Translations under genes and position numbers: made by a program
The notes under the pieces: model-generated
Databases searched by the model: none
What the model was told of the DNA's origin: nothing
What the model saw: only the letters and a program-made list of their open reading frames with translations
Part shown: piece by piece, positions 1 through 64,000 of the stretch
How positions within the stretch are numbered: the first letter of the stretch is position 1
How the letters are laid out: each line of letters opens with the position of its first letter
From: a virus
Length of the DNA: 64,000 bases
Virus record (IMG/VR): IMGVR_UViG_3300025459_000003
Span: 1 to 64,000 of that record
Strand: one strand, 5' to 3'

Positions 1-150
1 GAGTTCGTCTCGGTCCCCAAGGACTGGAGCGACGAGGAGATAAAGTCCGAGCTGGAGGAATGGTGCTCTCAGTTCGGCTGCTGGCACATGAGCGAGAGCA
101 TGATGAGGTACGGGTGGAACGACAAGAAGGATTTTGGGAACAGAAAGTAG
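1..150 (+). CDS. 3' end of an unidentified protein (truncated by window edge)
   Basis: Reading frame 1 is open from the first base to a TAG at 148-150 and gives 49 residues. They include a WSDEEIKSELEEW helix and end NDKKDFGNRK. Charged, helical and aromatic composition resembles coding sequence rather than a chance frame. The beginning lies outside the window, so no function can be assigned. The next small gene starts 5 bases downstream, suggesting one transcription unit. Confidence 0.5.
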   Translation, partial: EFVSVPKDWSDEEIKSELEEWCSQFGCWHMSESMMRYGWNDKKDFGNRK

Positions 151-155
151 GCCAG

Positions 156-338
156 ATGCTCTGCCGGAACTGCGTCGAGATGCTTGCCGGACGCCAGCCG
201 AACGCCCCTCCCCCGAGACCGCAGGGGATGCCGACCGAACGGTGCGAGAGGTGCTTCAACCGGGTAGGGACATTGAAAGTTGTTGAAAATAAAGCACTTA
301 GCCCAAAAGCCACCTTTGCTGTCTCAAGCCCGCGCTGA
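156..338 (+). CDS. Small zinc-ribbon-like protein
   Basis: This 60-residue ORF is chosen from the ATG at 156, just after the previous stop, rather than from a longer upstream extension that would run through that gene. Two CxxC pairs (CRNC near the N-terminus and CERC around residue 30) separated by a proline-rich linker suggest a four-cysteine zinc ribbon. The last 40 bases overlap the 3' end of the leftward gene at 298-1221, so the two are convergent. The function is unknown; many phage proteins of this size and pattern are uncharacterised. The start is uncertain because no strong ribosome-binding site is visible. Confidence 0.5.
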   Translation: MLCRNCVEMLAGRQPNAPPPRPQGMPTERCERCFNRVGTLKVVENKALSPKATFAVSSPR

Positions 339-1221
339 ACGGCCTGTTGGCCGTGATGAGCGGTGCCCACTCCGCGAACTCCGCCTTGTAGCTCTCGCCC
401 AGCGACAAATACAATGACGACTTGTTGATGTCCAGGCTGACGCCGTTCAGGCTGTAGCTGAACTCGTCCGCCGCCCACCTCGCCCCCTCGGCGCTCAGGC
501 ACGACGCCGCCGCCCCCACCGCCGCGCACTTCCCCCAGTCGGCGGGCACGGAATCCAGGGTGTAGCTGGTCAGGTTCTTGGGGTTCCAGGTGTTCAGCTT
601 GGCTATCGCTATGTCCAGCATCCTCAGTATGGTGGGGTCGAGCCATATGTACCCCACCCGGCTGGTGTAGCCCGCCACGACCTTGCCCGGCGTGGGCGGC
701 CTGAAATGGTAGTTCCTGTCCGGGTTGGTGTCGCTCAGCAGCTCCCTCACGTACATGATGGCGGGGGCGTACTTGTTCGTGGTGGCGGGGCGGGGGGCGA
801 TTATCGCCGAGGCCGCCTCGAACGAGGCGCTCGCCGGGTCCACGGTCTGCACGACGAAGTCCTCGTACACCCGGCTCTCCGGCTGCCCGTGGTATTGCAC
901 GAGGTACCATACCAGGCGGAACACGCCCTTCCAGATCGTGGGCACGGTCAGGTTCACGAAGTAGGCTCCCTGCGAGCTCCGCGCGGGGACCAGCTTGGGC
1001 TGGGTCACGAGGGCGAGGCTGGTGTCCGTGGCGGCCGCCATGTGGGTCGGCTGCTCCAGGTCGAAGTCGTAGGCCCGCTGGCCGAACGTCGGCACCCTGT
1101 CCGAGACCTGGAATATGGTGTAGGCTATGATGGCGGGGTCTATCAGCGCCCCGTTCGAGTCCCTCACCAGGATGCTGAGGTCGCCCGGCCCGAGGGCTTT
1201 CCCCTGAGTTACGGTCTGCAT
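298..1221 (-). CDS. Hypothetical virion-type protein, 307 aa
   Basis: A long leftward ORF with a good ribosome-binding site (GGGGAGAGAGA directly before the ATG at 1221). The N-terminal half is beta-rich (LSILVRDSNGALIDP, FRLVWYLVQYHG) and resembles small immunoglobulin-like or adaptor domains of phage virion proteins. The C-terminal half is helical and aromatic. I do not recognise a named family. It is transcribed against the surrounding structural genes, which is odd for a morphogenesis gene and may mean that it ends another leftward operon. A head-tail connector or neck role is possible but only inferred from composition and position. Confidence 0.7.
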   Translation of the reverse strand: MQTVTQGKALGPGDLSILVRDSNGALIDPAIIAYTIFQVSDRVPTFGQRAYDFDLEQPTHMAAATDTSLALVTQPKLVPARSSQGAYFVNLTVPTIWKGVFRLVWYLVQYHGQPESRVYEDFVVQTVDPASASFEAASAIIAPRPATTNKYAPAIMYVRELLSDTNPDRNYHFRPPTPGKVVAGYTSRVGYIWLDPTILRMLDIAIAKLNTWNPKNLTSYTLDSVPADWGKCAAVGAAASCLSAEGARWAADEFSYSLNGVSLDINKSSLYLSLGESYKAEFAEWAPLITANRPFSAGLRQQRWLLG

Positions 1222-1358
1222 TCTCTCTCCCCTGCCTAAGGAAACGGATAGTCCTTTGGCAAGCCGGTCCCGAAAATTAACTATGCCCCATATTCTATAG
1301 CGGGGTAACCCCTGCGGCGGAAGGCGTTTCCCGCCCTGGCGGCGGGACGAGAGGCACC

Positions 1359-1748
1359 ATGAAAAGCTACGACTTCAAGTGTTCCAAGTGCGGGATAGAC
1401 CTGGAGGTGCGCATGCCGATGGCGACCGCGACCTTCGGGGACCGGCCCTGCCCGGCGAAATGCGGCGGGAGGTGCACCTACCAAGTGTCGGGCGCTCCCG
1501 CAGTCGGCACGGCCAACATGACGAACCCATCCTTCGACGTGGTGGTGGGGAAGGACGCGGAGAAGAGGTGGGAGGGTATCCACGACAGGCAGAAGGCCCG
1601 GGAAAGGGTCCGCCGGGAACTCTACGGAGACCAGAAGGTGGTCAGGGCGCTCCGGGCGACCGGGACGGGAAAATCCGACTACGAGCCCATCGAGGGAGCG
1701 TCCGTACGTGCCGTGGAAATCCCCGATTTTGCGCAGGAGAAGGCTTGA
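1359..1748 (+). CDS. FmdB-like zinc-ribbon protein
   Basis: 129 residues. The first 40 residues match the layout of the FmdB/CxxC_CxxC_SSSS regulatory zinc-ribbon family: MKSYDFKCSKCG at the start, then a second cysteine set (PCPAKCGGRC), then a Gly/Ser-rich stretch. The rest is a basic helical tail (RWEGIHDRQKARERVRREL) that could bind nucleic acid. Phages often carry such proteins near structural genes; the family role is poorly defined (putative regulator or chaperone). The ATG at 1359 follows a GAGAGGCACC ribosome-binding region. The gene lies about 110 bases upstream of the tail sheath and could be co-transcribed with it. Confidence 0.65.
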   Translation: MKSYDFKCSKCGIDLEVRMPMATATFGDRPCPAKCGGRCTYQVSGAPAVGTANMTNPSFDVVVGKDAEKRWEGIHDRQKARERVRRELYGDQKVVRALRATGTGKSDYEPIEGASVRAVEIPDFAQEKA

Positions 1749-1858
1749 ATGCATAGGCATAGCGGAAGAAAACAGACTTTCGCTTCTATTTGGTGAAAGC
1801 AGGGTTTTAGCAGGAGCCCGTTCGGCGGCTTGATAGTCGAAACTTAAGGAGAAACGTC

Positions 1859-4800
1859 ATGGCACTATTCGGATCGTATGCCCCGCCTGGAGTCTACACG
1901 AGCGTCGTCATCAGCGGAGGGGGGCAGCCCCTCTTCGGCAGCGCCCGCATCCCCGTCATCATCGGGGAAGGGCAGGAGTTCTTCGCCCAGGACAACGTCG
2001 AGCTACATCGCGGCTCCTCGCCCGTGGCGGACGACCAGGTCGTGAACGAGAACATCTCCGACCAGGTGAAGTCCATCACCAACCAGTTCAAGGCCACCTA
2101 CTTCCCCGTGGTCACGGGGGACGGGTCCGGCACGGTGACGGACGACTCGTCCAAGGTGCAGGTCGTGGTGGAGGGGATACCCGCCACCGTCATCTCCCTT
2201 GACGGGGAGACGGGGGCCTTCACCACGCAGGAGCTCGTCACGCCCGGCCAGAACGTCGAGATCACCTACTACTTCAAGAGGACCGACACGCTCGTCCCCA
2301 ACGAGGACCTGTCGGCACAGGTCCCGGCCTTCTCGTCCCTCAAGGTATGGGACTCGACCCATGCCGTCAGCACCATCCTCGGCACCACCCTGCCGGGGGC
2401 CGTGGGCAACGAGATCACCCTGGCCCTGACGGACGACTACCTGAACTCGCCCCCGGGGACCGGCGTGTCCGACGCCCTGGCCGTGAGCGGGGCGGGGACC
2501 GACTCCATCTCCATTGACATCCGCAAGACCGACGGCAGCGTCCGGGACATCGAGGACCTCTACAGCCTCGTCCAGGCCGGGATACCGACCCTGGATGCGG
2601 GCTACCTGACGGCGACCGTCCCGGCCCCCGTCACCACCTCCCCGCCCACCGCCTTCCCGCTCAGCACCATGACGGCGACGCACTTCTCGGGCGGCGCGGG
2701 CCCGAACAGCAACATGGTCTTCAAGGTCAAGCACGTCCCCATCGTGGACGGCAGCAACGGGGGCGTCGTCACCACCGACCCGACCAAGGTCGCCGTGCTC
2801 GTCAATGGGGCAAGTGCCAAGGTCCGGGCGGTCGACGGCGTCCACGGGCTGGTGACTTTGCTCAACCCGGTGACGTACGGCTCCACGCTTGCCGCCACCT
2901 ACTACACCAACACCTACCAGAACACCTACGACCTGCTGCCGGCCAGCAACGTGGCCAGCATCACGGAAGTCGGGCTGGGGCCGGACCGCAGCGACTTCAT
3001 CGAGGACACCGACTTCGTCCTCGGCACCGACGCCAACGGCAACGGGACGATCAACTGGGGGGCCAGCACCACCACGGAGGTCGGCACCTCCACGACCGGC
3101 TACACCCCGTTCGGCCCGGCGCAGATCACCACCGCGCTGGTGGACGAGAAGGTCTACCTCCGCCCGTGCCACGGCTCGGTCAACGGCAGCAACCTGGCCT
3201 TCGTCCTTCCGGACGTGCCGGTCGACGGCAGCGGGCTGTCCCGCCCGACCGACGACCCCAGCAGGATCGCCGTGTACGTCGGGGCCGACCCGGTGTCGGC
3301 CCTCACCGCAGGGGCGGTAAGGGTCGTCTCCCTCTCGGGGAGCACGGGGGCGTTCTCCCTGTACGTCCCGCCGACGGCGGGGCAGGGCGTGTACGCCACC
3401 TACTGGCGCAACACCCTGAACGACCACAGCTACACCGTGGCGGTCAAGAGCCCCGGCATCCCGGGGCAGGGCACCTATTCCATCAAGGACGAGATCGGGC
3501 GCGTCCTGCCCGTGGCGACCAACGGGACCAACATAGTCACCGACACCAACTTCAACACCACCGGCATCGTATGGCCGAGCGCCTTCTCCGACCTCTGGGC
3601 CGAGCCCGGGTCGATTGACGAGGTCGTGACGCTGGCCTTCCAGGACGACGGCCTGTCCAACATCAGCATCCCCGCCACGCAGGCGACGCTGACCGCCCAG
3701 GGGATCGTCTTCACGGCATCGTCCCCCGGGGCGGCCGGGAATTCCGTCCAGGTCGCCTTCGACACCACGGGAAGCGGGGCACCCCTCGTCAACGGGAGCA
3801 AGGTGACGATAAGGGGGTCCATCACCCAGGCCGCCGCGGCGGCGCAGTTCCCCGTGACCGTGTCGGGAATCAGCATACTCGCATCGCTCGCGCCCGGCAA
3901 CACGGGATCCGTCCTGGTGCAGACGGCCGCCCCCCTGAACCTGTCGGACGGGCAGGACGCCGTCACCGAGCCGTACGCCGACCGCTACCTGGTCACGTCC
4001 TCGGCGGCCCCCAAGGGCTCCGCGGGCACGGGGTACCTCGGGCAGACCTACATCGACGCCAGCACGGCGCTCAAGTTCACCATCGTCGACCCGCAGGAGG
4101 CGCTCGGCTACGGCTACACCACGCTTCCCTCCCCGCAGTACGCCTTCCGTCCGGGGGACACGCTGACCTTCGTCATCAGCAGCGAGGCCGTCCGCCACAC
4201 CGGGTCGGCATACTTCCCCTACGGCAACGCGGAGCCGAACAACCTCGTCGCCATCCCGGGCCTCACGACCAAGGTGGCCACGAACTTCGGGGCCAACGTC
4301 GGGGACACCGCCATAATCGACACCTTCAACAAGTCGGGGAACGAGCCGCTGGTGGGTGAGTTCTACTACGTGTCGTTCACGGTCGCCAAGGCCGCCTCCG
4401 ACATGACCATCAAGCTCTACGACACACCGGAGGACGCCTACGCCGTCTACGGGCAGCCCAGCACGGTCAACCGGGTGTCCCTGGGAATCCAGCTCCTCAC
4501 GCAGAACGGGGCCCAGCAGTTCGGGGTCATCCAGGTGCCGAAGCAGGCCGGGTTCAACACGGCCTCGGACGCGGACTTCATCTCCGCCATACAAAGCCTT
4601 GCCGTGGCGCTGCCGGGAAGCACGCAGAAGGCGGCCGTCGTCGTGCCCCTGAGCACGAGCACGTCGGTCCATCAGTTCCTCAGCAGGTTCCTCATCACGC
4701 AGGCGGGCGTCAGGAACAAGGGCGAGGCCATCGGCTTCGTGGGGTACAGCCTCTACACCGACGCCAGCACGGCGCGTGCCAACGCCCGGGCAGTCAAGAA

Positions 4801-5407
4801 CGCCCGCATGATCGCCATCGGGATGCCCGCCGCGGCGGTGGTGCTCACCGACTCCCAGACCGGGGTCGGCATCGAGTACTCCGTGTCGGGCGAGTTCATG
4901 GCGGCGGCGCTGGCGGGCCTCAACCTCAACCCGTCGAACGACGTGGCCACGACGCTGACCGAACAATCCCTCGTCGGGTTCTCCAGGCTGCTCGTCCAGT
5001 ACGACGACACGACCATGAACCTGATGGCGGCCGACGGCCTGGTCTGCCTGACCAACAACAACGGGGCGCTCTTCGTCCGGCACTACAAGAGCACGGACCC
5101 GAGCAACCCCATCACGTCCGAGCCGACCTGCACGACGGTCACGGACTACGTCTGCCAGTTGTTCAGGGCCGACCTCAAGCAGTTCATCGGGCGCAAGCTG
5201 GTGGACGGGCTGACCACGGACATCAGCGTCGTCTGCTACTCCCGGCTGAACTCGCTCATCAACAACCAGATCATCTCCGGGTACAAGGCCCTGAACGTGG
5301 TCGAGGACCCGGACGACCCGACCACGGTGGACGTCACGGTGACGTTCAAGCCCATGTTCTCGTTGCTCTACATCAGCGTGACCTTCACGGTCACGACGAG
5401 CCTGTAA
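1859..5407 (+). CDS. Tail sheath protein (contractile tail)
   Basis: An 1182-residue protein whose termini match phage sheath proteins. The N-terminus is MALFGSYAPPGVYTSVV followed by an ARIPVIIGEG strand. The C-terminal segment (roughly residues 1040-1182) has the conserved sheath handshake region: FIGRKLVDGLTTDIS, then a long helix, VVEDPDDPTTVDVTVTF and a final beta-strand. The sheath polymerises around the tail tube and contracts to drive DNA delivery. Known sheaths are commonly about 450-700 residues, so this one carries several hundred extra residues of repeated beta-rich domains, probably exposed on the tail surface. The start is fixed by TAAGGAGAAACGTC before the ATG. Downstream is a hairpin, then a small gene and the tube-proximal genes. 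Confidence 0.9.
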   Translation: MALFGSYAPPGVYTSVVISGGGQPLFGSARIPVIIGEGQEFFAQDNVELHRGSSPVADDQVVNENISDQVKSITNQFKATYFPVVTGDGSGTVTDDSSKVQVVVEGIPATVISLDGETGAFTTQELVTPGQNVEITYYFKRTDTLVPNEDLSAQVPAFSSLKVWDSTHAVSTILGTTLPGAVGNEITLALTDDYLNSPPGTGVSDALAVSGAGTDSISIDIRKTDGSVRDIEDLYSLVQAGIPTLDAGYLTATVPAPVTTSPPTAFPLSTMTATHFSGGAGPNSNMVFKVKHVPIVDGSNGGVVTTDPTKVAVLVNGASAKVRAVDGVHGLVTLLNPVTYGSTLAATYYTNTYQNTYDLLPASNVASITEVGLGPDRSDFIEDTDFVLGTDANGNGTINWGASTTTEVGTSTTGYTPFGPAQITTALVDEKVYLRPCHGSVNGSNLAFVLPDVPVDGSGLSRPTDDPSRIAVYVGADPVSALTAGAVRVVSLSGSTGAFSLYVPPTAGQGVYATYWRNTLNDHSYTVAVKSPGIPGQGTYSIKDEIGRVLPVATNGTNIVTDTNFNTTGIVWPSAFSDLWAEPGSIDEVVTLAFQDDGLSNISIPATQATLTAQGIVFTASSPGAAGNSVQVAFDTTGSGAPLVNGSKVTIRGSITQAAAAAQFPVTVSGISILASLAPGNTGSVLVQTAAPLNLSDGQDAVTEPYADRYLVTSSAAPKGSAGTGYLGQTYIDASTALKFTIVDPQEALGYGYTTLPSPQYAFRPGDTLTFVISSEAVRHTGSAYFPYGNAEPNNLVAIPGLTTKVATNFGANVGDTAIIDTFNKSGNEPLVGEFYYVSFTVAKAASDMTIKLYDTPEDAYAVYGQPSTVNRVSLGIQLLTQNGAQQFGVIQVPKQAGFNTASDADFISAIQSLAVALPGSTQKAAVVVPLSTSTSVHQFLSRFLITQAGVRNKGEAIGFVGYSLYTDASTARANARAVKNARMIAIGMPAAAVVLTDSQTGVGIEYSVSGEFMAAALAGLNLNPSNDVATTLTEQSLVGFSRLLVQYDDTTMNLMAADGLVCLTNNNGALFVRHYKSTDPSNPITSEPTCTTVTDYVCQLFRADLKQFIGRKLVDGLTTDISVVCYSRLNSLINNQIISGYKALNVVEDPDDPTTVDVTVTFKPMFSLLYISVTFTVTTSL

Positions 5408-5413
5408 GGAAAA

Positions 5414-5445
5414 GAGGGGGAAAAGGCACCTACCTTTTCCCCCTC
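5414..5445 (+). terminator. Strong hairpin after the tail sheath gene
   Basis: A perfect 13-bp inverted repeat (GAGGGGGAAAAGG at 5414-5426 and its complement at 5433-5445) with a 6-base loop lies 7 bases after the sheath stop. No T-run follows on the plus strand, so it may attenuate transcription or protect the sheath mRNA 3' end rather than terminate fully. Confidence 0.55.
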
Positions 5446-5459
5446 GAAAAGGTGAGGGA

Positions 5460-5906
5460 ATGCAAGTGAATCCTGTAGTTACACAGGCCAGCGGGGTCAT
5501 CATGATAAGCCTCCAGGCCCTGTTCGTGGGAGACCCGGCCGATGCCTCGGACAAGGCCAAGATCGCCGGGCTGGGTGACCCGCAGATTTCCCTCGTGGGG
5601 AACGGGACCTTCACCGACCCGTCCAACCCGTCCTTCACCTTCACCTTCCCGTCCAACCAGGACTACGTCGGGATAACGACGGAAATGTCGGGGAGCCAAG
5701 TGAGGTTCATGCTGGCCCTCCCGCAGCCACCCCCCGGGAATCCGAACCAGCCCGCGCCGACGCAGGGGCCGCTCGACTGCATAACGCCGAACCCGAGCCA
5801 GGCGGCGATAGTGTGGTACAACGCCATGATCTCGGCGATCAGGGCCGCCATGACGGCGCTAAGGAACCAGTCGTTGGTCCCGGTCCTGTCTCCGGCGACC
5901 ATTTAG
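5460..5906 (+). CDS. Hypothetical structural protein, 148 aa
   Basis: The ORF starts at ATG 5460 with AGGTGAGGGA immediately upstream and ends 9 bases before the next gene. The N-terminal half is beta-rich (SGVIMISLQALFVGD, VGNGTFTDPSNPSFTFTF). A proline-rich linker follows, then a helix (WYNAMISAIRAAMTALRNQS). It lies between tail sheath and tail tube, which suggests a tail or head-completion component. No named family is recognised. Confidence 0.7.
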   Translation: MQVNPVVTQASGVIMISLQALFVGDPADASDKAKIAGLGDPQISLVGNGTFTDPSNPSFTFTFPSNQDYVGITTEMSGSQVRFMLALPQPPPGNPNQPAPTQGPLDCITPNPSQAAIVWYNAMISAIRAAMTALRNQSLVPVLSPATI

Positions 5907-5915
5907 GAGAGAAGG

Positions 5916-7766
5916 ATGAAATCCAACCTGATAGCCCGTCGCAAGAAGGCAAAGCTGCTGGTCAGCCTCGACACGCTCAGGCAGGCCGTCCAGGAAGCCT
6001 ACAAGCTGGAGCCCATCCTCCAGTCGACCAACGACGCCCGTTTGGAGCAGCTCCATGCCGCCACCGCATGGCTTTCCGACATCCTTGCACTGGGCACGGA
6101 CGCGGAAAGGTCCCTGGACGACGCCGCAAGCCCCCGGTATGCCCAGACCGCCAAGAAATACGTGAACTGGATCGGCCAGCTTGCCGGGCAGTTCCGCACC
6201 ACCGTGAAGCAGACGGAAATGCCGCCCAAGGCCCCGCAGGCCGTGGCGGCGTCCTCCGGCAGCGACCCGTGGGTCACCGACAGGGACAAGGAAGACAAAG
6301 CCAAGGCCCCGGAGAAGGCGGAAGTCCCTCGCTTGGCGACGAAAAAGACTGCGCAGCCCGCAGCACCGGGCGCAGCCCCTGCAGCGACGCCGCCTCCCCC
6401 TCCTCCTCCAGTGCCAGCAGCCGGGCCCGACGGATCGGTGGACGTCCACCAGATGTCCAGCGATGCGCTCAGCAAGGTAGTCAAGGCCCTGGCCGACGTG
6501 GAACTCAACGACAAGGCCGCCCTGGCGCTCGTCGAGCAGGCCGCCAAGGAGCTCAAGGGACGCCCCGTGGAGGCCGCCCCCGAGCCCGCCCCGAAGGCCG
6601 CCGCGATCGGCGCGGTCCCGGGCAAGAAGGTCACGCACGTCGTATACGACGCCTCTCCGAACGGCTACACGGTGTTCATCATGGCGGGGGGAGAGATAGT
6701 CGACGAGTACAACGCCGGGAACCACCCGCAGGATTCCATGGCCTCTCTGCCGTCCAACGACCCCACGGCGGTGCCCTTCGAGGGAATCCTTGAGGCCGCC
6801 AGGCGGACGGCGGAGGAGATGGCCGAGGAGCACGGCGTGCCGGGCCAAGTCTCGCGGGACGAGGACATACTCTCGGAGGAGCGCGGGGACGACCCCCTTG
6901 GGGATGATGGGGTGGACAGGAAGGTATTCGGAGGCCTCAACATGGCATCGGCAGAGAAGGAGGCGACCGGGAAGGTCGCCGTGGCCCCCCCGGGGGCGGA
7001 GCACGCCGTGAAGGAGATGAAGAAGGACCCCGACATCGACAACCCGTTCGCGCTTGCATGGTACATGAAGAACAAGGGGGACAAGTTCAAGGGGAGCAGC
7101 TTCAAGGAGGCCCAGGCGGCGATGCGCAAGGAGCTTGCCGACCATTACCTCAAGCTCGCCACCGGCCAGGGCGGTTCCTGGTTCGTCCACAACGAGGACA
7201 CCCTGAAGGTCAAGGAGGACGGCGGCAGGACGCCCGAGATCGCCGAGGCGCACGGGCTGGAGGACGAGGGCCCGGCGAAGCTGGACCGCCCCGCCACGGA
7301 GCTGCCCTCCAAGTTCGCGGCGGACACGATGTACTGCACGAAATGCCACAAGGATGCTCACACGAAGACGTCCAAAGGACTGACCCGCTGCGCCGATTGC
7401 GGGAGCGTCCTGTTCACCAGCCCCGAGGCACAGGGGGGGAACATCTCGGCGACGGGCAAGAACGTCGTCGCCGCCGACGAGGTCAGCGCCTCCAAGGCGC
7501 TCAAGCAGGTGGAGAAGCTGGCCGAGCGGCTCAAGGAAATGTACCTCGACGCCAAGGAAGTGACCGAAGCCAACGACTCCCGGCCCGTCCGGGAGGCGGT
7601 CGAGGCCATCTACCGGGCGTACGACCTGCTCGGGCAGGCCGCCAAGGTCCTGGGCAAGCAGCAGATGCAGGAGCAGGCCGAAGAGGACGCCGTCAAGCAG
7701 AAGGAGAAGGGGAAGAAGAAGAAAGGGTCGCTGCTCGACGACCTGTCGCTCGCGGCGGCGGAGTAA
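5916..7766 (+). CDS. Large Ala/Pro-rich protein with zinc ribbon, probable virion or assembly protein
   Basis: 616 residues, start supported by TAGGAGAGAAGG before the ATG. Order: a helical N-terminal domain (1-100), a disordered Pro/Ala linker that includes a VTDRD-K-EKAE motif near residue 117 (also present at the C-terminus of the gene at 24478), a central domain around 245-340, a helical domain 345-410, and a zinc ribbon near 470-495 (CTKCHKDAH then CADCGS). It ends with a charged coiled coil. An in-frame ATG at 6942 preceded by GGAGG could start a shorter internal product. Its position between sheath and tube suggests a tail-associated or co-packaged protein; the function is unknown. Confidence 0.75.
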   Translation: MKSNLIARRKKAKLLVSLDTLRQAVQEAYKLEPILQSTNDARLEQLHAATAWLSDILALGTDAERSLDDAASPRYAQTAKKYVNWIGQLAGQFRTTVKQTEMPPKAPQAVAASSGSDPWVTDRDKEDKAKAPEKAEVPRLATKKTAQPAAPGAAPAATPPPPPPPVPAAGPDGSVDVHQMSSDALSKVVKALADVELNDKAALALVEQAAKELKGRPVEAAPEPAPKAAAIGAVPGKKVTHVVYDASPNGYTVFIMAGGEIVDEYNAGNHPQDSMASLPSNDPTAVPFEGILEAARRTAEEMAEEHGVPGQVSRDEDILSEERGDDPLGDDGVDRKVFGGLNMASAEKEATGKVAVAPPGAEHAVKEMKKDPDIDNPFALAWYMKNKGDKFKGSSFKEAQAAMRKELADHYLKLATGQGGSWFVHNEDTLKVKEDGGRTPEIAEAHGLEDEGPAKLDRPATELPSKFAADTMYCTKCHKDAHTKTSKGLTRCADCGSVLFTSPEAQGGNISATGKNVVAADEVSASKALKQVEKLAERLKEMYLDAKEVTEANDSRPVREAVEAIYRAYDLLGQAAKVLGKQQMQEQAEEDAVKQKEKGKKKKGSLLDDLSLAAAE

Positions 7767-7849
7767 CGTAGCGGCGATTGCAAGGAAAGGGACTTTCAGG
7801 GATTTGAGTAGGATGCCGCCCGTATAGGTCGGCTTTCAGGAGGAAGACA

Positions 7850-8542
7850 ATGGCGCAGGGTGGTTACATCTATCAGCAGGGGGCGAGCCCCCAGACGGAA
7901 GCCGTCATCAGCTCCCGCTTCAAGATTTTCACCGACGTCGTGGGCGTCGGGAAGTTCGTGAAGCTGGGCGTGACGTCCTCCTTCCAGATTTCCGAGACGC
8001 GCACGGTCGAGGCCATCCGCGGGCTAGGCTACGGCGATCAGATCGCCGAGCTGGTGCCCGGCGTCACCGAGCCGCTGAGCATCACCATCCAGCGCACGTG
8101 CCTCTACCTGGCCAACATCATGCAGGTGCTGGGCTACAAGGCGGGCGTGAGCGGCGGCGTACGCTCCATCCGCCACCACAGGTGGCCCTTCGACATCAAG
8201 ACCGAGATCGTGTTCAGCCAGCTCGCCTCCGAGGATCCCGCCAACGCGGCCGGGACGGGCGGGGGGACCCCCGACCTTACCAAGGCCGACATCCCGAACG
8301 AGGGCGGCCTCAACAACCTCGGCAACCCGGGCCTGTTCGCCGTGGCCACAGTGTACGAGGGTTGCTGGATCAGCAACTATACGACGGGGTACGCCATCGA
8401 GACCGCCGCCGTGAACGAGAACGTCACCGTGTCGGTGACGGACATCTTCGACGTGTCCGGCACGGTCTACGGCGAGTTCCTGGACAGCGGCATGAACGCT
8501 GGCGACGCCACCGGGCGCAGCCTGCTGTACTCGATTTCGTAG
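7850..8542 (+). CDS. Tail tube protein
   Basis: 230 residues, with start defined by CAGGAGGAAGACA. The sequence resembles tail tube proteins of large myoviruses: a short N-terminal arm, SSRFKIFTDVVGVGKF, beta-strand pairs with the GVTEPLSITIQRTCLYL region, a central RHHRWPFDIKTEI segment, and a C-terminal EGCWISNY / VNENVTVSVTDIFD pattern typical of tube beta-barrel folds. The tube is the inner channel of the contractile tail, and this gene lies in the expected sheath-then-tube order, with two genes between. The assignment rests on overall pattern and context. Confidence 0.75.
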   Translation: MAQGGYIYQQGASPQTEAVISSRFKIFTDVVGVGKFVKLGVTSSFQISETRTVEAIRGLGYGDQIAELVPGVTEPLSITIQRTCLYLANIMQVLGYKAGVSGGVRSIRHHRWPFDIKTEIVFSQLASEDPANAAGTGGGTPDLTKADIPNEGGLNNLGNPGLFAVATVYEGCWISNYTTGYAIETAAVNENVTVSVTDIFDVSGTVYGEFLDSGMNAGDATGRSLLYSIS

Positions 8543-8635
8543 AGACGGGCCTTTAGTCAAGGACGGGACGGGCACATGGCCCGCATCCTGTTGTGTCGTT
8601 CCATTCTTAGCCTATTCTGTTGTACCATTTTTAGC

Positions 8636-9004
8636 TTATTGTGTCGAGGTCATGAGCATCTTGTATCTCTTCGACGGATGCTTGGTGAGGAACCCCGTCC
8701 TCCTCCCCTTCTCGTAGGGAATGCGCTCGTCCTTCCACTGCCCCGCCGTGGGGTCGGCTATACTTCCGTCGTCCCTGGCCAGGAACCAGTGGGTCCATCC
8801 CGGGCCGCTCAGGACCACCAGGACGTATCCCCTTTGCCTTCCCCATATGTGGAACAGGGTTTCGGCGGCAAGATAGCAGTGCCCGAAGGTGAAGTGGTCG
8901 CCCGGCTTCCTTTTCTCCAGCCATTCCGGGCTCATCAGGTCGTCCGACAGGGCTTCCTGGACGGCCCGCATGGCGCTTTTCTTGGTCAGGTCCCGTGTGC
9001 TCAT
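8636..9004 (-). CDS. Putative cysteine-protease or transglutaminase-like protein
   Basis: 122 residues, leftward, alone among rightward structural genes. The visible pattern is a Cys in a helix start (TFGHCYLAAETLFHIW, residue about 43), a His in a strand (GWTHWFLARDD, about 72) and an Asp in IADPTAGQW (about 84). This Cys-His-Asp order is that of papain/transglutaminase-fold enzymes, and phages carry a small uncharacterised family with the HWFL...DPTA signature. It could process a protein or an amide, but activity is inference. The leftward ATG at 9004 has only a weak ribosome-binding site. The divergent spacer 9005-9077 holds an inverted repeat (CATCGGAT / ATCCGATG). Confidence 0.6.
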   Translation of the reverse strand: MSTRDLTKKSAMRAVQEALSDDLMSPEWLEKRKPGDHFTFGHCYLAAETLFHIWGRQRGYVLVVLSGPGWTHWFLARDDGSIADPTAGQWKDERIPYEKGRRTGFLTKHPSKRYKMLMTSTQ

Positions 9005-9077
9005 GGGCTCATCGGATGCAATACCGGTTTTTCGTCAGAAATCCGTGTCTATCCGATGCTTTATGTGAAAGGCGAAT

Positions 9078-12000
9078 ATGGCTTCCAGCTCTCTCTTGCT
9101 CAAGAAGTCCGCTTTGCTCCCAGTTCCCGGAATCGGGGAAGGGGTGGGGGGCATCGACCTCGTCACCAAGGAAAACCTCATAGACGACCCGGGGTACGCC
9201 GCTCACCAGCACCATGCCGACCCGGAGTACGACATGCCGTTCGGCCAGAAGGGGACGGAGGTGGAGGGCACCAAGCACGGATCCGCCAAGCACGCCGACT
9301 CCTCCGTCTGCGTCTGCGGGCACATGTGGCACGAGCACTGGGACAAGGGGGACTTCGGCTGCAAGAGCGAAGGACGCGGCTGCGAATGCAAGGGATTCAA
9401 GGCGAAGGCGGCCTCCCGGCCCTCGGAGCCGTCCTACAGGGCGGCCGAGGTCCTTGCCCATTTCGGCAGGATACGGAAGGGGAGCATCCGCAGGACGGCG
9501 CTGGCCCTCGACCGCATGGCTGCCGAGGACGCCAGGGATTTCGCCCATGAGCCCGTCGAGGAGTTTACCAAGAGGGTGACGCCCGTCAGCCCGCTCCTCA
9601 AGGAGCCGGACCCCGAGACCGCCACGTTCTTCAAGGAGAGCGAGGAGGGCACCGAACGGGGCGGGGACGCCCCGCCCAGCGCCGACCCGGACCTGGTTGC
9701 CTACATAAAAAGCAAGGGCATGGACCCTCGCTGGATTCCGGTCGAGCGCCTGCCCGGCAAGCGGATGAAGGACTACCCCATAACCAGGGCGATCCTGGAA
9801 TGGGAGAAGTCGACGGGGAAGCATTTCGGGGACCCCTCCCTGACCGATGCCGAACGGGAAAGGCTGACGAAATGGGGCGGGGGGAAGAAAGAAAAGGTAG
9901 ATACCATTTCTTTCCAGGAAACGGAGGATTGGGGTATCGTTCCCCTGGACGAGGACATCGGCGTCGCCTTCGACAGGGAGGAGCTCAGGGAGGCGATAAG
10001 AGGAGTCCTGGGCACGCTGACCCCTCGCGAGCAGAAAGTCATCGAAAGGCGGTTCAACCTGGACGGAAGGGGCGGGGCCACCCCTGAGGAAATAGGGAAT
10101 GAGTTTGCGGTTAACAGGGAGCGGATACGCCAGATCGAGGCAAAGGCCCTGCGCAAGCTGCGCCATCCCTCCAGGAGCAGGCGCTTGCGCCCGTTCGTCT
10201 CGGCCCTCCTCAAAAAGGCGGAATGGGATAGTAGACAGGCCGCCGAGGCCATAGGAAAGGTGTTCGTCGGCGAGTGGAACGACATCCCGGACGACGTCAT
10301 TGAGGAGGCTGCCAAGATGGCATCCGGCATCTTGGGGACGGCCTACATATTCTTTTCGCCCGAGGGGGCAAGGAACATTCGGTCGCAAAATGCTGGGTGG
10401 TCCGTAGGCAGCAAGTCGGTTCCCCTACAAGAAGGATCTAAACTGGTGGCAATGGTGGGCACCCCAAAGCCCAAGCAGGCCACCACGAAGTCCTACGGCG
10501 CTGGCACTCCCATCGGCGGGACGGCGAACGGCGTGGGGCAGCCCGCGCCCGGCGACCAGCCCACCCACCCCGCTTCGTTCCAGCAGCCCGCCCAGCAGCC
10601 AGCCCAACAGAGTGCCCAGCACCCAGCCGGGCCCGTGCAGCAGGAACAGCAGCAAACGCAGCAGCAAGGGCGGCAGGGGCGGCCCTACCAACGAGGCCAG
10701 TCCCTGTCGGTCGATCCCAATGCCCCGCCTGGCGTTCCGCAGAACGTCGCCGACCAGGACAGCATGGTCAGCGAGATAGTCAGGCAGCTCCAGGAGAAGA
10801 TGTCGGCCCTAGAGTCGAAGGTGGAAATCCACGAGTCACCCGACCTGCTGCCGCCCCGCACCGAGCTCAGGAAGCACCTCGACCCGTCGCTCGTGGACGA
10901 GGAGGACAGGATTCCCATCCCGGTGAGCAAGGGGGCGGGCAGCGCCGAGGAGGACGACGAGGACGACGAGGACGACAGGGGGCCGATACCCGACCTCGGC
11001 ACCCTGTACGGGAGGCCGATAGAAAAGACGGATTTCCCGGCTCCTTCCGGACCGCAGGTGCATTGCCCCGTTTGCTGGCAGAACCAGACGGATTGGACGG
11101 ACGATGAGATTCGGCGGCATGCCCAGAGTTGTGGGAAGGCCTCGGGGCCGTCCGGGGGTGGGGAGCTTAATGACCTCGTGGAGAGGGGCACCCACGACCG
11201 GTGCCAGGAGCCGGGATGCGGGGCGATAATAAGCAAGCTGTATATGAAAGACCACATGCGGACCTTCCATCCCCATGCCGACCCGGCGTCGTACCTGGAC
11301 CTCACCGACGAGGACAGGAGGTTCCTCCAGGAGATGAGGATACGGGGGGCCAAGAAGGCCTCCGACTGGGATCCCATCGGGGCGAAGAAGCAGTACGACG
11401 AGGCATGCAGGCTGTGGGACGAGGGCAGGCAGAACGATGCGACGGAGGCGCTGCGCTCCTCCGTCCGCTCCAACCCCTACCACGGGCCCGCCCACTTCAG
11501 GCTCGGGGTGGCCCTCGCCCATGAGGGGAACGAGGAGGAGGCGCTCGCCGAGCTGGGGCTGGCGCTCAAGGCAAGGCCCAGGAACACGTGGGCCTACCAT
11601 ACCATCGTGGCGGAGATGGACAAGAAGGGCGACCTGGACGGGCTGCCGCAGTCCGTGAGGAAGTTCATCGGGGACAATATGGTCTCCAAGCAGGCGGGAG
11701 GGGGGCCGACCAAGCGCTGCGGGCCCATCATCATCGATCAGAATGGGTGGCTTACCCCGGAAGGCGACTTCGTTCCCGTAGCAGTGGACAAAAGCCACCT
11801 TGAAGAAGGCTTCGAATCGGCGGTCCGGGTCATTTGCACTCCGCCTTTCGTCGCCTTCGACATCCAAGTAGACTCCCCGAGAGTTCGGGAAGTGGTCAAG
11901 GAGGCCTTGCGCAACAACCCAGGGCTGCAAACCGTGGAAATCGAGATTCAGGGGGTCGAGTTCGAGGACAAGCTCAATCCGGAACAAGCCGAGGAACTCC

Positions 12001-12185
12001 TGGACAGCTACCGCTGGAGGCCCGAGTACCGAAAGAAAAGCAAGGTCGCCGTCCAGACCGAGGAAGGGGTCAACGAGGTGTGCCCGAACTGCCATGGCCA
12101 GAAGACCAAGCCCGTCGACGACCCGGAGGTGGAGGGCGGAAACCTAGTGGAATGCCTGACTTGCGGGGCATTCTTCGCCAAGTAG
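9078..12185 (+). CDS. Large multidomain protein with embedded sigma-70 region 4, zinc fingers and TPR-like repeats
   Basis: 1035 residues. The N-terminus has a cysteine cluster ([11 protein letters not shown], then [12 protein letters not shown]). Residues about 273-375 match the end of a primary sigma factor: [19 protein letters not shown], then the helix-turn-helix [18 protein letters not shown] ending [11 protein letters not shown] Gln/Pro-rich linker follows (about 480-555). C2H2-like clusters lie near 655-735 (CPVC and CQEPGCG...H...H), a TPR-like helical repeat at about 768-855, and a last CPNC/CLTC ribbon at the C-terminus. It lies in the structural block between tube and capsid genes. 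In known sigma factors region 4 binds the minus-35 element and the RNA polymerase beta-flap; here it may tether RNA polymerase to a virion or assembly protein. Its function is otherwise unknown. Confidence 0.8.
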
Positions 12186-12222
12186 GGATCACGGCGGCTA
12201 CGCAAGCTTATATTAGGGAACC

Positions 12223-13125
12223 ATGTCGTTCAAGAAGATAGCCCAGGCCGTGCTTTTCGAGCCTACGATGACTTCCTGCGACTGGGGGAGGATGTGGGGG
12301 GATCGCGCCTTCCGCGGGTGCGCCGTCGACAGGGCGCATCCCTTCTGCAAGACCGCGGCCGACCACACCAAGTACCTGCTCAGCCATTGCACCATTATGA
12401 GCTCGGTGGCCTGCGAGTCCGAGCCCAACGACTACCTGATCCGCCCCGCGTCGGCGCATCTCGTTAACAACAACGACGATGCATGGGAGAATTCCGTCCT
12501 CAAGCTGTCCCACAAGAGCTTCGTGGGGGCATTCAACTTCGTCGAGCACTTCCAGAACAGCAAGTATGCGAAGGGGCACGTCATCGACAGCATCCTCCGC
12601 AAGATACACCTCACCCAGGACCCCCGGGACGACGTTTTCTTCGTCGACATCCTCGTGGCGACGGACCTCTCGCACCACAAGCTTGCCGACGACATAAGGA
12701 GCAGGAAGGTCAAGTACCTGTCGATGGGGTGCGTCACCGACCTCGTCATATGCTCCTTCTGCGGGCAGCACGTCACGGACGCGAGCAGCTACTGCCACCA
12801 CCTCCAGTTCAACAAGGGCACGTTCCTGCCCGACGACGACGGGGTGCCGCGCCGCGTGGCGGAGCTCTGCGGGCACAAGACCCTCCCCGGAGGGGGGGTG
12901 AAGTTCGTGGAGGCTAGCTGGGTGCAGACCCCGGCGTTCCCGGGGGCGATGCAGAGGTCCATAGTGGCGGACGAGTGGCTGGGCCCCGCCACCCGCTTCA
13001 CGAGCAGGGTCGAGGCCTCGGGAAAAGAGGCGTTCTCCAAGGCGGCCTCGGAAAGTGGCGACTATTCAAGTCCTTATTTGGGGGAGCTGTTGCTCTCAAG
13101 TGACGACGGAAGGAACCTAAGGTAA
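12223..13125 (+). CDS. Probable prohead (capsid maturation) protease
   Basis: 300 residues, start after ATTAGGGAACC. The core resembles gp21/HK97-type prohead proteases of large myoviruses: FNFVEHFQN (candidate catalytic His at about 109) followed by GHVIDSIL, then VDILVATDLSHHKLADDIR, then KYLSMGC (candidate catalytic Ser at about 167). A CSFCG...CHH zinc-like cluster follows at about 177-193, and a FVEASWVQTPAFPGA strand. The enzyme would cleave scaffold and capsid proteins during head maturation. Context supports this: the next gene (overlapping by TAATG) is scaffold-like and the capsid gene follows. Catalytic residues are assigned by pattern only. Confidence 0.65.
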   Translation: MSFKKIAQAVLFEPTMTSCDWGRMWGDRAFRGCAVDRAHPFCKTAADHTKYLLSHCTIMSSVACESEPNDYLIRPASAHLVNNNDDAWENSVLKLSHKSFVGAFNFVEHFQNSKYAKGHVIDSILRKIHLTQDPRDDVFFVDILVATDLSHHKLADDIRSRKVKYLSMGCVTDLVICSFCGQHVTDASSYCHHLQFNKGTFLPDDDGVPRRVAELCGHKTLPGGGVKFVEASWVQTPAFPGAMQRSIVADEWLGPATRFTSRVEASGKEAFSKAASESGDYSSPYLGELLLSSDDGRNLR

Positions 13126-15308
13126 TGGCAAAGCCAAAGGCCGATACGATCATTGCAACCTACAGGCGCAAGCTCGCCGAGCTCGGCGAGCTGGACAACG
13201 AAATCAAGAGCCTGGACATGTCCCTCCCCGAGGGGGAGGGGGAGAAGACGTTCGACTACCTCGCCGAGAAGCGGGGGGAGATCGAGCAGGAAATCCGGGC
13301 CATGAAAGAGAAGGTGGACCTCCTCACCGCGTGGGAGAGGTTCAAGGAGAGCCAGAACTGGTCGGACGAGCTGAAGTCCGAGCTGGACGGACTGGACGAG
13401 GAGATAGGGAACATCGCCACCGGCAAGGGCACGGACCTGGTGGAGGCTGGCGGGAACCTGGTCCCCGAAACGCCGCCCGCGCCTGCGGGAGCCAAGCCAG
13501 ACGTGCCGGAAGCGCCCCCGGCCGAGGGGGAGGGAGTCCCTCCCGAAACCCCCCCGGAAGGGGCATCGCCAAGCGAACCATCGGCGGGGGCCGCGCCCCC
13601 GTCTGAAGCGCCCCCGCCCGCCCCGGCAGGGGCACCGTCCGCCTCCCTAGCGGGGGAGCCGGTGCAGGCCAGCAAGGAAAGCAACTACCAAACTCAAGAT
13701 AAGAAGGGAAATTGTCCGCCCGAAAAGGGGACGAAGCAGAGAGGAAGAGCCATGGCAAATGAAAAGAAGTCTTCGCTGAAGGAAAAGCTCGCCGAGATGA
13801 AGGTCAGCAGGGAGGCGATCACCCGGGAGGCCAAGACCCGCGTCGCCTGCGCCTGGACCATCGCCAAGACGATGCTGCCGGGGGCCCCGCCCGAAACGCA
13901 GCAAACGTTCGCGGCGTCGCTGCTCCAGAACAAGACCTGCGCGCTCAAGGCGGCCCTGCGCCAGACGGCGATCAACGCCCACTACACCAAGGTGGCGGAA
14001 ACGCTCAAGGAGGTCCACAAGGTCGAGATGAACGACCTACTTGAGAAGCCCGAAGTCCTCGCGAAGGAAAAGAGCGCCGTCAAGGCTGAGGTCCGGGGCG
14101 AGGCGAAGAACGCCGCCCCCGCCGAGAAGACGGCCGACGACCGCAAGGACGCCGGACCCCAGACGCCGACCTACAACGACGGTCGCGGATGCGGGGGAGG
14201 GACGCACAGCGAGCCGAAGGAGCTCGACGCCTCCAAGGCCGGGGAGCGCCCCGGGGCCGGGGAACGTCCCGGCGACACCGTGGACCTGTCGGAAGGCAAG
14301 TCCGCCTCCGGGAAGAAGGCGGCGGCATGTGCCGAGTGCAAGCCTGGCAAGCCGTGCCCGAAGTGCTCCAAGGAAGCCAACGCCAAGAAGGCGGACGACC
14401 CCGATGCAGGGCTCCACGGGGAGGATGCCGCCCCGCCAGCAGGTACCGCCCCGCCAACCGAGGCCGCCCCACCGGTCGAAGCGCCGCCGGCCGGCGACGC
14501 AGGCCTTCCCGGGCCCGGGCCGGAAGCCCCCGCCGCCGAGATGGTGACGGAGGAGAAGATCAAGGACCTCGGGGAGAAGGCCGACGAGCTGGCGGACGAA
14601 ATCCACCAGCTTGAGGAAGCCGTCGAGAAGGAAGAAAAAGAAGGCGAGGAGGTCCCCAAGGGCGTCGTCGAGAACGAGGGCGACGAGCTTGAGGCCGGAC
14701 TGCCCGAAGGCGAGGGCCAGGAGCTCAAGCTGGAGGAAATCTTCAACGACGAGGAGATGGGAGAGAAGGCCGCCGCCCTGGCCAACGAAGGCGATCCCGG
14801 GGGGACGGACTTCTTCGCCCCGTCCGCGGCCGCCGAGATGGAGGCCTCGCTGGAGGACGGCGACGGCATGGGCACCATCAGCGACATGTTCAACAGGCAG
14901 GGATCGGACGACGACCCATTGGCCGCCCTGATGACGGTCAAGTCCGCCGCCGAAGTGGCGGGGATCAGCGTCGTTCCCAGCTACACTGGGGAGGCGGCAA
15001 AGCACTTCGAACAGAACGAGGCCCCCAAGGAGACCCGCAATACCTCCAGCGACCACGAGGACGACCTCTGGGCCGAGGTGATACCGGATGGGAAGCCCGA
15101 GGAGCAGGGGGCCAAGCGGACCCCGCAGGACGCGACCAACGAACTGAAGCCCCCGAAGGAGGCTTCCGCCAAGGAGGGGGAGAAGAAGGCCGCCGCACCG
15201 GCAGCGCCCCCGACCCTGAAGAGAATCAAGCCGGTCATCGCCTCCGACAAGGAGCCGCCGCGCATCAACGTGGCCGCGGCCCTGTTCGCCGACGATTTCG
15301 AAGGATAG
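13125..15308 (+). CDS. Scaffold or internal core protein, 727 aa
   Basis: The start ATG overlaps the protease stop (TAATG), indicating translational coupling. The protein is highly charged and rich in Ala, Glu and Pro: a coiled coil at 1-100, a Pro/Ala linker at 110-185, a second helical domain starting MANEKKSSLKEKLAEM at about residue 210, a CAECKPGKPCPKC cluster at about 403-415, and a long acidic coiled-coil C-terminus. Such composition, directly between protease and capsid genes, is typical of scaffold/core proteins. The DNA before codon 210 looks intergenic (AT-richer, GAGGAA placed 5 bases before an in-frame ATG at 13752), so a shorter nested product is likely. Confidence 0.65.
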   Translation: MAKPKADTIIATYRRKLAELGELDNEIKSLDMSLPEGEGEKTFDYLAEKRGEIEQEIRAMKEKVDLLTAWERFKESQNWSDELKSELDGLDEEIGNIATGKGTDLVEAGGNLVPETPPAPAGAKPDVPEAPPAEGEGVPPETPPEGASPSEPSAGAAPPSEAPPPAPAGAPSASLAGEPVQASKESNYQTQDKKGNCPPEKGTKQRGRAMANEKKSSLKEKLAEMKVSREAITREAKTRVACAWTIAKTMLPGAPPETQQTFAASLLQNKTCALKAALRQTAINAHYTKVAETLKEVHKVEMNDLLEKPEVLAKEKSAVKAEVRGEAKNAAPAEKTADDRKDAGPQTPTYNDGRGCGGGTHSEPKELDASKAGERPGAGERPGDTVDLSEGKSASGKKAAACAECKPGKPCPKCSKEANAKKADDPDAGLHGEDAAPPAGTAPPTEAAPPVEAPPAGDAGLPGPGPEAPAAEMVTEEKIKDLGEKADELADEIHQLEEAVEKEEKEGEEVPKGVVENEGDELEAGLPEGEGQELKLEEIFNDEEMGEKAAALANEGDPGGTDFFAPSAAAEMEASLEDGDGMGTISDMFNRQGSDDDPLAALMTVKSAAEVAGISVVPSYTGEAAKHFEQNEAPKETRNTSSDHEDDLWAEVIPDGKPEEQGAKRTPQDATNELKPPKEASAKEGEKKAAAPAAPPTLKRIKPVIASDKEPPRINVAAALFADDFEG

Positions 15309-15578
15309 CGTACGCTTCGCGAGCGTGCCTTAATTCCCTTCCGGGAGCCGCAAGGGTCCCGGAGGGGATACGCTTTTATGGCGTCGCGAGGACCCGTCCA
15401 GCCGCCGTTCCAGGCGTCTTTCCTCGGCAAAATGCCCCCCGCATCCCCTGGCCACAAGGTTTTTCGACTACGGACTCCATATACTGAATGGGTGCCGAGG
15501 CTAAAGTCCCGCCGTCCCTCCATGGACTGAGGACTGGCCAAGGCACAATCCAACCATTCCTGAAATTGGAGATGTCCA
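15309..15578 (+). promoter_or_regulatory. Intergenic region with a candidate promoter upstream of capsid genes
   Basis: 270 bases without a gene. It holds two hairpins, ACGCT(TCGCG)AGCGT just after the upstream stop and an imperfect CCTTCCGGGA/TCCCGGAGGG pair. A plus-strand TATACT at 15480-15485 is preceded by TTTTTCGAC, reminiscent of the TTTCG spacer element of the leftward promoters further along. A promoter dedicated to the decoration and capsid genes is plausible, but the minus-35 box is weak. Confidence 0.35.
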
Positions 15579-16136
15579 ATGTCCTTGAAATTGGTATATT
15601 ACGGACAAAACGACAGCGTCAACTGCGTGCCGGACGTAACCTTGACCGGCGACCCGGGGACCGACCAGGCCACGCTCACCGCGGCCGGGTACCTGGGGGG
15701 CAAAATCATGACAATCGGAGCACCTGGAGACAGGGGCAACGATGCCTATGGTGAGGCTTCCAACACGGAGTCCGTCATCTATCCGTGCGACAGCGAATCC
15801 AAAGCCCCGTTCGCGACGCTGCTCAACGGCCCCGGAGAATTCTCCGGCGCGATCGGCCCCGCAGGGTCGAAGAAGGCCCCCGTCGTCCGTGCCCTGTGGC
15901 AGGGCAACGTCAACAACGAAGCCTACGACACGGGCGCAACCTGGACCGGCTCGCTCGGTGCCTTCCTGTTCTGCGGCGGGACGACCAACACGATCATCGG
16001 GAAGTACACCCTGGTCGCCCGGCTCAACACCAACACCCTAGTTACGGCCATCGAGGCCGGGAAGCTTCCCGTGGGCATTTGCACCCACATTCCGTCAACC
16101 TCCGAGCCCTGGCTCGGCGTAGCCTCTCTGCTGTAG
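15579..16136 (+). CDS. Probable head decoration / capsid-stabilising protein
   Basis: 185 residues, start defined by GGAGATGTCCA. The sequence is beta-rich and Gly/Thr-rich with small loops (GPGEFSGAIGPAGSKK, WTGSLGAFLFCGG) and no strong helices, as in trimeric decoration proteins. It sits immediately before the major capsid gene, where head decoration genes usually lie. No family is recognised directly, so the call relies on order and composition. Confidence 0.5.
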   Translation: MSLKLVYYGQNDSVNCVPDVTLTGDPGTDQATLTAAGYLGGKIMTIGAPGDRGNDAYGEASNTESVIYPCDSESKAPFATLLNGPGEFSGAIGPAGSKKAPVVRALWQGNVNNEAYDTGATWTGSLGAFLFCGGTTNTIIGKYTLVARLNTNTLVTAIEAGKLPVGICTHIPSTSEPWLGVASLL

Positions 16137-16195
16137 AGGAAAAGGAATCCTCCTTCGGGGGGACCACCTGAAAGGAAAGTTCAAGGAGAATCACC

Positions 16196-17197
16196 ATGGC
16201 AAACCTCAGCCGCACACAGCAGCAGACCGCTATGATCGGTCAGTTGCTGAAGACCGCAGGAGGCCGCCAGAAGCTGGCCGCCTCGCTCGGACCGTCTCTC
16301 CGCAGGCGGCGTGACTACATGAGCATCGCACGCAAGGCGCTCATGGTCGAAACGCTGCCGGACGGCGCTCTGCCCATCTACGACAAGGAATTCGACACCG
16401 CGGCCCAGACCGTGGGCTCCACCCCCGGTGGGTCCTTCGTCGAAGCCTTCGTCGTGGGCGAGGAGGGCGGGGATATCGTCAGGGTCACCAAGCCCAAGAG
16501 GGTCACGGTGCCCACTTTCGAAATCGTTTCCAACCCGATGATCCCGATCTCCCAGATCAAGGAGCGTCGGTTCGATTTGGTCGCCCGTGCCCTTAACCTG
16601 GCGAAGGCCGAGGTTGGGGCCGCCGAGGACGGCTACGTGTTCGGCTTGTTCGACGCCGTAGCAGCCTCCGCGAACACGGCAGTGGCCGCGGACAACCTAG
16701 CGAGGAGTGGAAGCGGCACGTTCGACCCCATCTACAACGGCGACATCGCCATCAACGCCCCCATCGACCTCAACTCGATGGCGGACGGCTTCGGGCAGGT
16801 GCAACGGCACGACCTCTCGGTCGCGTTCTGCTTCTTCAACCCGAGGGACTACGTCGACCTGCTCAAATGGACCCAGCAGAATATTGACAGGGAAACCCAG
16901 CGCAAACTGCTCAAAACAGGAGTGATGGGCTATCTGTGGGGGGCCACGCTCCTCCAGTCCCGTAAGGTCGGTTACGGCTGCGTGTACATCCTGGCGGACG
17001 CCGAGTTCCTGGGCGTCATCCCGGAGCGCATCCCGCTGACCGTCATGTCCGCCGACCGTCCCGACCTGCGCCAGATCGGCTTCTCGATCTTCGAGAACCT
17101 CGGCTTCCTGGTCTTCAACCCGTCAGGCGTCCAGCGCCTGACCATCAACGGCAGGTACGAAGCGTTCGTCGCCAACCAGAACGTCGGCGAGAACTAG
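16196..17197 (+). CDS. Major capsid protein
   Basis: 333 residues, start with CAAGGAGAATCACC. It resembles HK97-fold capsid proteins of large myoviruses: an N-terminal segment RRRRDYMSIARKALMVETLP then DGALPIYDKE, a beta-hinge with PTFEIVSNPMIPISQI, a helix KERRFDLVARALNLAKAE, and a C-terminal strand set ending FENLGFLVFNPSGVQRL. A predicted product of about 36 kDa fits the family. A strong ribosome-binding site and a following terminator pair fit a highly expressed gene. An N-terminal propeptide may be removed by the protease encoded at 12223. Confidence 0.85.
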   Translation: MANLSRTQQQTAMIGQLLKTAGGRQKLAASLGPSLRRRRDYMSIARKALMVETLPDGALPIYDKEFDTAAQTVGSTPGGSFVEAFVVGEEGGDIVRVTKPKRVTVPTFEIVSNPMIPISQIKERRFDLVARALNLAKAEVGAAEDGYVFGLFDAVAASANTAVAADNLARSGSGTFDPIYNGDIAINAPIDLNSMADGFGQVQRHDLSVAFCFFNPRDYVDLLKWTQQNIDRETQRKLLKTGVMGYLWGATLLQSRKVGYGCVYILADAEFLGVIPERIPLTVMSADRPDLRQIGFSIFENLGFLVFNPSGVQRLTINGRYEAFVANQNVGEN

Positions 17198-17220
17198 AAC
17201 TAGCCGCTTGGCAAGCCTCA

Positions 17221-17256
17221 ATGCGAGGGCCCTCCTTGGGCCCTCGCATTTCTTTG
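17221..17256 (+). terminator. Rho-independent terminator after the capsid gene
   Basis: A perfect 12-bp stem (ATGCGAGGGCCC at 17221-17232, complement at 17238-17249) with a 5-base loop is followed by TTCTTTG. It starts 24 bases after the capsid stop and closes the head operon. Confidence 0.85.
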
Positions 17257-17281
17257 TCTGCATGGGCAGGCATGTCCGCAT

Positions 17282-17302
17282 AGGCCCTTTCGGCCTTTTT
17301 TC
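17282..17302 (+). terminator. Second, back-up terminator
   Basis: Short stem AGGCC/GGCCT with a CTTTC loop followed directly by a run of T residues (17296-17301). Placed about 30 bases after the first terminator, it would catch read-through from the capsid gene. Confidence 0.6.
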
Positions 17303-17307
17303 CCCAC

Positions 17308-17381
17308 TTATCCGGACATTTGGCCCGATAAATGGCCTGATAGGCCGACATGTAACTTTTCGTTACGGTTATCCGGACATT
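17308..17381. repeat. Two direct copies of TTATCCGGACATT
   Basis: An identical 13-base sequence occurs at 17308-17320 and 17369-17381 with 61 bases start to start. Related pieces (CATGTCCG, AGGCC-based hairpins) lie around it. The region is between the capsid terminators and the 3' end of the leftward methyltransferase gene. It may be a protein-binding pair or a recombination scar. Confidence 0.4.
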
Positions 17382-17389
17382 CGCCGGTC

Positions 17390-17956
17390 CTACCTGAGGT
17401 TGCCCTTCCTGCTGAAAAGCAGGTAGTCCGCGTGGTTCCTCCGCAGGGAGTTGTTGGACACCCATCGTCCGCTGATGCGCTTCTGCGCCCGTCCCACTAT
17501 GAGCCACTCGAACGGCTCCCCGCATACCGAGATGGCCCACAGGGGCATCCATTGCGGCTTGTGGTTGTGGACGAACCCCTGGCACTTCACCAGCAGGAAT
17601 GCCTTCGTGACGCGCCAGCACTCTTTGGTCCCGGCGATGAAGCGCTCCTTCATCTCCGCGTCGTTCCGTCCCATCGTGCTGAAACGGGCATCCTCGGCGG
17701 TCCCCACGTCCGGGTGGAACGGTGGGTCGAAGACCACCGTCGGTATGCTTCCGTCCGCGAACGGCAGGCGCAGGAAGTCGGCCACGAAGTCCTTGGCCCG
17801 CAAGGGGTTTATGTCCCCTCCCAGCACCCTGCGGGAGCTGCCCTTCCAGAATGTCCCGTTGCCGTAGGTGACGTCCACGACGGGGGAGGGGGCCCCGACC
17901 AGGTCGAGCAGGCCGCCCACGGCGTCCCCGGACGTCCCGACCATGAAGCTGTTCAT
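17390..17956 (-). CDS. DNA methyltransferase, DPPF type (adenine-N6 or cytosine-N4)
   Basis: 188 residues from the ATG at 17956 (GGGGGC upstream). A longer version would need a TTG start at 18025. Motif I is VVDVTYGNGTFW, motif II GGDINPL, catalytic motif IV VVFDPPFH. The I-then-IV order and DPP[YFW] motif are those of SAM-dependent amino-methyltransferases acting on adenine N6 or cytosine N4. A basic C-terminus (RAQKRISGRW, SLRRNHADYLLF) ends the domain; there is no large target-recognition domain, so specificity may be short. It lies leftward and alone behind the capsid terminators, suggesting later acquisition. A likely role is protection of phage DNA from host restriction. Confidence 0.75.
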   Translation of the reverse strand: MNSFMVGTSGDAVGGLLDLVGAPSPVVDVTYGNGTFWKGSSRRVLGGDINPLRAKDFVADFLRLPFADGSIPTVVFDPPFHPDVGTAEDARFSTMGRNDAEMKERFIAGTKECWRVTKAFLLVKCQGFVHNHKPQWMPLWAISVCGEPFEWLIVGRAQKRISGRWVSNNSLRRNHADYLLFSRKGNLR

Positions 17957-18027
17957 GCCCCCAAATACCGCAATTTCGGGTATTAGCAGTCGTCGGGCAC
18001 TATCCCGTCCTTCTATGGGGGGCAAGA

Positions 18028-18507
18028 GTGAAATCCTACTTCGTCAACACGACCGTCAATTTCGAGAAGTCCAAGTTCTACGTCCGGCCCGGCGACCTGC
18101 TGTCGTACGACGCCCAGCACGGGAACTCCCTCGCCGTCTACCGCAACGGGCAGCTCCTCAAGGTGCTCAAGCAGGATCCCCTGGCCGTCGAGGCGTTCGT
18201 GAAGAGCGGGTTCATCGTGGAGGTCAGGGCCCCGCAGCCCGAGAAGGCGAAGGACGTCCCCGAACGGACCCTCCATCTCCCTTCCTACGTGGGGGTGGTC
18301 CCCCAGCCTCCCGTGGCGGCAAGGGACGAGAAGCCCCCCGCCGACCTTCCCGCCAAGGAGCCCCCCAAGGAAGGCAAGAAGCGGAAGAAGGAAGAGGAGC
18401 CGAGGCAGGCCAGGATAGACGATCCCGTCCGTTCCCCCAAGGGGCCGCCCTCCCAGTCCTCCGGACGAGCCGATGAACCGGAACAAAGCCATCTAGCCGA
18501 CTCCTAA
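18028..18507 (+). CDS. Hypothetical protein with SH3-like N-terminus and disordered tail, 159 aa
   Basis: It starts at GTG 18028 with GGGGGGCAAGA upstream. The first 70 residues are compact and beta-rich (FYVRPGDLLSYDA, SLAVYRNGQLLKVL) and look like a small beta-barrel. The remainder is Pro/Lys/Glu-rich and probably disordered. No family is recognised. It begins the rightward group after the capsid terminators and ends 12 bases before the next gene. Confidence 0.65.
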   Translation: MKSYFVNTTVNFEKSKFYVRPGDLLSYDAQHGNSLAVYRNGQLLKVLKQDPLAVEAFVKSGFIVEVRAPQPEKAKDVPERTLHLPSYVGVVPQPPVAARDEKPPADLPAKEPPKEGKKRKKEEEPRQARIDDPVRSPKGPPSQSSGRADEPEQSHLADS

Positions 18508-18519
18508 TTGAGGGAGTCT

Positions 18520-20286
18520 ATGGCCTTTTCCCGCCCGCCGACAGTCATGTACCACGGCACTTCCGTACGTTCCTGGGAGCGGCATATCCCCGAAGGCACC
18601 TTGTTCCTTACCTCCAATTCCGAGGAGGCCCTTTATTTTGCGCTCGAAACCGCAAGGCATGACGAACACGAAGGGCGGAAGCCCGAGCCCATCGTGCTCG
18701 AAATCAAGTTTTCCGACCTAAGGGCCGGATCGGTCACACTCGAACCCGACTGGCTGGCCTACAACGAGACCGAGGAATCCCCCGACAATCCGACATGGGA
18801 AGACACCCTGAGCAAGTTTGGCACGTTTGCCATAAGCGGGAACGTCGAGGAATTGAAGGAGAAATTCAGGGTCGTAGAAAGGCCGGACTTTCGTAAGATG
18901 GGCTCCAGGATATGGGTCACCATACCGGTCCTGGTCCTCCGCCCGCCCTACACCAAGGTGGCGATCAGCCTCCCCGAGCTCATCCGGCAAACCAACGCGT
19001 TCTCGGTCAAGCGGCGGGCGGGATGCAATCCCACCCTCAAGAAGTCCCGGCCCAAGGACCTTTATTTGGAGTACAAGGTCGTCTGTCATGAGAACTACAG
19101 CGACCCCGCCGGGCACGACGTGCAGGTGCAGTTCGACCTCTCGCAGGTCGAGAAGACCCAGGACGCCAAGCGCCTCGACGTCCGGTGCTCGTGCAGTTGC
19201 CCCGCCTTCCTCTACTGGGGGGCGCAGTGGAACCTCCACCAGCGGGACGGGCTCCAGGGGCAGCCGCGCCCCCTCCTCCAGGCCCCGACGCAGAGGCTGG
19301 ATCTGCGGAACAACTTCGTCATCTGTAAGCACGTCAAGGCGGTGTTCGAGCGCATCCTGCCGGCCGTGCAACACAACATCGTCAACATCGTCAGGGAGCG
19401 CGAGGTGCGCCAGCAGAGGGAGCGCATGGAGCAGAAGCCCCCGACCGAGAAGGGCAAGCGCCTGAAGGAGAGGCAGGAGGAGCTCTGGAGGAAGAAGCAG
19501 ATAGAGAAGATCGTCAGGACCAAGGACGAGGAGAAGCAGAAGGCGATGATCGACGAGCTGGTCGAGAGGGAGGGCAAGCGCCTCCAGGAGGAGGAGGCCC
19601 CCCCTGTCCCGCCAGCCCCGGCCCCCGCGCCCCCTCCGGCGACCCCCGCACCCGCGCCTGCGCCCCCGGCAGCCGGGCCGGAGGAGGCAAAGGTCATCAA
19701 GAGGGACGAGCCCGCCACGGCAAGGCCTCCCGCCCCCCCTCCGGCACCCGCCGCACCGGCCCAGCCGAGCCTGCGCGACCTGGTCAGGCGGGAGGAAAGG
19801 AAGCTGCAGAAGGGCAAGAAGCCAGGATACCGCTACGTCTGCCCCTACGACGGGTTCAGGACGAACCTCCCCTGGAAGTTCAAGGAGCACCAGGAGGCCC
19901 ACGCCCCCCGAAAGGCGTCCTCCCGGGCCCCGGCAGGGGTCGGGGCACGGGAAAGGCTCAAGAATAGGCGTACGAGCTTGGAGGCGTCGCTGGTAGGCAT
20001 CGTGGGGGCCTCCTCGTCGGGGAAGGACGCCATGGGCACCCCGCAGGAGGTCGCCGACCTCATGGAGCGCCGCTCGTTCCAGGAAGAGGCCAGGCACGAC
20101 GACTATGCCATCTATTCCCGGCACGACGGGAAGATTTCCCTCACGGTGAGGTTCGAGGGCGGGAAGGTGAGGGACTCCACCCTGACGCTGATGTCGGGGG
20201 AGCGGGGCGAGGACCGCAAGGAGAGCGCCACCACCGAGGAAGGATTCGAGGGGGTCTGGCACGCCGCCCAGGCCTACGGGGACTAA
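18520..20286 (+). CDS. ADP-ribosyltransferase-like / SWIM zinc-finger fusion protein
   Basis: 588 residues from the ATG at 18520, which has AGGGAG 5 bases upstream; the ORF extends 4 codons to a TTG. Residues 8-110 resemble ADP-ribosyltransferase-type domains: VMYHGTS, then LFLTSNSEEALYFALETA, then PIVLEIKFSDL. A SWIM-type zinc finger follows (CSCSCPAF near 222, completed by VICKHVKAVF near 268). A basic coiled coil, a Pro/Ala linker, and a C2H2-like finger (CPYDGF...H...H, about 440-460) complete it. If active, it could modify a host or virion protein with ADP-ribose while the fingers provide a nucleic-acid or protein tether. Activity is inference. It lies among virion-type genes and may be injected. 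Confidence 0.65.
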   Translation: MAFSRPPTVMYHGTSVRSWERHIPEGTLFLTSNSEEALYFALETARHDEHEGRKPEPIVLEIKFSDLRAGSVTLEPDWLAYNETEESPDNPTWEDTLSKFGTFAISGNVEELKEKFRVVERPDFRKMGSRIWVTIPVLVLRPPYTKVAISLPELIRQTNAFSVKRRAGCNPTLKKSRPKDLYLEYKVVCHENYSDPAGHDVQVQFDLSQVEKTQDAKRLDVRCSCSCPAFLYWGAQWNLHQRDGLQGQPRPLLQAPTQRLDLRNNFVICKHVKAVFERILPAVQHNIVNIVREREVRQQRERMEQKPPTEKGKRLKERQEELWRKKQIEKIVRTKDEEKQKAMIDELVEREGKRLQEEEAPPVPPAPAPAPPPATPAPAPAPPAAGPEEAKVIKRDEPATARPPAPPPAPAAPAQPSLRDLVRREERKLQKGKKPGYRYVCPYDGFRTNLPWKFKEHQEAHAPRKASSRAPAGVGARERLKNRRTSLEASLVGIVGASSSGKDAMGTPQEVADLMERRSFQEEARHDDYAIYSRHDGKISLTVRFEGGKVRDSTLTLMSGERGEDRKESATTEEGFEGVWHAAQAYGD

Positions 20287-20290
20287 GTAG

Positions 20291-20581
20291 ATGATAACCG
20301 TGCAGACCAACGGGCCGTACCCCAACCGCATACAGCTCCTCCTGGGGGACTGGGTGGGCCCGCTCGTCCGCCCCACGAGCCCGCCTGAGGCGTTCGACCC
20401 GTCCGTGGACCTGGAGGTGTACGTGGACGGGCTCCCCGTCCCCGTCTCCGCCTGGTTCTTCGACAGGATAAACAACCGGTACCTCCTGTTCACGGACAGG
20501 CCGATAAACCTCCGGGGGGTAATCCAGGTCATCCACCACATGCCGGACCCGCCGTTCCAGTATGGCGTGGCGATAGGGTAG
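20291..20581 (+). CDS. Hypothetical beta-rich structural protein, 96 aa
   Basis: Starts 4 bases after the upstream stop. It is rich in beta-strands (DLEVYVDGLPVPVSAWFF, YLLFTDRPINLRGVIQVIHH), suggesting a small virion component, perhaps an adaptor for the Ig-domain protein encoded directly downstream. No named family is recognised. Confidence 0.6.
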   Translation: MITVQTNGPYPNRIQLLLGDWVGPLVRPTSPPEAFDPSVDLEVYVDGLPVPVSAWFFDRINNRYLLFTDRPINLRGVIQVIHHMPDPPFQYGVAIG

Positions 20582-20588
20582 GGGGGAT

Positions 20589-22664
20589 ATGCTGGCATCC
20601 ATCGTACAACAGGCATACTACAGGCTCGGAGTTCCCGACACTTCCTCGTCCGGCGTCGTGATGGGGGCGGGCAACTTCACCTTTACGACCTCGGGCTCCG
20701 TCGCCTACGTGCCCGGCCAATGGGTGCGGATGAGCCTTGCCGCCGACTCCAGCATCTACATGGACGGCATCGTGACGGCCTACTCCGCGGGAAGCCTTTC
20801 GATCAGCGTCCCCAACTATCCCATCGTCGCCGTCGACGTGGGGGCCAAGACCTTCACCATAACGGGCGACTGCGTCGACTATCTCGCCTCCGTCAACGCC
20901 TATGCACAGGGCGGCGAGGCCTTCACCATCGACGGCGGCCCGAACCATGGATACCAAGTCGCGAAATCGGCGGCATTTTCGGGCGGCCAGACCATCGTAA
21001 CAGTAGGCAACACCCCAGGCAGCGGGTTGAGCGGCGGGGTAATCCAGACCTTTAGCGGCAGCGGGATTCAGACCGGATGGAACATCCTCACCCTGACCGC
21101 CACGCTGAACCTGCCCTCCGCCCCCACGCCGGGCAACGACCTGCTGCTCATCGTCGAGGGCAGGTATGCGGGCGACGGAAGCGGCGGGTTGCCGCTCTAT
21201 GGCTACACGACCCTCACCGGCCTCCAGGCGTCGATGCCCCCGTTCAGCAACGTCAAATCCTTCACCACCGACACCCCGACGGGGGCCTGGTTCGGCAGGC
21301 GCACCGTGCAGCCGGGGGACGGGGCCGCCTACACGGTCTCGATCCGCAACACGGGGGAGGAGCCCGAGGTCCAGACCACCCACATCCTGATCCTGGAGAT
21401 AGCGAACGTCGTCGCGGCCTCGGCCCAAGTGCTGTACGAGCTGGGAAGCTACGGCTCGACGGACGCCTCCGGGGCGAGCCAGGGCACCAGCGACGTCCGG
21501 ATCGTCTGCGCCCTGACGGGCGACGGCGCTACGATTGTCCTCTCCGGGACCGGGTACTCGCCCCTGCGGTACGTCTACGACAGGGCCGTGCCCGGCTCCT
21601 TCCTGTGCAGCGTCGGGATCGCCCACGCCACCGATGGGCAGGCCCCCTTCACGATGACCTTCGGGGACGCCCCGGTCCACGGGGGGGAGAACACGCAGAC
21701 GGGCTATCAGGCGTGGATAGCGGAATACCTCGCCAAGACCCCCACGACCACGACGGTCGGCACCAGCCAAACCCCGTCCCTAGACGGGCACAGCGTCACC
21801 CTCACCGTGACGGTCGCCGGTAGCGGCGGCCCCCCCACCGGGACGGTGACGCTGACCGACAGCCTCGGCAGCATCGCGCCGCAGACCCTCAGCCTCGTGG
21901 GCGGGGTCGCAACCTACAGCACGAGCGCCCTGTCCATCGGCATCCATACCATGGGCGCGGCCTACAACGGCGACGGCGCGTTCGCCACAAGCTCGGGAAA
22001 CGTGGTGCAGGAAGTGGACAGCCTGTACCCCACGTTCCTTGCCATAAGCAGCGACTACAACCCCCAGTTCTTCGGGGACGAGGTCACCCTCACCTTTGCC
22101 GTCACGTCGTCGTCCGGCGTGCCGGCCGGCACCGTGGACGTTTCCGACAGCATAATGGGGGACCTCGGGCCGTTCCCCCTGATCGACGGCGTCGTCGCGC
22201 TCGTCATGGACATGGCGCACCCCTGGGCGGTGGACAGCCACCTCTTCGCCGCCGTCTATGGCGGGGACGGCACCCATGCCGGAAGCAGTTCCGGCCTCGT
22301 GCAGCTCATCCTTACGGCGAGCGGGCTCTTCCCGCTGGACCTGCCGGGCTTTGCGGTCATGGCGTCCTACGACGAGGAGGGCGACGTAAACCTCCCTCCA
22401 TGGGCGAGCTTCTCCGCCGTCCCCTCCATGGCCAGCCCGCTCCAGCCGGTGTACGTCCTCTGGACCAGCGTCAACGTGGCCAAGGTCCGCATATCCGGCA
22501 CGAACGGCATCGACACCCTGGATACGGGCAACCTTTTCACCACGGGGTCCGGGACCTACGAGGTGGCGTCCGGCTTCCACGACACGATAACCCTGAATTG
22601 CGCCGCCTACGACTCGTCGGGGAACGCCGTGGCCACGCAAAGCCTGCAAGTGACGGTGGCATAG
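20589..22664 (+). CDS. Virion surface protein with bacterial Ig-like repeats, 691 aa
   Basis: Start with GGGGGGAT before the ATG. The N-terminal 380 residues are Gly/Ser/Thr-rich beta structure. From about residue 394 two Ig-like domains of the Big_5 / group-3 style appear, shown by TTTVGTSQTPSLDGHSVTLT, then GTVTLTDSLG and IHTMGAAYNGDGAFATSSG, and again GTVDVSDS with FAAVYGGDGTHAGSSS. A last beta domain follows from about 600. Such domains decorate phage heads, tails or fibres and bind carbohydrates weakly. It probably forms an exposed appendage. No signal peptide is seen. Confidence 0.75.
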   Translation: MLASIVQQAYYRLGVPDTSSSGVVMGAGNFTFTTSGSVAYVPGQWVRMSLAADSSIYMDGIVTAYSAGSLSISVPNYPIVAVDVGAKTFTITGDCVDYLASVNAYAQGGEAFTIDGGPNHGYQVAKSAAFSGGQTIVTVGNTPGSGLSGGVIQTFSGSGIQTGWNILTLTATLNLPSAPTPGNDLLLIVEGRYAGDGSGGLPLYGYTTLTGLQASMPPFSNVKSFTTDTPTGAWFGRRTVQPGDGAAYTVSIRNTGEEPEVQTTHILILEIANVVAASAQVLYELGSYGSTDASGASQGTSDVRIVCALTGDGATIVLSGTGYSPLRYVYDRAVPGSFLCSVGIAHATDGQAPFTMTFGDAPVHGGENTQTGYQAWIAEYLAKTPTTTTVGTSQTPSLDGHSVTLTVTVAGSGGPPTGTVTLTDSLGSIAPQTLSLVGGVATYSTSALSIGIHTMGAAYNGDGAFATSSGNVVQEVDSLYPTFLAISSDYNPQFFGDEVTLTFAVTSSSGVPAGTVDVSDSIMGDLGPFPLIDGVVALVMDMAHPWAVDSHLFAAVYGGDGTHAGSSSGLVQLILTASGLFPLDLPGFAVMASYDEEGDVNLPPWASFSAVPSMASPLQPVYVLWTSVNVAKVRISGTNGIDTLDTGNLFTTGSGTYEVASGFHDTITLNCAAYDSSGNAVATQSLQVTVA

Positions 22665-22757
22665 GGTGGAAACCAGTCTACGGCATCCCTTTATAGGGCA
22701 AGACTGCCCGTGCTGCGCAGGCCCGCGAGGCCCCGGCAGCCGAAACAGGAGAGCAAA

Positions 22758-22979
22758 ATGTCCAAGAAGATAGCAAAGGTCGACGCGGAGGCGATGAACT
22801 CCCTCTACGGGTCGGAGCTGGCCAAGGTCGGGGTCAAGCTGGCGACCGACAAGGAAGGCCCCAAGGATCCCCAGGCGTTCGAGGATCACAGCGACTACCT
22901 GTCGACCATGGAGGCCGTCCTGAGCGAGTCCAAGAACGTCGGGGGCTCCCACGACCCCAACGACAAAGTCAAGGACTAG
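22758..22979 (+). CDS. Hypothetical small acidic protein, 73 aa
   Basis: The ATG at 22758 is chosen because AGGAGAGCAAA precedes it; an upstream in-frame extension lacks such a site. The protein is soluble and helical with a C-terminal GGSHDPNDKVKD tail. It resembles small co-expressed phage proteins without known function. It shares an operon with the gene starting 15 bases later. Confidence 0.55.
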   Translation: MSKKIAKVDAEAMNSLYGSELAKVGVKLATDKEGPKDPQAFEDHSDYLSTMEAVLSESKNVGGSHDPNDKVKD

Positions 22980-22994
22980 CTGGCGAGGGCCCAC

Positions 22995-24476
22995 ATGGTT
23001 TCCCGCAAGACGGCGGAATCCCGCCTCATCGTCCCCGGGCGCATCGTCGGATCGACCGACGGCCGGGTGTTCCTCGTCCTGTCCAGCGTCGCCACGAAGG
23101 ACGGGCTGAGCTTCAAGCTCGCGGATTTGGACGGCGGGCCGGTCGACGCCACGGGGTTCGATCCCGTGCCGCCCCAGTTCGTCCGCTTGGCGTCCATGCT
23201 CCGCCTCGGGTTCGACAGGAACATAGACGAATATGTGAAGACATACATACGCGAGGCGGGCCTGCCCGTCGACGACAAGATGAACTGGGCGAGCTTCATC
23301 TATACGACCCTGAGGTCGAAGGCGGGGACGTTCAACGAGGACATCATAGACGACGCCATCCGGGAGATCGTCATCAGGGTGCTGGGGAGCCGGAAGTTCC
23401 TCAGTCCGTCCAAGTTCAAGCACGTCCTGGAAAATTTCGCCGCCTCCCCAGAGCATCCCGGCTTCGACAAGCTCCCGCTCGTCAAGCAGGTCACCCAGGT
23501 CCTCAAGAGCCACTTCAACAGCAGGGGCAGCGAGATGAGGCGGGTCGTCAGGTACCTGGAGGACAGGGGGAAGCCCTCCGATGAGCTCTCCCAGAGCAAT
23601 TTCCTGACCGTCACTCCGGAAGACGGCCCATCTCCCATCGAGACTTCCGAGCATGCCACCGGCACCCGGGACTTCGAGCAGGCCGAGGAGGCCGTGGAGA
23701 TGGGGGACTACACCGGACGCTCCAAGAACGTGACCATCGGAAGGTTCGCCAACGGGTTCAGGGAATGGCTCCTCAAGAGGGAACGCCTCCCGGTCGTAAG
23801 GCAGACCATGCGCCTCCTCAGCATCCTGCACGAGGGGACCCAGGCGCACGGGATGGTTCCCAAGCTGGACGACATCGAAAGGAGATGGACGTACCTCCAG
23901 AACAGGGACGACAGCAGCAAGAACCGCCTTGCCGTCGACAAGCCGAGGCTGGTCACGGAACGGGGCCAAGTGCTGGACGACGCCCAGAAGGCGCTGGTGA
24001 AGCGCTACAGGGACGAGGCCACCCGCAATGGCCTCAACGCCAAGGAACTGGGCATAATCAACGGGCTTGGCAGGGTCATTGAGCTTCCTTCCATGAAGGA
24101 GCTTCTGTTCGGCCTGCCCATCGTAATGGAGACGTACGTCAGGACGCATTTTCACGGGCAGGAGAGCGTCCTTCCCCTCCTCGTCCGCACCCTGGTGAAA
24201 ATCGGCGAGGAGAAGCGGCAGAAAAAGCTGGAGGAATCCGGGAGGGACCGGGCGGAGAGGGCAAAGGTGAAGGAGGAGGGCGCGGAAGCTCCTCCCGTCC
24301 CGCCTTCCGAACCCAAGACCTCCGCCCAGAAAGGGCGGTGGGTGCCGCCCAAGTGCCGCGGCTGCGGCGGCGGCGAGGACCTCAAGGCGTGCCCCGAGTG
24401 CAAGGGGAACTTCTGCATGCTCTGCATGCGGGACCACCACGCCAACAACCCGGGCCACGACGGGGTGGGGAGATAG
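22995..24476 (+). CDS. Hypothetical helical protein with C-terminal B-box-like zinc finger, 493 aa
   Basis: Start preceded by GAGGGCCCAC. The N-terminus is a small beta domain (LIVPGRIVGSTDGRVFLVL). A long helical region follows, including WASFIYTTLRSK and EDIIDDAIREIVIRVL, faintly like sigma region 2 but too weak to call. The last 45 residues contain CRGC, CPEC, CMLC and an HH pair, the spacing of B-box or related cross-brace zinc fingers, which usually mediate protein binding. Together with neighbours it belongs to a set of zinc-finger-rich proteins in the late block. The function is unknown. Confidence 0.65.
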   Translation: MVSRKTAESRLIVPGRIVGSTDGRVFLVLSSVATKDGLSFKLADLDGGPVDATGFDPVPPQFVRLASMLRLGFDRNIDEYVKTYIREAGLPVDDKMNWASFIYTTLRSKAGTFNEDIIDDAIREIVIRVLGSRKFLSPSKFKHVLENFAASPEHPGFDKLPLVKQVTQVLKSHFNSRGSEMRRVVRYLEDRGKPSDELSQSNFLTVTPEDGPSPIETSEHATGTRDFEQAEEAVEMGDYTGRSKNVTIGRFANGFREWLLKRERLPVVRQTMRLLSILHEGTQAHGMVPKLDDIERRWTYLQNRDDSSKNRLAVDKPRLVTERGQVLDDAQKALVKRYRDEATRNGLNAKELGIINGLGRVIELPSMKELLFGLPIVMETYVRTHFHGQESVLPLLVRTLVKIGEEKRQKKLEESGRDRAERAKVKEEGAEAPPVPPSEPKTSAQKGRWVPPKCRGCGGGEDLKACPECKGNFCMLCMRDHHANNPGHDGVGR

Positions 24477-24477
24477 C

Positions 24478-26388
24478 ATGCCGATCCTGGACATGATGGT
24501 CTCCCGCACCGAGTCGTTCACGTCCTTCACCCCGGAAAGCAGGAGGGGCCGGGAGTGGCTCGCCGACATGTTCGGCCTGGACGAATGGAGGCGCGAGAAC
24601 GGGGGCTCGGAGCTGGTCAAGGCGGAATACACCGACCGAGTCATCGAGGCGATGCGCGAATATGGCCTGACCGTCGCCACGCAGGAGGAGCTGACGACCC
24701 CGGGATGGGCGAAGGAGCACGGGATCACGCACGAGGAGCCCGGTGGGCGGCCCATTGAGGTAGAGGATCAGGGTATTACTCCAGAGGAGGAACTGGAGAT
24801 GATCAGGAAGGGAATCGTGGCCCCGCCCGGAAAGAGGGCGGCGACCCCGCCCCCGGCAGGGCGGTCGCTGTACCCCGAGGGCGATCCAGCGGCCGACGTC
24901 AAGGCCGACCCGTGGGGCATGCTCAGCGAGGTCACGAGCCAGCCCGACGACGACGACGACGAGCCGGGAAGCACGCCGAAAAGGCCGCTGAGGCACACGA
25001 TAGAGCCGGAGATACCAGGGGGGCCATACCACATGACGGGAGCGGAGAAGAAGGCATCCACGGGCCATAACTGCGAGTTCGTGGAGTGGCAGCCCGGGCA
25101 ATGGTATTACGTCCTCGAAGACTATGGCTCCTCCAAGGATGCGTGGGACTGGAGGGAGAACGCCAGGGCATACGGGCCATTCGGTTCCGAGGGGGAGGCA
25201 CACCGGCATCTGGCCGACAACCATCCGAACCCCGGGGGAAGCTCCACCGTCCGCTACAGCCCCGAGCTCGGAAAGGACAAGGTCCTGCAAGAATTGATGT
25301 CCAAGGCCGGGAAGGGCGGCACCAACTTCGTATCCTGGGCATCCAAGAAGGCCAAGGACGCCTACTGCGACGCCTGCGACCGCCCGGAGTCCCAGTGCGT
25401 ATGCAGCCCGTGCCATTGCGACCTGACCAGGACGGCATCCGCAAGGAACAAGCGGGCCACAAGCACCACCTCGCCCGCCTTCACCGAGGCGCTCTGGGAG
25501 GCCAAGACGCAGGCGAGGAAGCTGAACCGCACCGTGGGAGTATTCGAGACGCCGGAGGGGTTCTATGCCAGGGAGGTGAACCTCCGGTCAGACCCGATTG
25601 GCAACATGCTGGCCGTCGCCTATCCCTCGGGCAGGGTCATAAGCCAGGACACGCTGAAGACGGGCGGCGGAAAACCAAGGCCAGCGAATACCAAACCCAT
25701 AGTAGGAGCCGCAAAGGCGGCGGAGGACAACATGGCAAAGAAATCGTCGAGGGAAGCGCTCAGGGAGAAGGTCGCCGAGATGGCCAAGGAAAGAAGGGCC
25801 CGCGAGTACGGCCGGATGAGGGAGGTGGCGGCAAAGGAGCCGAAGAAGGTGGCGGACGCCATCGGGGAGCTTTCCCAGTCCCTCCAGGTCATGGGGAGTT
25901 CCCTGTCCTATCTGAGGGAGAACCTGGACCTTGCGGTGCCCAGGTCCGCCTCACTGAGGGAGCGCATCGCCTCTCGGAAGAAGTACGCCGCCGAGTTCCG
26001 ACGCCTCGCCGAAGAGGACCCGGAGAAGATAGCGGGTGCCATCGTCGAGCTCTACCGCTCGCTGGACGAGATAGCGGCCGGCGTGGAGAACCTGGCGAGC
26101 AACCTGGGGGTCGAGCTGCCGGAGCCCGGAGAGGACGAGGGCCTCCCAGAGGAGGGGGCCGGGACGGAAGGCGGGGCCGCAGAGGAGCCCGAGTACCAGA
26201 AAAAGGAAGGGGAGGATGGACACGAGGGCACCGCAGGCGACGACGGCAATGAAATAAAGGAAATCATCGGCAAGGAAGCCACCGGATCGGCGGGCTTCGT
26301 GACCGACCGCGACCAGAAGGCCGAGCCCAAAGGGGTGGAAAAGGCGGAGATTCCCCAGTCCCAGGGCGAGGCCGCCATCAAGGCCTAG
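24478..26388 (+). CDS. Large charged protein, probable virion or co-packaged protein, 636 aa
   Basis: Starts one base after the upstream stop, so translation is coupled. An acidic N-terminal domain of about 130 residues is followed by a disordered Asp-rich linker (DDDDDEPG), a central domain with a cysteine cluster (CDACDRPESQCVCSPCHC, about 300-317), a small beta domain, and a helical C-terminal half. An in-frame ATG at 25732, preceded by CGGAGG 5 bases away, begins MAKKSSREALREKVAEM, similar to the internal start motif in the scaffold-like gene. The C-terminus repeats the VTDRD...EKAE motif of the gene at 5916. The function is unknown. Confidence 0.7.
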   Translation: MPILDMMVSRTESFTSFTPESRRGREWLADMFGLDEWRRENGGSELVKAEYTDRVIEAMREYGLTVATQEELTTPGWAKEHGITHEEPGGRPIEVEDQGITPEEELEMIRKGIVAPPGKRAATPPPAGRSLYPEGDPAADVKADPWGMLSEVTSQPDDDDDEPGSTPKRPLRHTIEPEIPGGPYHMTGAEKKASTGHNCEFVEWQPGQWYYVLEDYGSSKDAWDWRENARAYGPFGSEGEAHRHLADNHPNPGGSSTVRYSPELGKDKVLQELMSKAGKGGTNFVSWASKKAKDAYCDACDRPESQCVCSPCHCDLTRTASARNKRATSTTSPAFTEALWEAKTQARKLNRTVGVFETPEGFYAREVNLRSDPIGNMLAVAYPSGRVISQDTLKTGGGKPRPANTKPIVGAAKAAEDNMAKKSSREALREKVAEMAKERRAREYGRMREVAAKEPKKVADAIGELSQSLQVMGSSLSYLRENLDLAVPRSASLRERIASRKKYAAEFRRLAEEDPEKIAGAIVELYRSLDEIAAGVENLASNLGVELPEPGEDEGLPEEGAGTEGGAAEEPEYQKKEGEDGHEGTAGDDGNEIKEIIGKEATGSAGFVTDRDQKAEPKGVEKAEIPQSQGEAAIKA

Positions 26389-26403
26389 TACGGAAACGAG
26401 GCT

Positions 26404-26715
26404 CTATTTGAGTCCGTCCTCGACCCGGGAAAGAAGCAGTCTTTTGTATTTGTTGCAGAGGTGCGTGGTGATGAAAGTGCCTCCGACCTTGATGTAGTCC
26501 TCTGGTGCCGAAGGCCATGTTTGTTGAAATTCCTCAAGGCTGGAGAAGATTCCGGTGACCTTGCCCGCCAAGTTGAGCAGCCCGCCCGGTTTCTTTTCGT
26601 CAAGCTTCCTTAGCTCAGTTTCCCAAGCCCTGGTATAGGGTGCGCCACGGGCTTCGGTCTCTTCGGCCTTCCGTTCCTCGCGTGCTTTCGGTTCTTCGTT
26701 TTCGACGAACGTCAT
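26404..26715 (-). CDS. Hypothetical protein, 103 aa
   Basis: Charged helical N-terminus (EEPKAREERKAEETEAR) and a C-terminal domain LEEFQQTWPSAPEDYIKVGG. The ATG at 26715 has only a weak ribosome-binding site. The frame is open for a further 35 codons upstream (including NPSEWVVYTPDASDS) up to the TAA of the next leftward gene, and that stretch reads like protein. The true start may therefore be non-standard, or the two ORFs were once one gene separated by a nonsense codon. AT content is higher than in neighbours. Convergent with the gene ending at 26388. Confidence 0.5.
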   Translation of the reverse strand: MTFVENEEPKAREERKAEETEARGAPYTRAWETELRKLDEKKPGGLLNLAGKVTGIFSSLEEFQQTWPSAPEDYIKVGGTFITTHLCNKYKRLLLSRVEDGLK

Positions 26716-26820
26716 GTAGGCGTCCCACGAGTAAGCGAAGCATGGGGTCGAGTCCGAAGCATCGGGCGTGTATACAACCCACTCGGAGGGATTCTTGAGG
26801 ATTTCAAGGATGGGATAAGT

Positions 26821-27270
26821 TTATGATTTTGCGGTATTTATGAATTCTACTACTTCAGGATCATGAGAAACCGATTCTATGAAGGCGATCATGCACAGAT
26901 CGCAGTAGAGGACGGGCACTGGGTCCACACATGGGCGAGCAAGCTTGGCGGGCCTGCCGCAAACCGTGCCATCGGCCCTGACGTTCTTGCACCAGCCCCC
27001 GTAAGCATAGAATGCATACTCGTAGCCACGGTAATGCTTTTCTACATATTCGTAGAGAAGGCGGCCTCGTTCGGTATGTTCTTCGCAGAAGAAAGCATAG
27101 CCATCGGGGGAACAAGCAATGCTCGTTGGCTCTTTACCGCATCCGCAGCGAGCCGCAGAATGGAAGCACCCAGCGCACAGTGGGGCCGGGGGGTTGCTTC
27201 GACACATATGTGGGATGGAATAGGCGGGCGTTCCTCCACAGAGGACACAGACAATCGGTTGTTTGATCAT
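26821..27270 (-). CDS. Cysteine-rich multi-zinc protein, 149 aa
   Basis: About 16 cysteines in paired CxxC or CxC arrangements (CVLCGG, CAGC, CGCGK, CEEH, YCDLC), suggesting two or three zinc-binding sites. There is no transmembrane segment. No family is recognised. A minus-10-like TATACT lies about 20 bases upstream of the start on the leftward strand. Followed in frame, past its TAA, by the ORF at 26404. Base composition is more AT-rich than the flanking structural genes, which suggests separate acquisition of this two-gene segment. Confidence 0.6.
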   Translation of the reverse strand: MIKQPIVCVLCGGTPAYSIPHMCRSNPPAPLCAGCFHSAARCGCGKEPTSIACSPDGYAFFCEEHTERGRLLYEYVEKHYRGYEYAFYAYGGWCKNVRADGTVCGRPAKLARPCVDPVPVLYCDLCMIAFIESVSHDPEVVEFINTAKS

Positions 27271-27335
27271 TTTTGATTTCCGGTAGTAGTATACCCAATG
27301 TTGAGGAAAAAATGGAAGGTTTTAATAATGCTCAT

Positions 27336-27373
27336 GGGCTTCGTGACCGACCGGGGCGAGGCCGCCATCAGGA
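27336..27373 (+). repeat. Remnant copy of the 3' end of the gene at 24478
   Basis: GGGCTTCGTGACCGACCG (27336-27353) followed by GGGCGAGGCCGCCATCA repeats two pieces of the 24478-26388 gene (26292-26309 and 26363-26381), with about 55 intervening bases missing. It encodes MGFVTDRGEAAI-like residues in the same order. It marks the far edge of the segment that carries the two leftward genes, as if that segment had been inserted with duplication of the target gene end. Confidence 0.6.
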
Positions 27374-27456
27374 CATCATAGCCGATCCGCCCGGCCCCCT
27401 TGCAACCCCACGGGGCCGGGCACCATCAAACCACCGAGATTGCACGGAGGCAACCC

Positions 27457-28179
27457 ATGAAGAGATTCGTAGCTGTACTGACGGCGCTGCTCGTTTCCGC
27501 CGTTCCCCTGCCCGCCCAGCGCAACGCTGGGCGAGGCTCGTCTGCGCCCGCTTCCGCCCCGCGTTCGTCGGGCACCCACTATTCGTCCGGGGGGCGTTCC
27601 GCCCCCGCCCCGTCCCGCAATTACGCCCCCTCCCGTAATTATGCCCCGCCCCGCAACTATGCCCGGCTCGGCGGCCAGGCCCGCGGCATTTCCCCGGCCC
27701 GCTACGCCGCCCGGTTCGGCCCGGCGCACCCATTCCGCCCCTGGCATGGCGTCCGTCCCGGCCCATGGGGGCACGGATGGGGGCATGGCTGGGGACATCC
27801 GTGGTTCTGGTACGGCGGGCTCTACTGGGGGTTCGCCTTCTGGCCCTACGAGGTCGGGCCTTACTTCTGGGGATATGACGACCCAATCTACATCGTGGTG
27901 GAGGACGGGAACTACTACGCCTGCGATACGCTGCATCCCGACCAGAAGGTGGGCGTCGCGCCCGGGCAGGGCGAGGGCACCGGCTGGGTCAGGATAGAGG
28001 ACAAGGCATACGGCGACCCCGTCTACATCGACGGGGGGCTGGCCGGGCAGACCGGGGACCTGAAGGAGTTCAGGCTGCCCGCCGGGCCGCATACCATAGA
28101 GGTCAAGGGAAAGAGGTACCTCGGGGAGGACGTCACGGTCGTCGCCGACCACGTGCTCGTGGTCGAGGTGCCGGACTAG
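27457..28179 (+). CDS. Secreted protein with signal peptide and PEGA-like C-terminal domain
   Basis: 240 residues from the ATG at 27457 (CGGAGG 6 bases upstream). The N-terminus is a clear signal peptide: MKRFVAVLTALLVSAVPLPAQ. A Ser/Pro/Arg/Asn-rich linker with repeated SRNYAP units follows, then a Gly/Trp/His-rich segment (WGHGWGHGWGHPWFW), and a C-terminal domain of about 70 residues ending in a PEGA-like fold (VYIDGGLAGQTGD, LPAGPHTIEVKGKRYLGED). Such proteins are typical of Acidobacteriota and other Gram-negative envelopes, not virions. It is probably a host-derived envelope gene carried by the phage. Its role is unknown; modification of the infected cell surface is possible. Confidence 0.7.
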   Translation: MKRFVAVLTALLVSAVPLPAQRNAGRGSSAPASAPRSSGTHYSSGGRSAPAPSRNYAPSRNYAPPRNYARLGGQARGISPARYAARFGPAHPFRPWHGVRPGPWGHGWGHGWGHPWFWYGGLYWGFAFWPYEVGPYFWGYDDPIYIVVEDGNYYACDTLHPDQKVGVAPGQGEGTGWVRIEDKAYGDPVYIDGGLAGQTGDLKEFRLPAGPHTIEVKGKRYLGEDVTVVADHVLVVEVPD

Positions 28180-28189
28180 GCATTGAGGC

Positions 28190-28480
28190 CTAGAAGCAAA
28201 GCTTCCCGAACTTCGTGGTGCGGCGCGCTTTCCGCTTCTTCTTCCCGTGGCACTCCCGCTTGGTGAGGGGGCGCATCCAGCCTTCCGGCAGCCATGACGT
28301 GCCGAACCCGAGGTCGTATTCGTAGGTGAGCTTCTCCGGCAATACCAGTTCCCTTACCCCACAAACCTTGTAGAAGTGCCCGCTGTCGACCCGCTTCGGG
28401 GGTAACGTCATGCTTGGGCCGGGCGCGTAGGTCAGTTCCGCCACGACCTGTTTGAGTCCGTACTTTGGCTTCCTCTTCAT
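28190..28480 (-). CDS. Hypothetical basic protein, 96 aa
   Basis: Last gene of the leftward early-type run. The ATG at 28480 is preferred because GGAGGA lies 6 bases upstream. The product is basic, with a Lys/Arg-rich C-terminus (RECHGKKKRKARRTTK) that could bind nucleic acid. Ends 10 bases from the stop of the convergent secreted-protein gene. No family recognised. Confidence 0.55.
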   Translation of the reverse strand: MKRKPKYGLKQVVAELTYAPGPSMTLPPKRVDSGHFYKVCGVRELVLPEKLTYEYDLGFGTSWLPEGWMRPLTKRECHGKKKRKARRTTKFGKLCF

Positions 28481-28511
28481 CGGCATTCCTCCATTTAAGG
28501 ATTTTTTCCAC

Positions 28512-28877
28512 TTAGTATTCGTCTTCTTCCCTGGGGCACGGATCCTTGTGCTCCTTGCTTCCACAGTTCAGGCATGCGCCTTCCTTCTTTCGCTTTGCCG
28601 TGACCATGCTGTTTTGCGTTGGCTGACGCCTGATTTTCGGCAAAACCACCTCGTACAGGTCGTCGATGTCGTTAAGCTGATGGGAGACTACTACATCGCA
28701 AGGAGATGCGAGCGTCAGGCCAAACCACTCTCGGTGAAACTTACCCAGGCTCCACCCGAAAATCGTGTGGGCGAGGTAAGTCTTCTTGAAGTTGATGATG
28801 GGGTTCTCCGACGTTCCGTCCAGCCTAATGCGCTTTGATTCAATCCTATCCTGCACTAGCTTCTTCTGGAGTCGCAT
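28512..28877 (-). CDS. Hypothetical protein with C-terminal zinc-knuckle-like motif
   Basis: 121 residues from ATG 28877 (AAGGAGAGAGCAA upstream), overlapping the upstream gene's 3' end by 32 bases. The body contains an alpha/beta region (FGLTLASPCDVVVSHQLND). The C-terminus has CLNCGSKEHKDPC, close to a CCHC zinc knuckle although the His-Cys spacing is one residue short. An RNA- or DNA-binding accessory role is possible but not shown. Confidence 0.55.
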   Translation of the reverse strand: MRLQKKLVQDRIESKRIRLDGTSENPIINFKKTYLAHTIFGWSLGKFHREWFGLTLASPCDVVVSHQLNDIDDLYEVVLPKIRRQPTQNSMVTAKRKKEGACLNCGSKEHKDPCPREEDEY

Positions 28878-29253
28878 TTGCTCTCTCCTTTTTCTCATCC
28901 CCAGCATCATGTATTGCTCCGAGCCATCCGGTGGTCTGCCCAGCAATCCGAAAGGCTTCTTTTTCTTTCATTTCCTTGATCTCCTGGCGGGTGGCCCGAC
29001 GCTGGCTTCCGAGCGTCGTCCGTACCATCACAGGCTTGTCCTTGCGCCAGTGCTTCACGTTGTTGGCGTAGAACCTCTCCGGCCGGTTGTTGTTCCACGA
29101 GGCAACGACGTAGTCGCTCGCCGGGGGCTCCGCGAGGTGCACCTTGATGATCCTCACCGAGAATACGTCGGTGGACTTCATCATGGTGTGGCCCATCCTG
29201 CGGCGCATCGTCATCCATACCACTTGTTCCGGCTTGAGGTCCTTGATCTTCAT
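28846..29253 (-). CDS. Hypothetical protein, 135 aa
   Basis: Starts at ATG 29253 after AAAGGGACG. The N-terminal part is a basic beta domain (MKIKDLKPEQVVWMTMRRR, FSVRIIKVHLAEPP, YVVASWNNNRPERF), and a charged helical tail follows. It overlaps the next gene and is tightly packed in the leftward operon. No family recognised. Confidence 0.55.
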   Translation of the reverse strand: MKIKDLKPEQVVWMTMRRRMGHTMMKSTDVFSVRIIKVHLAEPPASDYVVASWNNNRPERFYANNVKHWRKDKPVMVRTTLGSQRRATRQEIKEMKEKEAFRIAGQTTGWLGAIHDAGDEKKERANATPEEASAG

Positions 29254-29281
29254 CGTCCCTTTCCTTTGCCTGCGGCGCACG

Positions 29282-29515
29282 TCAGGACGTGCGCTCGCGA
29301 TGGGTGATTATGACCGTCACGGGGCCCGCCTTGCACTTCCCGTTCTTGTTCCTCGCCGCCCTGGCAGCCATGTAGTTCAGGTCGTCCCGGCTGACCAGGA
29401 CGTCGAACACCAGGAGTTCCTTCCCATCGGGGACCGTCTCGTAGCTGTCGCCCTCGGCTCGCTTCCTGAATTCCCTTACCGCCCGCAATCCCGCGTATAC
29501 CCTCGTCTGTTTCAT
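29282..29515 (-). CDS. Hypothetical small protein, 77 aa
   Basis: First gene downstream of the leftward promoter at 29536-29564. The ATG at 29515 follows GGAAGGAAAAGGAC. It has an alpha-beta pattern with ELLVFDVLVSRDDLNYMAARA and a C-terminal strand VTVIITHRE. No family recognised. Confidence 0.55.
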   Translation of the reverse strand: MKQTRVYAGLRAVREFRKRAEGDSYETVPDGKELLVFDVLVSRDDLNYMAARAARNKNGKCKAGPVTVIITHRERTS

Positions 29516-29535
29516 GTCCTTTTCCTTCCATCATC

Positions 29536-29572
29536 ATTATACATCGGGATACATCAAATTTCTAGGGATTCC
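29536..29572 (-). promoter_or_regulatory. Leftward sigma-70-like promoter, copy 1
   Basis: Minus-strand TATAAT (29536-29541), 17-bp spacer, TAGAAA minus-35 (29559-29564), preceded by GAATCCC. The spacer is also conserved among the copies. The TAG of the minus-35 is the stop codon of the upstream gene. Confidence 0.75.
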
Positions 29573-29789
29573 TCAGCCCTTCTGGCAGCACCACGGCCCA
29601 TTTCCACACGTACCACAGGAGGCTCCATATCTCGTCCATCAGGGCCTTGGCCTCCTTGTCATAGGTCAGGCACAGCGTGACGGCGCTGTCGATGAGCGCA
29701 AGCGACATTATGAGCGCCATCGCCACCCGCAGCGGCATGCCCATGAGCCACCACGTTTCCTGGACGAGCTTGTCGAGGAAGTCCCGCAT
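29562..29789 (-). CDS. Small membrane protein, 75 aa
   Basis: A central hydrophobic stretch (MPLRVAMALIMSLALIDSAVTLC) of about 22 residues suggests one transmembrane helix, and a second Trp-rich amphipathic region (IWSLLWYVWKWAVVLP) follows. Its stop codon is embedded in the promoter for the next operon. Small membrane proteins among early phage genes often affect host functions or superinfection; nothing specific can be said. Confidence 0.55.
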   Translation of the reverse strand: MRDFLDKLVQETWWLMGMPLRVAMALIMSLALIDSAVTLCLTYDKEAKALMDEIWSLLWYVWKWAVVLPEGLRNP

Positions 29790-29798
29790 CTTCCGTCC

Positions 29799-30020
29799 CT
29801 ATCCGGCGCTGGCTCTCCCCAGGTTTCTGGCGAGCTGGTCGGTCCTGGCCCTGCTGGTCTCCAGTTGCTCCCTCATCCCCGCATGCTTTTTCCCGAGCTC
29901 GTCCGTCCATCCCGGGTAGGCGTCGAAGTCCTCCTTGGTCAAGCATTCCCTGCATGCCATGCCGTGCGTCGTCACGTACTTGTCAACCCCCTGGTGGGGG
30001 CATTCCCCTTCCGTTACCAT
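29799..30020 (-). CDS. Hypothetical small protein with HxxC cysteine motif, 73 aa
   Basis: N-terminal CPHQG and CREC elements (residues 7 and 23-26) could form a zinc site; the remainder is a charged helix (ELGKKHAGMREQLETSRART). The ATG at 30020 lies 13 bases after the upstream stop. No family recognised. Confidence 0.5.
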   Translation of the reverse strand: MVTEGECPHQGVDKYVTTHGMACRECLTKEDFDAYPGWTDELGKKHAGMREQLETSRARTDQLARNLGRASAG

Positions 30021-30033
30021 GTCGTCCTCCCGT

Positions 30034-30435
30034 TCAGATTTCCTCTACGACCGTCCTCGTCGTGGATTCCTCCACCCTCACTATGCGCATGCGGCGGGAA
30101 AGCTTCCTGCATCTGGCAATCTCTTTCCTGTTGAGCCGCTTCAGCTCCTGGGGGGATCCCTTCAGGTCGATCCCCCACCACATTCCTTCGTCGTCCATCA
30201 TCTCCAGGGAGAAATGCGTCTTCGTGAGTGCAGGTACGTTCCTGGAGGCCTGCTCCAGGTCGTGCCTGGCCTTGGCGGCGCATAGGAACTTGGCGTTCGC
30301 CTCCCTGTCCGGCCCCGTGCATACGGCGACGAGGGGCATGTCCTTCGGCCCGGCCTTGGCGATGACGACGACCTGGGCCTCGTCGAACCTTTTCCATTCC
30401 CACTTCCCGGACGTGGGCATATCTTTTGCTGCCAT
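30034..30435 (-). CDS. Hypothetical protein, 133 aa
   Basis: The start at ATG 30435 is chosen over the much longer frame because GGGAGGACCACG is correctly placed and upstream residues are nonsense-like. Alpha/beta content includes AQVVVIAKAGPKDMPLVAVC and helices rich in Arg/Lys near the C-terminus. It sits in the leftward operon. Function unknown. Confidence 0.55.
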   Translation of the reverse strand: MAAKDMPTSGKWEWKRFDEAQVVVIAKAGPKDMPLVAVCTGPDREANAKFLCAAKARHDLEQASRNVPALTKTHFSLEMMDDEGMWWGIDLKGSPQELKRLNRKEIARCRKLSRRMRIVRVEESTTRTVVEEI

Positions 30436-30455
30436 CGTGGTCCTCCCGGAACTCG

Positions 30456-30800
30456 CTATTCCTTCACTTCCAGCATCCCCCTGCTGATTTGCAGGGCAAT
30501 CACCCATACCAGCCTGTCCGTGAGGCCGTCGCTGCCCGTGGTCAGGGTGAACCCGCGCTGCGCGTTCCCCATGCTGTTGCACCCGGGCTTGGCGACGATC
30601 TTGTAGAAAGCCGCGGGGTAGCGGCACTCGACGATTTCGACCGCGTGACCGTCCGCACCTCCCTTGGGGATTCTCGCCACGACGTAGTCCTTCGCGTGCT
30701 CGAACTCCTTCGGGGGCTTGTAGTGCTTGTCCTTCAGGTCCTGCCCCGCCTTATACGGGGCGCTTTGCCCGAATACTAAGGTGACGTCGATTTCGCTCAT
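30456..30800 (-). CDS. Hypothetical protein, 114 aa
   Basis: ATG 30800 with GGAGAAAAAGCC upstream. A beta-rich small domain with an IDVTLVFGQSAPYKAG start and KDYVVARIPKGG. Close spacing with neighbours in the leftward run indicates co-transcription. No family recognised. Confidence 0.55.
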   Translation of the reverse strand: MSEIDVTLVFGQSAPYKAGQDLKDKHYKPPKEFEHAKDYVVARIPKGGADGHAVEIVECRYPAAFYKIVAKPGCNSMGNAQRGFTLTTGSDGLTDRLVWVIALQISRGMLEVKE

Positions 30801-30817
30801 GGCTTTTTCTCCGTTCG

Positions 30818-31321
30818 TCATATGAATAGCGGCTTTTCTTCCTCGGTGAACTCCAGGCCCGCCTTCTCGGCAATCTCCCGGATCAGGCACAGCTCCACGC
30901 CGCAGTCGGGCACGTCGTTCTCCCTGTGGTGGCGTACGAGGTTGAGCAGGCTCTGCTTGGCGGACTGCCAGCGCTGGGCTGCCCGCCTTTTCTCGTCCTT
31001 CTTTTTCTCCTCTTCCCTGCGTTCCTTTTTCTCCCATGCCACGAACGCCTCATGGGCCTCGGCGACGATCCCTTGCGCCGCCGCCAGCCGCGTCGGGTAC
31101 GCCTCCTCGCGCCACGGGACGGGCTTTCCTTCCTCGACCGCCGACATCCACAGCGCCTTCCATCCGTCCGGGAACTTCTTGAGGTATATTCCGAACACGG
31201 AATGCCCGTCGGGCATGTCGGTGTCCGTCCTGACCAGGGCCTCCCAGTCCACCAGTTGCCTCATGCCGAACTGGGGCTTTTCCACCACGCCGAGCTGGAC
31301 TACCTTTGGGTAGGTTCCCAT
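30818..31321 (-). CDS. Hypothetical protein, 167 aa
   Basis: An N-terminal globular domain of about 85 residues (MRQLVDWEALVRTDTDMPDG, YLKKFPDGWKALW) is followed by a highly charged helix (KKERREEEKKKDEKRRAAQRW) and a short C-terminal helix. It starts 1 base after the stop of the upstream gene, so translation is coupled. Function unknown. Confidence 0.6.
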   Translation of the reverse strand: MGTYPKVVQLGVVEKPQFGMRQLVDWEALVRTDTDMPDGHSVFGIYLKKFPDGWKALWMSAVEEGKPVPWREEAYPTRLAAAQGIVAEAHEAFVAWEKKERREEEKKKDEKRRAAQRWQSAKQSLLNLVRHHRENDVPDCGVELCLIREIAEKAGLEFTEEEKPLFI

Positions 31322-31322
31322 G

Positions 31323-31784
31323 CTATTTCACCTCGTTTAGGATGGCTGCCTGCGGGTATTTGGCCCGCACCCTTGCGATGGCTTCGGGCGTCGGGGCAAT
31401 TCTTATCATGCGGTAGTCGGGCTCCACGTCCTTGGGGAGCCGGAAGCATACGTACTTCTTGAGGTCGCGGTTGATCCTCTTTTGGAACGGGGTCCGATCC
31501 ACCAGCTTGCCGAGGACGGTCTCAAGGTTCTGCTTCATCCCGTCCGGCCACAGCTCGGCCCCCGTGGGGTCGGCCTTCGGGTCGAAGACCTCGACCGGCA
31601 GGGTCCCGATGTAGGCCTCCACCGCCGTCCTGTCGGCAGGATTCTTCCAGTAGACGAATGGCGACCCGCCGCAGCCCTCGTCGAGCACGTGCCCCATGTG
31701 CCTGCCATCGGCGTACAGCTCGGCGTTGTAGCCCTGCCCCTCCATCCCTCGGTGCGTGACCAGCTTCTTCAATTCCAGGTTCAT
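31323..31784 (-). CDS. Hypothetical protein, 153 aa
   Basis: First gene after the promoter at 31804-31832; ATG 31784 with GGGAGGAAACACA upstream. A beta/alpha protein with YNAELYADGRHMGHVLDEGC and a C-terminal KYVCFRLPKDVEPDYRMIRI segment. No family recognised; similar compact proteins occur in early regions of large phages. Confidence 0.6.
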   Translation of the reverse strand: MNLELKKLVTHRGMEGQGYNAELYADGRHMGHVLDEGCGGSPFVYWKNPADRTAVEAYIGTLPVEVFDPKADPTGAELWPDGMKQNLETVLGKLVDRTPFQKRINRDLKKYVCFRLPKDVEPDYRMIRIAPTPEAIARVRAKYPQAAILNEVK

Positions 31785-31803
31785 TGTGTTTCCTCCCGCC
31801 TAT

Positions 31804-31839
31804 AGTATACACCGGGCTACACGAAATTCTTAGGGATTA
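31804..31839 (-). promoter_or_regulatory. Leftward sigma-70-like promoter, copy 2
   Basis: Minus-strand TATACT (31804-31809), 17-bp spacer nearly identical to copy 4, TAAGAA minus-35 (31827-31832), preceded by AATCCC. Located directly upstream of the gene starting at 31784. Confidence 0.75.
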
Positions 31840-32112
31840 TTCGTGGACCCGCTGCCGAGCCGCCCTCCGGTACGTCTCGTCGCTGACGTAGGGAAGCTCG
31901 CCGAACCCGCCGAGCGAGTAGCCGATGAGCTGGGCGAACTGCTCCCTGTCCTCGTTGCTGAACGGCATGAGGGCCAGCTCGTTCATCTTGTTCCTGCTGG
32001 TGTCGTACAGGAACTGCACGATCTTGTTCGCCTTGAACCGGACCGTACCCTTCGGCATGGTGACCAGCGGCTGTACTGGATGCTTGGGTTCCTTCTTCTT
32101 GTTTTTCTTCAT
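31837..32112 (-). CDS. Conserved small phage protein, 91 aa
   Basis: A basic N-terminus (MKKNKKKEPKHP) is followed by VRFKANKIVQFLYDTSRNKM and the segment EQFAQLIGYSLGGFGELPYV. I have seen this FxQLIGYSxxGFGEL pattern in uncharacterised small proteins from many unrelated phages; the role is unknown. It begins 1 base after the next gene's stop in the leftward operon. Confidence 0.65.
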   Translation of the reverse strand: MKKNKKKEPKHPVQPLVTMPKGTVRFKANKIVQFLYDTSRNKMNELALMPFSNEDREQFAQLIGYSLGGFGELPYVSDETYRRAARQRVHE

Positions 32113-32113
32113 C

Positions 32114-32509
32114 TTATGGCTCCTTCTTGCGCTCGGGGATGGGGAAGCGCTCGTTGACTTCCTTCTCCACGTAGTCCCGCATGCGGTTCTTCGCGAACTC
32201 CCTGGGGCCGTACTTCTGGCAGGCCCATTCCATGGCCTGCCGGATCGCCTCCCGCTTGGCCAGGTGGAAGGGCCCCTCCTGGAGGTAGCGGTGGACGGGG
32301 AACGCCTTGCGCCCGTAGTCCAGGAAGTGGGCCTTGGGGTCGGTCACGACCTCCCTGCCGTCCTTGATGCGCGCCACCAGCACGCAGGCGGAGGTGCCGC
32401 CCCTGCCGTAGTCGCCCGCCTTGTAGAGGATGGCTATCCGGTCGCCCCCGGCCGCCTTGCATTGGTCGAAGGTGTTTATGAGCCTCGGTTTGGTCCGTTC
32501 CTCGTCCAT
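32114..32509 (-). CDS. Hypothetical protein, 131 aa
   Basis: Alpha/beta composition with DRIAILYKAGDYGRGGTS, then CVLVARIKDGREVV, a central helix and a basic C-terminus. Overlapping or very short junctions with its neighbours indicate an operon. No family recognised. Confidence 0.55.
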   Translation of the reverse strand: MDEERTKPRLINTFDQCKAAGGDRIAILYKAGDYGRGGTSACVLVARIKDGREVVTDPKAHFLDYGRKAFPVHRYLQEGPFHLAKREAIRQAMEWACQKYGPREFAKNRMRDYVEKEVNERFPIPERKKEP

Positions 32510-32541
32510 TCGTCCATCCTATCGAAATCCCGCGGCGGGGC

Positions 32542-32817
32542 CTATTCTTCCCCCTCGACGAACCGTCGAAGGGCGTTCATGAGCCATCTGGCCTGTCCCA
32601 CGTCGAGGTGGGCCCCGGCCAGAATTTCCTGGTTCGGCTTGAGGGGGACCGGCTGGTCGTTTTCCATGAGGCAGCCGTCGACGTACACCCTCATGGCCCT
32701 CGGCCCCATGGCGCTGGATCGCACCACCTTCAGCGGCCTCCCGTCCAAATCGTTGATCCTGCCGTAGATGGCGAATCCGCGGGCGGTCCTTTTCAGCCTT
32801 TTCTTCTTTTCCGCCAT
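32542..32817 (-). CDS. Hypothetical protein, 91 aa
   Basis: Its ATG overlaps the stop of the upstream gene (ATGA), so the two are translationally coupled. A basic start (MAEKKKRLKRTARGF) and a beta-rich core (MRVYVDGCLMENDQPVPLKP), ending in a short amphipathic helix with DVGQARWLMNALRRF. Unknown function. Confidence 0.55.
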   Translation of the reverse strand: MAEKKKRLKRTARGFAIYGRINDLDGRPLKVVRSSAMGPRAMRVYVDGCLMENDQPVPLKPNQEILAGAHLDVGQARWLMNALRRFVEGEE

Positions 32818-33242
32818 CAGAGGGCCTCCGCATAAATCTGTTGAAGCCGTTTTAGCATAGCGGGGTCGGCAAATTCCTTGATCAGTGAGACGCCATTTTT
32901 TACGGTGTCTCGATGCGTCTGTATGGCGGGAGCGTGTGCAAGGACTAGCTTCTCTCGTGGGATTTCGGCCACGAGTTCCGGATGTCCGAATATGTCAGTC
33001 CTAACAAAGGTGAGTATGTCCCATTCTGCCGAGGCTCCGGTATGCCTGTTCGGCGAGGATGTTCCGCCTTTGACCTCCCTCTTTCTTCCATCCTCCGTCA
33101 GAACATCATACTTGCTTCCGGGAGGCATGAGTTTTCCGTTGCCGTCTATGGCAACCAGGAATTCCGCTACCTTGCCCCTGGCTTGAGGAACGTCCTCACA
33201 GGCCGGGATGACTTTTTTGAGTCTTTCTCGATAGTCCCTCAC
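32817..33242 (-). CDS. Candidate PD-(D/E)XK-fold nuclease-like protein, 141 aa
   Basis: The start is GTG 33242, preceded by GCGGAGGCATT and overlapping the stop of the upstream gene (GTGA). Much longer upstream frames are shadows. The core has KVAEFLVAIDGNGKLMP, then SKYDVLTEDGRKREVKGG, where D...E-V-K has the arrangement of the PD-(D/E)XK catalytic motif between two strands. This is followed by a strand (WDILTFVRTD). Size and motif would fit a small single-domain nuclease or a degenerate relative. The assignment rests on motif pattern only. Confidence 0.5.
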   Translation of the reverse strand: MRDYRERLKKVIPACEDVPQARGKVAEFLVAIDGNGKLMPPGSKYDVLTEDGRKREVKGGTSSPNRHTGASAEWDILTFVRTDIFGHPELVAEIPREKLVLAHAPAIQTHRDTVKNGVSLIKEFADPAMLKRLQQIYAEAL

Positions 33243-33622
33243 AATGCCTCCGCATCGACGAACGTGGGCTGCGACGGGGCGTCCGTGCCCCCGCTCCACC
33301 CCAGTTTCTGTGCCGCCGCCACGACTCTGGGCCACGACTTGGCGGACTTGGTGCGGGTGGCGGGGTCCCATCCGTGCATCTTCGCCAGGGGGAGTGCCCT
33401 GTGGTCGGTGAAGACCACATCGCCGTTCGTGGCGTCGTACCCGACCCATCCGGTCAGGAACCAGAAGCACTGGTGCTGGCAGAGCCCGCTTCCCCGGACG
33501 AACTCCCTGGCGCACCCGCATAGGGCGCAATGGGGACGCCCGATGGAGCGCCTCCCGACCTGCCCCACCGTGTACCTCTGGGACTGGCTCGTCACTGCTC
33601 CGGTGCTGAACGTGGTTTCCAT
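33239..33622 (-). CDS. Hypothetical zinc-binding protein, 127 aa
   Basis: The start is taken as ATG 33622, because the other candidate at 33643 lies inside the minus-10 box of the promoter for this gene. Cysteines in CALCGC and CQHQC suggest one zinc site near residues 30-55. A tryptophan-rich C-terminal half follows (WDPATRTKSAKSWPRVV). Function unknown. Confidence 0.55.
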   Translation of the reverse strand: METTFSTGAVTSQSQRYTVGQVGRRSIGRPHCALCGCAREFVRGSGLCQHQCFWFLTGWVGYDATNGDVVFTDHRALPLAKMHGWDPATRTKSAKSWPRVVAAAQKLGWSGGTDAPSQPTFVDAEAL

Positions 33623-33641
33623 GAATTCCGTCCCCGTATGC

Positions 33642-33677
33642 ATTATACACGAGGATACACGAAATTTCTAGGGATTC
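33642..33677 (-). promoter_or_regulatory. Leftward sigma-70-like promoter, copy 3
   Basis: Minus-strand TATAAT (33642-33647), 17-bp spacer, TAGAAA (33665-33670) and upstream AATCCC. As in copy 1, the TAG stop of the upstream gene forms the first bases of the minus-35 hexamer. Confidence 0.75.
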
Positions 33678-34129
33678 TTCGGGGCATCCCCGCTGGGGAC
33701 GCCGACGCGGATGAAATGCCTCAATCCCAGGTATCGCGGCTCCTCTGTTGCCTCCACCGTATAGCCAGCGGCGGCCAGGGCGGCCACGATTTCGGCGAAC
33801 CGCCTCTGCCATTCCGCATCGTGGTCGCTCCTGAACCAGTCGCCGAACACCCACTCGACGGAGATTCCCTTGACCGCCGAGGTGTCGTTGACCTGGGCGA
33901 GGTAGCCGGGCCTGCCGTAGCGGCGGTCGCTGCGCGACTGCCTCCATATGTTTCTCTTCCCGTATTCCACGACGATCTTGAAGCCCTCGTGGCTGTGGCC
34001 CCACCCGCGGACCCGCCCGGAGGCGTAGTACTTGGTCTGCGGCAGCCCGGCCTTCACCAGGACATTCCTTACCGACAGCGGATGGAGCTTAGGCCCCGGC
34101 CTTCTTGGACTTGTATTCCCTGGAAGCAT
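33668..34129 (-). CDS. Hypothetical protein, 153 aa
   Basis: Basic N-terminal region (PRRPGPKLHPLSVRNVLVKAG) and an aromatic alpha/beta core (KGISVEWVFGDWFRSDHDAEW), then a helix AEIVAALAAAGYTVEA. The start overlaps the 3' end of the upstream gene by 41 bases. No family recognised. Confidence 0.5.
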   Translation of the reverse strand: MLPGNTSPRRPGPKLHPLSVRNVLVKAGLPQTKYYASGRVRGWGHSHEGFKIVVEYGKRNIWRQSRSDRRYGRPGYLAQVNDTSAVKGISVEWVFGDWFRSDHDAEWQRRFAEIVAALAAAGYTVEATEEPRYLGLRHFIRVGVPSGDAPKNP

Positions 34130-34652
34130 GTTCCCTCTTTTCGTACAGGTTGCTTGCGTTGACTTCGTGTTTTTCTCCGGGCTTGTAGGCAGCCCGGTCG
34201 CCCACAGGCTCCACCACCACCACGGTCACGTATTCGTCCGACTTGCTCTCCGCGTCCACCCACGCCCCCTCCGTTTCGCCGAGGGTGCTCAGGAAGTAGC
34301 GTCCCCCCACCTTGACCTTGTCGAGCGGCCCGCGGAACAGTTCGTCCAGGGCCTTCCGGCGCTTGACTTGTTTCTTCACGTCCGCCAGGGTCAGGCGGTT
34401 GACGTACTGGAACTGCCATGCGTCGCCGAGCGGCATGTGGATGAAGGCCAGGGGCTTGGTCGTGAACACCATGTAGGACGCCGCCCCGTCCGCCACGGGG
34501 AACGACACGACCTCGCCCCTGAGGTCTCCCGTGCCGTTGGCAAGGCAGTAGTCCCTCAGCTTCTGGATGAACTCTTTGTCGGCCTTCTGCCAGTTCTCGG
34601 GGTCGAAGTCCGGGACCCTGATTTCCTTGGGTGGTGCGTATACCTTTGCCAT
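34089..34652 (-). CDS. Hypothetical protein, 187 aa
   Basis: ATG 34652 with GGGAGGAAACGCAAA upstream, directly after promoter copy 4. A helical N-terminal half (WQKADKEFIQKLRDYCLA), a beta-rich middle (VVSFPVADGAASYMVFTT), and a basic C-terminus (REHASREYKSKKAGA). No family recognised. Confidence 0.6.
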   Translation of the reverse strand: MAKVYAPPKEIRVPDFDPENWQKADKEFIQKLRDYCLANGTGDLRGEVVSFPVADGAASYMVFTTKPLAFIHMPLGDAWQFQYVNRLTLADVKKQVKRRKALDELFRGPLDKVKVGGRYFLSTLGETEGAWVDAESKSDEYVTVVVVEPVGDRAAYKPGEKHEVNASNLYEKREHASREYKSKKAGA

Positions 34653-34673
34653 TTTGCGTTTCCTCCCGCCTAT

Positions 34674-34708
34674 AGTATACACCGGGCTACACGAAATTTC
34701 CGGGGATT
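34674..34708 (-). promoter_or_regulatory. Leftward sigma-70-like promoter, copy 4
   Basis: Minus-strand TATACT (34674-34679), 17-bp spacer (TTTCGTGTAGCCCGGTG, identical to copy 2), CGGAAA minus-35 (34697-34702), upstream GAATCCC. Drives the gene at 34089-34652. Confidence 0.75.
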
Positions 34709-34710
34709 CT

Positions 34711-34974
34711 TCAGGGTTCCTTGGGGACGGCATCGCCGTGGGAGCTCAGCGAGATGCCGCAGCTCGGACACACGCTCCCTATGGAATGGCATCCCACGTC
34801 CCCCGTCGTCCCGAGGATGGGGTGCATCAGCCCCGGCACGGAGCAGGAGGGGCCATCGGCCTTGAGCGCCCTCAGGCGCTCCTTCCTGGCCTTGGCCTTC
34901 TCCGCAATCTCCTCCATGATCCCGTCTGCGACCTTCTTCACCAAGTTCTCCACGTTGTCCTCCTGCTTAGGCAT
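34711..34974 (-). CDS. Hypothetical small helical protein with CxxC, 87 aa
   Basis: N-terminal coiled-coil-like helix (NVENLVKKVADGIMEEIAEK) and a C-terminal segment with Cys and His residues (CHSIGSVCPSCGISLSSH) that could bind one zinc ion. The ATG at 34974 follows GGAGGACAACGT-type sequence. It begins a leftward group; its upstream spacer (34975-35087) separates it from a rightward microgene. Confidence 0.5.
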   Translation of the reverse strand: MPKQEDNVENLVKKVADGIMEEIAEKAKARKERLRALKADGPSCSVPGLMHPILGTTGDVGCHSIGSVCPSCGISLSSHGDAVPKEP

Positions 34975-35087
34975 TCATCGCCGAATGATTAGGATATGAT
35001 CTAAAAAAGCCTCGTGCTTTTGCAACTTGCTGAAAACAGGCCCTAGAACTTTGGCACTTGGATTGCATGCATGTCTTCGGAGGCCCC

Positions 35088-35177
35088 ATGACAGCCATCC
35101 TCGTCGTCCTCACGTTCGCCGCCTTCCTGCTCGTGGACTACGCCAGGACCCGCCGTGCCAACCCGGGCGGTCGCTAG
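35088..35177 (+). CDS. Rightward 29-residue single-span membrane microprotein
   Basis: The ATG at 35088 has CGGAGG 6 bases upstream. The product MTAILVVLTFAAFLLVDYAR then TRRANPGGR has one hydrophobic helix followed by a positively charged tail, as in small inner-membrane proteins. It is the only rightward gene in this leftward region and ends inside a hairpin shared with the convergent gene. Small size makes the call uncertain, but ribosome-binding site, codon use and topology all agree. Confidence 0.5.
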   Translation: MTAILVVLTFAAFLLVDYARTRRANPGGR

Positions 35178-35189
35178 CCCGACCGCCCG
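35164..35189. terminator. Hairpin between convergent genes
   Basis: 10-bp perfect stem CGGGCGGTCG / CGACCGCCCG with a 6-base loop spans the stop codons of the rightward microgene and the leftward gene at 35174. It lacks a T-run, so termination strength is doubtful. Confidence 0.45.
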
Positions 35190-35779
35190 TCCCTGGCGTC
35201 CTTCGGGTCCTCGACCGGCCGGAGTTCCCTTGGCTTCCAGTCGGCGATGCGCCGTTGCTGCCAGACGATGTAGCGCTCCAGCTCCCTCATCGCGGGCCTG
35301 AGATTGTTTTCGACGTAGTCGGCGTTCATCCTCGTGGCGACCTCCAGCAGGTCCCTCTCGGTGCCGTAGTACGGCAGCCGCTCTTCCTTGCCATCGTGCC
35401 CGACGTACTTCAGGAACGTCGCGTCGCCGTGGGGCAGGCGGACGACCTCCTGCAGGAGCCTTACCCTGCGCCAGGAATACCCTCCCCGGACGCGCGTCTG
35501 CCGGGGTATGTACTCGTGGTACCAGCCCACGGGCTCCGTGGCCGGGCGGAGCAGGGCGTCGATGTCCGCCTCTATGCCCGCCTTGCCCTTCCGGGCGGAC
35601 TCCACGAATCCCTTGATGAGGTCGCAGGACTGCTCGTATGGGAGGGTCGCGGCCCCGACGCAGACGCCCTGGAAGAAGCCCCACTCCACGCTGTACCCGT
35701 GCTTGGAGAGGAGGCCCCCCGGCAGCTTCTGCACCCTGCCGCAGCACTGGCACGACCCGACATGCGTCGCCCTTTCCAT
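35174..35779 (-). CDS. Hypothetical protein with N-terminal zinc motif, 201 aa
   Basis: The N-terminus contains CQCCGRVQKLPGGLLSKHG and a further Cys, likely one zinc ribbon. The remainder is helical with a conserved-looking YIPRQTRVRGGYSWRRVRLLQ stretch and a long basic/aromatic helix (MRELERYIVWQQRRIADW). ATG 35779 is one base before the upstream stop. No named family recognised; it is probably an accessory DNA- or RNA-associated protein, which is inference. Confidence 0.6.
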   Translation of the reverse strand: MERATHVGSCQCCGRVQKLPGGLLSKHGYSVEWGFFQGVCVGAATLPYEQSCDLIKGFVESARKGKAGIEADIDALLRPATEPVGWYHEYIPRQTRVRGGYSWRRVRLLQEVVRLPHGDATFLKYVGHDGKEERLPYYGTERDLLEVATRMNADYVENNLRPAMRELERYIVWQQRRIADWKPRELRPVEDPKDARDGRSG

Positions 35780-36082
35780 CTACCACCACCTACTTCGGTG
35801 TAACTGCCTTCCGCGGATGCCGTCGATGTTCCCGACCAGCTTCTTGCGGTTCGGGACCCCGTATTTCGACTTGATCCGGTAGACGTTCCCGTCCGTCTGG
35901 TCCACCACGAAGGCCCCCGAGTCCCCGTCGTCGAGGCAGACGTACCTCGCCTTCCTGACGAACCGCTTCCGGTAGGAAGGGGAGTCGTAGTCCAGGCCGG
36001 GATAGGATGCCTCGAACTGCCCCCGTCCCTCCTCGTGCCACTGGCCAATGAGCTCTTGCAGCTTTTCGTCGCTGATCTCCAT
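35780..36082 (-). CDS. Hypothetical conserved phage protein, 100 aa
   Basis: The start is at ATG 36082 (GCAGGAGGGCGC upstream), downstream of promoter copy 5. An N-terminal helix (KLQELIGQWHEEGRGQFEA), then a compact beta domain with YVCLDDGDSGAFVVDQTDG and NVYRIKSKYGVPNRKK. The RIKSKYGVPNRKK pattern looks like one seen in small phage proteins of unknown function. First gene of the leftward operon. Confidence 0.6.
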   Translation of the reverse strand: MEISDEKLQELIGQWHEEGRGQFEASYPGLDYDSPSYRKRFVRKARYVCLDDGDSGAFVVDQTDGNVYRIKSKYGVPNRKKLVGNIDGIRGRQLHRSRWW

Positions 36083-36098
36083 GCGCCCTCCTGCCTGC

Positions 36099-36134
36099 AT
36101 TATACCTCCGATGGCCCCGTTTTTCCAGGGATTC
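36099..36134 (-). promoter_or_regulatory. Leftward sigma-70-like promoter, copy 5
   Basis: Minus-strand TATAAT (36099-36104), 17-bp spacer, TGGAAA minus-35 (36122-36127), upstream GGAATCCC. The spacer differs from the other copies, so the boxes rather than the whole block are conserved here. It faces away from the terminase gene. Confidence 0.7.
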
Positions 36135-36162
36135 CGCTATCCCTTTCATTATCAGGAGAACC

Positions 36163-38178
36163 ATGCCAAGGGGAGAGCGATTCAGCAAGCGGGAGTCGGT
36201 GTTCGGGAAGGCGGTCGAGGGCATCATCGAGAGCGCCCCCAAGATCCTCAACGCCATAGACTTCATCGAGTCCCGGCAGGGGCTCAACGTCAAGCTCTTC
36301 CCCGTGCAGCGCCTCCTGACCAAGTGCGTCTTCGGCATCCCCATGGACTACAAGATGGGGATGGTGCCGTTCTACGACGTGTTCCGCGAGAAGCTCATCA
36401 GGACGGTCACGGAGGTCGAGGCCCTCCACATATTCTTCGAGGAGGGCCGCTGCAGCGTGGGCGACTGGAGGGACATCCCCGAGCGGGGGTACAACGAGGC
36501 GTGCATCATCGCCGGCCGGCGGGGAGGAAAATCTCAGTGGGTGTCGGCGACCGCGTCCTACAAGCTCTACTGCCTGCTCAACCACAAGAGCCCCCAGGAC
36601 TACTTCGGGCTGGTCCCCGGCTCCCCCATCGACTTCACCTTCCTGGCCCAGGACGACACGGGGGCGACAAGGCTGTACGACAAGCTGCGCGAGGACGTGA
36701 ACCGCACGCCGTTCTTCAGCCCCTACCTGAAGGCCAGCAGCGGGACCTGGCTGGGCTTCGTCACGGAGTCCGACAGGGGCAAGAGGGACGTGACCCCCAC
36801 GATCAACTGCGAGTCCCTGCCCTGCACCACCAACAGCGTCCGCAGCCCGTCGTCCGTCTTCCTGGCGCTCGACGAGTTCGCCCACTTCCGGTCGGAGAAG
36901 GGCTCGTCCTCGGACGAGGTGTACGCCGCCGCCACGCCCAGCACCCTGAACTTCCACCACGCCGAGCTGCCCAACGGCGAGTGGATAAGCGGCGACCAGA
37001 TGAGGGCGCTGCAGCCGGAGGAATACAGGGAATACCAGGACTCCATGGTCGTCTCCATCTCGACGCCCTGGACGAAGGTCGGCAAGATGTACGACCTCCA
37101 CAAGCTGGCCATGACCAAGGGGAACGCCAGCGGCATCTTCACCCTCAGGGTCAGCACGGCGGAGATGAACCCCTTCGTCCTCCCCAAGGTCCTGCACGGG
37201 GAGTACGAGAAGAACCCCATGACGTTCAAGGCGGAGTACGGGGGGCAGTTCCTCGACTCCTCCGAGAGCTACGTCACGGAGGCGCAGATACGGGCGTGCA
37301 CGGACGTGCAGTACACCGAGGGGGAGATGCCGGTGCCGAGGCCCGAGACCGCCAGGCTCAACCTGACGAGGTTCGTCCCGTCGTGCGTCGGGCGCAACTA
37401 CTTCTGGGGGGTCGACCTCGGCATGATGAAGAACGCCACGGGCGTCGCCATCGGGCACCTGGAGCACCGGGGCGGCAAGAACCCGATAGAGCTGGTCTAC
37501 GACTACATCGACCGCATGATGGTGGGGGAGAGGTTCGACGGGCCGGGCGTCGAGGAGATTCCGGGGGTCGTGAAGTACGTGGGGTACCGGGCGCTCCCCC
37601 TGGAGGACGTCGTGATGTGGCTGCGGGCGCTCAACAGGGTGATGCCGTGCTTCCGCGGGGCGACCGACCAGCACGGCGGCCAGGCGCTCGTCCAGCTCCT
37701 GGAGATCAACCAGATATACAACATCGAGCTGCTCAACCTCACCACCGTCATCAATTCCCAGATGGCGTTCGCCCTCAAGGGCTACATGGACAACCGGAGG
37801 TGCAGGTTCCCGTACGTCCCCAAGTTCATGGACGAGATCCGCCTTGTGGAGGCGGAGTTCGTCGGGAAGTACCAGATCAGGGTGCAGGCCCCGGCCGAGA
37901 AGGGGGCCACGGACGACATGACGGACGCCGTGCAGGAGGTGGCGTACGTCGCCCAGAAGTGGCTCGTGGAGGAGGGGGGGCTCGCCCAGGACCCCGCCGG
38001 GGCCAGCCTCGCCCTCCAGGAGCAGATGTCCAAGCCCGCCGCCCCCCTCCTCTCGCTCGACAGCCTCGCCATGACGGAGATCAAGACGCTGGAGAGGCTG
38101 CACAGGCTGCAGCGGGGGCTGATGATGACCCCCGGCACGGTGGTGGTGAGGGACCCGTTCCGCCGCCGCAGGCGGTGA
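36163..38178 (+). CDS. terL: Terminase large subunit (DNA-packaging ATPase/nuclease)
   Basis: 671 residues, start with CAGGAGAACC. ATPase half: an adenine-binding region near FPVQRLLTK, Walker A AGRRGGKS (about 128-135), Walker B LALDEFAHF (about 234-242), and a coupling motif SISTPWTK. Nuclease half (RNase H-like): FWGVDLGMMK, then ATDQHGGQ, and DDMTDAV near the C-terminus supply the acidic residues. The enzyme packages the genome into the prohead and cuts the concatemer. Length is typical for large terminases of big myoviruses. No small subunit is recognised next to it. It is the first rightward gene after the leftward early-type run. Confidence 0.9.
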   Translation: MPRGERFSKRESVFGKAVEGIIESAPKILNAIDFIESRQGLNVKLFPVQRLLTKCVFGIPMDYKMGMVPFYDVFREKLIRTVTEVEALHIFFEEGRCSVGDWRDIPERGYNEACIIAGRRGGKSQWVSATASYKLYCLLNHKSPQDYFGLVPGSPIDFTFLAQDDTGATRLYDKLREDVNRTPFFSPYLKASSGTWLGFVTESDRGKRDVTPTINCESLPCTTNSVRSPSSVFLALDEFAHFRSEKGSSSDEVYAAATPSTLNFHHAELPNGEWISGDQMRALQPEEYREYQDSMVVSISTPWTKVGKMYDLHKLAMTKGNASGIFTLRVSTAEMNPFVLPKVLHGEYEKNPMTFKAEYGGQFLDSSESYVTEAQIRACTDVQYTEGEMPVPRPETARLNLTRFVPSCVGRNYFWGVDLGMMKNATGVAIGHLEHRGGKNPIELVYDYIDRMMVGERFDGPGVEEIPGVVKYVGYRALPLEDVVMWLRALNRVMPCFRGATDQHGGQALVQLLEINQIYNIELLNLTTVINSQMAFALKGYMDNRRCRFPYVPKFMDEIRLVEAEFVGKYQIRVQAPAEKGATDDMTDAVQEVAYVAQKWLVEEGGLAQDPAGASLALQEQMSKPAAPLLSLDSLAMTEIKTLERLHRLQRGLMMTPGTVVVRDPFRRRRR

Positions 38179-38238
38179 GGGGCAATTTCAGGCTATGAGT
38201 TCCATATATGAGTGCAACTTTCCTTGGAAGGATTGAAC

Positions 38239-38727
38239 ATGATGCTGCCCCTTGCGTTCGCGGACATGCCGGGACCCTTCGAGTTCCTGCTAAAGTGGCT
38301 TCCTACCATAGGATGGCCAGCAGTCATCATAGTTGTCTGGTACCTCAGGGGATTCATCTCCAAGGCCGAGAAGCGGGCGACGGACGCCGAGGCCGCCGTC
38401 ATCCAGGCGGGCAAGGACTACGTTGCCATGGCACGGGCCATCCAGGATTTGTCGAAGAGTGCCAAGGAAGCTGCGGAGAAGGTGGAGTTGCTCAAGCAAA
38501 GCATCGAAAGGCACATCCAGGTGGGGCTCGACATTGCGGCGAATCAAGCGAAGATAGCGAGCCTCCTCAATCGTCTGGAAGAGGTGAGCACCACGCAGTT
38601 CAACATCCTGAAGGACATCGCCGAGAAGAGCGCCGTCGTCGCCACGCAGCAGAACCTCATCACGAACGGGTTTCAGCGAATGGTGGAGCGCCTGATAGAC
38701 ACCATAAAGGACGACGGGAAAGGGTAG
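38239..38727 (+). CDS. Membrane-anchored coiled-coil protein (possible holin or lysis accessory)
   Basis: 162 residues from ATG 38239 (GGAAGGATTGAAC upstream). One N-terminal membrane helix (WLPTIGWPAVIIVVWYL) is followed by a basic stop-transfer patch and a long coiled coil with heptads (KSAKEAAEKVELLKQSIERH). Such single-span, N-in proteins with cytoplasmic or periplasmic coiled coils occur in phage lysis cassettes and as membrane-tethered regulators. No endolysin is recognised nearby in the window, so the lysis role is uncertain. Confidence 0.55.
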   Translation: MMLPLAFADMPGPFEFLLKWLPTIGWPAVIIVVWYLRGFISKAEKRATDAEAAVIQAGKDYVAMARAIQDLSKSAKEAAEKVELLKQSIERHIQVGLDIAANQAKIASLLNRLEEVSTTQFNILKDIAEKSAVVATQQNLITNGFQRMVERLIDTIKDDGKG

Positions 38728-38735
38728 GGCGAGAC

Positions 38736-38975
38736 GTGAAGGAAACGAGTTCGATGGTAGAAAATGATCCCGATGTAAAGGCATCGGCAAGCACAGACAA
38801 TGGGGCATGCATCGACAAGGCTTGTGACGAGGCCCTGGTGGTCCTGGAGGACTTGTGCTCCAAGGTTCCCCCCAAGCTGCTCAAGAGCAAGGTGAAGAGG
38901 GGGATAGCAAAGGGCCTGACGAGCATGGTCGAATACCGGAAGGAACAGGGGATTCCATTGCTTTCCCCTCCATAG
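38736..38975 (+). CDS. Hypothetical protein, 79 aa
   Basis: GTG 38736 (AGGGCGAGAC upstream) is likely; ATG 38754 is an in-frame alternative. A compact helical domain includes CIDKACDEALVVLEDLCSKV with three cysteines and SKVKRGIAKGLTSMVEYRK. It lies between two membrane/coiled-coil genes. No family recognised. Confidence 0.5.
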   Translation: MKETSSMVENDPDVKASASTDNGACIDKACDEALVVLEDLCSKVPPKLLKSKVKRGIAKGLTSMVEYRKEQGIPLLSPP

Positions 38976-38988
38976 GATAGAGGGCAAC

Positions 38989-39432
38989 ATGCAGACTTCA
39001 AACAACGTGATCTTCGACTCGAAGGCGGAATTCTCCGGGAAGTGGCGGGACATCAACAATTTCGCGGCATTGTCCGTCCACATCGTCGGGCTGGAGGCCG
39101 CCTCCGACACCTGGATCGAGGTCTCGAACAACCCCAACGTCCTGCTCAACCAGCCCAGCGACTACGTGTCGGGATACAGCACCCCCATCCTGGTCCCCAA
39201 CGCACCCTCGGGCATCTCGGGGGTGCCGATCACGGGAAACCTGGCCGTCCATGCAAGCTACTCCCCGCCGGTGTCGGGAGACGTCGAGGAAGAGGCGGAC
39301 GTGGCGTTCAGCGCCGATGGGACGCAGGCCGTGTGGAGCCCTTCCTGCCTCGTCTGGAACTACATACGGGTGGTCAAGACGGGAGGGGGGAGCACCGAGA
39401 CCGTTGCCTATTTGTTCGGACAGATTACTTAG
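38989..39432 (+). CDS. Hypothetical beta-rich virion protein, 147 aa
   Basis: ATG 38989 with GAGGGCAAC upstream. Beta-sandwich-like pattern: WRDINNFAALSVHIVGLEAA, DTWIEVSNNPNVLLNQPSD, and a C-terminal VWNYIRVVKTGGGST strand. This resembles small phage proteins with an IVSNNP-type motif found next to fibre genes. A virion decoration or fibre-base role is inferred. Confidence 0.6.
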   Translation: MQTSNNVIFDSKAEFSGKWRDINNFAALSVHIVGLEAASDTWIEVSNNPNVLLNQPSDYVSGYSTPILVPNAPSGISGVPITGNLAVHASYSPPVSGDVEEEADVAFSADGTQAVWSPSCLVWNYIRVVKTGGGSTETVAYLFGQIT

Positions 39433-39479
39433 GCGGCGCAACGACCCGGTCAATCCCAAGTCGAAAGGCAAAAGAACCC

Positions 39480-39995
39480 ATGACCAACGGAAACAACGGA
39501 AGGACGCACGAGCCCGGCCTGCGGGAGGTCACGTCCCAGCTCGACGACCTCCAGGAGCTGATGATGGCGAAGATCGAGGCCGTCGAGAAGGAAATCACGG
39601 GCAACGACAGGCGCTACGAGGAAAGGTTCGAGGCGATGGACGCCAAGACGGGGCTCGCCCTGGCCTCGTCGAAGGATGCCGTCGTCAAGGCGGAGGTCGC
39701 CACGGAGAAGCGCTTCGACTCGGTGAACGAATTCAGGGAAACCCTCCGGGACCAAGCGACGACCCTCCTTCCCCGCGAGGAGGCCGCCGCCCGGTTCAAG
39801 TCGATGGAGGAGAAGGTGGACCAGATCAAGAAGGACGTCGAGGGCTTGCGGGAGTCCCGTTCCGCCGCCAGCGCCTCCGACCTCACCAAGGAGAAGGGGT
39901 CATCGACGAACCTGACGGTGCTGATGATGGTGATCGTAGGCCTTTTCGGCGTCGCCTCGCTGGTGGTAAGCATCATCGCGTTGTTCAGGCGTTGA
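39480..39995 (+). CDS. Coiled-coil protein with C-terminal membrane anchor, 171 aa
   Basis: From ATG 39480. Long charged coiled coil (DDLQELMMAKIEAVEKEI, then FKSMEEKVDQIKKDVEGLR) followed by a C-terminal membrane helix (LTVLMMVIVGLFGVASLVV) and a final basic RR. Topology is the mirror of the gene at 38239 (anchor at the C-terminus). Such tail-anchored coiled coils occur in phage lysis regions and as host-membrane effectors. No named family recognised. Confidence 0.55.
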   Translation: MTNGNNGRTHEPGLREVTSQLDDLQELMMAKIEAVEKEITGNDRRYEERFEAMDAKTGLALASSKDAVVKAEVATEKRFDSVNEFRETLRDQATTLLPREEAAARFKSMEEKVDQIKKDVEGLRESRSAASASDLTKEKGSSTNLTVLMMVIVGLFGVASLVVSIIALFRR

Positions 39996-40067
39996 GGGTA
40001 AGCGTCAAGGCGCATTTGTCTGGGTAAGTTGCCCGGAAAGACAACCCTCCCCGCAGCAAGGGGTAGA

Positions 40068-42041
40068 ATGGGAACCATCCGCATAATCGACCCCTCGTCC
40101 GGCTCCATCGTCACGCTCGACGGCATCGTCGTCACGTGGGTGAAGACGTACAATCCCACCGTCGCCTACAGCCTCGGCCATGCGGTGAGCTACGCCAACG
40201 GCTCCTGGATTTCCCTGAAAAATGGTAACGTGGGGAATGTTCCCGCGTCCGGCTCGTCCTGGTGGGGACTAATCGCCGAGGGAGCCCAGGGCCCGACCGG
40301 GCCGACTGGCTACACAGGACCTACGGGTTACACCGGCTATACCGGCCCGACCGGTCCAACAGGATATACCGGCCCTACCGGCTATACCGGCCCCATCGGT
40401 CCCACGGGGCCGACGGGTTACACGGGATATACCGGCTATACTGGTCCTGATGGACTCCCAGGCTCCGCCGGACCCACCGGGCCCACAGGCTTCACTGGGC
40501 CAACGGGCTTCGTCGGGTCGCAGGGCGACAAGGGCGGGCTTCGCTACTACTTCGACGCAGGCACCGGCCCTGCGGGCCTGAACAATGCAGGGGAATTGCG
40601 CCTGAACAACTCCTCCCCGGCCTTCGCGACGCACCTCTACATGTACCAGTGGGACGTCGTCCCGAACGACCAGATTTTCTACCTGTTGCAGTGGAACAAC
40701 GGGTATGTGGAGATCGAAGAAAATTCGAACCTGGTCCCCGGCTTCCTGAACTTCCTGGCCACGGGCGTAGTCTACCTCGGGGCTGGCGTCATCGACATAT
40801 CCGTGTCCTACCTGTCGGGCACCCTGCCGTCCCAAAACGACCAGCTTGTCGTGAACTTCAGCCCCCTCGGGCCCGTCGGCCCCACCGGGCCGGGAAACTT
40901 TACTGGCCCTACCGGATACACGGGCCCTTCCGACGGTCCCATAGGCCCCACGGGCTTCACCGGCCCGACGGGGCCGGGGGGCGGGGGATCCAGCAACTTC
41001 ATCGCCGTCTCCCAGCCCACCCACGGGTTCGCCACCGGGCAGGCCGTCTATTTCGACGGCGTCATCTGGCGGCTCGCCAAGGCCAACGATGCCGACACCT
41101 TGGCAATCGCCGTCGTCAGCTACGTCAGTGCGGACGCCTTCGACGCCTACCTGGAGGGGGAGATCGACGGCCTGTCCGACCTCGTGCCGGGGGAATACTA
41201 TTTCGTCAGCGACTCCTCGGCGGGGGCATTGACGATCACCGCCCCGACCGACCCGGCGAGCTTTGTCAACCCCATCCTGTTCGCCCTCTCGGCGACCACG
41301 GGGATAGTCCTTCCCTACCGCCCGACCGACAACGCCGTGGCACCGGCAGGGCCGACCGGCCCCACCGGCTATACCGGCCCGACCGGGCCGACAGGCGACA
41401 CGGGCCCGACAGGCTACACGGGCTACACGGGCCTCGGCGACACCGGCCCGACCGGGCCGGGCAGCTTCACCGGCCCGACTGGCTATACGGGCCCTTCCGA
41501 CGGTCCCATCGGGCCGACCGGCCCCACGGGGCCGGGGGGCGGGGGAGGAAGCCCCCTGACGTTCTTCGGGGACTACTCCCATACCTTCGGCTCCAACTCC
41601 TTCGGCGTGCAGCAGGACGTCATCAAGGTCAGCTACCCCATGTCCCTGCCCGCCCTGTCGGTCTCCAGGCTGGAGATCAACATAATCTCGGCGGACAGCA
41701 ACGCCTCCCACTACTACGACTTCGGCATCTACGACCTGGCCGGGAACCTGGTAGCGGACACGGGGCCCATCAACGTCCCGTCCACGGGGGCGATGGACAT
41801 CCCCCTCGTCCAGGGGACGGTGGCAATCGCTGCGGGACCGTACCTGTTCGCCATAACGGGCAATGCGGGGACGGTCTTCCTGGCGAGGACCAACATGAGC
41901 GGGGCGTATTCCCTGCTGTATTGGCAGACCGCGACGGCGTCCTCCGGGGGGCAGTTGCCCGCCACGATTTCCCTCTCGGCGTCGGCGTCGACCCTGGATG
42001 CATACGGGGACAGCTATTCGCCCATCTTCCTGCTCCATTAG
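40068..42041 (+). CDS. Collagen-like tail fibre protein, 657 aa
   Basis: The start is at ATG 40068 (AAGGGGTAGA upstream); the ORF extends to a TTG. After a 75-residue adhesin-like head, there are three Gly-X-Y collagen-like blocks ([10 protein letters not shown] units, about residues 78-157, 275-310 and 435-500), separated by beta-rich globular domains, and a C-terminal beta-jelly-roll-like domain ([29 protein letters not shown]). Collagen triple helices trimerise fibres and present receptor-binding tips. Likely a host-recognition fibre. The repeat DNA is almost identical across blocks, so unequal recombination could change fibre length. Confidence 0.8.
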
Positions 42042-42050
42042 TGAGGCAAC

Positions 42051-42857
42051 ATGGCGCTTTCTGCGGCAAGCAAAATCCAGGGCCCCCTCGGCCCGACCGG
42101 CCCGACCGGCTATACCGGCTATACTGGCTATACGGGCCCCTCAGATGGCCCCATAGGCCCGACCGGCCCCACGGGGCCGGGGGGCGGGGGCTCGTCCTGG
42201 CCCTACGTCAACCTCGTCCCAGTCCCCCCCGACCTGGCCGGATGGGGGTGGGTAAACCTGCCCGGCGCGTCGGAAAACCTGACCAACGGCGTCCTGACGC
42301 TCTCCACGACCTCCACGGGGGGCTACCAGATGCACTGGTTCGGGCAAGCGCTTCCGGCCCCGCCCTGGACGGTGATCTGCGCCTACGCCCCTCCGGGCCC
42401 GTTCTATTCCATGTCCACGGACGTCTACTCCGCCCAGAGCGGGAACTGGTACGACGGGCTGTGCCTGTGGAACAGCGACACGTCGTTCCTCTACCTGAGC
42501 CACTGGCTCGGCGGCCAGATGGGGATGACCATCGAGTCGTACAACGAAACCCCGGGCCTGTCCCCCCCGTACAGCGACCCCGGCTTCGTGGTCGGCGGGC
42601 ATGACGTGACGAGCGGCTTCCCGCCGTTGATCTGGTACAAGGCCCACTTCGACGACGTCACCTACGACATCTACACGTCCCTTGAGCCCGCGAGCACGGG
42701 ATGGCTGAGGATTTGGTCGGCGACGCACCACACCTTCCTCGGGGACGGCACCCCCAAGTACAACCATGCGGGATGGGCCATCAACACGGGCAACATGGAG
42801 GCGGGCCACGACTTCACGGGCGGGGCGGTCCTGTCGTGGAGCGTCACGGATTCCTAG
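42051..42857 (+). CDS. Second collagen-like fibre protein, 268 aa
   Basis: Follows by 9 bases, with GAGGCAAC before the ATG. It has a short collagen segment ([17 protein letters not shown]) followed by a single C-terminal domain with a beta-jelly-roll, lectin/concanavalin-like pattern (MHWFGQALPAPPWTVICAY, DVYSAQSGNWYDGLCLW, WLRIWSATHHTFLG). The collagen block shares DNA with the upstream gene, indicating duplication. Likely a shorter co-assembled or alternative receptor-binding fibre. Confidence 0.75.
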   Translation: MALSAASKIQGPLGPTGPTGYTGYTGYTGPSDGPIGPTGPTGPGGGGSSWPYVNLVPVPPDLAGWGWVNLPGASENLTNGVLTLSTTSTGGYQMHWFGQALPAPPWTVICAYAPPGPFYSMSTDVYSAQSGNWYDGLCLWNSDTSFLYLSHWLGGQMGMTIESYNETPGLSPPYSDPGFVVGGHDVTSGFPPLIWYKAHFDDVTYDIYTSLEPASTGWLRIWSATHHTFLGDGTPKYNHAGWAINTGNMEAGHDFTGGAVLSWSVTDS

Positions 42858-42923
42858 CAGGCTTCGGCAGCTTCCCGGACTACCAATACCTTGGACAGAA
42901 GAAGGTCCCGGCCGACTTGACAC

Positions 42924-42947
42924 AAGGAAGCTCTTGCTTCCTTTTTA
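42924..42947 (+). terminator. Terminator after the fibre genes
   Basis: Stem AAGGAAGC (42924-42931) and GCTTCCTT (42936-42943) with a TCTT loop, followed by T residues. It closes the terminase-to-fibre operon. Confidence 0.8.
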
Positions 42948-43050
42948 GCCGCGGGACCAGGGGAGACCCGCGATAGGGTTCCCCGCACGCGGCAACAATG
43001 CGGCGGCGGCCAGGCCGGGACTTGGTCGCCGCCGACCTTCCTTGCCTTCC

Positions 43051-43728
43051 TTAGACGTCTCTCTTTGCTTGCCGATAAAGCACGCCGCCGAGCCCGAGCA
43101 GGCCCGACCCAAGGAGCAGCAGGCTGCCCGGTTCAGGCGTGGCTCCCTGATTGCCGAGGACCACGAATGCATCGGAACAGGTGCCGCCACCGGGGAAGAA
43201 GGATGGGCAGACATCGGGCGTGACGTAGCCGATCGCGCTCGACCACGCCGCCGAGGGGCCGTTGTTCATGTCCCAGAGCGCGGGGTCGCCGGGAACGCTA
43301 GTGGTTGCGTCGTAGAGCGTCAGCCAGTATGTTCCGGCATCCAGGTCGACCGGGCCCGTGCTGAAATCGTTGACATAGATGTCGAAACCGATATAGTTGG
43401 TGAACTCAAAGTAGTCGGTCGTGGCGGAAAAACCGCTGGCTTTGTTGGCGTTGCCGGGGCTGGTGCCGATGCCCCACCCAATCGAGGTCATGGAGTCGCC
43501 GAGGTACGCCCAAGAAGCAATCTCGATATCCAGCACGGTTCCCGGGAAGGCCAAGGAAAACGAGTTCGAAACCGCATAGTCACGGTTGATGACCCCAACG
43601 TTGTGGGTGCCGTAGTAAAAAGAGTTGCCGCAGTACAGGCACACCTCGGGAGGCGAGGCGTGACCGGGCAGCGGTTTCGCACCAATCGAAGAGGCACTGA
43701 CTACGCTCGCCAAGGCCAAACACAGCAC
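43051..43728 (-). CDS. PEP-CTERM exosortase-substrate protein 1
   Basis: The GTG at 43728 gives 225 residues. The frame continues upstream to an ATA at 43761 that lies 6 bases after GAGGAGA and would complete a normal signal peptide (basic RNAR, then FALLIVLCLALASVVSA). The mature part is beta-rich with CLYCGNSF near the start. The C-terminus has all parts of a PEP-CTERM sorting signal: TPEPGS, a hydrophobic helix (LLLLGSGLLGLGGVLY) and a basic tail RQAKRD. In bacteria exosortase recognises this signal and sends the protein to the cell surface or exopolysaccharide. Such genes are unexpected in a phage. Confidence 0.75.
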   Translation of the reverse strand: MLCLALASVVSASSIGAKPLPGHASPPEVCLYCGNSFYYGTHNVGVINRDYAVSNSFSLAFPGTVLDIEIASWAYLGDSMTSIGWGIGTSPGNANKASGFSATTDYFEFTNYIGFDIYVNDFSTGPVDLDAGTYWLTLYDATTSVPGDPALWDMNNGPSAAWSSAIGYVTPDVCPSFFPGGGTCSDAFVVLGNQGATPEPGSLLLLGSGLLGLGGVLYRQAKRDV

Positions 43729-43806
43729 GATGAGCAGCGCGAAAATCCTTGCATTTCTTATGAGCAGTCTCCTCGCTTAAATTAGACGTAGCTTCCCGAC
43801 AGCCCT

Positions 43807-43835
43807 ATAATACACCATTTCCTACTTTCCTTGCA
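43807..43835 (-). promoter_or_regulatory. Candidate promoter for PEP-CTERM gene 1
   Basis: Minus-strand GTGTATTATAGGG (minus-10 at 43807-43812) resembles the spacer end and minus-10 of the early promoters. The minus-35 is not clear. It would start RNA about 40 bases before the gene. Confidence 0.35.
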
Positions 43836-44469
43836 TGTTTCTTTTTGTCAGCCCATAGAGCACTGCTCCTATGCCGAACAGGCCCGACCCCAGGAGCATC
43901 AAGGTAGAAGGCTCGGGCACCGGGGCAGGGGGATCGGCAAGGAACTCCTGGCTGGAGCCCAGGTCGACGGGCGTCAGGACGACGAAACCGGGAAACTCGC
44001 CTGACCAATATGGCATTTGCGGCTCTTTCGCCGCTATCAGCCACGCCGCTGCATTAGCATCCAATCCTCCCTGCAATTTGGGGTCGGTATCGGCCCAGAT
44101 CGCATAGGTTATGTCGTTGGACTGGGACGGATTTAGGTTGAGCTGTTCGACCAGCCATGCCAGCTCGCTGTAGAGGTCGAACGTCGCATGGGGGGAGCCC
44201 CACTGAAATTCCGCGTCAACGAGGCCGTCCACGGTGATTGGCGAGACGTAGGCGTCCCATCCAGGGGAAACCTCGTCCAGGAAGTCGTCGCAATAGATGT
44301 CGATCTGCGGGCCTCCGTTGATGGTGCCGTAGTAGGGATCGGTGTAGTACCCTCCCTGGTTGGCCCCGTTTGGGCCGATGAAGCCCACCCGGACCGTGTC
44401 TGCGGCGGCGGACAGGGAGAATAGGATCGTCACGACGAACAGCAGTAGGGCATAGGAATGTCTTTTCAT
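43822..44469 (-). CDS. PEP-CTERM exosortase-substrate protein 2
   Basis: 215 residues from ATG 44469 (AGGAGAGTGAC upstream). Signal peptide MKRHSYALLLFVVTILFSLS with cleavage near AAADT. The body has IDIYCDDFLDEVSPGW, LAWLVEQLNLNPSQSNDITY and NAAAWLIAAKEP, which match a widespread PEP-CTERM family in soil and biofilm bacteria. The C-terminus has PVPEPST, a hydrophobic helix (LMLLGSGLFGIGAVLYGL) and the basic TKRN tail. The protein would be secreted, anchored and processed by the host exosortase. It differs in sequence from protein 1, so the pair is not a recent duplication. Confidence 0.8.
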   Translation of the reverse strand: MKRHSYALLLFVVTILFSLSAAADTVRVGFIGPNGANQGGYYTDPYYGTINGGPQIDIYCDDFLDEVSPGWDAYVSPITVDGLVDAEFQWGSPHATFDLYSELAWLVEQLNLNPSQSNDITYAIWADTDPKLQGGLDANAAAWLIAAKEPQMPYWSGEFPGFVVLTPVDLGSSQEFLADPPAPVPEPSTLMLLGSGLFGIGAVLYGLTKRNMQGK

Positions 44470-44505
44470 GTCACTCTCCTTTGGGATTTCGGCGACAACA
44501 GTCCC

Positions 44506-44535
44506 ATAATACACGTTTTTTGGATTTTTTGATGG
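44506..44535 (-). promoter_or_regulatory. Candidate promoter for PEP-CTERM gene 2
   Basis: Minus-strand CGTGTATTATGGG (minus-10 at 44506-44511) preceded by an A-rich tract with AATCC. It shares the GTGTATTAT core with the element at 43807. No strict minus-35 is seen. Confidence 0.4.
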
Positions 44536-44573
44536 AAAAAGGGATTTTCCCGGAGGGGAGTCGCCCCCGAGCG

Positions 44574-46343
44574 TCAGCGCACGAGGAAAAGTACCTTGGT
44601 GCCCTCGGGCGTCTCCACCTTCTCCTCCACGTAGTCCGGCATTATCCTGCGCAGCTCCATGTGGTAGGACGACCCCATCGGGCATATCGCCGCCACCCTG
44701 AACCCCCTGGCCACGGCATGGTTGACCTTGGCCCCGAGCAAATTCTTCCGCCAGTTGGGATCGGGCCTTCCCTGCGGCCAGGGCGGCCCCGCGATCGGAC
44801 GGGGCAGGGTGGGCACGGGGGGGCGTCCCGGGGCGGTCCTGGGGCCGCCCTGGAGCCACGGCGCGCCAATCCTGACGCCCGTCCCGGGAACGGGGAGATA
44901 CTTCCGCTTGAACTGCTCGTAGAGGCAGTCCTTCGGGTAGGAGGCGTCCCTGTCCAGGTTGCGCCCCCCCGCCCACTTCCCGCACCAGTTGTTCCTCACG
45001 AGGTGGACGGCCCTGCTGCCCGTCGGGACCTGGACGGGCGGGCCCACGAACGCGTAGGCGGGGGGGTTGAACGAGAAGTACGAGGGCAGCGACGGGAGGG
45101 CGAAGTGCCGCACCGCCTCCGTCAGGAGGTTCGGGCCGATGTCGGACCATTCGATCCTCTTCCAGTCCTTCTCCCGGCACTTCTCGATGAGCCATGCCAT
45201 GACGCGGGAGCCGGCCGGGGCCCTCATGCAGTCCCCGTTTATCTGGTCCTTGTGCCCGCTGTCCGGGTACTGGTTCACGAAGACATGCTCGTCCTTGGCG
45301 TCGAACGGCCTCACGCACACCGTGTCGGTGTCGACCCACCAGCCCCCCTTCTGGAGGAGCAGGTGGTAGCGGAACCAATCCGAGAAGTTCGTCAGGTTCT
45401 GGAACTTCTCGATGTCGGCCTCCGGCACCACCTCGTTCGCGTCCATGACCGCCGTGCCCTCGGGCACGTCCCTGCACGGCCCGTACGTGTAGAGGTGGAA
45501 CTCGTCCCCGTGGTGGAGGTAGGAGGCTATCGACAGCCTCTCCATCGTGGTGAGGCGGGCCCCGACCCACAGCGACTGCATGACGTTGCGCCCCTCCCTG
45601 TCGAGGTAGCGCTGCCTGAGCTGCTCGTAGGGGCTCCCCGGGGGGAAGACGCCGTCCTTGTCCATCCCCGTCCTCCCCCACATCTCGTTCCAGAGGTGGA
45701 CGGCGTAGGACTCGTCGGTGAGGTCGAACGTCGCCCCCGCCATGACCAGCTTCCTCACCTCCCATGCCATGACGGGGCAGAACGCCTGCGGCGGCAGGAC
45801 GTGCTGCCGGAGGCCGAGGGCGTCCACGGCGCTCTCGACGAGGGCGGGGCCGCTGGCGGCCCAGGGGATCTTCGCCACGTCCATCTCCCGGCACTTCTTC
45901 CAGCAATAGCCCATCGCCGAGCTTCCCGCTGGGACCTTGATGATCCCGTTGTTGACCTGCGTCCCCACGAACTTCATCGTCCCCTTGACGCTCGTGGCCT
46001 TGACCTCGCTGGAGAACACGTAGTCCTGCGCCATGTCGAACGGGCGGAGGCAGACGGTGTCGGTGTCGACCCACCACCCGCCCCTGTCCAGGAGCAGCTT
46101 GTAGCGGAAGAAGTCCGAGAATATGGCGGGCTTGGAGAAGTCCTTGTGGTGGAGGGAGGAGAGGGGGAGGACCTCCGCGGCGTCCTTCATGACGACCCCG
46201 GGCGGCACCCCCTCCACCCTGTCGTAGGCGTAGAGGTGGAACTCGTGCCCGTGGCGGAGGAAGGAGTTCAGGGCCGTCCGCTCCATCGTGGAGAGCCTGG
46301 GCCCGAGCCAGAAGCCCTGGATTACGCGGTTGTCCTCTCTCAT
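44574..46343 (-). CDS. Tandem-duplicated DXD glycosyltransferase, 589 aa
   Basis: Two successive glycosyltransferase units in one chain. Each contains a TMERxxxxSxLxHGxEFHLY start and GGWWVDTDTVCxRPFD, with the DXD metal/sugar-nucleotide motif at about residues 93-95 and 334-336. This is the GT32-like (Gly_transf_sug, DXD) pattern. The copies are clearly related in DNA as well as protein, so an internal duplication produced a bifunctional or processive enzyme. A proline-rich linker and a small C-terminal domain follow. The start ATG overlaps the upstream stop (ATGA). It would transfer two sugars in the same glycan pathway as the neighbours. Confidence 0.7.
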   Translation of the reverse strand: MREDNRVIQGFWLGPRLSTMERTALNSFLRHGHEFHLYAYDRVEGVPPGVVMKDAAEVLPLSSLHHKDFSKPAIFSDFFRYKLLLDRGGWWVDTDTVCLRPFDMAQDYVFSSEVKATSVKGTMKFVGTQVNNGIIKVPAGSSAMGYCWKKCREMDVAKIPWAASGPALVESAVDALGLRQHVLPPQAFCPVMAWEVRKLVMAGATFDLTDESYAVHLWNEMWGRTGMDKDGVFPPGSPYEQLRQRYLDREGRNVMQSLWVGARLTTMERLSIASYLHHGDEFHLYTYGPCRDVPEGTAVMDANEVVPEADIEKFQNLTNFSDWFRYHLLLQKGGWWVDTDTVCVRPFDAKDEHVFVNQYPDSGHKDQINGDCMRAPAGSRVMAWLIEKCREKDWKRIEWSDIGPNLLTEAVRHFALPSLPSYFSFNPPAYAFVGPPVQVPTGSRAVHLVRNNWCGKWAGGRNLDRDASYPKDCLYEQFKRKYLPVPGTGVRIGAPWLQGGPRTAPGRPPVPTLPRPIAGPPWPQGRPDPNWRKNLLGAKVNHAVARGFRVAAICPMGSSYHMELRRIMPDYVEEKVETPEGTKVLFLVR

Positions 46344-46906
46344 TTTCGATCCCTGTAAATCCTCACTATGTCGTCCTTCGCCTCGAATTCCCAGCCGGGG
46401 GCCATGCCCAGGACGTAGCTCCTCAGGTCCGGCAACGAGGGGTACGGGGTGGGCGCACCCTTGAACTCCCTGGCATCGTCGATCAGGATGGCGCAGTCCG
46501 GGCAAAAGGAGAATATGGTCCTCAGTTCCTCCAGTATGGGGGTGTCGACCTTTCCCCGAGCGGTTATGCCCATGGACCAGTGGGCATCCAACCAGAACAG
46601 GAGCCTTTTGCCCAGGGAAGGAAGCACCTCGCCCAGGACCTCCCCGCTATCCCCCCAAAAAAGGTGAACCTTCGGGTTTCCCTTGAAAGTCTCCTGCGCC
46701 TTCCGGTAGAGGTCGGCCCCCAGCTCCACCGAGTAGATGTCGGAAAAGTGCGGCAGCATGGCGGAGACGGTGATTCCCAGGTACGTCCCGGTCTCGAAAA
46801 GGGCGTCGAGCCCGAACCTTCTGGCATGCTCCACGATGGCGGCGTGCTTTACGGGGTAGCCCCAGTCTGCGGGGGTGTCCCGGAACCCGATCATGGCCTC
46901 GTCCAT
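46340..46906 (-). CDS. SAM-dependent methyltransferase-like protein, 188 aa
   Basis: ATG 46906 with GGCTGGAGGACAG upstream. The core is a Rossmann methyltransferase pattern: LFETGTYLGITVSAMLPHF (motif I), YSVELGADLYRKAQE (motif II), LLFWLDAHWSM and ILIDDAREFKG. It resembles small sugar or FkbM-type methyltransferases, though the motif I Gly pattern is atypical. It overlaps its neighbours by a few bases, so it is co-translated with the glycosyltransferase genes. Probably caps or decorates a glycan. Confidence 0.6.
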   Translation of the reverse strand: MDEAMIGFRDTPADWGYPVKHAAIVEHARRFGLDALFETGTYLGITVSAMLPHFSDIYSVELGADLYRKAQETFKGNPKVHLFWGDSGEVLGEVLPSLGKRLLFWLDAHWSMGITARGKVDTPILEELRTIFSFCPDCAILIDDAREFKGAPTPYPSLPDLRSYVLGMAPGWEFEAKDDIVRIYRDRK

Positions 46907-47622
46907 CTGTCCTCCAGCCCATAGTCCACCCTCAGGATGGTCTCGGGCGCGTCCGACCCGAAGGTCAGGAAGTTGTTCAGGGTGTAGACCATCCCCAGCC
47001 TGTGCGCTATTACCGACGCCGCGGACAAGTCGTGCCTGTGCCCCAGCACTCGCGGGTCGGAGGATGCTGCCCCGCCTGCATTGTCCCACGGGCCGTAGAA
47101 GGAGCCGTTGTTGGCCGCCTCCATCCACTGCGACAAAAAGCTGCGGGCGACCTCCTTCTCAAGGTCCAGGCCCAGGGAGTGGGTGGCCAGTTTCGGTATC
47201 CCGAACGATTCCTCGCGGGTTACGTTGAGCAGGGGGAGGGCGGCATCGCTAATCCATTCCCCGGCGACCCACAGAGGCCTGCCGTTGAGCCACGGGGCGC
47301 TGGCGAGCCAGTATCCGGTCCCCTCCATCAGCTCCCATATCGGCAGGAGCGGACGGACCGCCACGACCGACGCGTCCGCCCAGAGGACTGACGTGAAGCC
47401 CGCGTCCGCCGCCGCTTGCATGGCATAGACCTTTGATGCATAGGGGGCGTCTTCCGGTGTCGGGCAGCCCATGGGGACGCCCCCCTTGTAGACCAGCAGC
47501 GCCACGTCGCCCCCGTTCCTGAGGAAGCCGGACGTCCACCGTCTTAGCCTGTCCGAGAGATGCCCGGGACGATGCCTGTCGGCCACCGGGGCGGTCGTCA
47601 CGATTGCCCTTCTTACCTCCAT
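46891..47622 (-). CDS. Glycosyltransferase-like protein, 243 aa
   Basis: The N-terminal half has a Rossmann-like strand (RRAIVTTAPVADR), a helix, and FTSVLWADASVVAVRPLLP where the D-A-S after a hydrophobic strand matches a GT-A metal-binding site. The C-terminal half has GYWLASAPWLNGRPLW and a conserved GPWDN. It resembles GT-A proteins of phage and capsule clusters without a firm family. ATG 47622 has GGGGAGAATGGAACA upstream. A sugar-transfer role is inferred. Confidence 0.55.
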   Translation of the reverse strand: MEVRRAIVTTAPVADRHRPGHLSDRLRRWTSGFLRNGGDVALLVYKGGVPMGCPTPEDAPYASKVYAMQAAADAGFTSVLWADASVVAVRPLLPIWELMEGTGYWLASAPWLNGRPLWVAGEWISDAALPLLNVTREESFGIPKLATHSLGLDLEKEVARSFLSQWMEAANNGSFYGPWDNAGGAASSDPRVLGHRHDLSAASVIAHRLGMVYTLNNFLTFGSDAPETILRVDYGLEDRWTRP

Positions 47623-47655
47623 TGTTCCATTCTCCCCGAACGTTTCGGCGTATCC

Positions 47656-48867
47656 CTAAAGGCCCACGTTTTCGTCGTTCAATGCGGACTCCCTCCGATG
47701 GATGCCCTGAAGCTTCTCCACCAGGCCCCAATGGTCGTCCAGGCTGGCAAGCAGGCGTATCATGGCCTCCTTGAGGGCCCCCTCCGTCCTTTTCAGGTCC
47801 GGCGAGAAGTCGTGCTTGGGCATGATGTCCAGCATGGCATTGAAGGCCCTATGGCTATTCAGGATGTGGGGCGAACCCCAAAGCTCTGCGGTGGGTTCGT
47901 AGATGGGGTTGCCCGCCCTGTCCGTGTCCAGCACCCTTGGATGGGAGGCGCTGTTTATCCCCTCCATGTAGCCGGGGTGCCGGGAGGACGACGTTTCCTC
48001 CACCCCTACAAAGAACCGGACGTTGCCGGCCAGGGGCTGCAACGCTCCCGACTCGGGGTACCTTGCCACGATGCGTATCGGGGCATCGGGGTGCCTGGTT
48101 TTTTCTGCCAGGTATGCCAGGCTTCTCCCGAACCCGCCGAGGTCGGCCATCACCGGGCGGTCCCCCATGATGGCTTCCGTGTAGGCTATGTGGCCGGGGG
48201 AGGCCCTCTGCCTGGCTATCCGGCTGGTAAGGTAGTAATGCACCCGGTAACCTCCCCCCGCCAGCCTTCCGAACCTTTCCATGAGGCTGCTCCACAGGCA
48301 GCAGTCCCGGCTGGACATCAAAAGGTCCGTGGCATTCCCGGCATCCCTGTGCAGGAGCACGCTCGCCGCGAACAGGAACGGGAAGTTGAGCTGGGACTGG
48401 AGCAGCTCGTGCCCGCGGTATTCGGGGCTGTACATGGTCAGCCTGCCCTCCCGGCAGCACCTCGCCAGCCCTTCGAGACCCACATGCTCCCCCAGCCATG
48501 CCTCCATCGGGGTCATCCCGGCCTGGGTGGCCCTGATCGCTCTTATTCCCGCCCCTTCCGCCGACTGTACGTCGGACAGGAGGTTGTCCCCCGTGTGCTG
48601 CCTTACCGGAGGCAGCGTCTTCCATATGGAGCCGTCCCGCTTCCCCCCCTCCGTCACGAAGAGGCGGTTGGGAAGCCCCGCCACCTCCCTGAGCAGCCTT
48701 TCCGCCTTTGCCGGGTCGTAGTAGTCGCTGACCACGATGTCTTCGGGGCGCACCATCGCTATGTTCTCGGCAATGGGAAAGTGCCCTTCCTGGTTCCCGG
48801 CGGCCACTTTGGGGTTCCTGCCCGCCACGAGCGTGTCGAACAAGTCCCAGGACGAGACGTTGCACAT
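47656..48867 (-). CDS. HAD-like protein of a surface polysaccharide type, 403 aa
   Basis: The start MCNVSSWDLFDTLVAGR places D-x-F-D-T near residue 8-12, the nucleophile motif of HAD-superfamily hydrolases, and HTGDNLLSDVQSAEGAG supplies the distal acidic motif (about 91-107). The C-terminal 250 residues are helical and resemble large proteins found with HAD domains in capsule or O-antigen loci. It could be a phosphatase for a sugar phosphate or a scaffold. It lies between glycosyltransferases and methyltransferases in one operon. Confidence 0.55.
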   Translation of the reverse strand: MCNVSSWDLFDTLVAGRNPKVAAGNQEGHFPIAENIAMVRPEDIVVSDYYDPAKAERLLREVAGLPNRLFVTEGGKRDGSIWKTLPPVRQHTGDNLLSDVQSAEGAGIRAIRATQAGMTPMEAWLGEHVGLEGLARCCREGRLTMYSPEYRGHELLQSQLNFPFLFAASVLLHRDAGNATDLLMSSRDCCLWSSLMERFGRLAGGGYRVHYYLTSRIARQRASPGHIAYTEAIMGDRPVMADLGGFGRSLAYLAEKTRHPDAPIRIVARYPESGALQPLAGNVRFFVGVEETSSSRHPGYMEGINSASHPRVLDTDRAGNPIYEPTAELWGSPHILNSHRAFNAMLDIMPKHDFSPDLKRTEGALKEAMIRLLASLDDHWGLVEKLQGIHRRESALNDENVGL

Positions 48868-48877
48868 GATCCATTCC

Positions 48878-49432
48878 TTAAAGGCTTCTCTTTATGACCC
48901 CCAGGCCGAACTTCCCCGGAAGTATCTCCGCCTGCCAGCCCGTCCTGGCCACAAACTCGTCGTATGCCCTTCTGGGGTCCCCCCATTCCCACCCGTAGCC
49001 CCTGGTCGTTTCGGGGGATACCTCGGGGGCAACGTCATGCATGAGGACAAGGCCCCCCGGCCTGACCCGATCCGAATAGCACAGGTCGCTGCTCACGAAG
49101 GGGTAGCTATGGTTGCCGTCTATGAACAGGATATCCAGCAGGGGCGGGAGCTTCGCCGATACCGCCTCCCTCTCCCTGCTGTCGGAGAGTATGAAGGTCC
49201 AGTCGGGATGCCCTTCGAACATCGACAATGCCCCGCATTTCGGGTTTATGTCCACGCTGTACAGATGGCCGCCGTTCCGCTCTACCCCGAGGAGGAAGGC
49301 GGATGTGGAAACCCCATTCTGGACGCCTATCTCCAATATGTCGCCACGGGCATGTTCGAGGAGCCAAGGAGAGTAGTCCCACATGTCCGTCCAGTGATTA
49401 AGATTGGCGTCATACCTTTCTTTTGGTGTCAT
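48878..49432 (-). CDS. Class I SAM-dependent methyltransferase, 184 aa
   Basis: The ATG at 49432 is preferred; a GTG at 49474 would add 14 residues. Motif I is DILEIGVQNGVSTSAFL, followed by LYSVDINPKCGAL, then DWTFILSDSRE and LDILFIDGNHSYPFV (DGNHS is typical of sugar O-methyltransferases of the cephalosporin/TylF-like group), and VRPGGLVLMHDVA. It likely methylates a hydroxyl on the glycan made by the cluster. Confidence 0.65.
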   Translation of the reverse strand: MTPKERYDANLNHWTDMWDYSPWLLEHARGDILEIGVQNGVSTSAFLLGVERNGGHLYSVDINPKCGALSMFEGHPDWTFILSDSREREAVSAKLPPLLDILFIDGNHSYPFVSSDLCYSDRVRPGGLVLMHDVAPEVSPETTRGYGWEWGDPRRAYDEFVARTGWQAEILPGKFGLGVIKRSL

Positions 49433-49460
49433 TACAGCAGTGTCCCTCCCGTAATCCTCT

Positions 49461-50015
49461 CTATCTCCTCCCACGGAGCCCTTCCTCCTGAATCACCAGA
49501 AGGCAACTGTCGTCGTTCCCGGCAGGGTGCCTGGACAGGGGAAACTTGACCAGGAAGGACTCATAAGGAATGGCTGCCTTTAGCCTTTCCATGTTTTTGG
49601 GGCGGACGTCTTCCACCACATACAGCCCGTTGGGGGAAAGGAACGGGATGAGGGCGAGGGCGACGAGGGTCTGGTGCTCCAGCTCGTGCTCACCATCATC
49701 AATGATTACGTCTAGGTTTGTACCCATTGCTCTGGCCGCTGCCTCCAAGCTCTTACAATCCAACTGGTCGCCCCGAAAGCACCTTATCCTCCCTTCATCA
49801 AAGAGGCAGGACGGTTCTATGTCCACGCCGAATACCTCGGCATCGGGAAGGTACTCCGCCCACATCCTTAGGCTGGCTCCCTTGTACACGCCTATCTCCA
49901 GAAGCCGCCCGACGTGCCTTGGGGAGAGCAGCGCGGCGTAAAAGGGGGTATAGTTGTGCCCATCCGGCCCTTTGTCGGTGCCGTACTTCCCAGCAAGCTC
50001 ACATAGCTTTGTCAT
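49461..50015 (-). CDS. Class I SAM-dependent sugar O-methyltransferase, 184 aa
   Basis: It starts ELAGKYGTDKGPDGHNYTPF, a signature of MycE/ElmM-type sugar O-methyltransferases, with motif I RLLEIGVYKGASLRMWAEYL, then FGVDIEPSCLF, DVIIDDGEHELEHQ and LYVVEDVRP. These enzymes methylate sugar hydroxyls and usually bind a metal via the IIDD and VED acids. Overlaps the upstream epimerase gene by 17 bases. It shares overall plan with the gene at 51641 and may be a paralogue. Confidence 0.7.
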   Translation of the reverse strand: MTKLCELAGKYGTDKGPDGHNYTPFYAALLSPRHVGRLLEIGVYKGASLRMWAEYLPDAEVFGVDIEPSCLFDEGRIRCFRGDQLDCKSLEAAARAMGTNLDVIIDDGEHELEHQTLVALALIPFLSPNGLYVVEDVRPKNMERLKAAIPYESFLVKFPLSRHPAGNDDSCLLVIQEEGLRGRR

Positions 50016-50952
50016 GGTCTTTTTCCTTTGCCCTGGGGTGCGCCAGCGCGTCCCTCAGTGCCTGTTCGAGGCTTTCCCTCGGCTGCCATCCATAGCGGTG
50101 CCGCATTCTGGAGTTGTCCGCCGCAAGCATGGGACGGTCTACCGCCCTTTGGTGCTGGGGGGAGGATACGCACTCGATGCTTTCCCCGAGGATGGCGGAA
50201 AGCACCTTGACCACCTCGACGGGGCTCCACGCCCTCCCCGTCCCCAGGTTGCAGGTATCGACGGAGTCGCCTATTCCCGAGACCATCCGGACGATTCCCC
50301 TCGCCACGTCCCCGGCGTGTACGTAGTCCCTCTTCGACTCCAGGTTCCCGACCTCGATCCGCCTTGAGACCTTCAGCCTTTCCAGGATTTCGGGGATGAG
50401 GTGCGGGTTCGTCTCGTATGCCCCCACCACGTTGAAGATGCGCCCGACCGCAAACCTGCATCCGCTCCGGGAGGCCGCCTCCTGCACCTGCTGCTCGTTC
50501 CTTATCTTGCAGAGGCCGTAGGTGTCCATCGCCCCCAGGCTGTCGGTCTCTACATGCGGCGTCAGGGAGCTTTTGTATACCGCCGCCGTGGAGGCAAGGA
50601 AGAACCGCTCCGCCCCATTGGCTACGGCGGCATCGAGGACGGCCTGGGTCCCGTCCACGTTGGTCCTCCACGCCTCCTCGGGGTGCTCGTTGCAATAGGG
50701 GATGTAGTGGAGCGCCGCAAGGTGTACCACGATGGACGGCTTGACCGTCCCCATGACCCTCTCGAACTCCGGCGAGAGGATGTCCAGTTTCAGGAACTCG
50801 ACCCCCTCCGGGGGCTTCCCCGCCCGCCATCGGCATAGCTTGTCCGCTACCACGATCCTCGAAAACCCCCCTTTGACCAGCTCCAGCAGGAGGTTCGTCC
50901 CGATGAACCCGCATCCCCCGGTAATCAGGAACCCGCTGTCCGTCGGTATCAT
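49999..50952 (-). CDS. NAD-dependent sugar-nucleotide epimerase/dehydratase
   Basis: 317 residues from ATG 50952 (50955 is an adjacent alternative), with the start overlapping the upstream stop. Extended SDR fold: NAD-binding GGCGFIGTNLLLEL, VVADKLCRW, catalytic YGLCK (Y-x-x-x-K), SSTAAVYK-type Ser region (LASTAAVYK) and RIFNVVGAYE. It acts on a nucleotide sugar such as UDP- or GDP-hexose; the exact product cannot be read from sequence. It supplies a donor for the surrounding glycosyltransferases. Confidence 0.75.
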   Translation of the reverse strand: MIPTDSGFLITGGCGFIGTNLLLELVKGGFSRIVVADKLCRWRAGKPPEGVEFLKLDILSPEFERVMGTVKPSIVVHLAALHYIPYCNEHPEEAWRTNVDGTQAVLDAAVANGAERFFLASTAAVYKSSLTPHVETDSLGAMDTYGLCKIRNEQQVQEAASRSGCRFAVGRIFNVVGAYETNPHLIPEILERLKVSRRIEVGNLESKRDYVHAGDVARGIVRMVSGIGDSVDTCNLGTGRAWSPVEVVKVLSAILGESIECVSSPQHQRAVDRPMLAADNSRMRHRYGWQPRESLEQALRDALAHPRAKEKDHDKAM

Positions 50953-51659
50953 CATATCCCCCTGTACACCCAGCTCGGGTCGAAAAGCTCCTGCCAGTTG
51001 CTTACGTCGATGCCCAGCTTGTCGCCAAGCTCCCGCAGTACGAATATGGCGTTCCCGCCCCCTCCCCAGCACGGGGCCACCTCCGGCGGCCTTGGGCTTG
51101 CGGTGTGCAGGGCCAGCTCGTAGCCCTTGCGTTTTGCCAGCTCCACCATGGACGAGATGGAGGCCCCCCTGCGGTCGTCGCCCTTCTCGCCCGTTGGACC
51201 TTTCTCCGGGATCATCCGTTCTCCGGGGGGGACGGCCGAAAAGACCTCTATCACCATGACCCGGGGACGGTAGGATTCCAGGGACTCCCAGAGGAAGAAG
51301 TCGTCTCCGTCCACGTCGAGGGACAGCAGGTCGAAGTCTTTCGGCAGTCCGGTCGACCTTAGGATTTCCTCGAAGTTGCCGGGCGTCACGAGGGCGTTGA
51401 TTAGGGTCGCCTTGAATGCCGACATGTTCTTCTCAAGCTGGTCGAATTCCCGCTTCTGGCATTCGATGAGGACTCCGGACCACCCGCGCTGGGCTACCAG
51501 GGCATGGGTATTGGACCATGTCACCCCATCCAGCGCCCCGAGTTCGCAGCACCATTTGTTGGAGACGCCGACCCTTTCGAAAATGGCCTCCAGGACGCCG
51601 TCTTCCCCGCTTTGGCTGGTGACGTTCCTCCTTAGCGAATTCAGCCAGATGCTTGACAT
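50952..51659 (-). CDS. FkbM-family-like methyltransferase, 235 aa
   Basis: Start with GGAGGCGGACCCCC. Typical FkbM/DUF opening SQSGEDGVLEAIFERVG, then WCCELGALDGVTWSNT (motif I), WSGVLIECQKREFDQLEKN, FDLLSLDVDGDDFFLWESL and RVMVIEVFSAVPPGE. The family methylates sugars or other secondary metabolites, often in capsule or LPS loci. Ends by overlapping the epimerase start. It probably acts in the same pathway. Confidence 0.7.
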   Translation of the reverse strand: MSSIWLNSLRRNVTSQSGEDGVLEAIFERVGVSNKWCCELGALDGVTWSNTHALVAQRGWSGVLIECQKREFDQLEKNMSAFKATLINALVTPGNFEEILRSTGLPKDFDLLSLDVDGDDFFLWESLESYRPRVMVIEVFSAVPPGERMIPEKGPTGEKGDDRRGASISSMVELAKRKGYELALHTASPRPPEVAPCWGGGGNAIFVLRELGDKLGIDVSNWQELFDPSWVYRGI

Positions 51660-52243
51660 GGGGGTCCGCCTCCTATGGTCTCTCCCCTTATCACTATCAG
51701 CTGGTCGCTGATGTATTTTTCCAGGTTGAAGCTCACCAGCTCGTGCCTGTAGGGAAGGTTGGGAACCACCTTGTCCGGTGCCCATACGTCTTCGATGATG
51801 TAGAGCCCGTCGGGCTTGAGCAGCAGGGGGATGAGGACGACGGCCGACAGCACCTGGTGCTCGGGGAGGTGGGAGCCGTCGTCTATCACGATGTCGAACC
51901 CCCCGCCCAGCTTGGCCGCCGCCGACCGCAGGGATTCCTCGCTTCCCTGATCGCACTGGAACGACCTGATCCTCCCCTCGTTGATGAGGATGTCCTCGCG
52001 GATGTCCAGGGCGTATATCTCCGCCTCGGGGAAGTACTCCTGCCACATGAACAGGCTCGCCCCGGACCTGTAGTTCTCCCCCACCGTGTAGCACATGGTT
52101 TCGGGGTACCCGATGCCTATTTCCAGCAGCTTCTTGACGTTCCTCCCCTTGAACATCTCGTAGTAGTAGGGCGTGTAGCCGTGGCAAATCGAGGGAACCT
52201 TGTCGGTCCCCCACTTGGCGGCAATCTCGCAAAGCGGCGTCAT
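51641..52243 (-). CDS. Class I SAM methyltransferase, paralogue of the gene at 49461
   Basis: 200 residues from ATG 52243. The sequence repeats the plan EIAAKWGTDKVPSICHGYTP, LLEIGIGYPETMCYTVGEN, SLFMWQEYFPEAEIYALDI and FDIVIDDGSHLPEHQ, VWAPDKVV, all as in the MycE-type enzyme downstream. Motif I is less canonical (GIGYPE rather than GVYKGAS). It overlaps the next gene by 19 bases. It probably methylates a different sugar position. Confidence 0.65.
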   Translation of the reverse strand: MTPLCEIAAKWGTDKVPSICHGYTPYYYEMFKGRNVKKLLEIGIGYPETMCYTVGENYRSGASLFMWQEYFPEAEIYALDIREDILINEGRIRSFQCDQGSEESLRSAAAKLGGGFDIVIDDGSHLPEHQVLSAVVLIPLLLKPDGLYIIEDVWAPDKVVPNLPYRHELVSFNLEKYISDQLIVIRGETIGGGPPCQASG

Positions 52244-52407
52244 GCCCTCGTCCACCTTTCCGGTATCCTGTCCGGGGATTCCGGGGAGCCATCGGCCAGC
52301 CATCGCTTGGGGGCGACCCTCGTCCGGTTGCCGATGTTCGCCCTTATGTCGAACACGAGGTCATCGCGGCCCATGAACTGCGAATAGAAGCCCGCCATGG
52401 TTTCCAT
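52240..52407 (-). pseudogene. Chimeric remnant: methyltransferase N-terminus joined to glycosyltransferase C-terminus
   Basis: A short ORF starting METMAGFYSQFMGRDDLVFD reads like the start of an FkbM-type methyltransferase, with motif I altered (DIRANIG instead of DIGANxG). It then continues RVAPKRWLADGSPESPDRIPER, which parallels the C-terminus of the GT11-like gene just upstream (CIAPRRWLGPAAAFLDTKDIAPER). DNA similarity (CCATCGCTTGGGGGCGA and CCATCGCCTGGGGGCGA) supports descent from a second GT11 copy. An internal deletion probably fused two former neighbours. Confidence 0.6.
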
Positions 52408-52412
52408 CTTTC

Positions 52413-53240
52413 CTACCCTATCTTCATCCATCTTTCCGGAGCAATGTCCTTGGTATCAAGGAACGCCGCGGCCGGGCCTAACCATCGCCTGGGGGCGATG
52501 CACGTCCTTCCGGGCCTCGTGTCCCCCAACCACGCGCCCCACCACGAGAAGGAACTGTTGGCGATCACGCCATGGCTGCAGAGGCCCATCAGCCATATGT
52601 CCTCGTGCTCCTTGCCGGGCACGTCCGACCCGAACAGCCTTCCTCCCGGCTTGTTGTGGTCGACTACCCGGAGGCCGGGAAACGCCTCCTTGCACCATGC
52701 GGGGTCGTCCGAAAACACGAAGAACTCGGCGTTTCCCACCCTCTCCTTTATTATCGACATGGCGGCCGAGTAGTAGTCCATGCCCAGGTTGGTGTGGTAT
52801 TCTTCCTGGCCCACGTAGTCGGTCCTGCGGACGTGCAGGAAGGCGCTCCTTTCCTCGCAGCCGAGGATTTCCCTTGCCACGGCCTGGGATGCCCCGCTCA
52901 GTTGGTTTTCCGGGCTGCGGAGCGAGAATGCATCCCTCACCAGCGGCACGTCGAAGTACTTCTCGGTCTGCCACTGCCCGTCGAAGGATGCCCATTGCTT
53001 GTCGTAGACTCCCGGATCGAAGGCATATGTATGATTCCATTCGTAAAAAATGGGAGCGGGCATCTCGGAAACGAAGGTTATCGGGACGTCGAACACCCCG
53101 AGCGCATAGCATCTTTTCAGGTCGGAATCCGGGATGTCCCGGGTAAAGGAAAGCGCCTCGCCCCTGGCCTTGGACACCGATATTCCGAAAGCGTACTGGA
53201 ACATCTGGTTGCCCAGGCCGCCCTTGAGCAGGACTACCAT
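52413..53240 (-). CDS. GT11-type glycosyltransferase (alpha-1,2-fucosyltransferase-like)
   Basis: 275 residues from ATG 53240 (GGAGG upstream). The N-terminus VLLKGGLGNQMFQYAFGISV is the GT11 signature, HVRRTDYVG is motif I (HxRRxDY), and NAEFFVFSDDPAWCKEAF and GVIANSSFSWWGAWLG are the donor-binding motifs. GT11 enzymes transfer L-fucose from GDP-fucose. Because GDP-mannose 3,5-epimerase is encoded 647 bases away, GDP-L-galactose, a close analogue, may be used instead; that is inference. The gene shares a DNA-level 3' end with the neighbouring remnant. Confidence 0.8.
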   Translation of the reverse strand: MVVLLKGGLGNQMFQYAFGISVSKARGEALSFTRDIPDSDLKRCYALGVFDVPITFVSEMPAPIFYEWNHTYAFDPGVYDKQWASFDGQWQTEKYFDVPLVRDAFSLRSPENQLSGASQAVAREILGCEERSAFLHVRRTDYVGQEEYHTNLGMDYYSAAMSIIKERVGNAEFFVFSDDPAWCKEAFPGLRVVDHNKPGGRLFGSDVPGKEHEDIWLMGLCSHGVIANSSFSWWGAWLGDTRPGRTCIAPRRWLGPAAAFLDTKDIAPERWMKIG

Positions 53241-53884
53241 AGGGATTTTGCCTCCTTGTAGGCATCGAACATCTGTTCCGGAAGGTACGCCCTTTTCCAT
53301 CCACCCACCGATGAAAGATGGCAGGAGATGGTGTCCTTGGCGGGCACGGAGCCCGGGTAGAACTGGTACCTTGCGTCGTCGTGCGGGGATATCCCGTGCT
53401 TCGCCAGCGTGTCCGCCACGAAAACGTCCTCCGGCCCCCCTCCCGGCCACGGCTCGGCGGCCGCGACCAGCTCCATCGCCCTCCTGCTCAGGCAGTATCC
53501 CGATCCCCCGCTGGCGAAGATCACGGGGGGGCATTCCCGGTTCACGCCCCCGACGTAGTCGTGCTGCTCGAACCCGCTGCTGGCGAGGTTGGACGGGACG
53601 ACCAGGGTGTCGATGTCCGCCTTGTACACGTGGTCGAATCCCTGGCCCAGCGCCCACCCCACGATGCCCCTCGTCTTCAGGAGCAGGCCCATATAGTCGT
53701 CCGGGACGTCGAGGAAGACCTCGTCCACGCAGATGCGGTCCGGCGGGGGGTTCCCGAGGAAGAACCGGCAGTCCCATTCCGAGGAGGGGGGCACGTCTCG
53801 TATCCAGGTCTGCCTCTGGGCGTCCTGCCATCGCCTGTGCCTGTGGCAGCTCAGGATTGCTATGAGGGTGCGTCCCGGGCCCAT
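53234..53884 (-). CDS. GT31-like glycosyltransferase, 216 aa
   Basis: It starts two bases after the upstream TAG (TAGGCATG). The layout matches small GT31-type (galactosyl/fringe-like) enzymes: LIAILSCHRHRRWQDAQRQTW, WDCRFFLG, then the DXD strand DHVYKADIDTLVV, HDYVGGVNRE, SGGSGYCLSRRAMELV and PEDVFVADTLAKHG. The protein lacks a signal peptide, so it acts in the cytoplasm on the same glycan. Some lineages of large phages have such enzymes for virion or DNA glycosylation. Confidence 0.65.
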   Translation of the reverse strand: MGPGRTLIAILSCHRHRRWQDAQRQTWIRDVPPSSEWDCRFFLGNPPPDRICVDEVFLDVPDDYMGLLLKTRGIVGWALGQGFDHVYKADIDTLVVPSNLASSGFEQHDYVGGVNRECPPVIFASGGSGYCLSRRAMELVAAAEPWPGGGPEDVFVADTLAKHGISPHDDARYQFYPGSVPAKDTISCHLSSVGGWKRAYLPEQMFDAYKEAKSLW

Positions 53885-53886
53885 GC

Positions 53887-54852
53887 CTATCCTTTCGCCC
53901 TGGCCATCGCCGTCACCCATGCGTAGGTCTTCCCGAGGCCGTCGATCAGGGGGGCCGAGGGGGCCCACCCCAGCTTCTGGTGGATCAGGCGGTTGTCGGA
54001 GTTGCGTCCCCTGACCCCGAGCGGGCCGGGGACGTGGCGGATGCCCAGGTCCTTGCCAGCGACCTTCATGACCATGCGGGCGAGCTCGTCTATCGTGACC
54101 ATCTCGTCCGAGCCGATGTTCAGGGGCCCCGGAAGGCCCGACCGCACCAGCCGCCTGATGCCCTCCACGCACTCGTCGATGTAGAGGAAGGACCGGGTCT
54201 GCCTCCCGTCGCCGAAGATTTCTATCTCGCCCCCCTCGGGGGCCTGCGCCACCTTGCGGCACAGGGCGGCCGGCGCTTTCTCCCTTCCCCCCTCCCACGT
54301 GCCCTCCGGGCCGAAGATGTTGTGGAACCTGGCCACGTGGATGGGGACGTAGTAGTTCCTGTGGTAGGCCGCATAGAGCCTCTCGCTGAACAGCTTCTCC
54401 CACCCGTACTCGCTGTCCGGCGCTGCCGGGTAGGCGGAGTCCTCGGCGCAGTTGGGGTTGTCCGGGTCGACCTGGTTGTGGGCCGGGTAGATGCAGGCCG
54501 AGCTGGAGTAGAAGTACCTCCCGACGCAGTGCTTCTGGCCGACCTCCAGCATGTTCAGGTTGATGGTCGCGGAGTTGTGCATGATGGCGGCGTCGTTGTC
54601 CCCGCTGAACACGTACTGCGCCCCTCCCATGTCGGCGGCAAGCTGGTAAACCTCGTCGAACCCGCCGTTGAGCGCCGCCCAGCAGGACGACGTGTCCCTG
54701 AGGTCCCGCAGCAGGAACTCGTCCGCCGCCGACGGGCAAAACTCGTGCTCCTTGATGTCCACCCCGCGGACCCAGTACCCCTCCAGCTTGAGCCTCTTCA
54801 CCAGGTGGCCCCCGATGAAGCCCCCTGCCCCGCATACCAGCGCTTTCTTCAT
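53887..54852 (-). CDS. GDP-mannose 3,5-epimerase-like enzyme
   Basis: 321 residues from ATG 54852 (GGAGGGACGAC upstream). An extended SDR: NAD-binding ALVCGAGGFIGGHLVKRL, YQLAADMGGAQYVFSG, YSSSACIYPAHNQ, catalytic YGWEKL (Y-x-x-x-K) and IHVARFHNIFGPEGTW. The SSACIYP and YGWEKL arrangement is typical of GDP-mannose 3,5-epimerases, which make GDP-L-galactose or GDP-L-gulose. Length agrees with the family. It sits next to GT11-like and GT31-like transferases that could use the product. Confidence 0.75.
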   Translation of the reverse strand: MKKALVCGAGGFIGGHLVKRLKLEGYWVRGVDIKEHEFCPSAADEFLLRDLRDTSSCWAALNGGFDEVYQLAADMGGAQYVFSGDNDAAIMHNSATINLNMLEVGQKHCVGRYFYSSSACIYPAHNQVDPDNPNCAEDSAYPAAPDSEYGWEKLFSERLYAAYHRNYYVPIHVARFHNIFGPEGTWEGGREKAPAALCRKVAQAPEGGEIEIFGDGRQTRSFLYIDECVEGIRRLVRSGLPGPLNIGSDEMVTIDELARMVMKVAGKDLGIRHVPGPLGVRGRNSDNRLIHQKLGWAPSAPLIDGLGKTYAWVTAMARAKG

Positions 54853-54871
54853 GTCGTCCCTCCATGCCAAA

Positions 54872-55522
54872 TCATAGCGTCCCCTTCGTGATCCCCTCTA
54901 TCGTCTCCCACGGCACCTCGGCGAACGATGCGTTGGGCACCCTCTTCGGGGCGGCGTTCCCGGGATGGATGGCCGAGACGAGCAGCCCGAGGTCGTGCAT
55001 GTCCAGGCACCGGTGCTCCGGCACCTTGGATAGGAATACCGCATCGGCCCCCTGCCGCATCTCCTCGAACTTGTTGGCCTCCCATAGGGAGCGCCGGAAG
55101 GCGGGGGCCGCCACCCACCTCCTCGGGGTCAGGTTCCTGTAGAGGAACGCCCTCCGCGTCCCGTGGAGGTAGTAGTACAGGCTCCCCGTGCCCGCCAGGT
55201 CCAGGGCTGGATTCTCAAGGACGGAGGCCTGCTTCCCCACCCTGTCGGGGGCGTACCAGTCGTCGTCGTCCCATACTATGGCCGCGTCCCCCGCGGCGTG
55301 CCCCATGGCCAGGTTCATCAGCCTTCCGTGGAGCAGCCGGGGGCCCGGCACCCTCACGTACTTTATCCTCGGGTCCTCGGGGAGCATGTCCTTTATGGGG
55401 TCGGCCCCGTTGTCCACCACTATCCATTCCATGCGGGGCCAGCCCTGGGACTGGAAGCACCGGATGCACCGGGGCCAGAACTCCCTCCGGTCGGCGGTCG
55501 GCGTCAGGCAGGAGACAAGCAT
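54872..55522 (-). CDS. GT2-family glycosyltransferase, 216 aa
   Basis: Start MLVSCLTPTADRREFW with RCFQSQGWPRMEWIVVDNGAD, the GT2 (GT-A fold) N-terminus. The metal-binding motif is AAIVWDDDDWYAPDRV, and LLHGRLMNLAMGHAAGD precedes it. No C-terminal membrane helix is seen. The ribosome-binding site (AGGAGGTCTTGC) lies inside the 3' end of the nuclease gene, with an 18-base overlap. It is the first glycosylation gene downstream of the leftward start. Confidence 0.75.
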   Translation of the reverse strand: MLVSCLTPTADRREFWPRCIRCFQSQGWPRMEWIVVDNGADPIKDMLPEDPRIKYVRVPGPRLLHGRLMNLAMGHAAGDAAIVWDDDDWYAPDRVGKQASVLENPALDLAGTGSLYYYLHGTRRAFLYRNLTPRRWVAAPAFRRSLWEANKFEEMRQGADAVFLSKVPEHRCLDMHDLGLLVSAIHPGNAAPKRVPNASFAEVPWETIEGITKGTL

Positions 55523-56277
55523 GCAAGACCTCCTTCTTTTTGTCGTCGCTCGCGACGTTCTATCTCAAAGTTCCTTAGATAGTTGATGGCCTGAAGTATG
55601 AGCACCTGGTTGTCCCGGAAGTTTATGAGCCCCCATTTGCACTTTGGACAAAGCAAGCCCCTAATTCCCCTCGTCACCCGATCACGGTCAATATGACGAC
55701 CTTGGTCACTCTCGGATGAGAGGGTATCGCGACAGATGGCACAGCAACCTCCTTGCTTTTGCTCAAGGGCCAGGAGTCCCGCATCGTCGATTCCCCTTTG
55801 GTACCGACGCATGTACCGACGCATATGTGGGGCGTTTTGCTCTTTTAGACACTTATGGCATCTGCCTCTTTTGCCGCTTAGGGTGTACTTGCATTTTCCA
55901 AAATCATCAAGGGGAAGCCACTTTTCGCATGCCGGGCAATATTTTTGACCGTCTTTAATGAGCTGTCGCCCTGTCCCGTTCATTCCGCTTGCATTTATAT
56001 ATTCAAACCCGCCCTTTCCACCTTCGTGGATGTTGTAGCAATGTGGGTCCTGACGTGCTTCTTTGAGGAGGTCTATCTCCTTTGCGTAGGCATCTGTCGA
56101 GGCTGAAAACTGAAAGAGGACCCTCTTAACAAACGCTGCCTTTCCGTACTTTTTGATGGCAGCGTTTATAATCTTTCCGGAGCCTAGATAGCTGTCTTCG
56201 GGGTCGCTTGTTTTATGTACCCCTATGTAATAATGGGAGTTGACGAGGTTGGTCGTTCTGTAGACCGTGAAGGTCAT
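55504..56277 (-). CDS. GIY-YIG / endonuclease VII-type mobile nuclease, 257 aa
   Basis: Residues 1-90 look like a GIY-YIG catalytic domain (FTVYRTTNLVNSHYYIG then SYLGSGKIINAAIKKYG). A middle zinc ribbon has CPACEKWLPLDDF and RCHKC. The C-terminal part is endonuclease VII/HNH-like: GGCCAICRDTL, RHIDRDRVTRG and RGLLCPKCKWGL. Two nuclease modules in one chain suit a free-standing homing endonuclease. The gene is AT-richer than neighbours and lies between the glycosylation island and a structural gene, typical of recent invasion. The start at ATG 56277 is chosen over a longer frame. Confidence 0.7.
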   Translation of the reverse strand: MTFTVYRTTNLVNSHYYIGVHKTSDPEDSYLGSGKIINAAIKKYGKAAFVKRVLFQFSASTDAYAKEIDLLKEARQDPHCYNIHEGGKGGFEYINASGMNGTGRQLIKDGQKYCPACEKWLPLDDFGKCKYTLSGKRGRCHKCLKEQNAPHMRRYMRRYQRGIDDAGLLALEQKQGGCCAICRDTLSSESDQGRHIDRDRVTRGIRGLLCPKCKWGLINFRDNQVLILQAINYLRNFEIERRERRQKEGGLACLSPA

Positions 56278-56387
56278 GATGGGTTTCCAAAAACTGCTGC
56301 CTATACTAAAGAAGCAAAAGACAGGATTTCTTGACTTCCTAGTCCTTATTACAGAGACCGCCCAACAGGGGTACAGGAGAGGACGAC

Positions 56388-57155
56388 ATGGCACTATCGA
56401 TCAGGCAAAAAGCCAAGAACTACACGATCTACCCGGAAATCCCGCTGAACGTGATCCTGCCGAACGCGGTGGCGGCGAACAGCTTTCTCGCCGTCCTGGT
56501 GTTCGCCCACAGGACCCCGGATTCGTTCAACGTGCTCTACCTCGACGCAGAAACCATAGCCCCGAACGTTTTCGACGACAAGACCGATACGTTCACCCTC
56601 CAGGACAAGGTCGTCAACCTTTCCCAGGAATCGGGCACCTTCAGTCCCCCACTTAGCCCGCCTATCGTCTCTCCTGACGTCTCGGGATACTTTCCCAGCG
56701 TCTACGTCTTCACCGCCCCCGCCACCGTGGGAGCGCAGAAGGTCACCATCGTGGACCCCGGAAACAGCAACGCCGGGTCCCCGCCCTTCGCGCCCCCGAT
56801 AGAGTACGGGAGGCCGGTGTTCGATGGCGGAATCGAGGCGGTGGTGTACGAGATCGCCAAGCCGACCTCGATATCCGTGGACAAGCATGCCCATGGCACC
56901 TCCAACGAGACCCCCCTGGTGGCGGCCCTCACCCCGACCGGGATCAACGAGTTCCTGCTGGAGGCGGCGATCCTAATGGACAGCACGGCCCTGGTCCCGG
57001 CCTCCACGGCGACCCTGCTCGACTCCGGGTCCTTCCCCGCCGGAAGCTCGTCCTGGGTCGTGCAGGGGACCGTACAGACCGCCGCCGTGGCGGCCTCGGG
57101 ATTCGGGAACCCCGTCAAGTACGTCGGGGGCATCGTGGCGGTGGCTTTGGCGTAG
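56388..57155 (+). CDS. Hypothetical virion-type protein, 255 aa
   Basis: ATG with AGGAGAGGACGAC upstream. Beta-rich protein (NSFLAVLVFAHRTP, YGRPVFDGGIEAVVYEIAK, EFLLEAAILMDSTALVP) resembling small fibre or baseplate-associated proteins. Single gene between the mobile nuclease and a strong terminator, hence separately transcribed. No family recognised. Confidence 0.6.
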   Translation: MALSIRQKAKNYTIYPEIPLNVILPNAVAANSFLAVLVFAHRTPDSFNVLYLDAETIAPNVFDDKTDTFTLQDKVVNLSQESGTFSPPLSPPIVSPDVSGYFPSVYVFTAPATVGAQKVTIVDPGNSNAGSPPFAPPIEYGRPVFDGGIEAVVYEIAKPTSISVDKHAHGTSNETPLVAALTPTGINEFLLEAAILMDSTALVPASTATLLDSGSFPAGSSSWVVQGTVQTAAVAASGFGNPVKYVGGIVAVALA

Positions 57156-57179
57156 GGCCAAGCATTGCGCGAACGTGGG

Positions 57180-57212
57180 AGGGCGGGGCACATGCCCCGC
57201 CCTTTCGTTTTT
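57180..57212 (+). terminator. Rho-independent terminator
   Basis: An 11-bp inverted repeat AGGGCGGGGCA / TGCCCCGCCCT (57180-57190 and 57193-57203) followed by TTCGTTTTT. Ends the single-gene unit at 56388. Confidence 0.85.
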
Positions 57213-57462
57213 CCGTGGCCGCAGTATTGGACACCATGAGATTTTTGGACACACTCCCCCTTAATACCTCAATACCAAGGCATCGAAATTTCTCGATAAA
57301 CATGGAAAATTCCCTCTTGAATCCTTAGGTTCCGGCACTGCGGCAGGCATTATGGCCAGGATTTTTATGGCCAGAGATTCATAAATTGGGCGACCAGATA
57401 GGTCGTCAAGTCGGGTAATTTCCTTGGGATTGGGGGTAAATGCTTTGGAATCAACACCTTAT
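57213..57462 (+). promoter_or_regulatory. AT-rich non-coding leader with short repeats
   Basis: About 250 bases without a gene before the helix-turn-helix gene. It is clearly more AT-rich than its surroundings and holds two copies of TTGGACAC, an AATACC pair and two TATGGCCAG copies. This looks like a regulatory leader for the following operon. I cannot place a confident promoter. Confidence 0.4.
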
Positions 57463-58176
57463 ATGGATTCGGTCACCTCGGCCAGAGCCATGCTCCTCAA
57501 CGAGGAGGACGCCCTGGAGGGGGCCACGACCATCAGCCTGGAGACGCAGCAGGACCTCCAGGAGGACGACGTATTCACCTACATCCAGGAGAACTTCCCC
57601 AGCTTCCTGAGGATGCTCCGCTACCTGAGCCGGGAGGACGGGGACATGCTCCTGAGCTACTACATCCTGGGGAAGACCCAGACCACGCTCGCCAGCATAT
57701 TCAAGTCCACGCAGACGGTGTGCAGCTTCCGCATACGCATGGCCGTCAGGGTCATCGGGGCCTTCCTGATCTTCGGGGAGCCCACGGAGGCGGCGCTCGC
57801 CGAGGTCCTGGCGAAGGCGAGCCTGGAGGGCTCGCTCAAGGGGGGGCTGTCGAGGGCGGTCGCCGAGTACGCCAGGTGCCGGTCGTTCCAGCAGGTCTCG
57901 GAGACGCTGGGCCTCCACAGGCCGGACGTGCGCCGGGCGATGAGCCGGGCGGCCCGGACGCTCATGGAGTCGAGGGAGAACAAGAAGGCGGCGATAGGGG
58001 CGTGGGTCCATTCGCTGATCGACAAGAGCAATCCCGTGGGGTCCGGGTACAGCAAGCGCAAGCTGATGAAGGAAGGCCACATATTCAGGCAGGATTCCGA
58101 CATCCTGGGGCAGTTCGTCGTCCCGATAGAGAACCCGGACTTCGACCAGGTGTTCGTGAGCAGGGCCAACAGATGA
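57463..58176 (+). CDS. Putative transcription factor with two helix-turn-helix regions, 237 aa
   Basis: The start is uncertain: ATG 57463 is used, TTG codons at 57424 and 57445 are possible. Residues about 30-90 (FLRMLRYLSREDGDMLLSYY then GKTQTTLASIFKSTQTVCSF) resemble a sigma region 4-type helix-turn-helix. A second HTH-like stretch follows near 150 (SFQQVSETLGLHRPDVRRAM). No other domains are seen. Its position at the head of a rightward operon, after a long leader, suits a phage regulator, for example of late genes, but the target is unknown. Confidence 0.5.
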   Translation: MDSVTSARAMLLNEEDALEGATTISLETQQDLQEDDVFTYIQENFPSFLRMLRYLSREDGDMLLSYYILGKTQTTLASIFKSTQTVCSFRIRMAVRVIGAFLIFGEPTEAALAEVLAKASLEGSLKGGLSRAVAEYARCRSFQQVSETLGLHRPDVRRAMSRAARTLMESRENKKAAIGAWVHSLIDKSNPVGSGYSKRKLMKEGHIFRQDSDILGQFVVPIENPDFDQVFVSRANR

Positions 58177-58634
58177 CGACTCGAAGGCTCGACTTCCTAT
58201 GGAGGGCCGTCAGGGACGGCATCGGCGGGCCCTTCCGGGCGCTGTGGCTGGCGTGCATCGCCGTCGTGGCGGCCGACTTCCTGGACCTGGCGTCGTCCTA
58301 TGCCGCCAGCGCCCTGGTCCCCGTCTGGCGGGAGGGCAACCCGCTCGCGAGCCTCCCCCTGACCCACAAGTTCGTCCTGGGGGCGGGGGTGGCCATGAAG
58401 CTGGAGGGGTACCTGTTCTACGCCCCGTTCATCTGGCTCCTGTACGAGGCGCTGAGGGCCCGGGCGGACCGGCCCCTCGCCGCCCTGCTCGCCTCCCTGC
58501 CACTGTGGTTCGACGCCTGGCGAATCCTCGCCGCCGCCCTGGAGAACGCGGCCTTCATCGTATGGTGGTACGGGTGGCTCAGGCATCGCACCCTCGACCT
58601 GATCATGGAGCTCATGCACCAGCAAGGGTATTAG
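58173..58634 (+). CDS. Integral membrane protein, 153 aa
   Basis: Its ATG overlaps the previous stop (ATGA). Three or four hydrophobic segments (LWLACIAVVAADFLDLASSY, FVLGAGVAMKLEGYLFYAPF, LAALLASLPLWFDAWRILAA) with positively charged loops suggest a multi-span inner-membrane protein. No named family recognised. Translational coupling with the HTH gene suggests linked expression; a holin role is possible but unproven. Confidence 0.5.
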   Translation: MTTRRLDFLWRAVRDGIGGPFRALWLACIAVVAADFLDLASSYAASALVPVWREGNPLASLPLTHKFVLGAGVAMKLEGYLFYAPFIWLLYEALRARADRPLAALLASLPLWFDAWRILAAALENAAFIVWWYGWLRHRTLDLIMELMHQQGY

Positions 58635-58639
58635 CCATT

Positions 58640-58942
58640 ATGGTCGCGAAGGCGAAAAGCCGCAAGTGGTGGGACGCCGTACCCGGAACCGGACGGTGGA
58701 GGAGGCTGTCCCCCGGAAGGCGGGCGCGAATCCTCCGCTGCGAAAAGGCCATGAAAAGGCGCTGGGCGAAGGAGGGCCTGCCCCTCCTGAGGAAGCTCGT
58801 CCTCGGATGCCTGGGCTCCTGGCCGATGGACGGCCCCGATGCCGACGAGGCCAGGCGGGAGTACTGGGCCAAGGCGGAGCAGATTTGCCGGGAGGAGACG
58901 TACAGGGAGTTCCCGGAGGCGAGGGCCGCCGACCGGGCGTAG
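58640..58942 (+). CDS. Hypothetical basic protein, 100 aa
   Basis: Arg/Trp-rich N-terminus (RKWWDAVPGTGRWRRLSPGRR) and a helical C-terminus (DEARREYWAKAEQICREE). Could bind nucleic acid. Five bases after the previous stop in the same operon. No family recognised. Confidence 0.5.
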   Translation: MVAKAKSRKWWDAVPGTGRWRRLSPGRRARILRCEKAMKRRWAKEGLPLLRKLVLGCLGSWPMDGPDADEARREYWAKAEQICREETYREFPEARAADRA

Positions 58943-58987
58943 CAGCACGCAGACCACCGGGAGAGTCCGGATGAACGGAGGATGAAA

Positions 58988-59254
58988 ATGAGCGGAAGCC
59001 TGTTCGACTACCTGCAAGAGCACGGGAACGACCTCAGCGACCACGACCTCGCCGTCCTGGCCGACTGGGCCAACGAGAAGAAGAACGGCGTGGACAACCA
59101 CGACTGGAAGAAGCCGTACGCGCTGATCCGGGAGGGGGCGGACCTCCTGCTCCGGCGCAGGGCGAGGAGCGAGGTCAGGCCAATAACGGCCCGGCTTGGT
59201 TTCCAGACAAAGCGACCGGCCCCCGAGGAAAAACGGTCGGCAAGTAAGTATTGA
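58988..59254 (+). CDS. Hypothetical protein, 88 aa
   Basis: The ATG at 58988 is chosen because GGAGG lies 6 bases upstream. A helical protein with LSDHDLAVLADWANEKKNG and a basic C-terminal tail. No family recognised. The next 177 bases (59255-59431) before the methyltransferase hold no recognisable gene or tRNA. Confidence 0.5.
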   Translation: MSGSLFDYLQEHGNDLSDHDLAVLADWANEKKNGVDNHDWKKPYALIREGADLLLRRRARSEVRPITARLGFQTKRPAPEEKRSASKY

Positions 59255-59431
59255 AGGACTGGCGGGCGTGCGGCGCGATGCGGCGAGCACGAAGAACGCG
59301 ATGGCCGTCGAGACAGAAAACGGGGCACCGTGCCTGTCCTAGCGGCTTCCGGGCGACGAGCGGGGCATGCCAGCAACCGCGTAGAGAGCGAAGCCACGCC
59401 ACCGGGATTCCGGCCACGCCCGTCCTTTCAC

Positions 59432-61078
59432 ATGCCGAAGTTCGAGATCGTCACCGCCGACATCATCGACTGGGCCGCCTTGTACGACGGCCCGAAGTTC
59501 CACGCCGTGCTCTCGGACCCGCCCTACGGCATTGAATTCATGAACAAAAAATGGGATTCCCCCCAGGAGCTCCTGAAGGATGCCCCCCAGGGCAGGCCAG
59601 CGGCCTGGCCCCCGCCCGGCAACCTCGGGGGGTTCGCGGACGGCAACAAGCCCAGCTTCGCCCGCCAGGGCAAGGTCCAGAGGAAGTACCAGGAATGGTG
59701 CGAGCAGTGGGCGGCGGTCCTCCTGCCCGAGCTCCATCCCGGGGCGGTGTCGCTGTTCTTCGGCGGTACCCGCATGTGGCACCGTCTGGCGGGCGGCATC
59801 GAGGACGCCGGGTTCGAGATGTGGGACACCATCATGTGGCTCTATGGCCAGGGGATGCCCAAGGCGCTGGACGTCTCCAAGCTCATCGACAAGAGGAACA
59901 AGGACGAGCGCGGGGTCGTCGGGTACGACGCGTCCCGGGCACGCCCCAATAGGGTCGACAACACCGGGTACGACGACGCGGGCAAGGTGCCCAGCGACCG
60001 GTCCGACAACGGGGCCACCATCACCGCCCCGGCCTCCGCCGAGTCCGCCCCGTGGTCCGGGCACAAGACGTGCAGCCTCAAGCCCGCATGGGAGCCCGTC
60101 CTGTGCTTCAAGGCCCCGATGGGCGGCAGGACCTACGCCGAGCTGGCGACCGGGTTCGGCAGCGGGGCGCTGAACGTGGACGGGGCGAGGGTCGCCGCGG
60201 ACGACGGAGCGCAGGAGGGAGGCGGCAGGGAGGGCGAGGCGTCGGCGGACAGGCGCTATGCGGAGGAGGGCTCGACGGACTTCGCCGTCAGGCCGGGTCC
60301 CAGGGGCGGCGACGCCAGGGGGAGGTACCCCGCCAACCTCGTCCTGGGATGCACGTGCAAGCACACGGAAATCGTGGACATGCCAGCGACGGGGCACTTC
60401 CCCTCCTCGCGGTTCAAGGAGACCCCGATCTTCGGCGGCGGAAAGGGCATGCCCATCGAAACGGGCCAGGAGGAGCGGTACGTCGGGGGCAAGGCTGCGA
60501 TCCATACGGATCCCTCGTGCCCGTGCTATTTGCTCGACGAACAGGCCGGGGAGCGGGGCGCTTCCGCGCCGGTCCAAGGCAACGAGCCGAGCACCCGGAT
60601 GGGCGAGCATGGCATATACTCGACGGCAAACAAGCGGCTGCCGGGCTCGTTCTTCGGCGATGCGGGAGGCCCCTCCCGCTTCTTCTACCAAGCCAAGGCG
60701 TCCCGCGGCGAGAGGGAGACGGGGCTCCTGGGCTTCGTCCCCTGCCACAAGTGCGGGGATCTCGGCAGCCAGAAGCACGTCGACCCCAAGACCGGGAAGG
60801 ATGCGAAGTGCGTCAGGAACAACCATCCCACCGTCAAGCCCATAGCCCTGGCCAAATACCTGGCCACGCTCCTCCTGCCTCCGCCGAGCGCCAGCCCCAG
60901 GAGAATCCTGGTGCCCTTCTCCGGCAGCGGGAGCGAGGTCATAGGCTGCCTCCTGGCCGGGTGGGACGAGGTGGTGGGGGTGGATGTCGATCCCCACTAT
61001 TCGGAGATCGCCAGGCGGCGGTGCGAGGCGGCGCTCAGGGGCGAGTACGACAAGACCGTCGAGGAGGACGAAGGATGA
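59432..61078 (+). CDS. DNA N6-adenine/N4-cytosine methyltransferase, 548 aa
   Basis: The catalytic motif AVLSDPPYG lies at residues 25-33 and the SAM-binding motif ILVPFSGSGSEV near 495, i.e. IV before I as in beta-class amino-methyltransferases. HPTVKPIALAKYLA is the conserved segment before motif I. The large central region (about 100-480) with extra cysteines (CTCKH, CPCYLLD, CHKCGD) is the target-recognition part and is longer than usual. The start used is ATG 59432; an upstream GTG at 59330 is possible. It would methylate phage DNA, probably to evade restriction. The stop overlaps the next start (ATGA). Confidence 0.8.
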   Translation: MPKFEIVTADIIDWAALYDGPKFHAVLSDPPYGIEFMNKKWDSPQELLKDAPQGRPAAWPPPGNLGGFADGNKPSFARQGKVQRKYQEWCEQWAAVLLPELHPGAVSLFFGGTRMWHRLAGGIEDAGFEMWDTIMWLYGQGMPKALDVSKLIDKRNKDERGVVGYDASRARPNRVDNTGYDDAGKVPSDRSDNGATITAPASAESAPWSGHKTCSLKPAWEPVLCFKAPMGGRTYAELATGFGSGALNVDGARVAADDGAQEGGGREGEASADRRYAEEGSTDFAVRPGPRGGDARGRYPANLVLGCTCKHTEIVDMPATGHFPSSRFKETPIFGGGKGMPIETGQEERYVGGKAAIHTDPSCPCYLLDEQAGERGASAPVQGNEPSTRMGEHGIYSTANKRLPGSFFGDAGGPSRFFYQAKASRGERETGLLGFVPCHKCGDLGSQKHVDPKTGKDAKCVRNNHPTVKPIALAKYLATLLLPPPSASPRRILVPFSGSGSEVIGCLLAGWDEVVGVDVDPHYSEIARRRCEAALRGEYDKTVEEDEG

Positions 61079-61683
61079 GCCAAGCACCCGCATCGGTGGA
61101 CCCGTTCGACATCTCCGGGCGGATGACCCGCCAGCAGCTCGAATGGTGGATACTGTTCGGCATATGCGTGGCGGGGAAGCGGGCCGACCAGACGGAGGCG
61201 AAGCTGGACGCGTTCCTGGCCGACATGCCGGTGCCGAGGGCCAGCGGGAACCAGTCCGTGCCCCTGTTTTCCACCCCGTTCGCTCGGGTCAGGTACCTGA
61301 TGTCCGAGGGCAAGCTGCTCCAGAGGCTCAGGAAGCACCGGCTCGGCAAGTACTCCCTGCTGCGCAGGGCGTTCCCCGCCGCCGTGGGGCTGGACCTGGA
61401 CGCCCTGTGGGTCGAGTCGCTGGAGCAAGTGCCGGGCATCGGCCCCAAGACCGCCAGGATGATCCTGCTCTACTCCAGGCCCGACGCCTCCGTGGTGCCG
61501 CTGGACACCCATGTCCTGAAGTGGCTGCGGTCCCAGGGGTACGACGCCCCCAAGGCCACGCCCACGGGACGGCGGTACCTCGAACTGGAGAAGGCGTTCG
61601 TCGACGAGGCCAGGCGGCGGGAAAAGACCGTGCGCCAGCTCGACACCGAGGTCTGGCAGCAGTATGCCAGGAAGGGGATGTAG
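61075..61683 (+). CDS. HhH-GPD DNA glycosylase/lyase, 202 aa
   Basis: The helix-hairpin-helix motif LEQVPGIGPKTARMIL has Lys125, matching the catalytic lysine of endonuclease III/OGG-type bifunctional enzymes, and PLDTHVLKWL has Asp144 as the essential acid. The N-terminal helical part is compatible with a thermostable 8-oxoguanine glycosylase-like or archaeal-type subgroup. No iron-sulfur cluster cysteines are visible. It would remove damaged or modified bases. Placed between two DNA methyltransferases with coupled translation, so it may act on a modified base, which is inference. Confidence 0.75.
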   Translation: MSQAPASVDPFDISGRMTRQQLEWWILFGICVAGKRADQTEAKLDAFLADMPVPRASGNQSVPLFSTPFARVRYLMSEGKLLQRLRKHRLGKYSLLRRAFPAAVGLDLDALWVESLEQVPGIGPKTARMILLYSRPDASVVPLDTHVLKWLRSQGYDAPKATPTGRRYLELEKAFVDEARRREKTVRQLDTEVWQQYARKGM

Positions 61684-61684
61684 C

Positions 61685-61903
61685 ATGGGCCAGACGCCCA
61701 GCAGGAAGGACCACGAGGACGTCCTGGAGGGCCTCCGCTGGAGGGCCGACACGGTCGTCGAGAACTACGAGGGCGAGAGGGTGTGGCTCAGGCCCTGCCT
61801 CGACGGCCTCGGCAGGAGGATCGGCATCACCGACTGCTGCCGCGAGGACGACCCGTGCGGACGGCACGGGCGCATCCGGGCGGGCACGGGAGGGGGAAAA
61901 TGA
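61685..61903 (+). CDS. Small cysteine-rich protein, 72 aa
   Basis: ATG 61685 just after the glycosylase stop (GAAGGGGATGTAGC upstream). A compact sequence with VWLRPCLDGLGRRIGITDCC and DDPCGRHGRI, containing four cysteines. Function unknown; coupled with the next gene by an ATGA overlap. Confidence 0.5.
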   Translation: MGQTPSRKDHEDVLEGLRWRADTVVENYEGERVWLRPCLDGLGRRIGITDCCREDDPCGRHGRIRAGTGGGK

Positions 61904-62382
61904 ACCAGCGCCTCTCGGCCCGGGACCGCATCCCCTTCCGCCCCGCCAGCTCGTCGTCCCTGTTCAGGCATCCCCGCCATGCCCGATGGTCCTGCATAGC
62001 CAAGGTTTCGTACAATTCCGGGGAAAGCGCCCTGGCCGCCATCAGGGCCCTGGAGGAAAGGCCGCTCTTCGGGCTTGAGGCGTACGAATGCCCGTCCTGC
62101 GGGAAGGTCCACGTCGGGCATGGGGATGCCTACAAGGCCGCCATGATGTTCGCAAAGGACTGCGAGGCCCTGGTCGCCAGGTTCGCCGGGGCGAAGGGCG
62201 ACGCGCTCGGTGCGGCCAGGCGGATGGTCGTCAGCGCGTACTTCGACGTGAGGTCCAGGCTCGGAAGGATGAGGGCGGGCGTCTCCGGGGACAGGGCGGA
62301 GAGGCTCGCCCGCAGCCTGGAGCACCTCGAAAGGGTGAAGGTGCAGGCCATGGTGAGGCTCGCCGCCGCCAAGGAGTATTAA
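61900..62382 (+). CDS. Hypothetical zinc-ribbon-type protein, 160 aa
   Basis: ATG overlaps the previous stop. N-terminal KVSYNSGESALAAIRALEER and YECPSCGKVHVGH form a half zinc ribbon often seen in small phage proteins. The C-terminus is a long charged helix. No family recognised. Confidence 0.55.
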   Translation: MNQRLSARDRIPFRPASSSSLFRHPRHARWSCIAKVSYNSGESALAAIRALEERPLFGLEAYECPSCGKVHVGHGDAYKAAMMFAKDCEALVARFAGAKGDALGAARRMVVSAYFDVRSRLGRMRAGVSGDRAERLARSLEHLERVKVQAMVRLAAAKEY

Positions 62383-62427
62383 GGAATGACAGGCTAGCGA
62401 ACGCTGGTCTGCATGGAGGATGCGACG

Positions 62428-62922
62428 ATGGCAAAGGAACTCCGCAAGAAGCTGGCTAAGGATGCGATGGAGGAGCTCAGCAGCGCCCTGGACGACTTCG
62501 TCAAGTACGTCAAGGTCCCCGGCCAGATAAGGTTCCCCATCGAGGTGTCCTCCGTGCGGACCCTCGAAGGCCAGAGGCCCGGGGCCCCCGCCGTCGGCTC
62601 CTGGTGCAGCGTCCGCCCGTGCCAGGACGACAAGACCTACCTCGGGGTATACCTCGGCGACCTGACCGTCTCCGTGGACCACTACTACCACACCCGCGAG
62701 AAGGTGCTCACCATCGCCCCCCATGCCAACCCGGCGCTCTACGTGCCTGACCTGAAGCGCGTCGTGTGGGGCTGCGAGTCCTGGTGGGGGACCATCGAGG
62801 GCCCCGAGCATCTCCGCCAGATCACCGACGCCGACATCCAGGACCTGTGGTACGTGAAGGCGCTGAAGGACCTCGCCGGGAAGCCGGCCGAAGGAGGTGC
62901 CGAGTGCCCGAGAGAAGGCTGA
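62428..62922 (+). CDS. Hypothetical protein, 164 aa
   Basis: ATG 62428 with GGAGGATGCGACG upstream; an earlier in-frame ATG is at 62413. Alpha/beta protein with ARVxx-free helices at the N-terminus (KKLAKDAMEELSSALDDF) and a beta core (WCSVRPCQDDKTYLGVYLGD, LTVSVDHYYHTREKVLTI). No family recognised. It overlaps the beginning of the cytosine methyltransferase gene. Confidence 0.55.
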   Translation: MAKELRKKLAKDAMEELSSALDDFVKYVKVPGQIRFPIEVSSVRTLEGQRPGAPAVGSWCSVRPCQDDKTYLGVYLGDLTVSVDHYYHTREKVLTIAPHANPALYVPDLKRVVWGCESWWGTIEGPEHLRQITDADIQDLWYVKALKDLAGKPAEGGAECPREG

Positions 62923-63763
62923 GACATGGATCCCTTTTCTCGGGCATTCGACCGGGATGATCGACTACGGCCTGGAGATGGCGGGGTTCGAGACCGCCTT
63001 CCAGGTCGAGATAGACCCGTTCTGCCGCAAGGTGCTGGAGAAGTACTGGCCGGACGTGCCAAGATTCGAGGACGTGAGGAAATGTGGACGACACAACCTT
63101 GAGCCCGTCGACCTCCTCAGCGGAGGCTACCCCTGCCAGGACCACAGCATCGCTGGGAAGAAGCGGGGGCTTGGGACTCCGGACAATCCCACCGAGCGGA
63201 GCGGCCTCTGGTTCGAGTACAGCCGCATCATCCGAGAGCTACGACCTCGCTGGATACTCGTTGAGAACGTTTCTCGTCTCCTGCGCACGGAGGACGGGGA
63301 CAGGGTGCTCTCCGACCTGGAGGGAGCTGGCTACGCCTGCTGGCCGCTCGTATTGGACGTGGAAGTCCTCGACGCCCCGCACATCCGCGAAAGGACATGG
63401 CTCGTCTGCCGGGAATGGGCTTCCCCTGTTCCCGTTGGTCAGTACCCCGACGACGAAGGCGATCCTGGTCATGGAATGGTCGAGGGAGAACTTCATTCAG
63501 CAGCGGAACGGGCGCTGGCGGAAACGCGCAAACAGTGGCAAGACAGGAAGCATGAATTGGCTCCAGGAAATGGCGGTGAGGGCGGTGGTGCAGCGGAACC
63601 CGAGGCTTGTGCCTACGCCGGAGTTGTGCGAGCAGTATATGGCTATCCCCGTTGGATGGACCGATATCGAGCCTGCGGGAACAGCGTCAACTTCGTCGTC
63701 CCCGCCCTTGTCGGGCAGTGGATCGCACGGGTCGAGGGAAGGAGGGAACATGGGCAAGCATGA
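62904..63763 (+). pseudogene. C5-cytosine DNA methyltransferase broken by about three frameshifts
   Basis: The best start is GTG 62904 (AAGGAGG 6 bases upstream) giving RLRHGSLFSGI, the canonical opening. After this the frame must change near 62950 to reach MIDYGLEMAGF, motif IV GGYPCQDHSIAG, motif VI LVENVSR and RERTW. The frame changes again near 63410 to LFPLVSTPTTKAILVMEWSREN and ELCEQYMAIPVGWTDIEP, and again near 63665 to reach motif X CGNSVNFVVPALVGQWI. All catalytic motifs are present but no single frame holds them. The ORF in one frame stays open throughout (GC-rich chance). Either a decayed gene or sequencing error. Confidence 0.65.
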
Positions 63764-64000
63764 CGGGGAGAGGATTCCGGTGGAGGCGGCGCTGAAGCTG
63801 GACGAGGAGACAAAGGCCCCTGGGGCCGAGGACGGGGGGACGATAAGCGAGGTCGACGCCGAGGTGCTGTTCTTCCTGGGCGACAGGGCCGACGAGGCGG
63901 CACGCGGCGTGGAGGAAGCGACCCGGCATGTCAAGGCGGCCGAGCAGGAGCTCGAAATAGCGAAGGAAGATGTCAAGGCCGCCGAGCGCAGGGTCCTGGA
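63750..64000 (+). CDS. Coiled-coil protein, truncated by the window edge
   Basis: ATG 63750 with GGAGGGAAC upstream; 83 complete codons are visible and the frame is open to the end. An acidic N-terminus (MGKHDGERIPVEAALKLDEE) is followed by a heptad-rich coiled coil (RDRADEAARGVEEATRHV-like region and AEQELEIAKEDVKAAERR). No function can be assigned. It overlaps the end of the broken methyltransferase gene. Confidence 0.55.
   Translation, partial: MGKHDGERIPVEAALKLDEETKAPGAEDGGTISEVDAEVLFFLGDRADEAARGVEEATRHVKAAEQELEIAKEDVKAAERRVL

Follow-up and report, generated by a model that had tools for sequence, protein, structure and literature searches.

Phages are known to equip the host envelope with lipoproteins and with membrane proteins, and to our knowledge the phage envelope proteins known so far, e.g., Llp of T5 and others that act in superinfection exclusion or receptor blocking, are of these two kinds and not exosortase substrates. 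In bacteria, the substrates of exosortases (EpsH, Xrt) carry a signal peptide and a C-terminal PEP-CTERM tag (PF07589, TIGR02595), i.e., the PEP motif followed by a hydrophobic helix and a basic tail; Sec export, cleavage and sorting to the outer surface have been proposed for them, and they have been connected with exopolysaccharide loci (Haft et al. 2006, PMC1569441). Here, we report two genes, A and B, encoding proteins of this tag class in a 64,000-nucleotide window (positions 1 to 64,000) of an IMG/VR virus record, IMGVR_UViG_3300025459_000003, denoted G000 below. A and B have in common with the bacterial substrates (PMC1569441) the signal peptide and the PEP-helix-basic tail, and in both groups no internal membrane segment is seen and the ectodomains are diverse and without known homologues. 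Like Llp they are small proteins predicted to be exported, and a function in the envelope is what we infer for them. The earlier note did not know PEP-CTERM proteins as a described phage system, and our search agrees: the literature searched, which lay outside most subscription journals, yielded no account of PEP-CTERM proteins encoded by phages, and PHROGs contains no family matching them.

Tags, starts and ectodomains of A and B

Both genes lie on the minus strand, A at 43,051 to 43,761 (236 amino acids, with a beta-rich ectodomain) and B at 43,822 to 44,469 (215 amino acids), and their products end in TPEPGSLLLLGSGLLGLGGVLYRQAKRDV and VPEPSTLMLLGSGLFGIGAVLYGLTKRNMQGK, respectively. The earlier reading of a complete tail in each holds in the profile searches that the earlier note had proposed: PF07589 scores 24.1 bits for A and 25.1 bits for B (curated cut-off 20.7), and TIGR02595 scores 17.9 and 19.3 bits (curated cut-off 16). 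A (E 4.8e-7) and B (E 4.0e-8) are the only PF07589 matches in the 157,656-bp record, and the same search of 14 control genomes returned none. The signal peptides, with an n-region, a hydrophobic core and an A-x-A-like end, were called by inspection together with an N-terminal helix predicted in the structural models of both proteins. By every sequence feature tested, A and B belong to the known PEP-CTERM tag class.

The signal peptide of A is present only with an ATA start. No good ATG or GTG start was found for this gene; the GTG at 43,728 lacks both the basic n-region and a ribosome site, and we therefore prefer the ATA at 43,761, a few bases after GAGGAG, as the likely start, giving MRNARIFALLIVLCLALASVVSA. 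If gene A does start there, it uses a rare start codon preceded by a strong ribosome site; the ATA may be such a start or a sequencing error.

Alignment of A with B is confined to the tails, and their ectodomains are unrelated to each other. The ectodomain of A matches the PEP-CTERM family NF038129 weakly, neither ectodomain has an annotated function, and the AlphaFold models (pLDDT 40 for A and 47 for B) are too poor for fold searches. Sequence searches of the PDB were empty or gave chance matches, and no near relatives of A or B were found among the IMG/VR records, plasmids and GTDB genomes searched. The family of gene B (with relatives P0003, L029 and L073) has an invariant cysteine (C-x-D) and a W/Q-rich motif. 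A thioester domain was considered for this family (C60; Q-x-x-I/M-W in the relatives, T in B) and dropped, as Pfam gave no support even at E 10.

Phage context and expression signals

Record G000 has 157.7 kb, 62% GC and 26 tRNAs. Over the full length, its tail sheath shares 48.5% identity with the sheath of Tunturi_5, a phage of Tunturiibacter. Tunturi_5 is a myovirus of 308.7 kb and forms clear plaques on the Acidobacteriota host used for its isolation (PMC11924767). The large terminase subunit (36,163 to 38,178, plus strand) is 45% identical to Tunturi_5 gp1 and 77% to its counterpart in a related jumbo contig, G050; PHROGs confirm the terminase and the major head protein, and the order of head and tail genes is similar between G000 and Tunturi_5. 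By the homology and similar order of its sheath, terminase and head genes, G000 falls in the Tunturi_5 lineage as part of the genome of a jumbo myovirus, and its host is probably an acidobacterium. No integrase (PF00589) was found in G000, in Tunturi_5 or in G016, a further relative described below, so lysogenic conversion is not favored for G000. G050 does have an integrase (G050:C1:61286-61750).

On the plus strand, two collagen-like tail-fiber genes (40,068 to 42,857; PHROG collagen-like minor tail for 42,051 to 42,857) run toward gene A up to a convergent junction. The G000 record end also runs into collagen-like repeats of this kind, which break assemblies. A likely terminator hairpin, AAGGAAGCTCTTGCTTCCTTTTT, lies between the fiber gene and gene A (42,924 to 42,950, plus strand) according to sequence reading and RNA folding; the fold of the region is not strong (z -2.1) and the hairpin is absent from the list of the consensus terminator scan. 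On the other side, an island of glycosylation and methylation genes (44,574 to 55,522, minus strand) encodes, by Pfam, a DXD glycosyltransferase, two Methyltransf_24 proteins, two epimerases, GT11 and GT2, and the abutment noted earlier is real.

The earlier note had also given the two genes promoter-like elements of their own. Such elements do precede both: the 157 kb contain just two copies of GTGTATTAT, in the right orientation on the minus strand, at 43,807 to 43,815, ~54 nt before gene A, and at 44,506 to 44,514, 45 nt before gene B. That the element is a promoter private to A and B was rejected, however, its core being found genome-wide: the 7-mers GTATTAT, TATTATG, GTATAAT and GTGTATA rank with those most strongly enriched upstream of genes across the contig, in a strand-specific manner, and related promoter-like cores also precede other genes and two large tRNA arrays. 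Since the core is common to these genes and arrays, A and B appear to use the promoter class of the phage contig. As an intergenic motif, GTGTA[TA][TA]AT is seen upstream of genes and tRNA arrays, e.g., at 29,543, 33,649, 43,815 and 44,514 of the window. Simple consensus patterns for a sigma-54 type -24/-12 motif gave no match upstream of A or B, which differ in this respect from the proteobacterial PEP-CTERM regulon with its PrsK/PrsR-associated sigma-54 motif (PMC1569441).

Recurrence of PEP-CTERM genes in viruses

Tunturi_5 itself encodes two PEP-CTERM proteins, gp97 and gp179, both annotated as hypothetical (PP885688; PMC11924767). They belong to the same jumbo lineage as A and B and have equally complete tails, but they sit at other genome positions, and their ectodomains are either diverged from or unrelated to those of A and B: gene B and gp179 align end to end at 28% identity (pairwise E 5e-11). 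G016 (231 kb, sheath 62% identical) likewise has two PEP-CTERM genes, one of them frameshifted. Homology of gp97 to the second G016 protein is suggested only by a hand-read motif, and BLAST aligned just the tails. The same frameshift is present in three contigs from different assemblies (L037 7200-7904, i.e., G016, and L093 and L096), which seem to be one virus. It may mark a pseudogene, genuine frameshifting or an error made repeatedly in sequencing. The PEP-CTERM genes of Tunturi_5 and G016 have helicase, recombination or NUDIX-like genes as neighbors and are distant from glycosyltransferases.

A tail sheath of the G000 type is found at 79 loci in IMG/VR. Among 49 sheath-bearing records, three have PEP-CTERM genes; these genes are not core genes of the lineage but accessory ones, because they are absent from the other 46 (one of which is a partial duplicate of G000).

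Beyond the lineage, IMG/VR was scanned for exact matches to a single degenerate tag pattern. The pattern matched 86 contigs, 82 of which (63 non-redundant) contain PEP-CTERM ORFs, nearly all with a signal peptide, and the ORFs form several families without common ectodomains. In many contigs of the largest family (28 proteins), the gene shares its strand with nearby large-terminase-like genes and SU10-type portal genes; in the subgroup with the EGAVRAGKTT motif, the terminase was called from motif and position, not from a Pfam or PHROG match. Across all families, a packaging gene lies within 6 kb of the PEP-CTERM ORF at 24 of the 82 loci (19 of the 63 non-redundant). In the terminase/portal-linked family, dN/dS is ~0.1-0.3 (0.10-0.27) in the lowest pairs, with dS saturated in many pairs; by these estimates the family is under purifying selection. 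One PEP-CTERM family, whose proteins start ...TITSFGN/IVGFGQ (L031, L064, L068, L051, L050 and others), is encoded next to terminase genes and SU10-type portal genes; a small lipoprotein and an ALITFLDG ORF rich in Pro are often close by, and the whole is possibly an envelope-directed phage cassette.

The search for an exosortase in related phage genomes, proposed in the earlier note, detected none in ~100 phage records, including G000, Tunturi_5 and 50 larger records with PEP-CTERM genes, several virus records being fragments whose unsequenced parts could hold the gene, and Tunturi_5 being complete. All 50 larger records have one to three PEP-CTERM genes. The phage proteins are virus-encoded, with no virus exosortase detected, whereas in bacteria substrates and EpsH are found in one genome. 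Because the phage records are without a detected exosortase, processing would need a host enzyme, and Acidobacteriota commonly have exosortases.

Proposed role and alternative explanations

We consider it probable that A and B are accessory phage cargo, i.e., exported exosortase substrates that are finished by a host enzyme and alter the envelope of the infected cell. Briefly, both genes would be transcribed in the infected cell from the phage-class promoter-like elements, the products would be exported by Sec and held in the inner membrane by the C-terminal helix, and the host exosortase would cleave them at the PEP motif and send them to the outer surface or the exopolysaccharide layer; the phage would contribute the substrates and the host the enzyme, and the most likely benefit would be an envelope altered in favor of the resident phage. 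This explanation is supported by the PEP-CTERM models over their cut-offs, the phage hallmarks of the contig and its kinship to an isolated Acidobacteriota phage; by the pairs of PEP-CTERM proteins in Tunturi_5 and G016, with gp179 homologous to B; and by the lack of a detected exosortase, the shared promoter-like core, the 82 viral contigs and the dN/dS of the terminase-linked family. It is weakened by the accessory distribution, by ectodomains without annotated function and by the poor structural models.

Remodeling of the surface of the infected host, as suggested earlier, is plausible. Masking of receptors, exclusion of other phages or keeping progeny from sticking to debris are, taken as one group of functions, the likeliest forms of such a benefit, though at well under even confidence. 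As judged from the sequences, what is new is the occurrence of virus-encoded substrates without a virus-encoded enzyme, in independent lineages and unnoticed in a cultivated phage. With somewhat less than even confidence, we suggest that phage-encoded exosortase substrates could represent a widespread, unrecognized strategy of host takeover, in which unrelated lineages each encode surface proteins for the host exosortase to finish and display, so as to exclude competitors or protect progeny. If so, the exosortase pathway would offer phages dedicated access to the outer surface of Gram-negative bacteria of the soil, a group difficult to study. Tunturi_5 is cultivated and has two such genes, which makes the idea directly testable, and for host prediction, phages with PEP-CTERM cargo should infect hosts that bear an exosortase.

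The accessory distribution would also fit an explanation that we regard as unlikely, namely that A and B are host genes hitch-hiking from Acidobacteriota DNA, carried only transiently and having little or no function. Not only are the genes patchy in the lineage, the ectodomains are mostly unrelated between phages, the frameshift of one G016 copy recurs in three contigs, and gene A is without a canonical start codon. Against passengers, however, stand the phage-class elements before both genes, the two PEP-CTERM genes held by each of three lineage members, and, in the terminase/portal-linked family, the low dN/dS of the lowest pairs together with a constant same-strand position. Phage genomes moreover purge unused DNA.

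The earlier note had linked the two genes with the adjoining island in remodeling the host surface. Spelled out as one unit, the PEP-CTERM proteins would be scaffolds decorated by the island enzymes, and both would jointly alter host exopolysaccharide. The island does directly adjoin gene B on the same strand, ~105 bp apart, and bacterial PEP-CTERM biology is linked to exopolysaccharide loci (PMC1569441), yet the case for coupling is weak, since in relatives either one is found apart from the other: G050 keeps the island, partly conserved, without PEP-CTERM genes, and the PEP-CTERM genes of Tunturi_5 and G016 are elsewhere than near glycosyltransferases. The island could serve the neighboring collagen-like fiber, i.e., it may act on virion fibers instead, and we judge the joint unit quite unlikely.

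If the tail were a membrane anchor or decoy only, serving retention in the inner membrane or flooding the host exosortase so as to block host sorting, tag and helix alone would suffice, and the lack of a detected exosortase in the phage agrees with this. Such a role is nevertheless improbable for A and B: the whole sorting tag including PEP has been kept, though a bare helix would anchor, and ectodomains of ~150-180 amino acids are unnecessary in a pure decoy.

An assembly chimera, i.e., a bacterial stretch joined to phage DNA, e.g., at the collagen-like repeats, is very improbable even though the junction needs care (an independent assembly matching G000 1-40,883 ends within these repeats, and 43.5 kb is spanned by no other viral contig), since the promoter-like motif class of A and B is common to the rest of the contig, the independently isolated Tunturi_5 also has PEP-CTERM genes, and the gene order of G050 equals that of G000 on both sides of the A/B site. 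This check, raised in the earlier note, rests on a contig with many head and tail proteins 60-95% identical to those of G000, in which the order of terminase, g045, g047, glycosylation island, g068 and g069 matches G000 at 36-58 kb. Because of this synteny on both sides, the A/B pair is, on the sequence comparison, an insertion within phage DNA and not the end of a bacterial contig. In G050, the g047 homologue directly adjoins a minus-strand gene of the island, with neither fiber nor PEP-CTERM genes between them.
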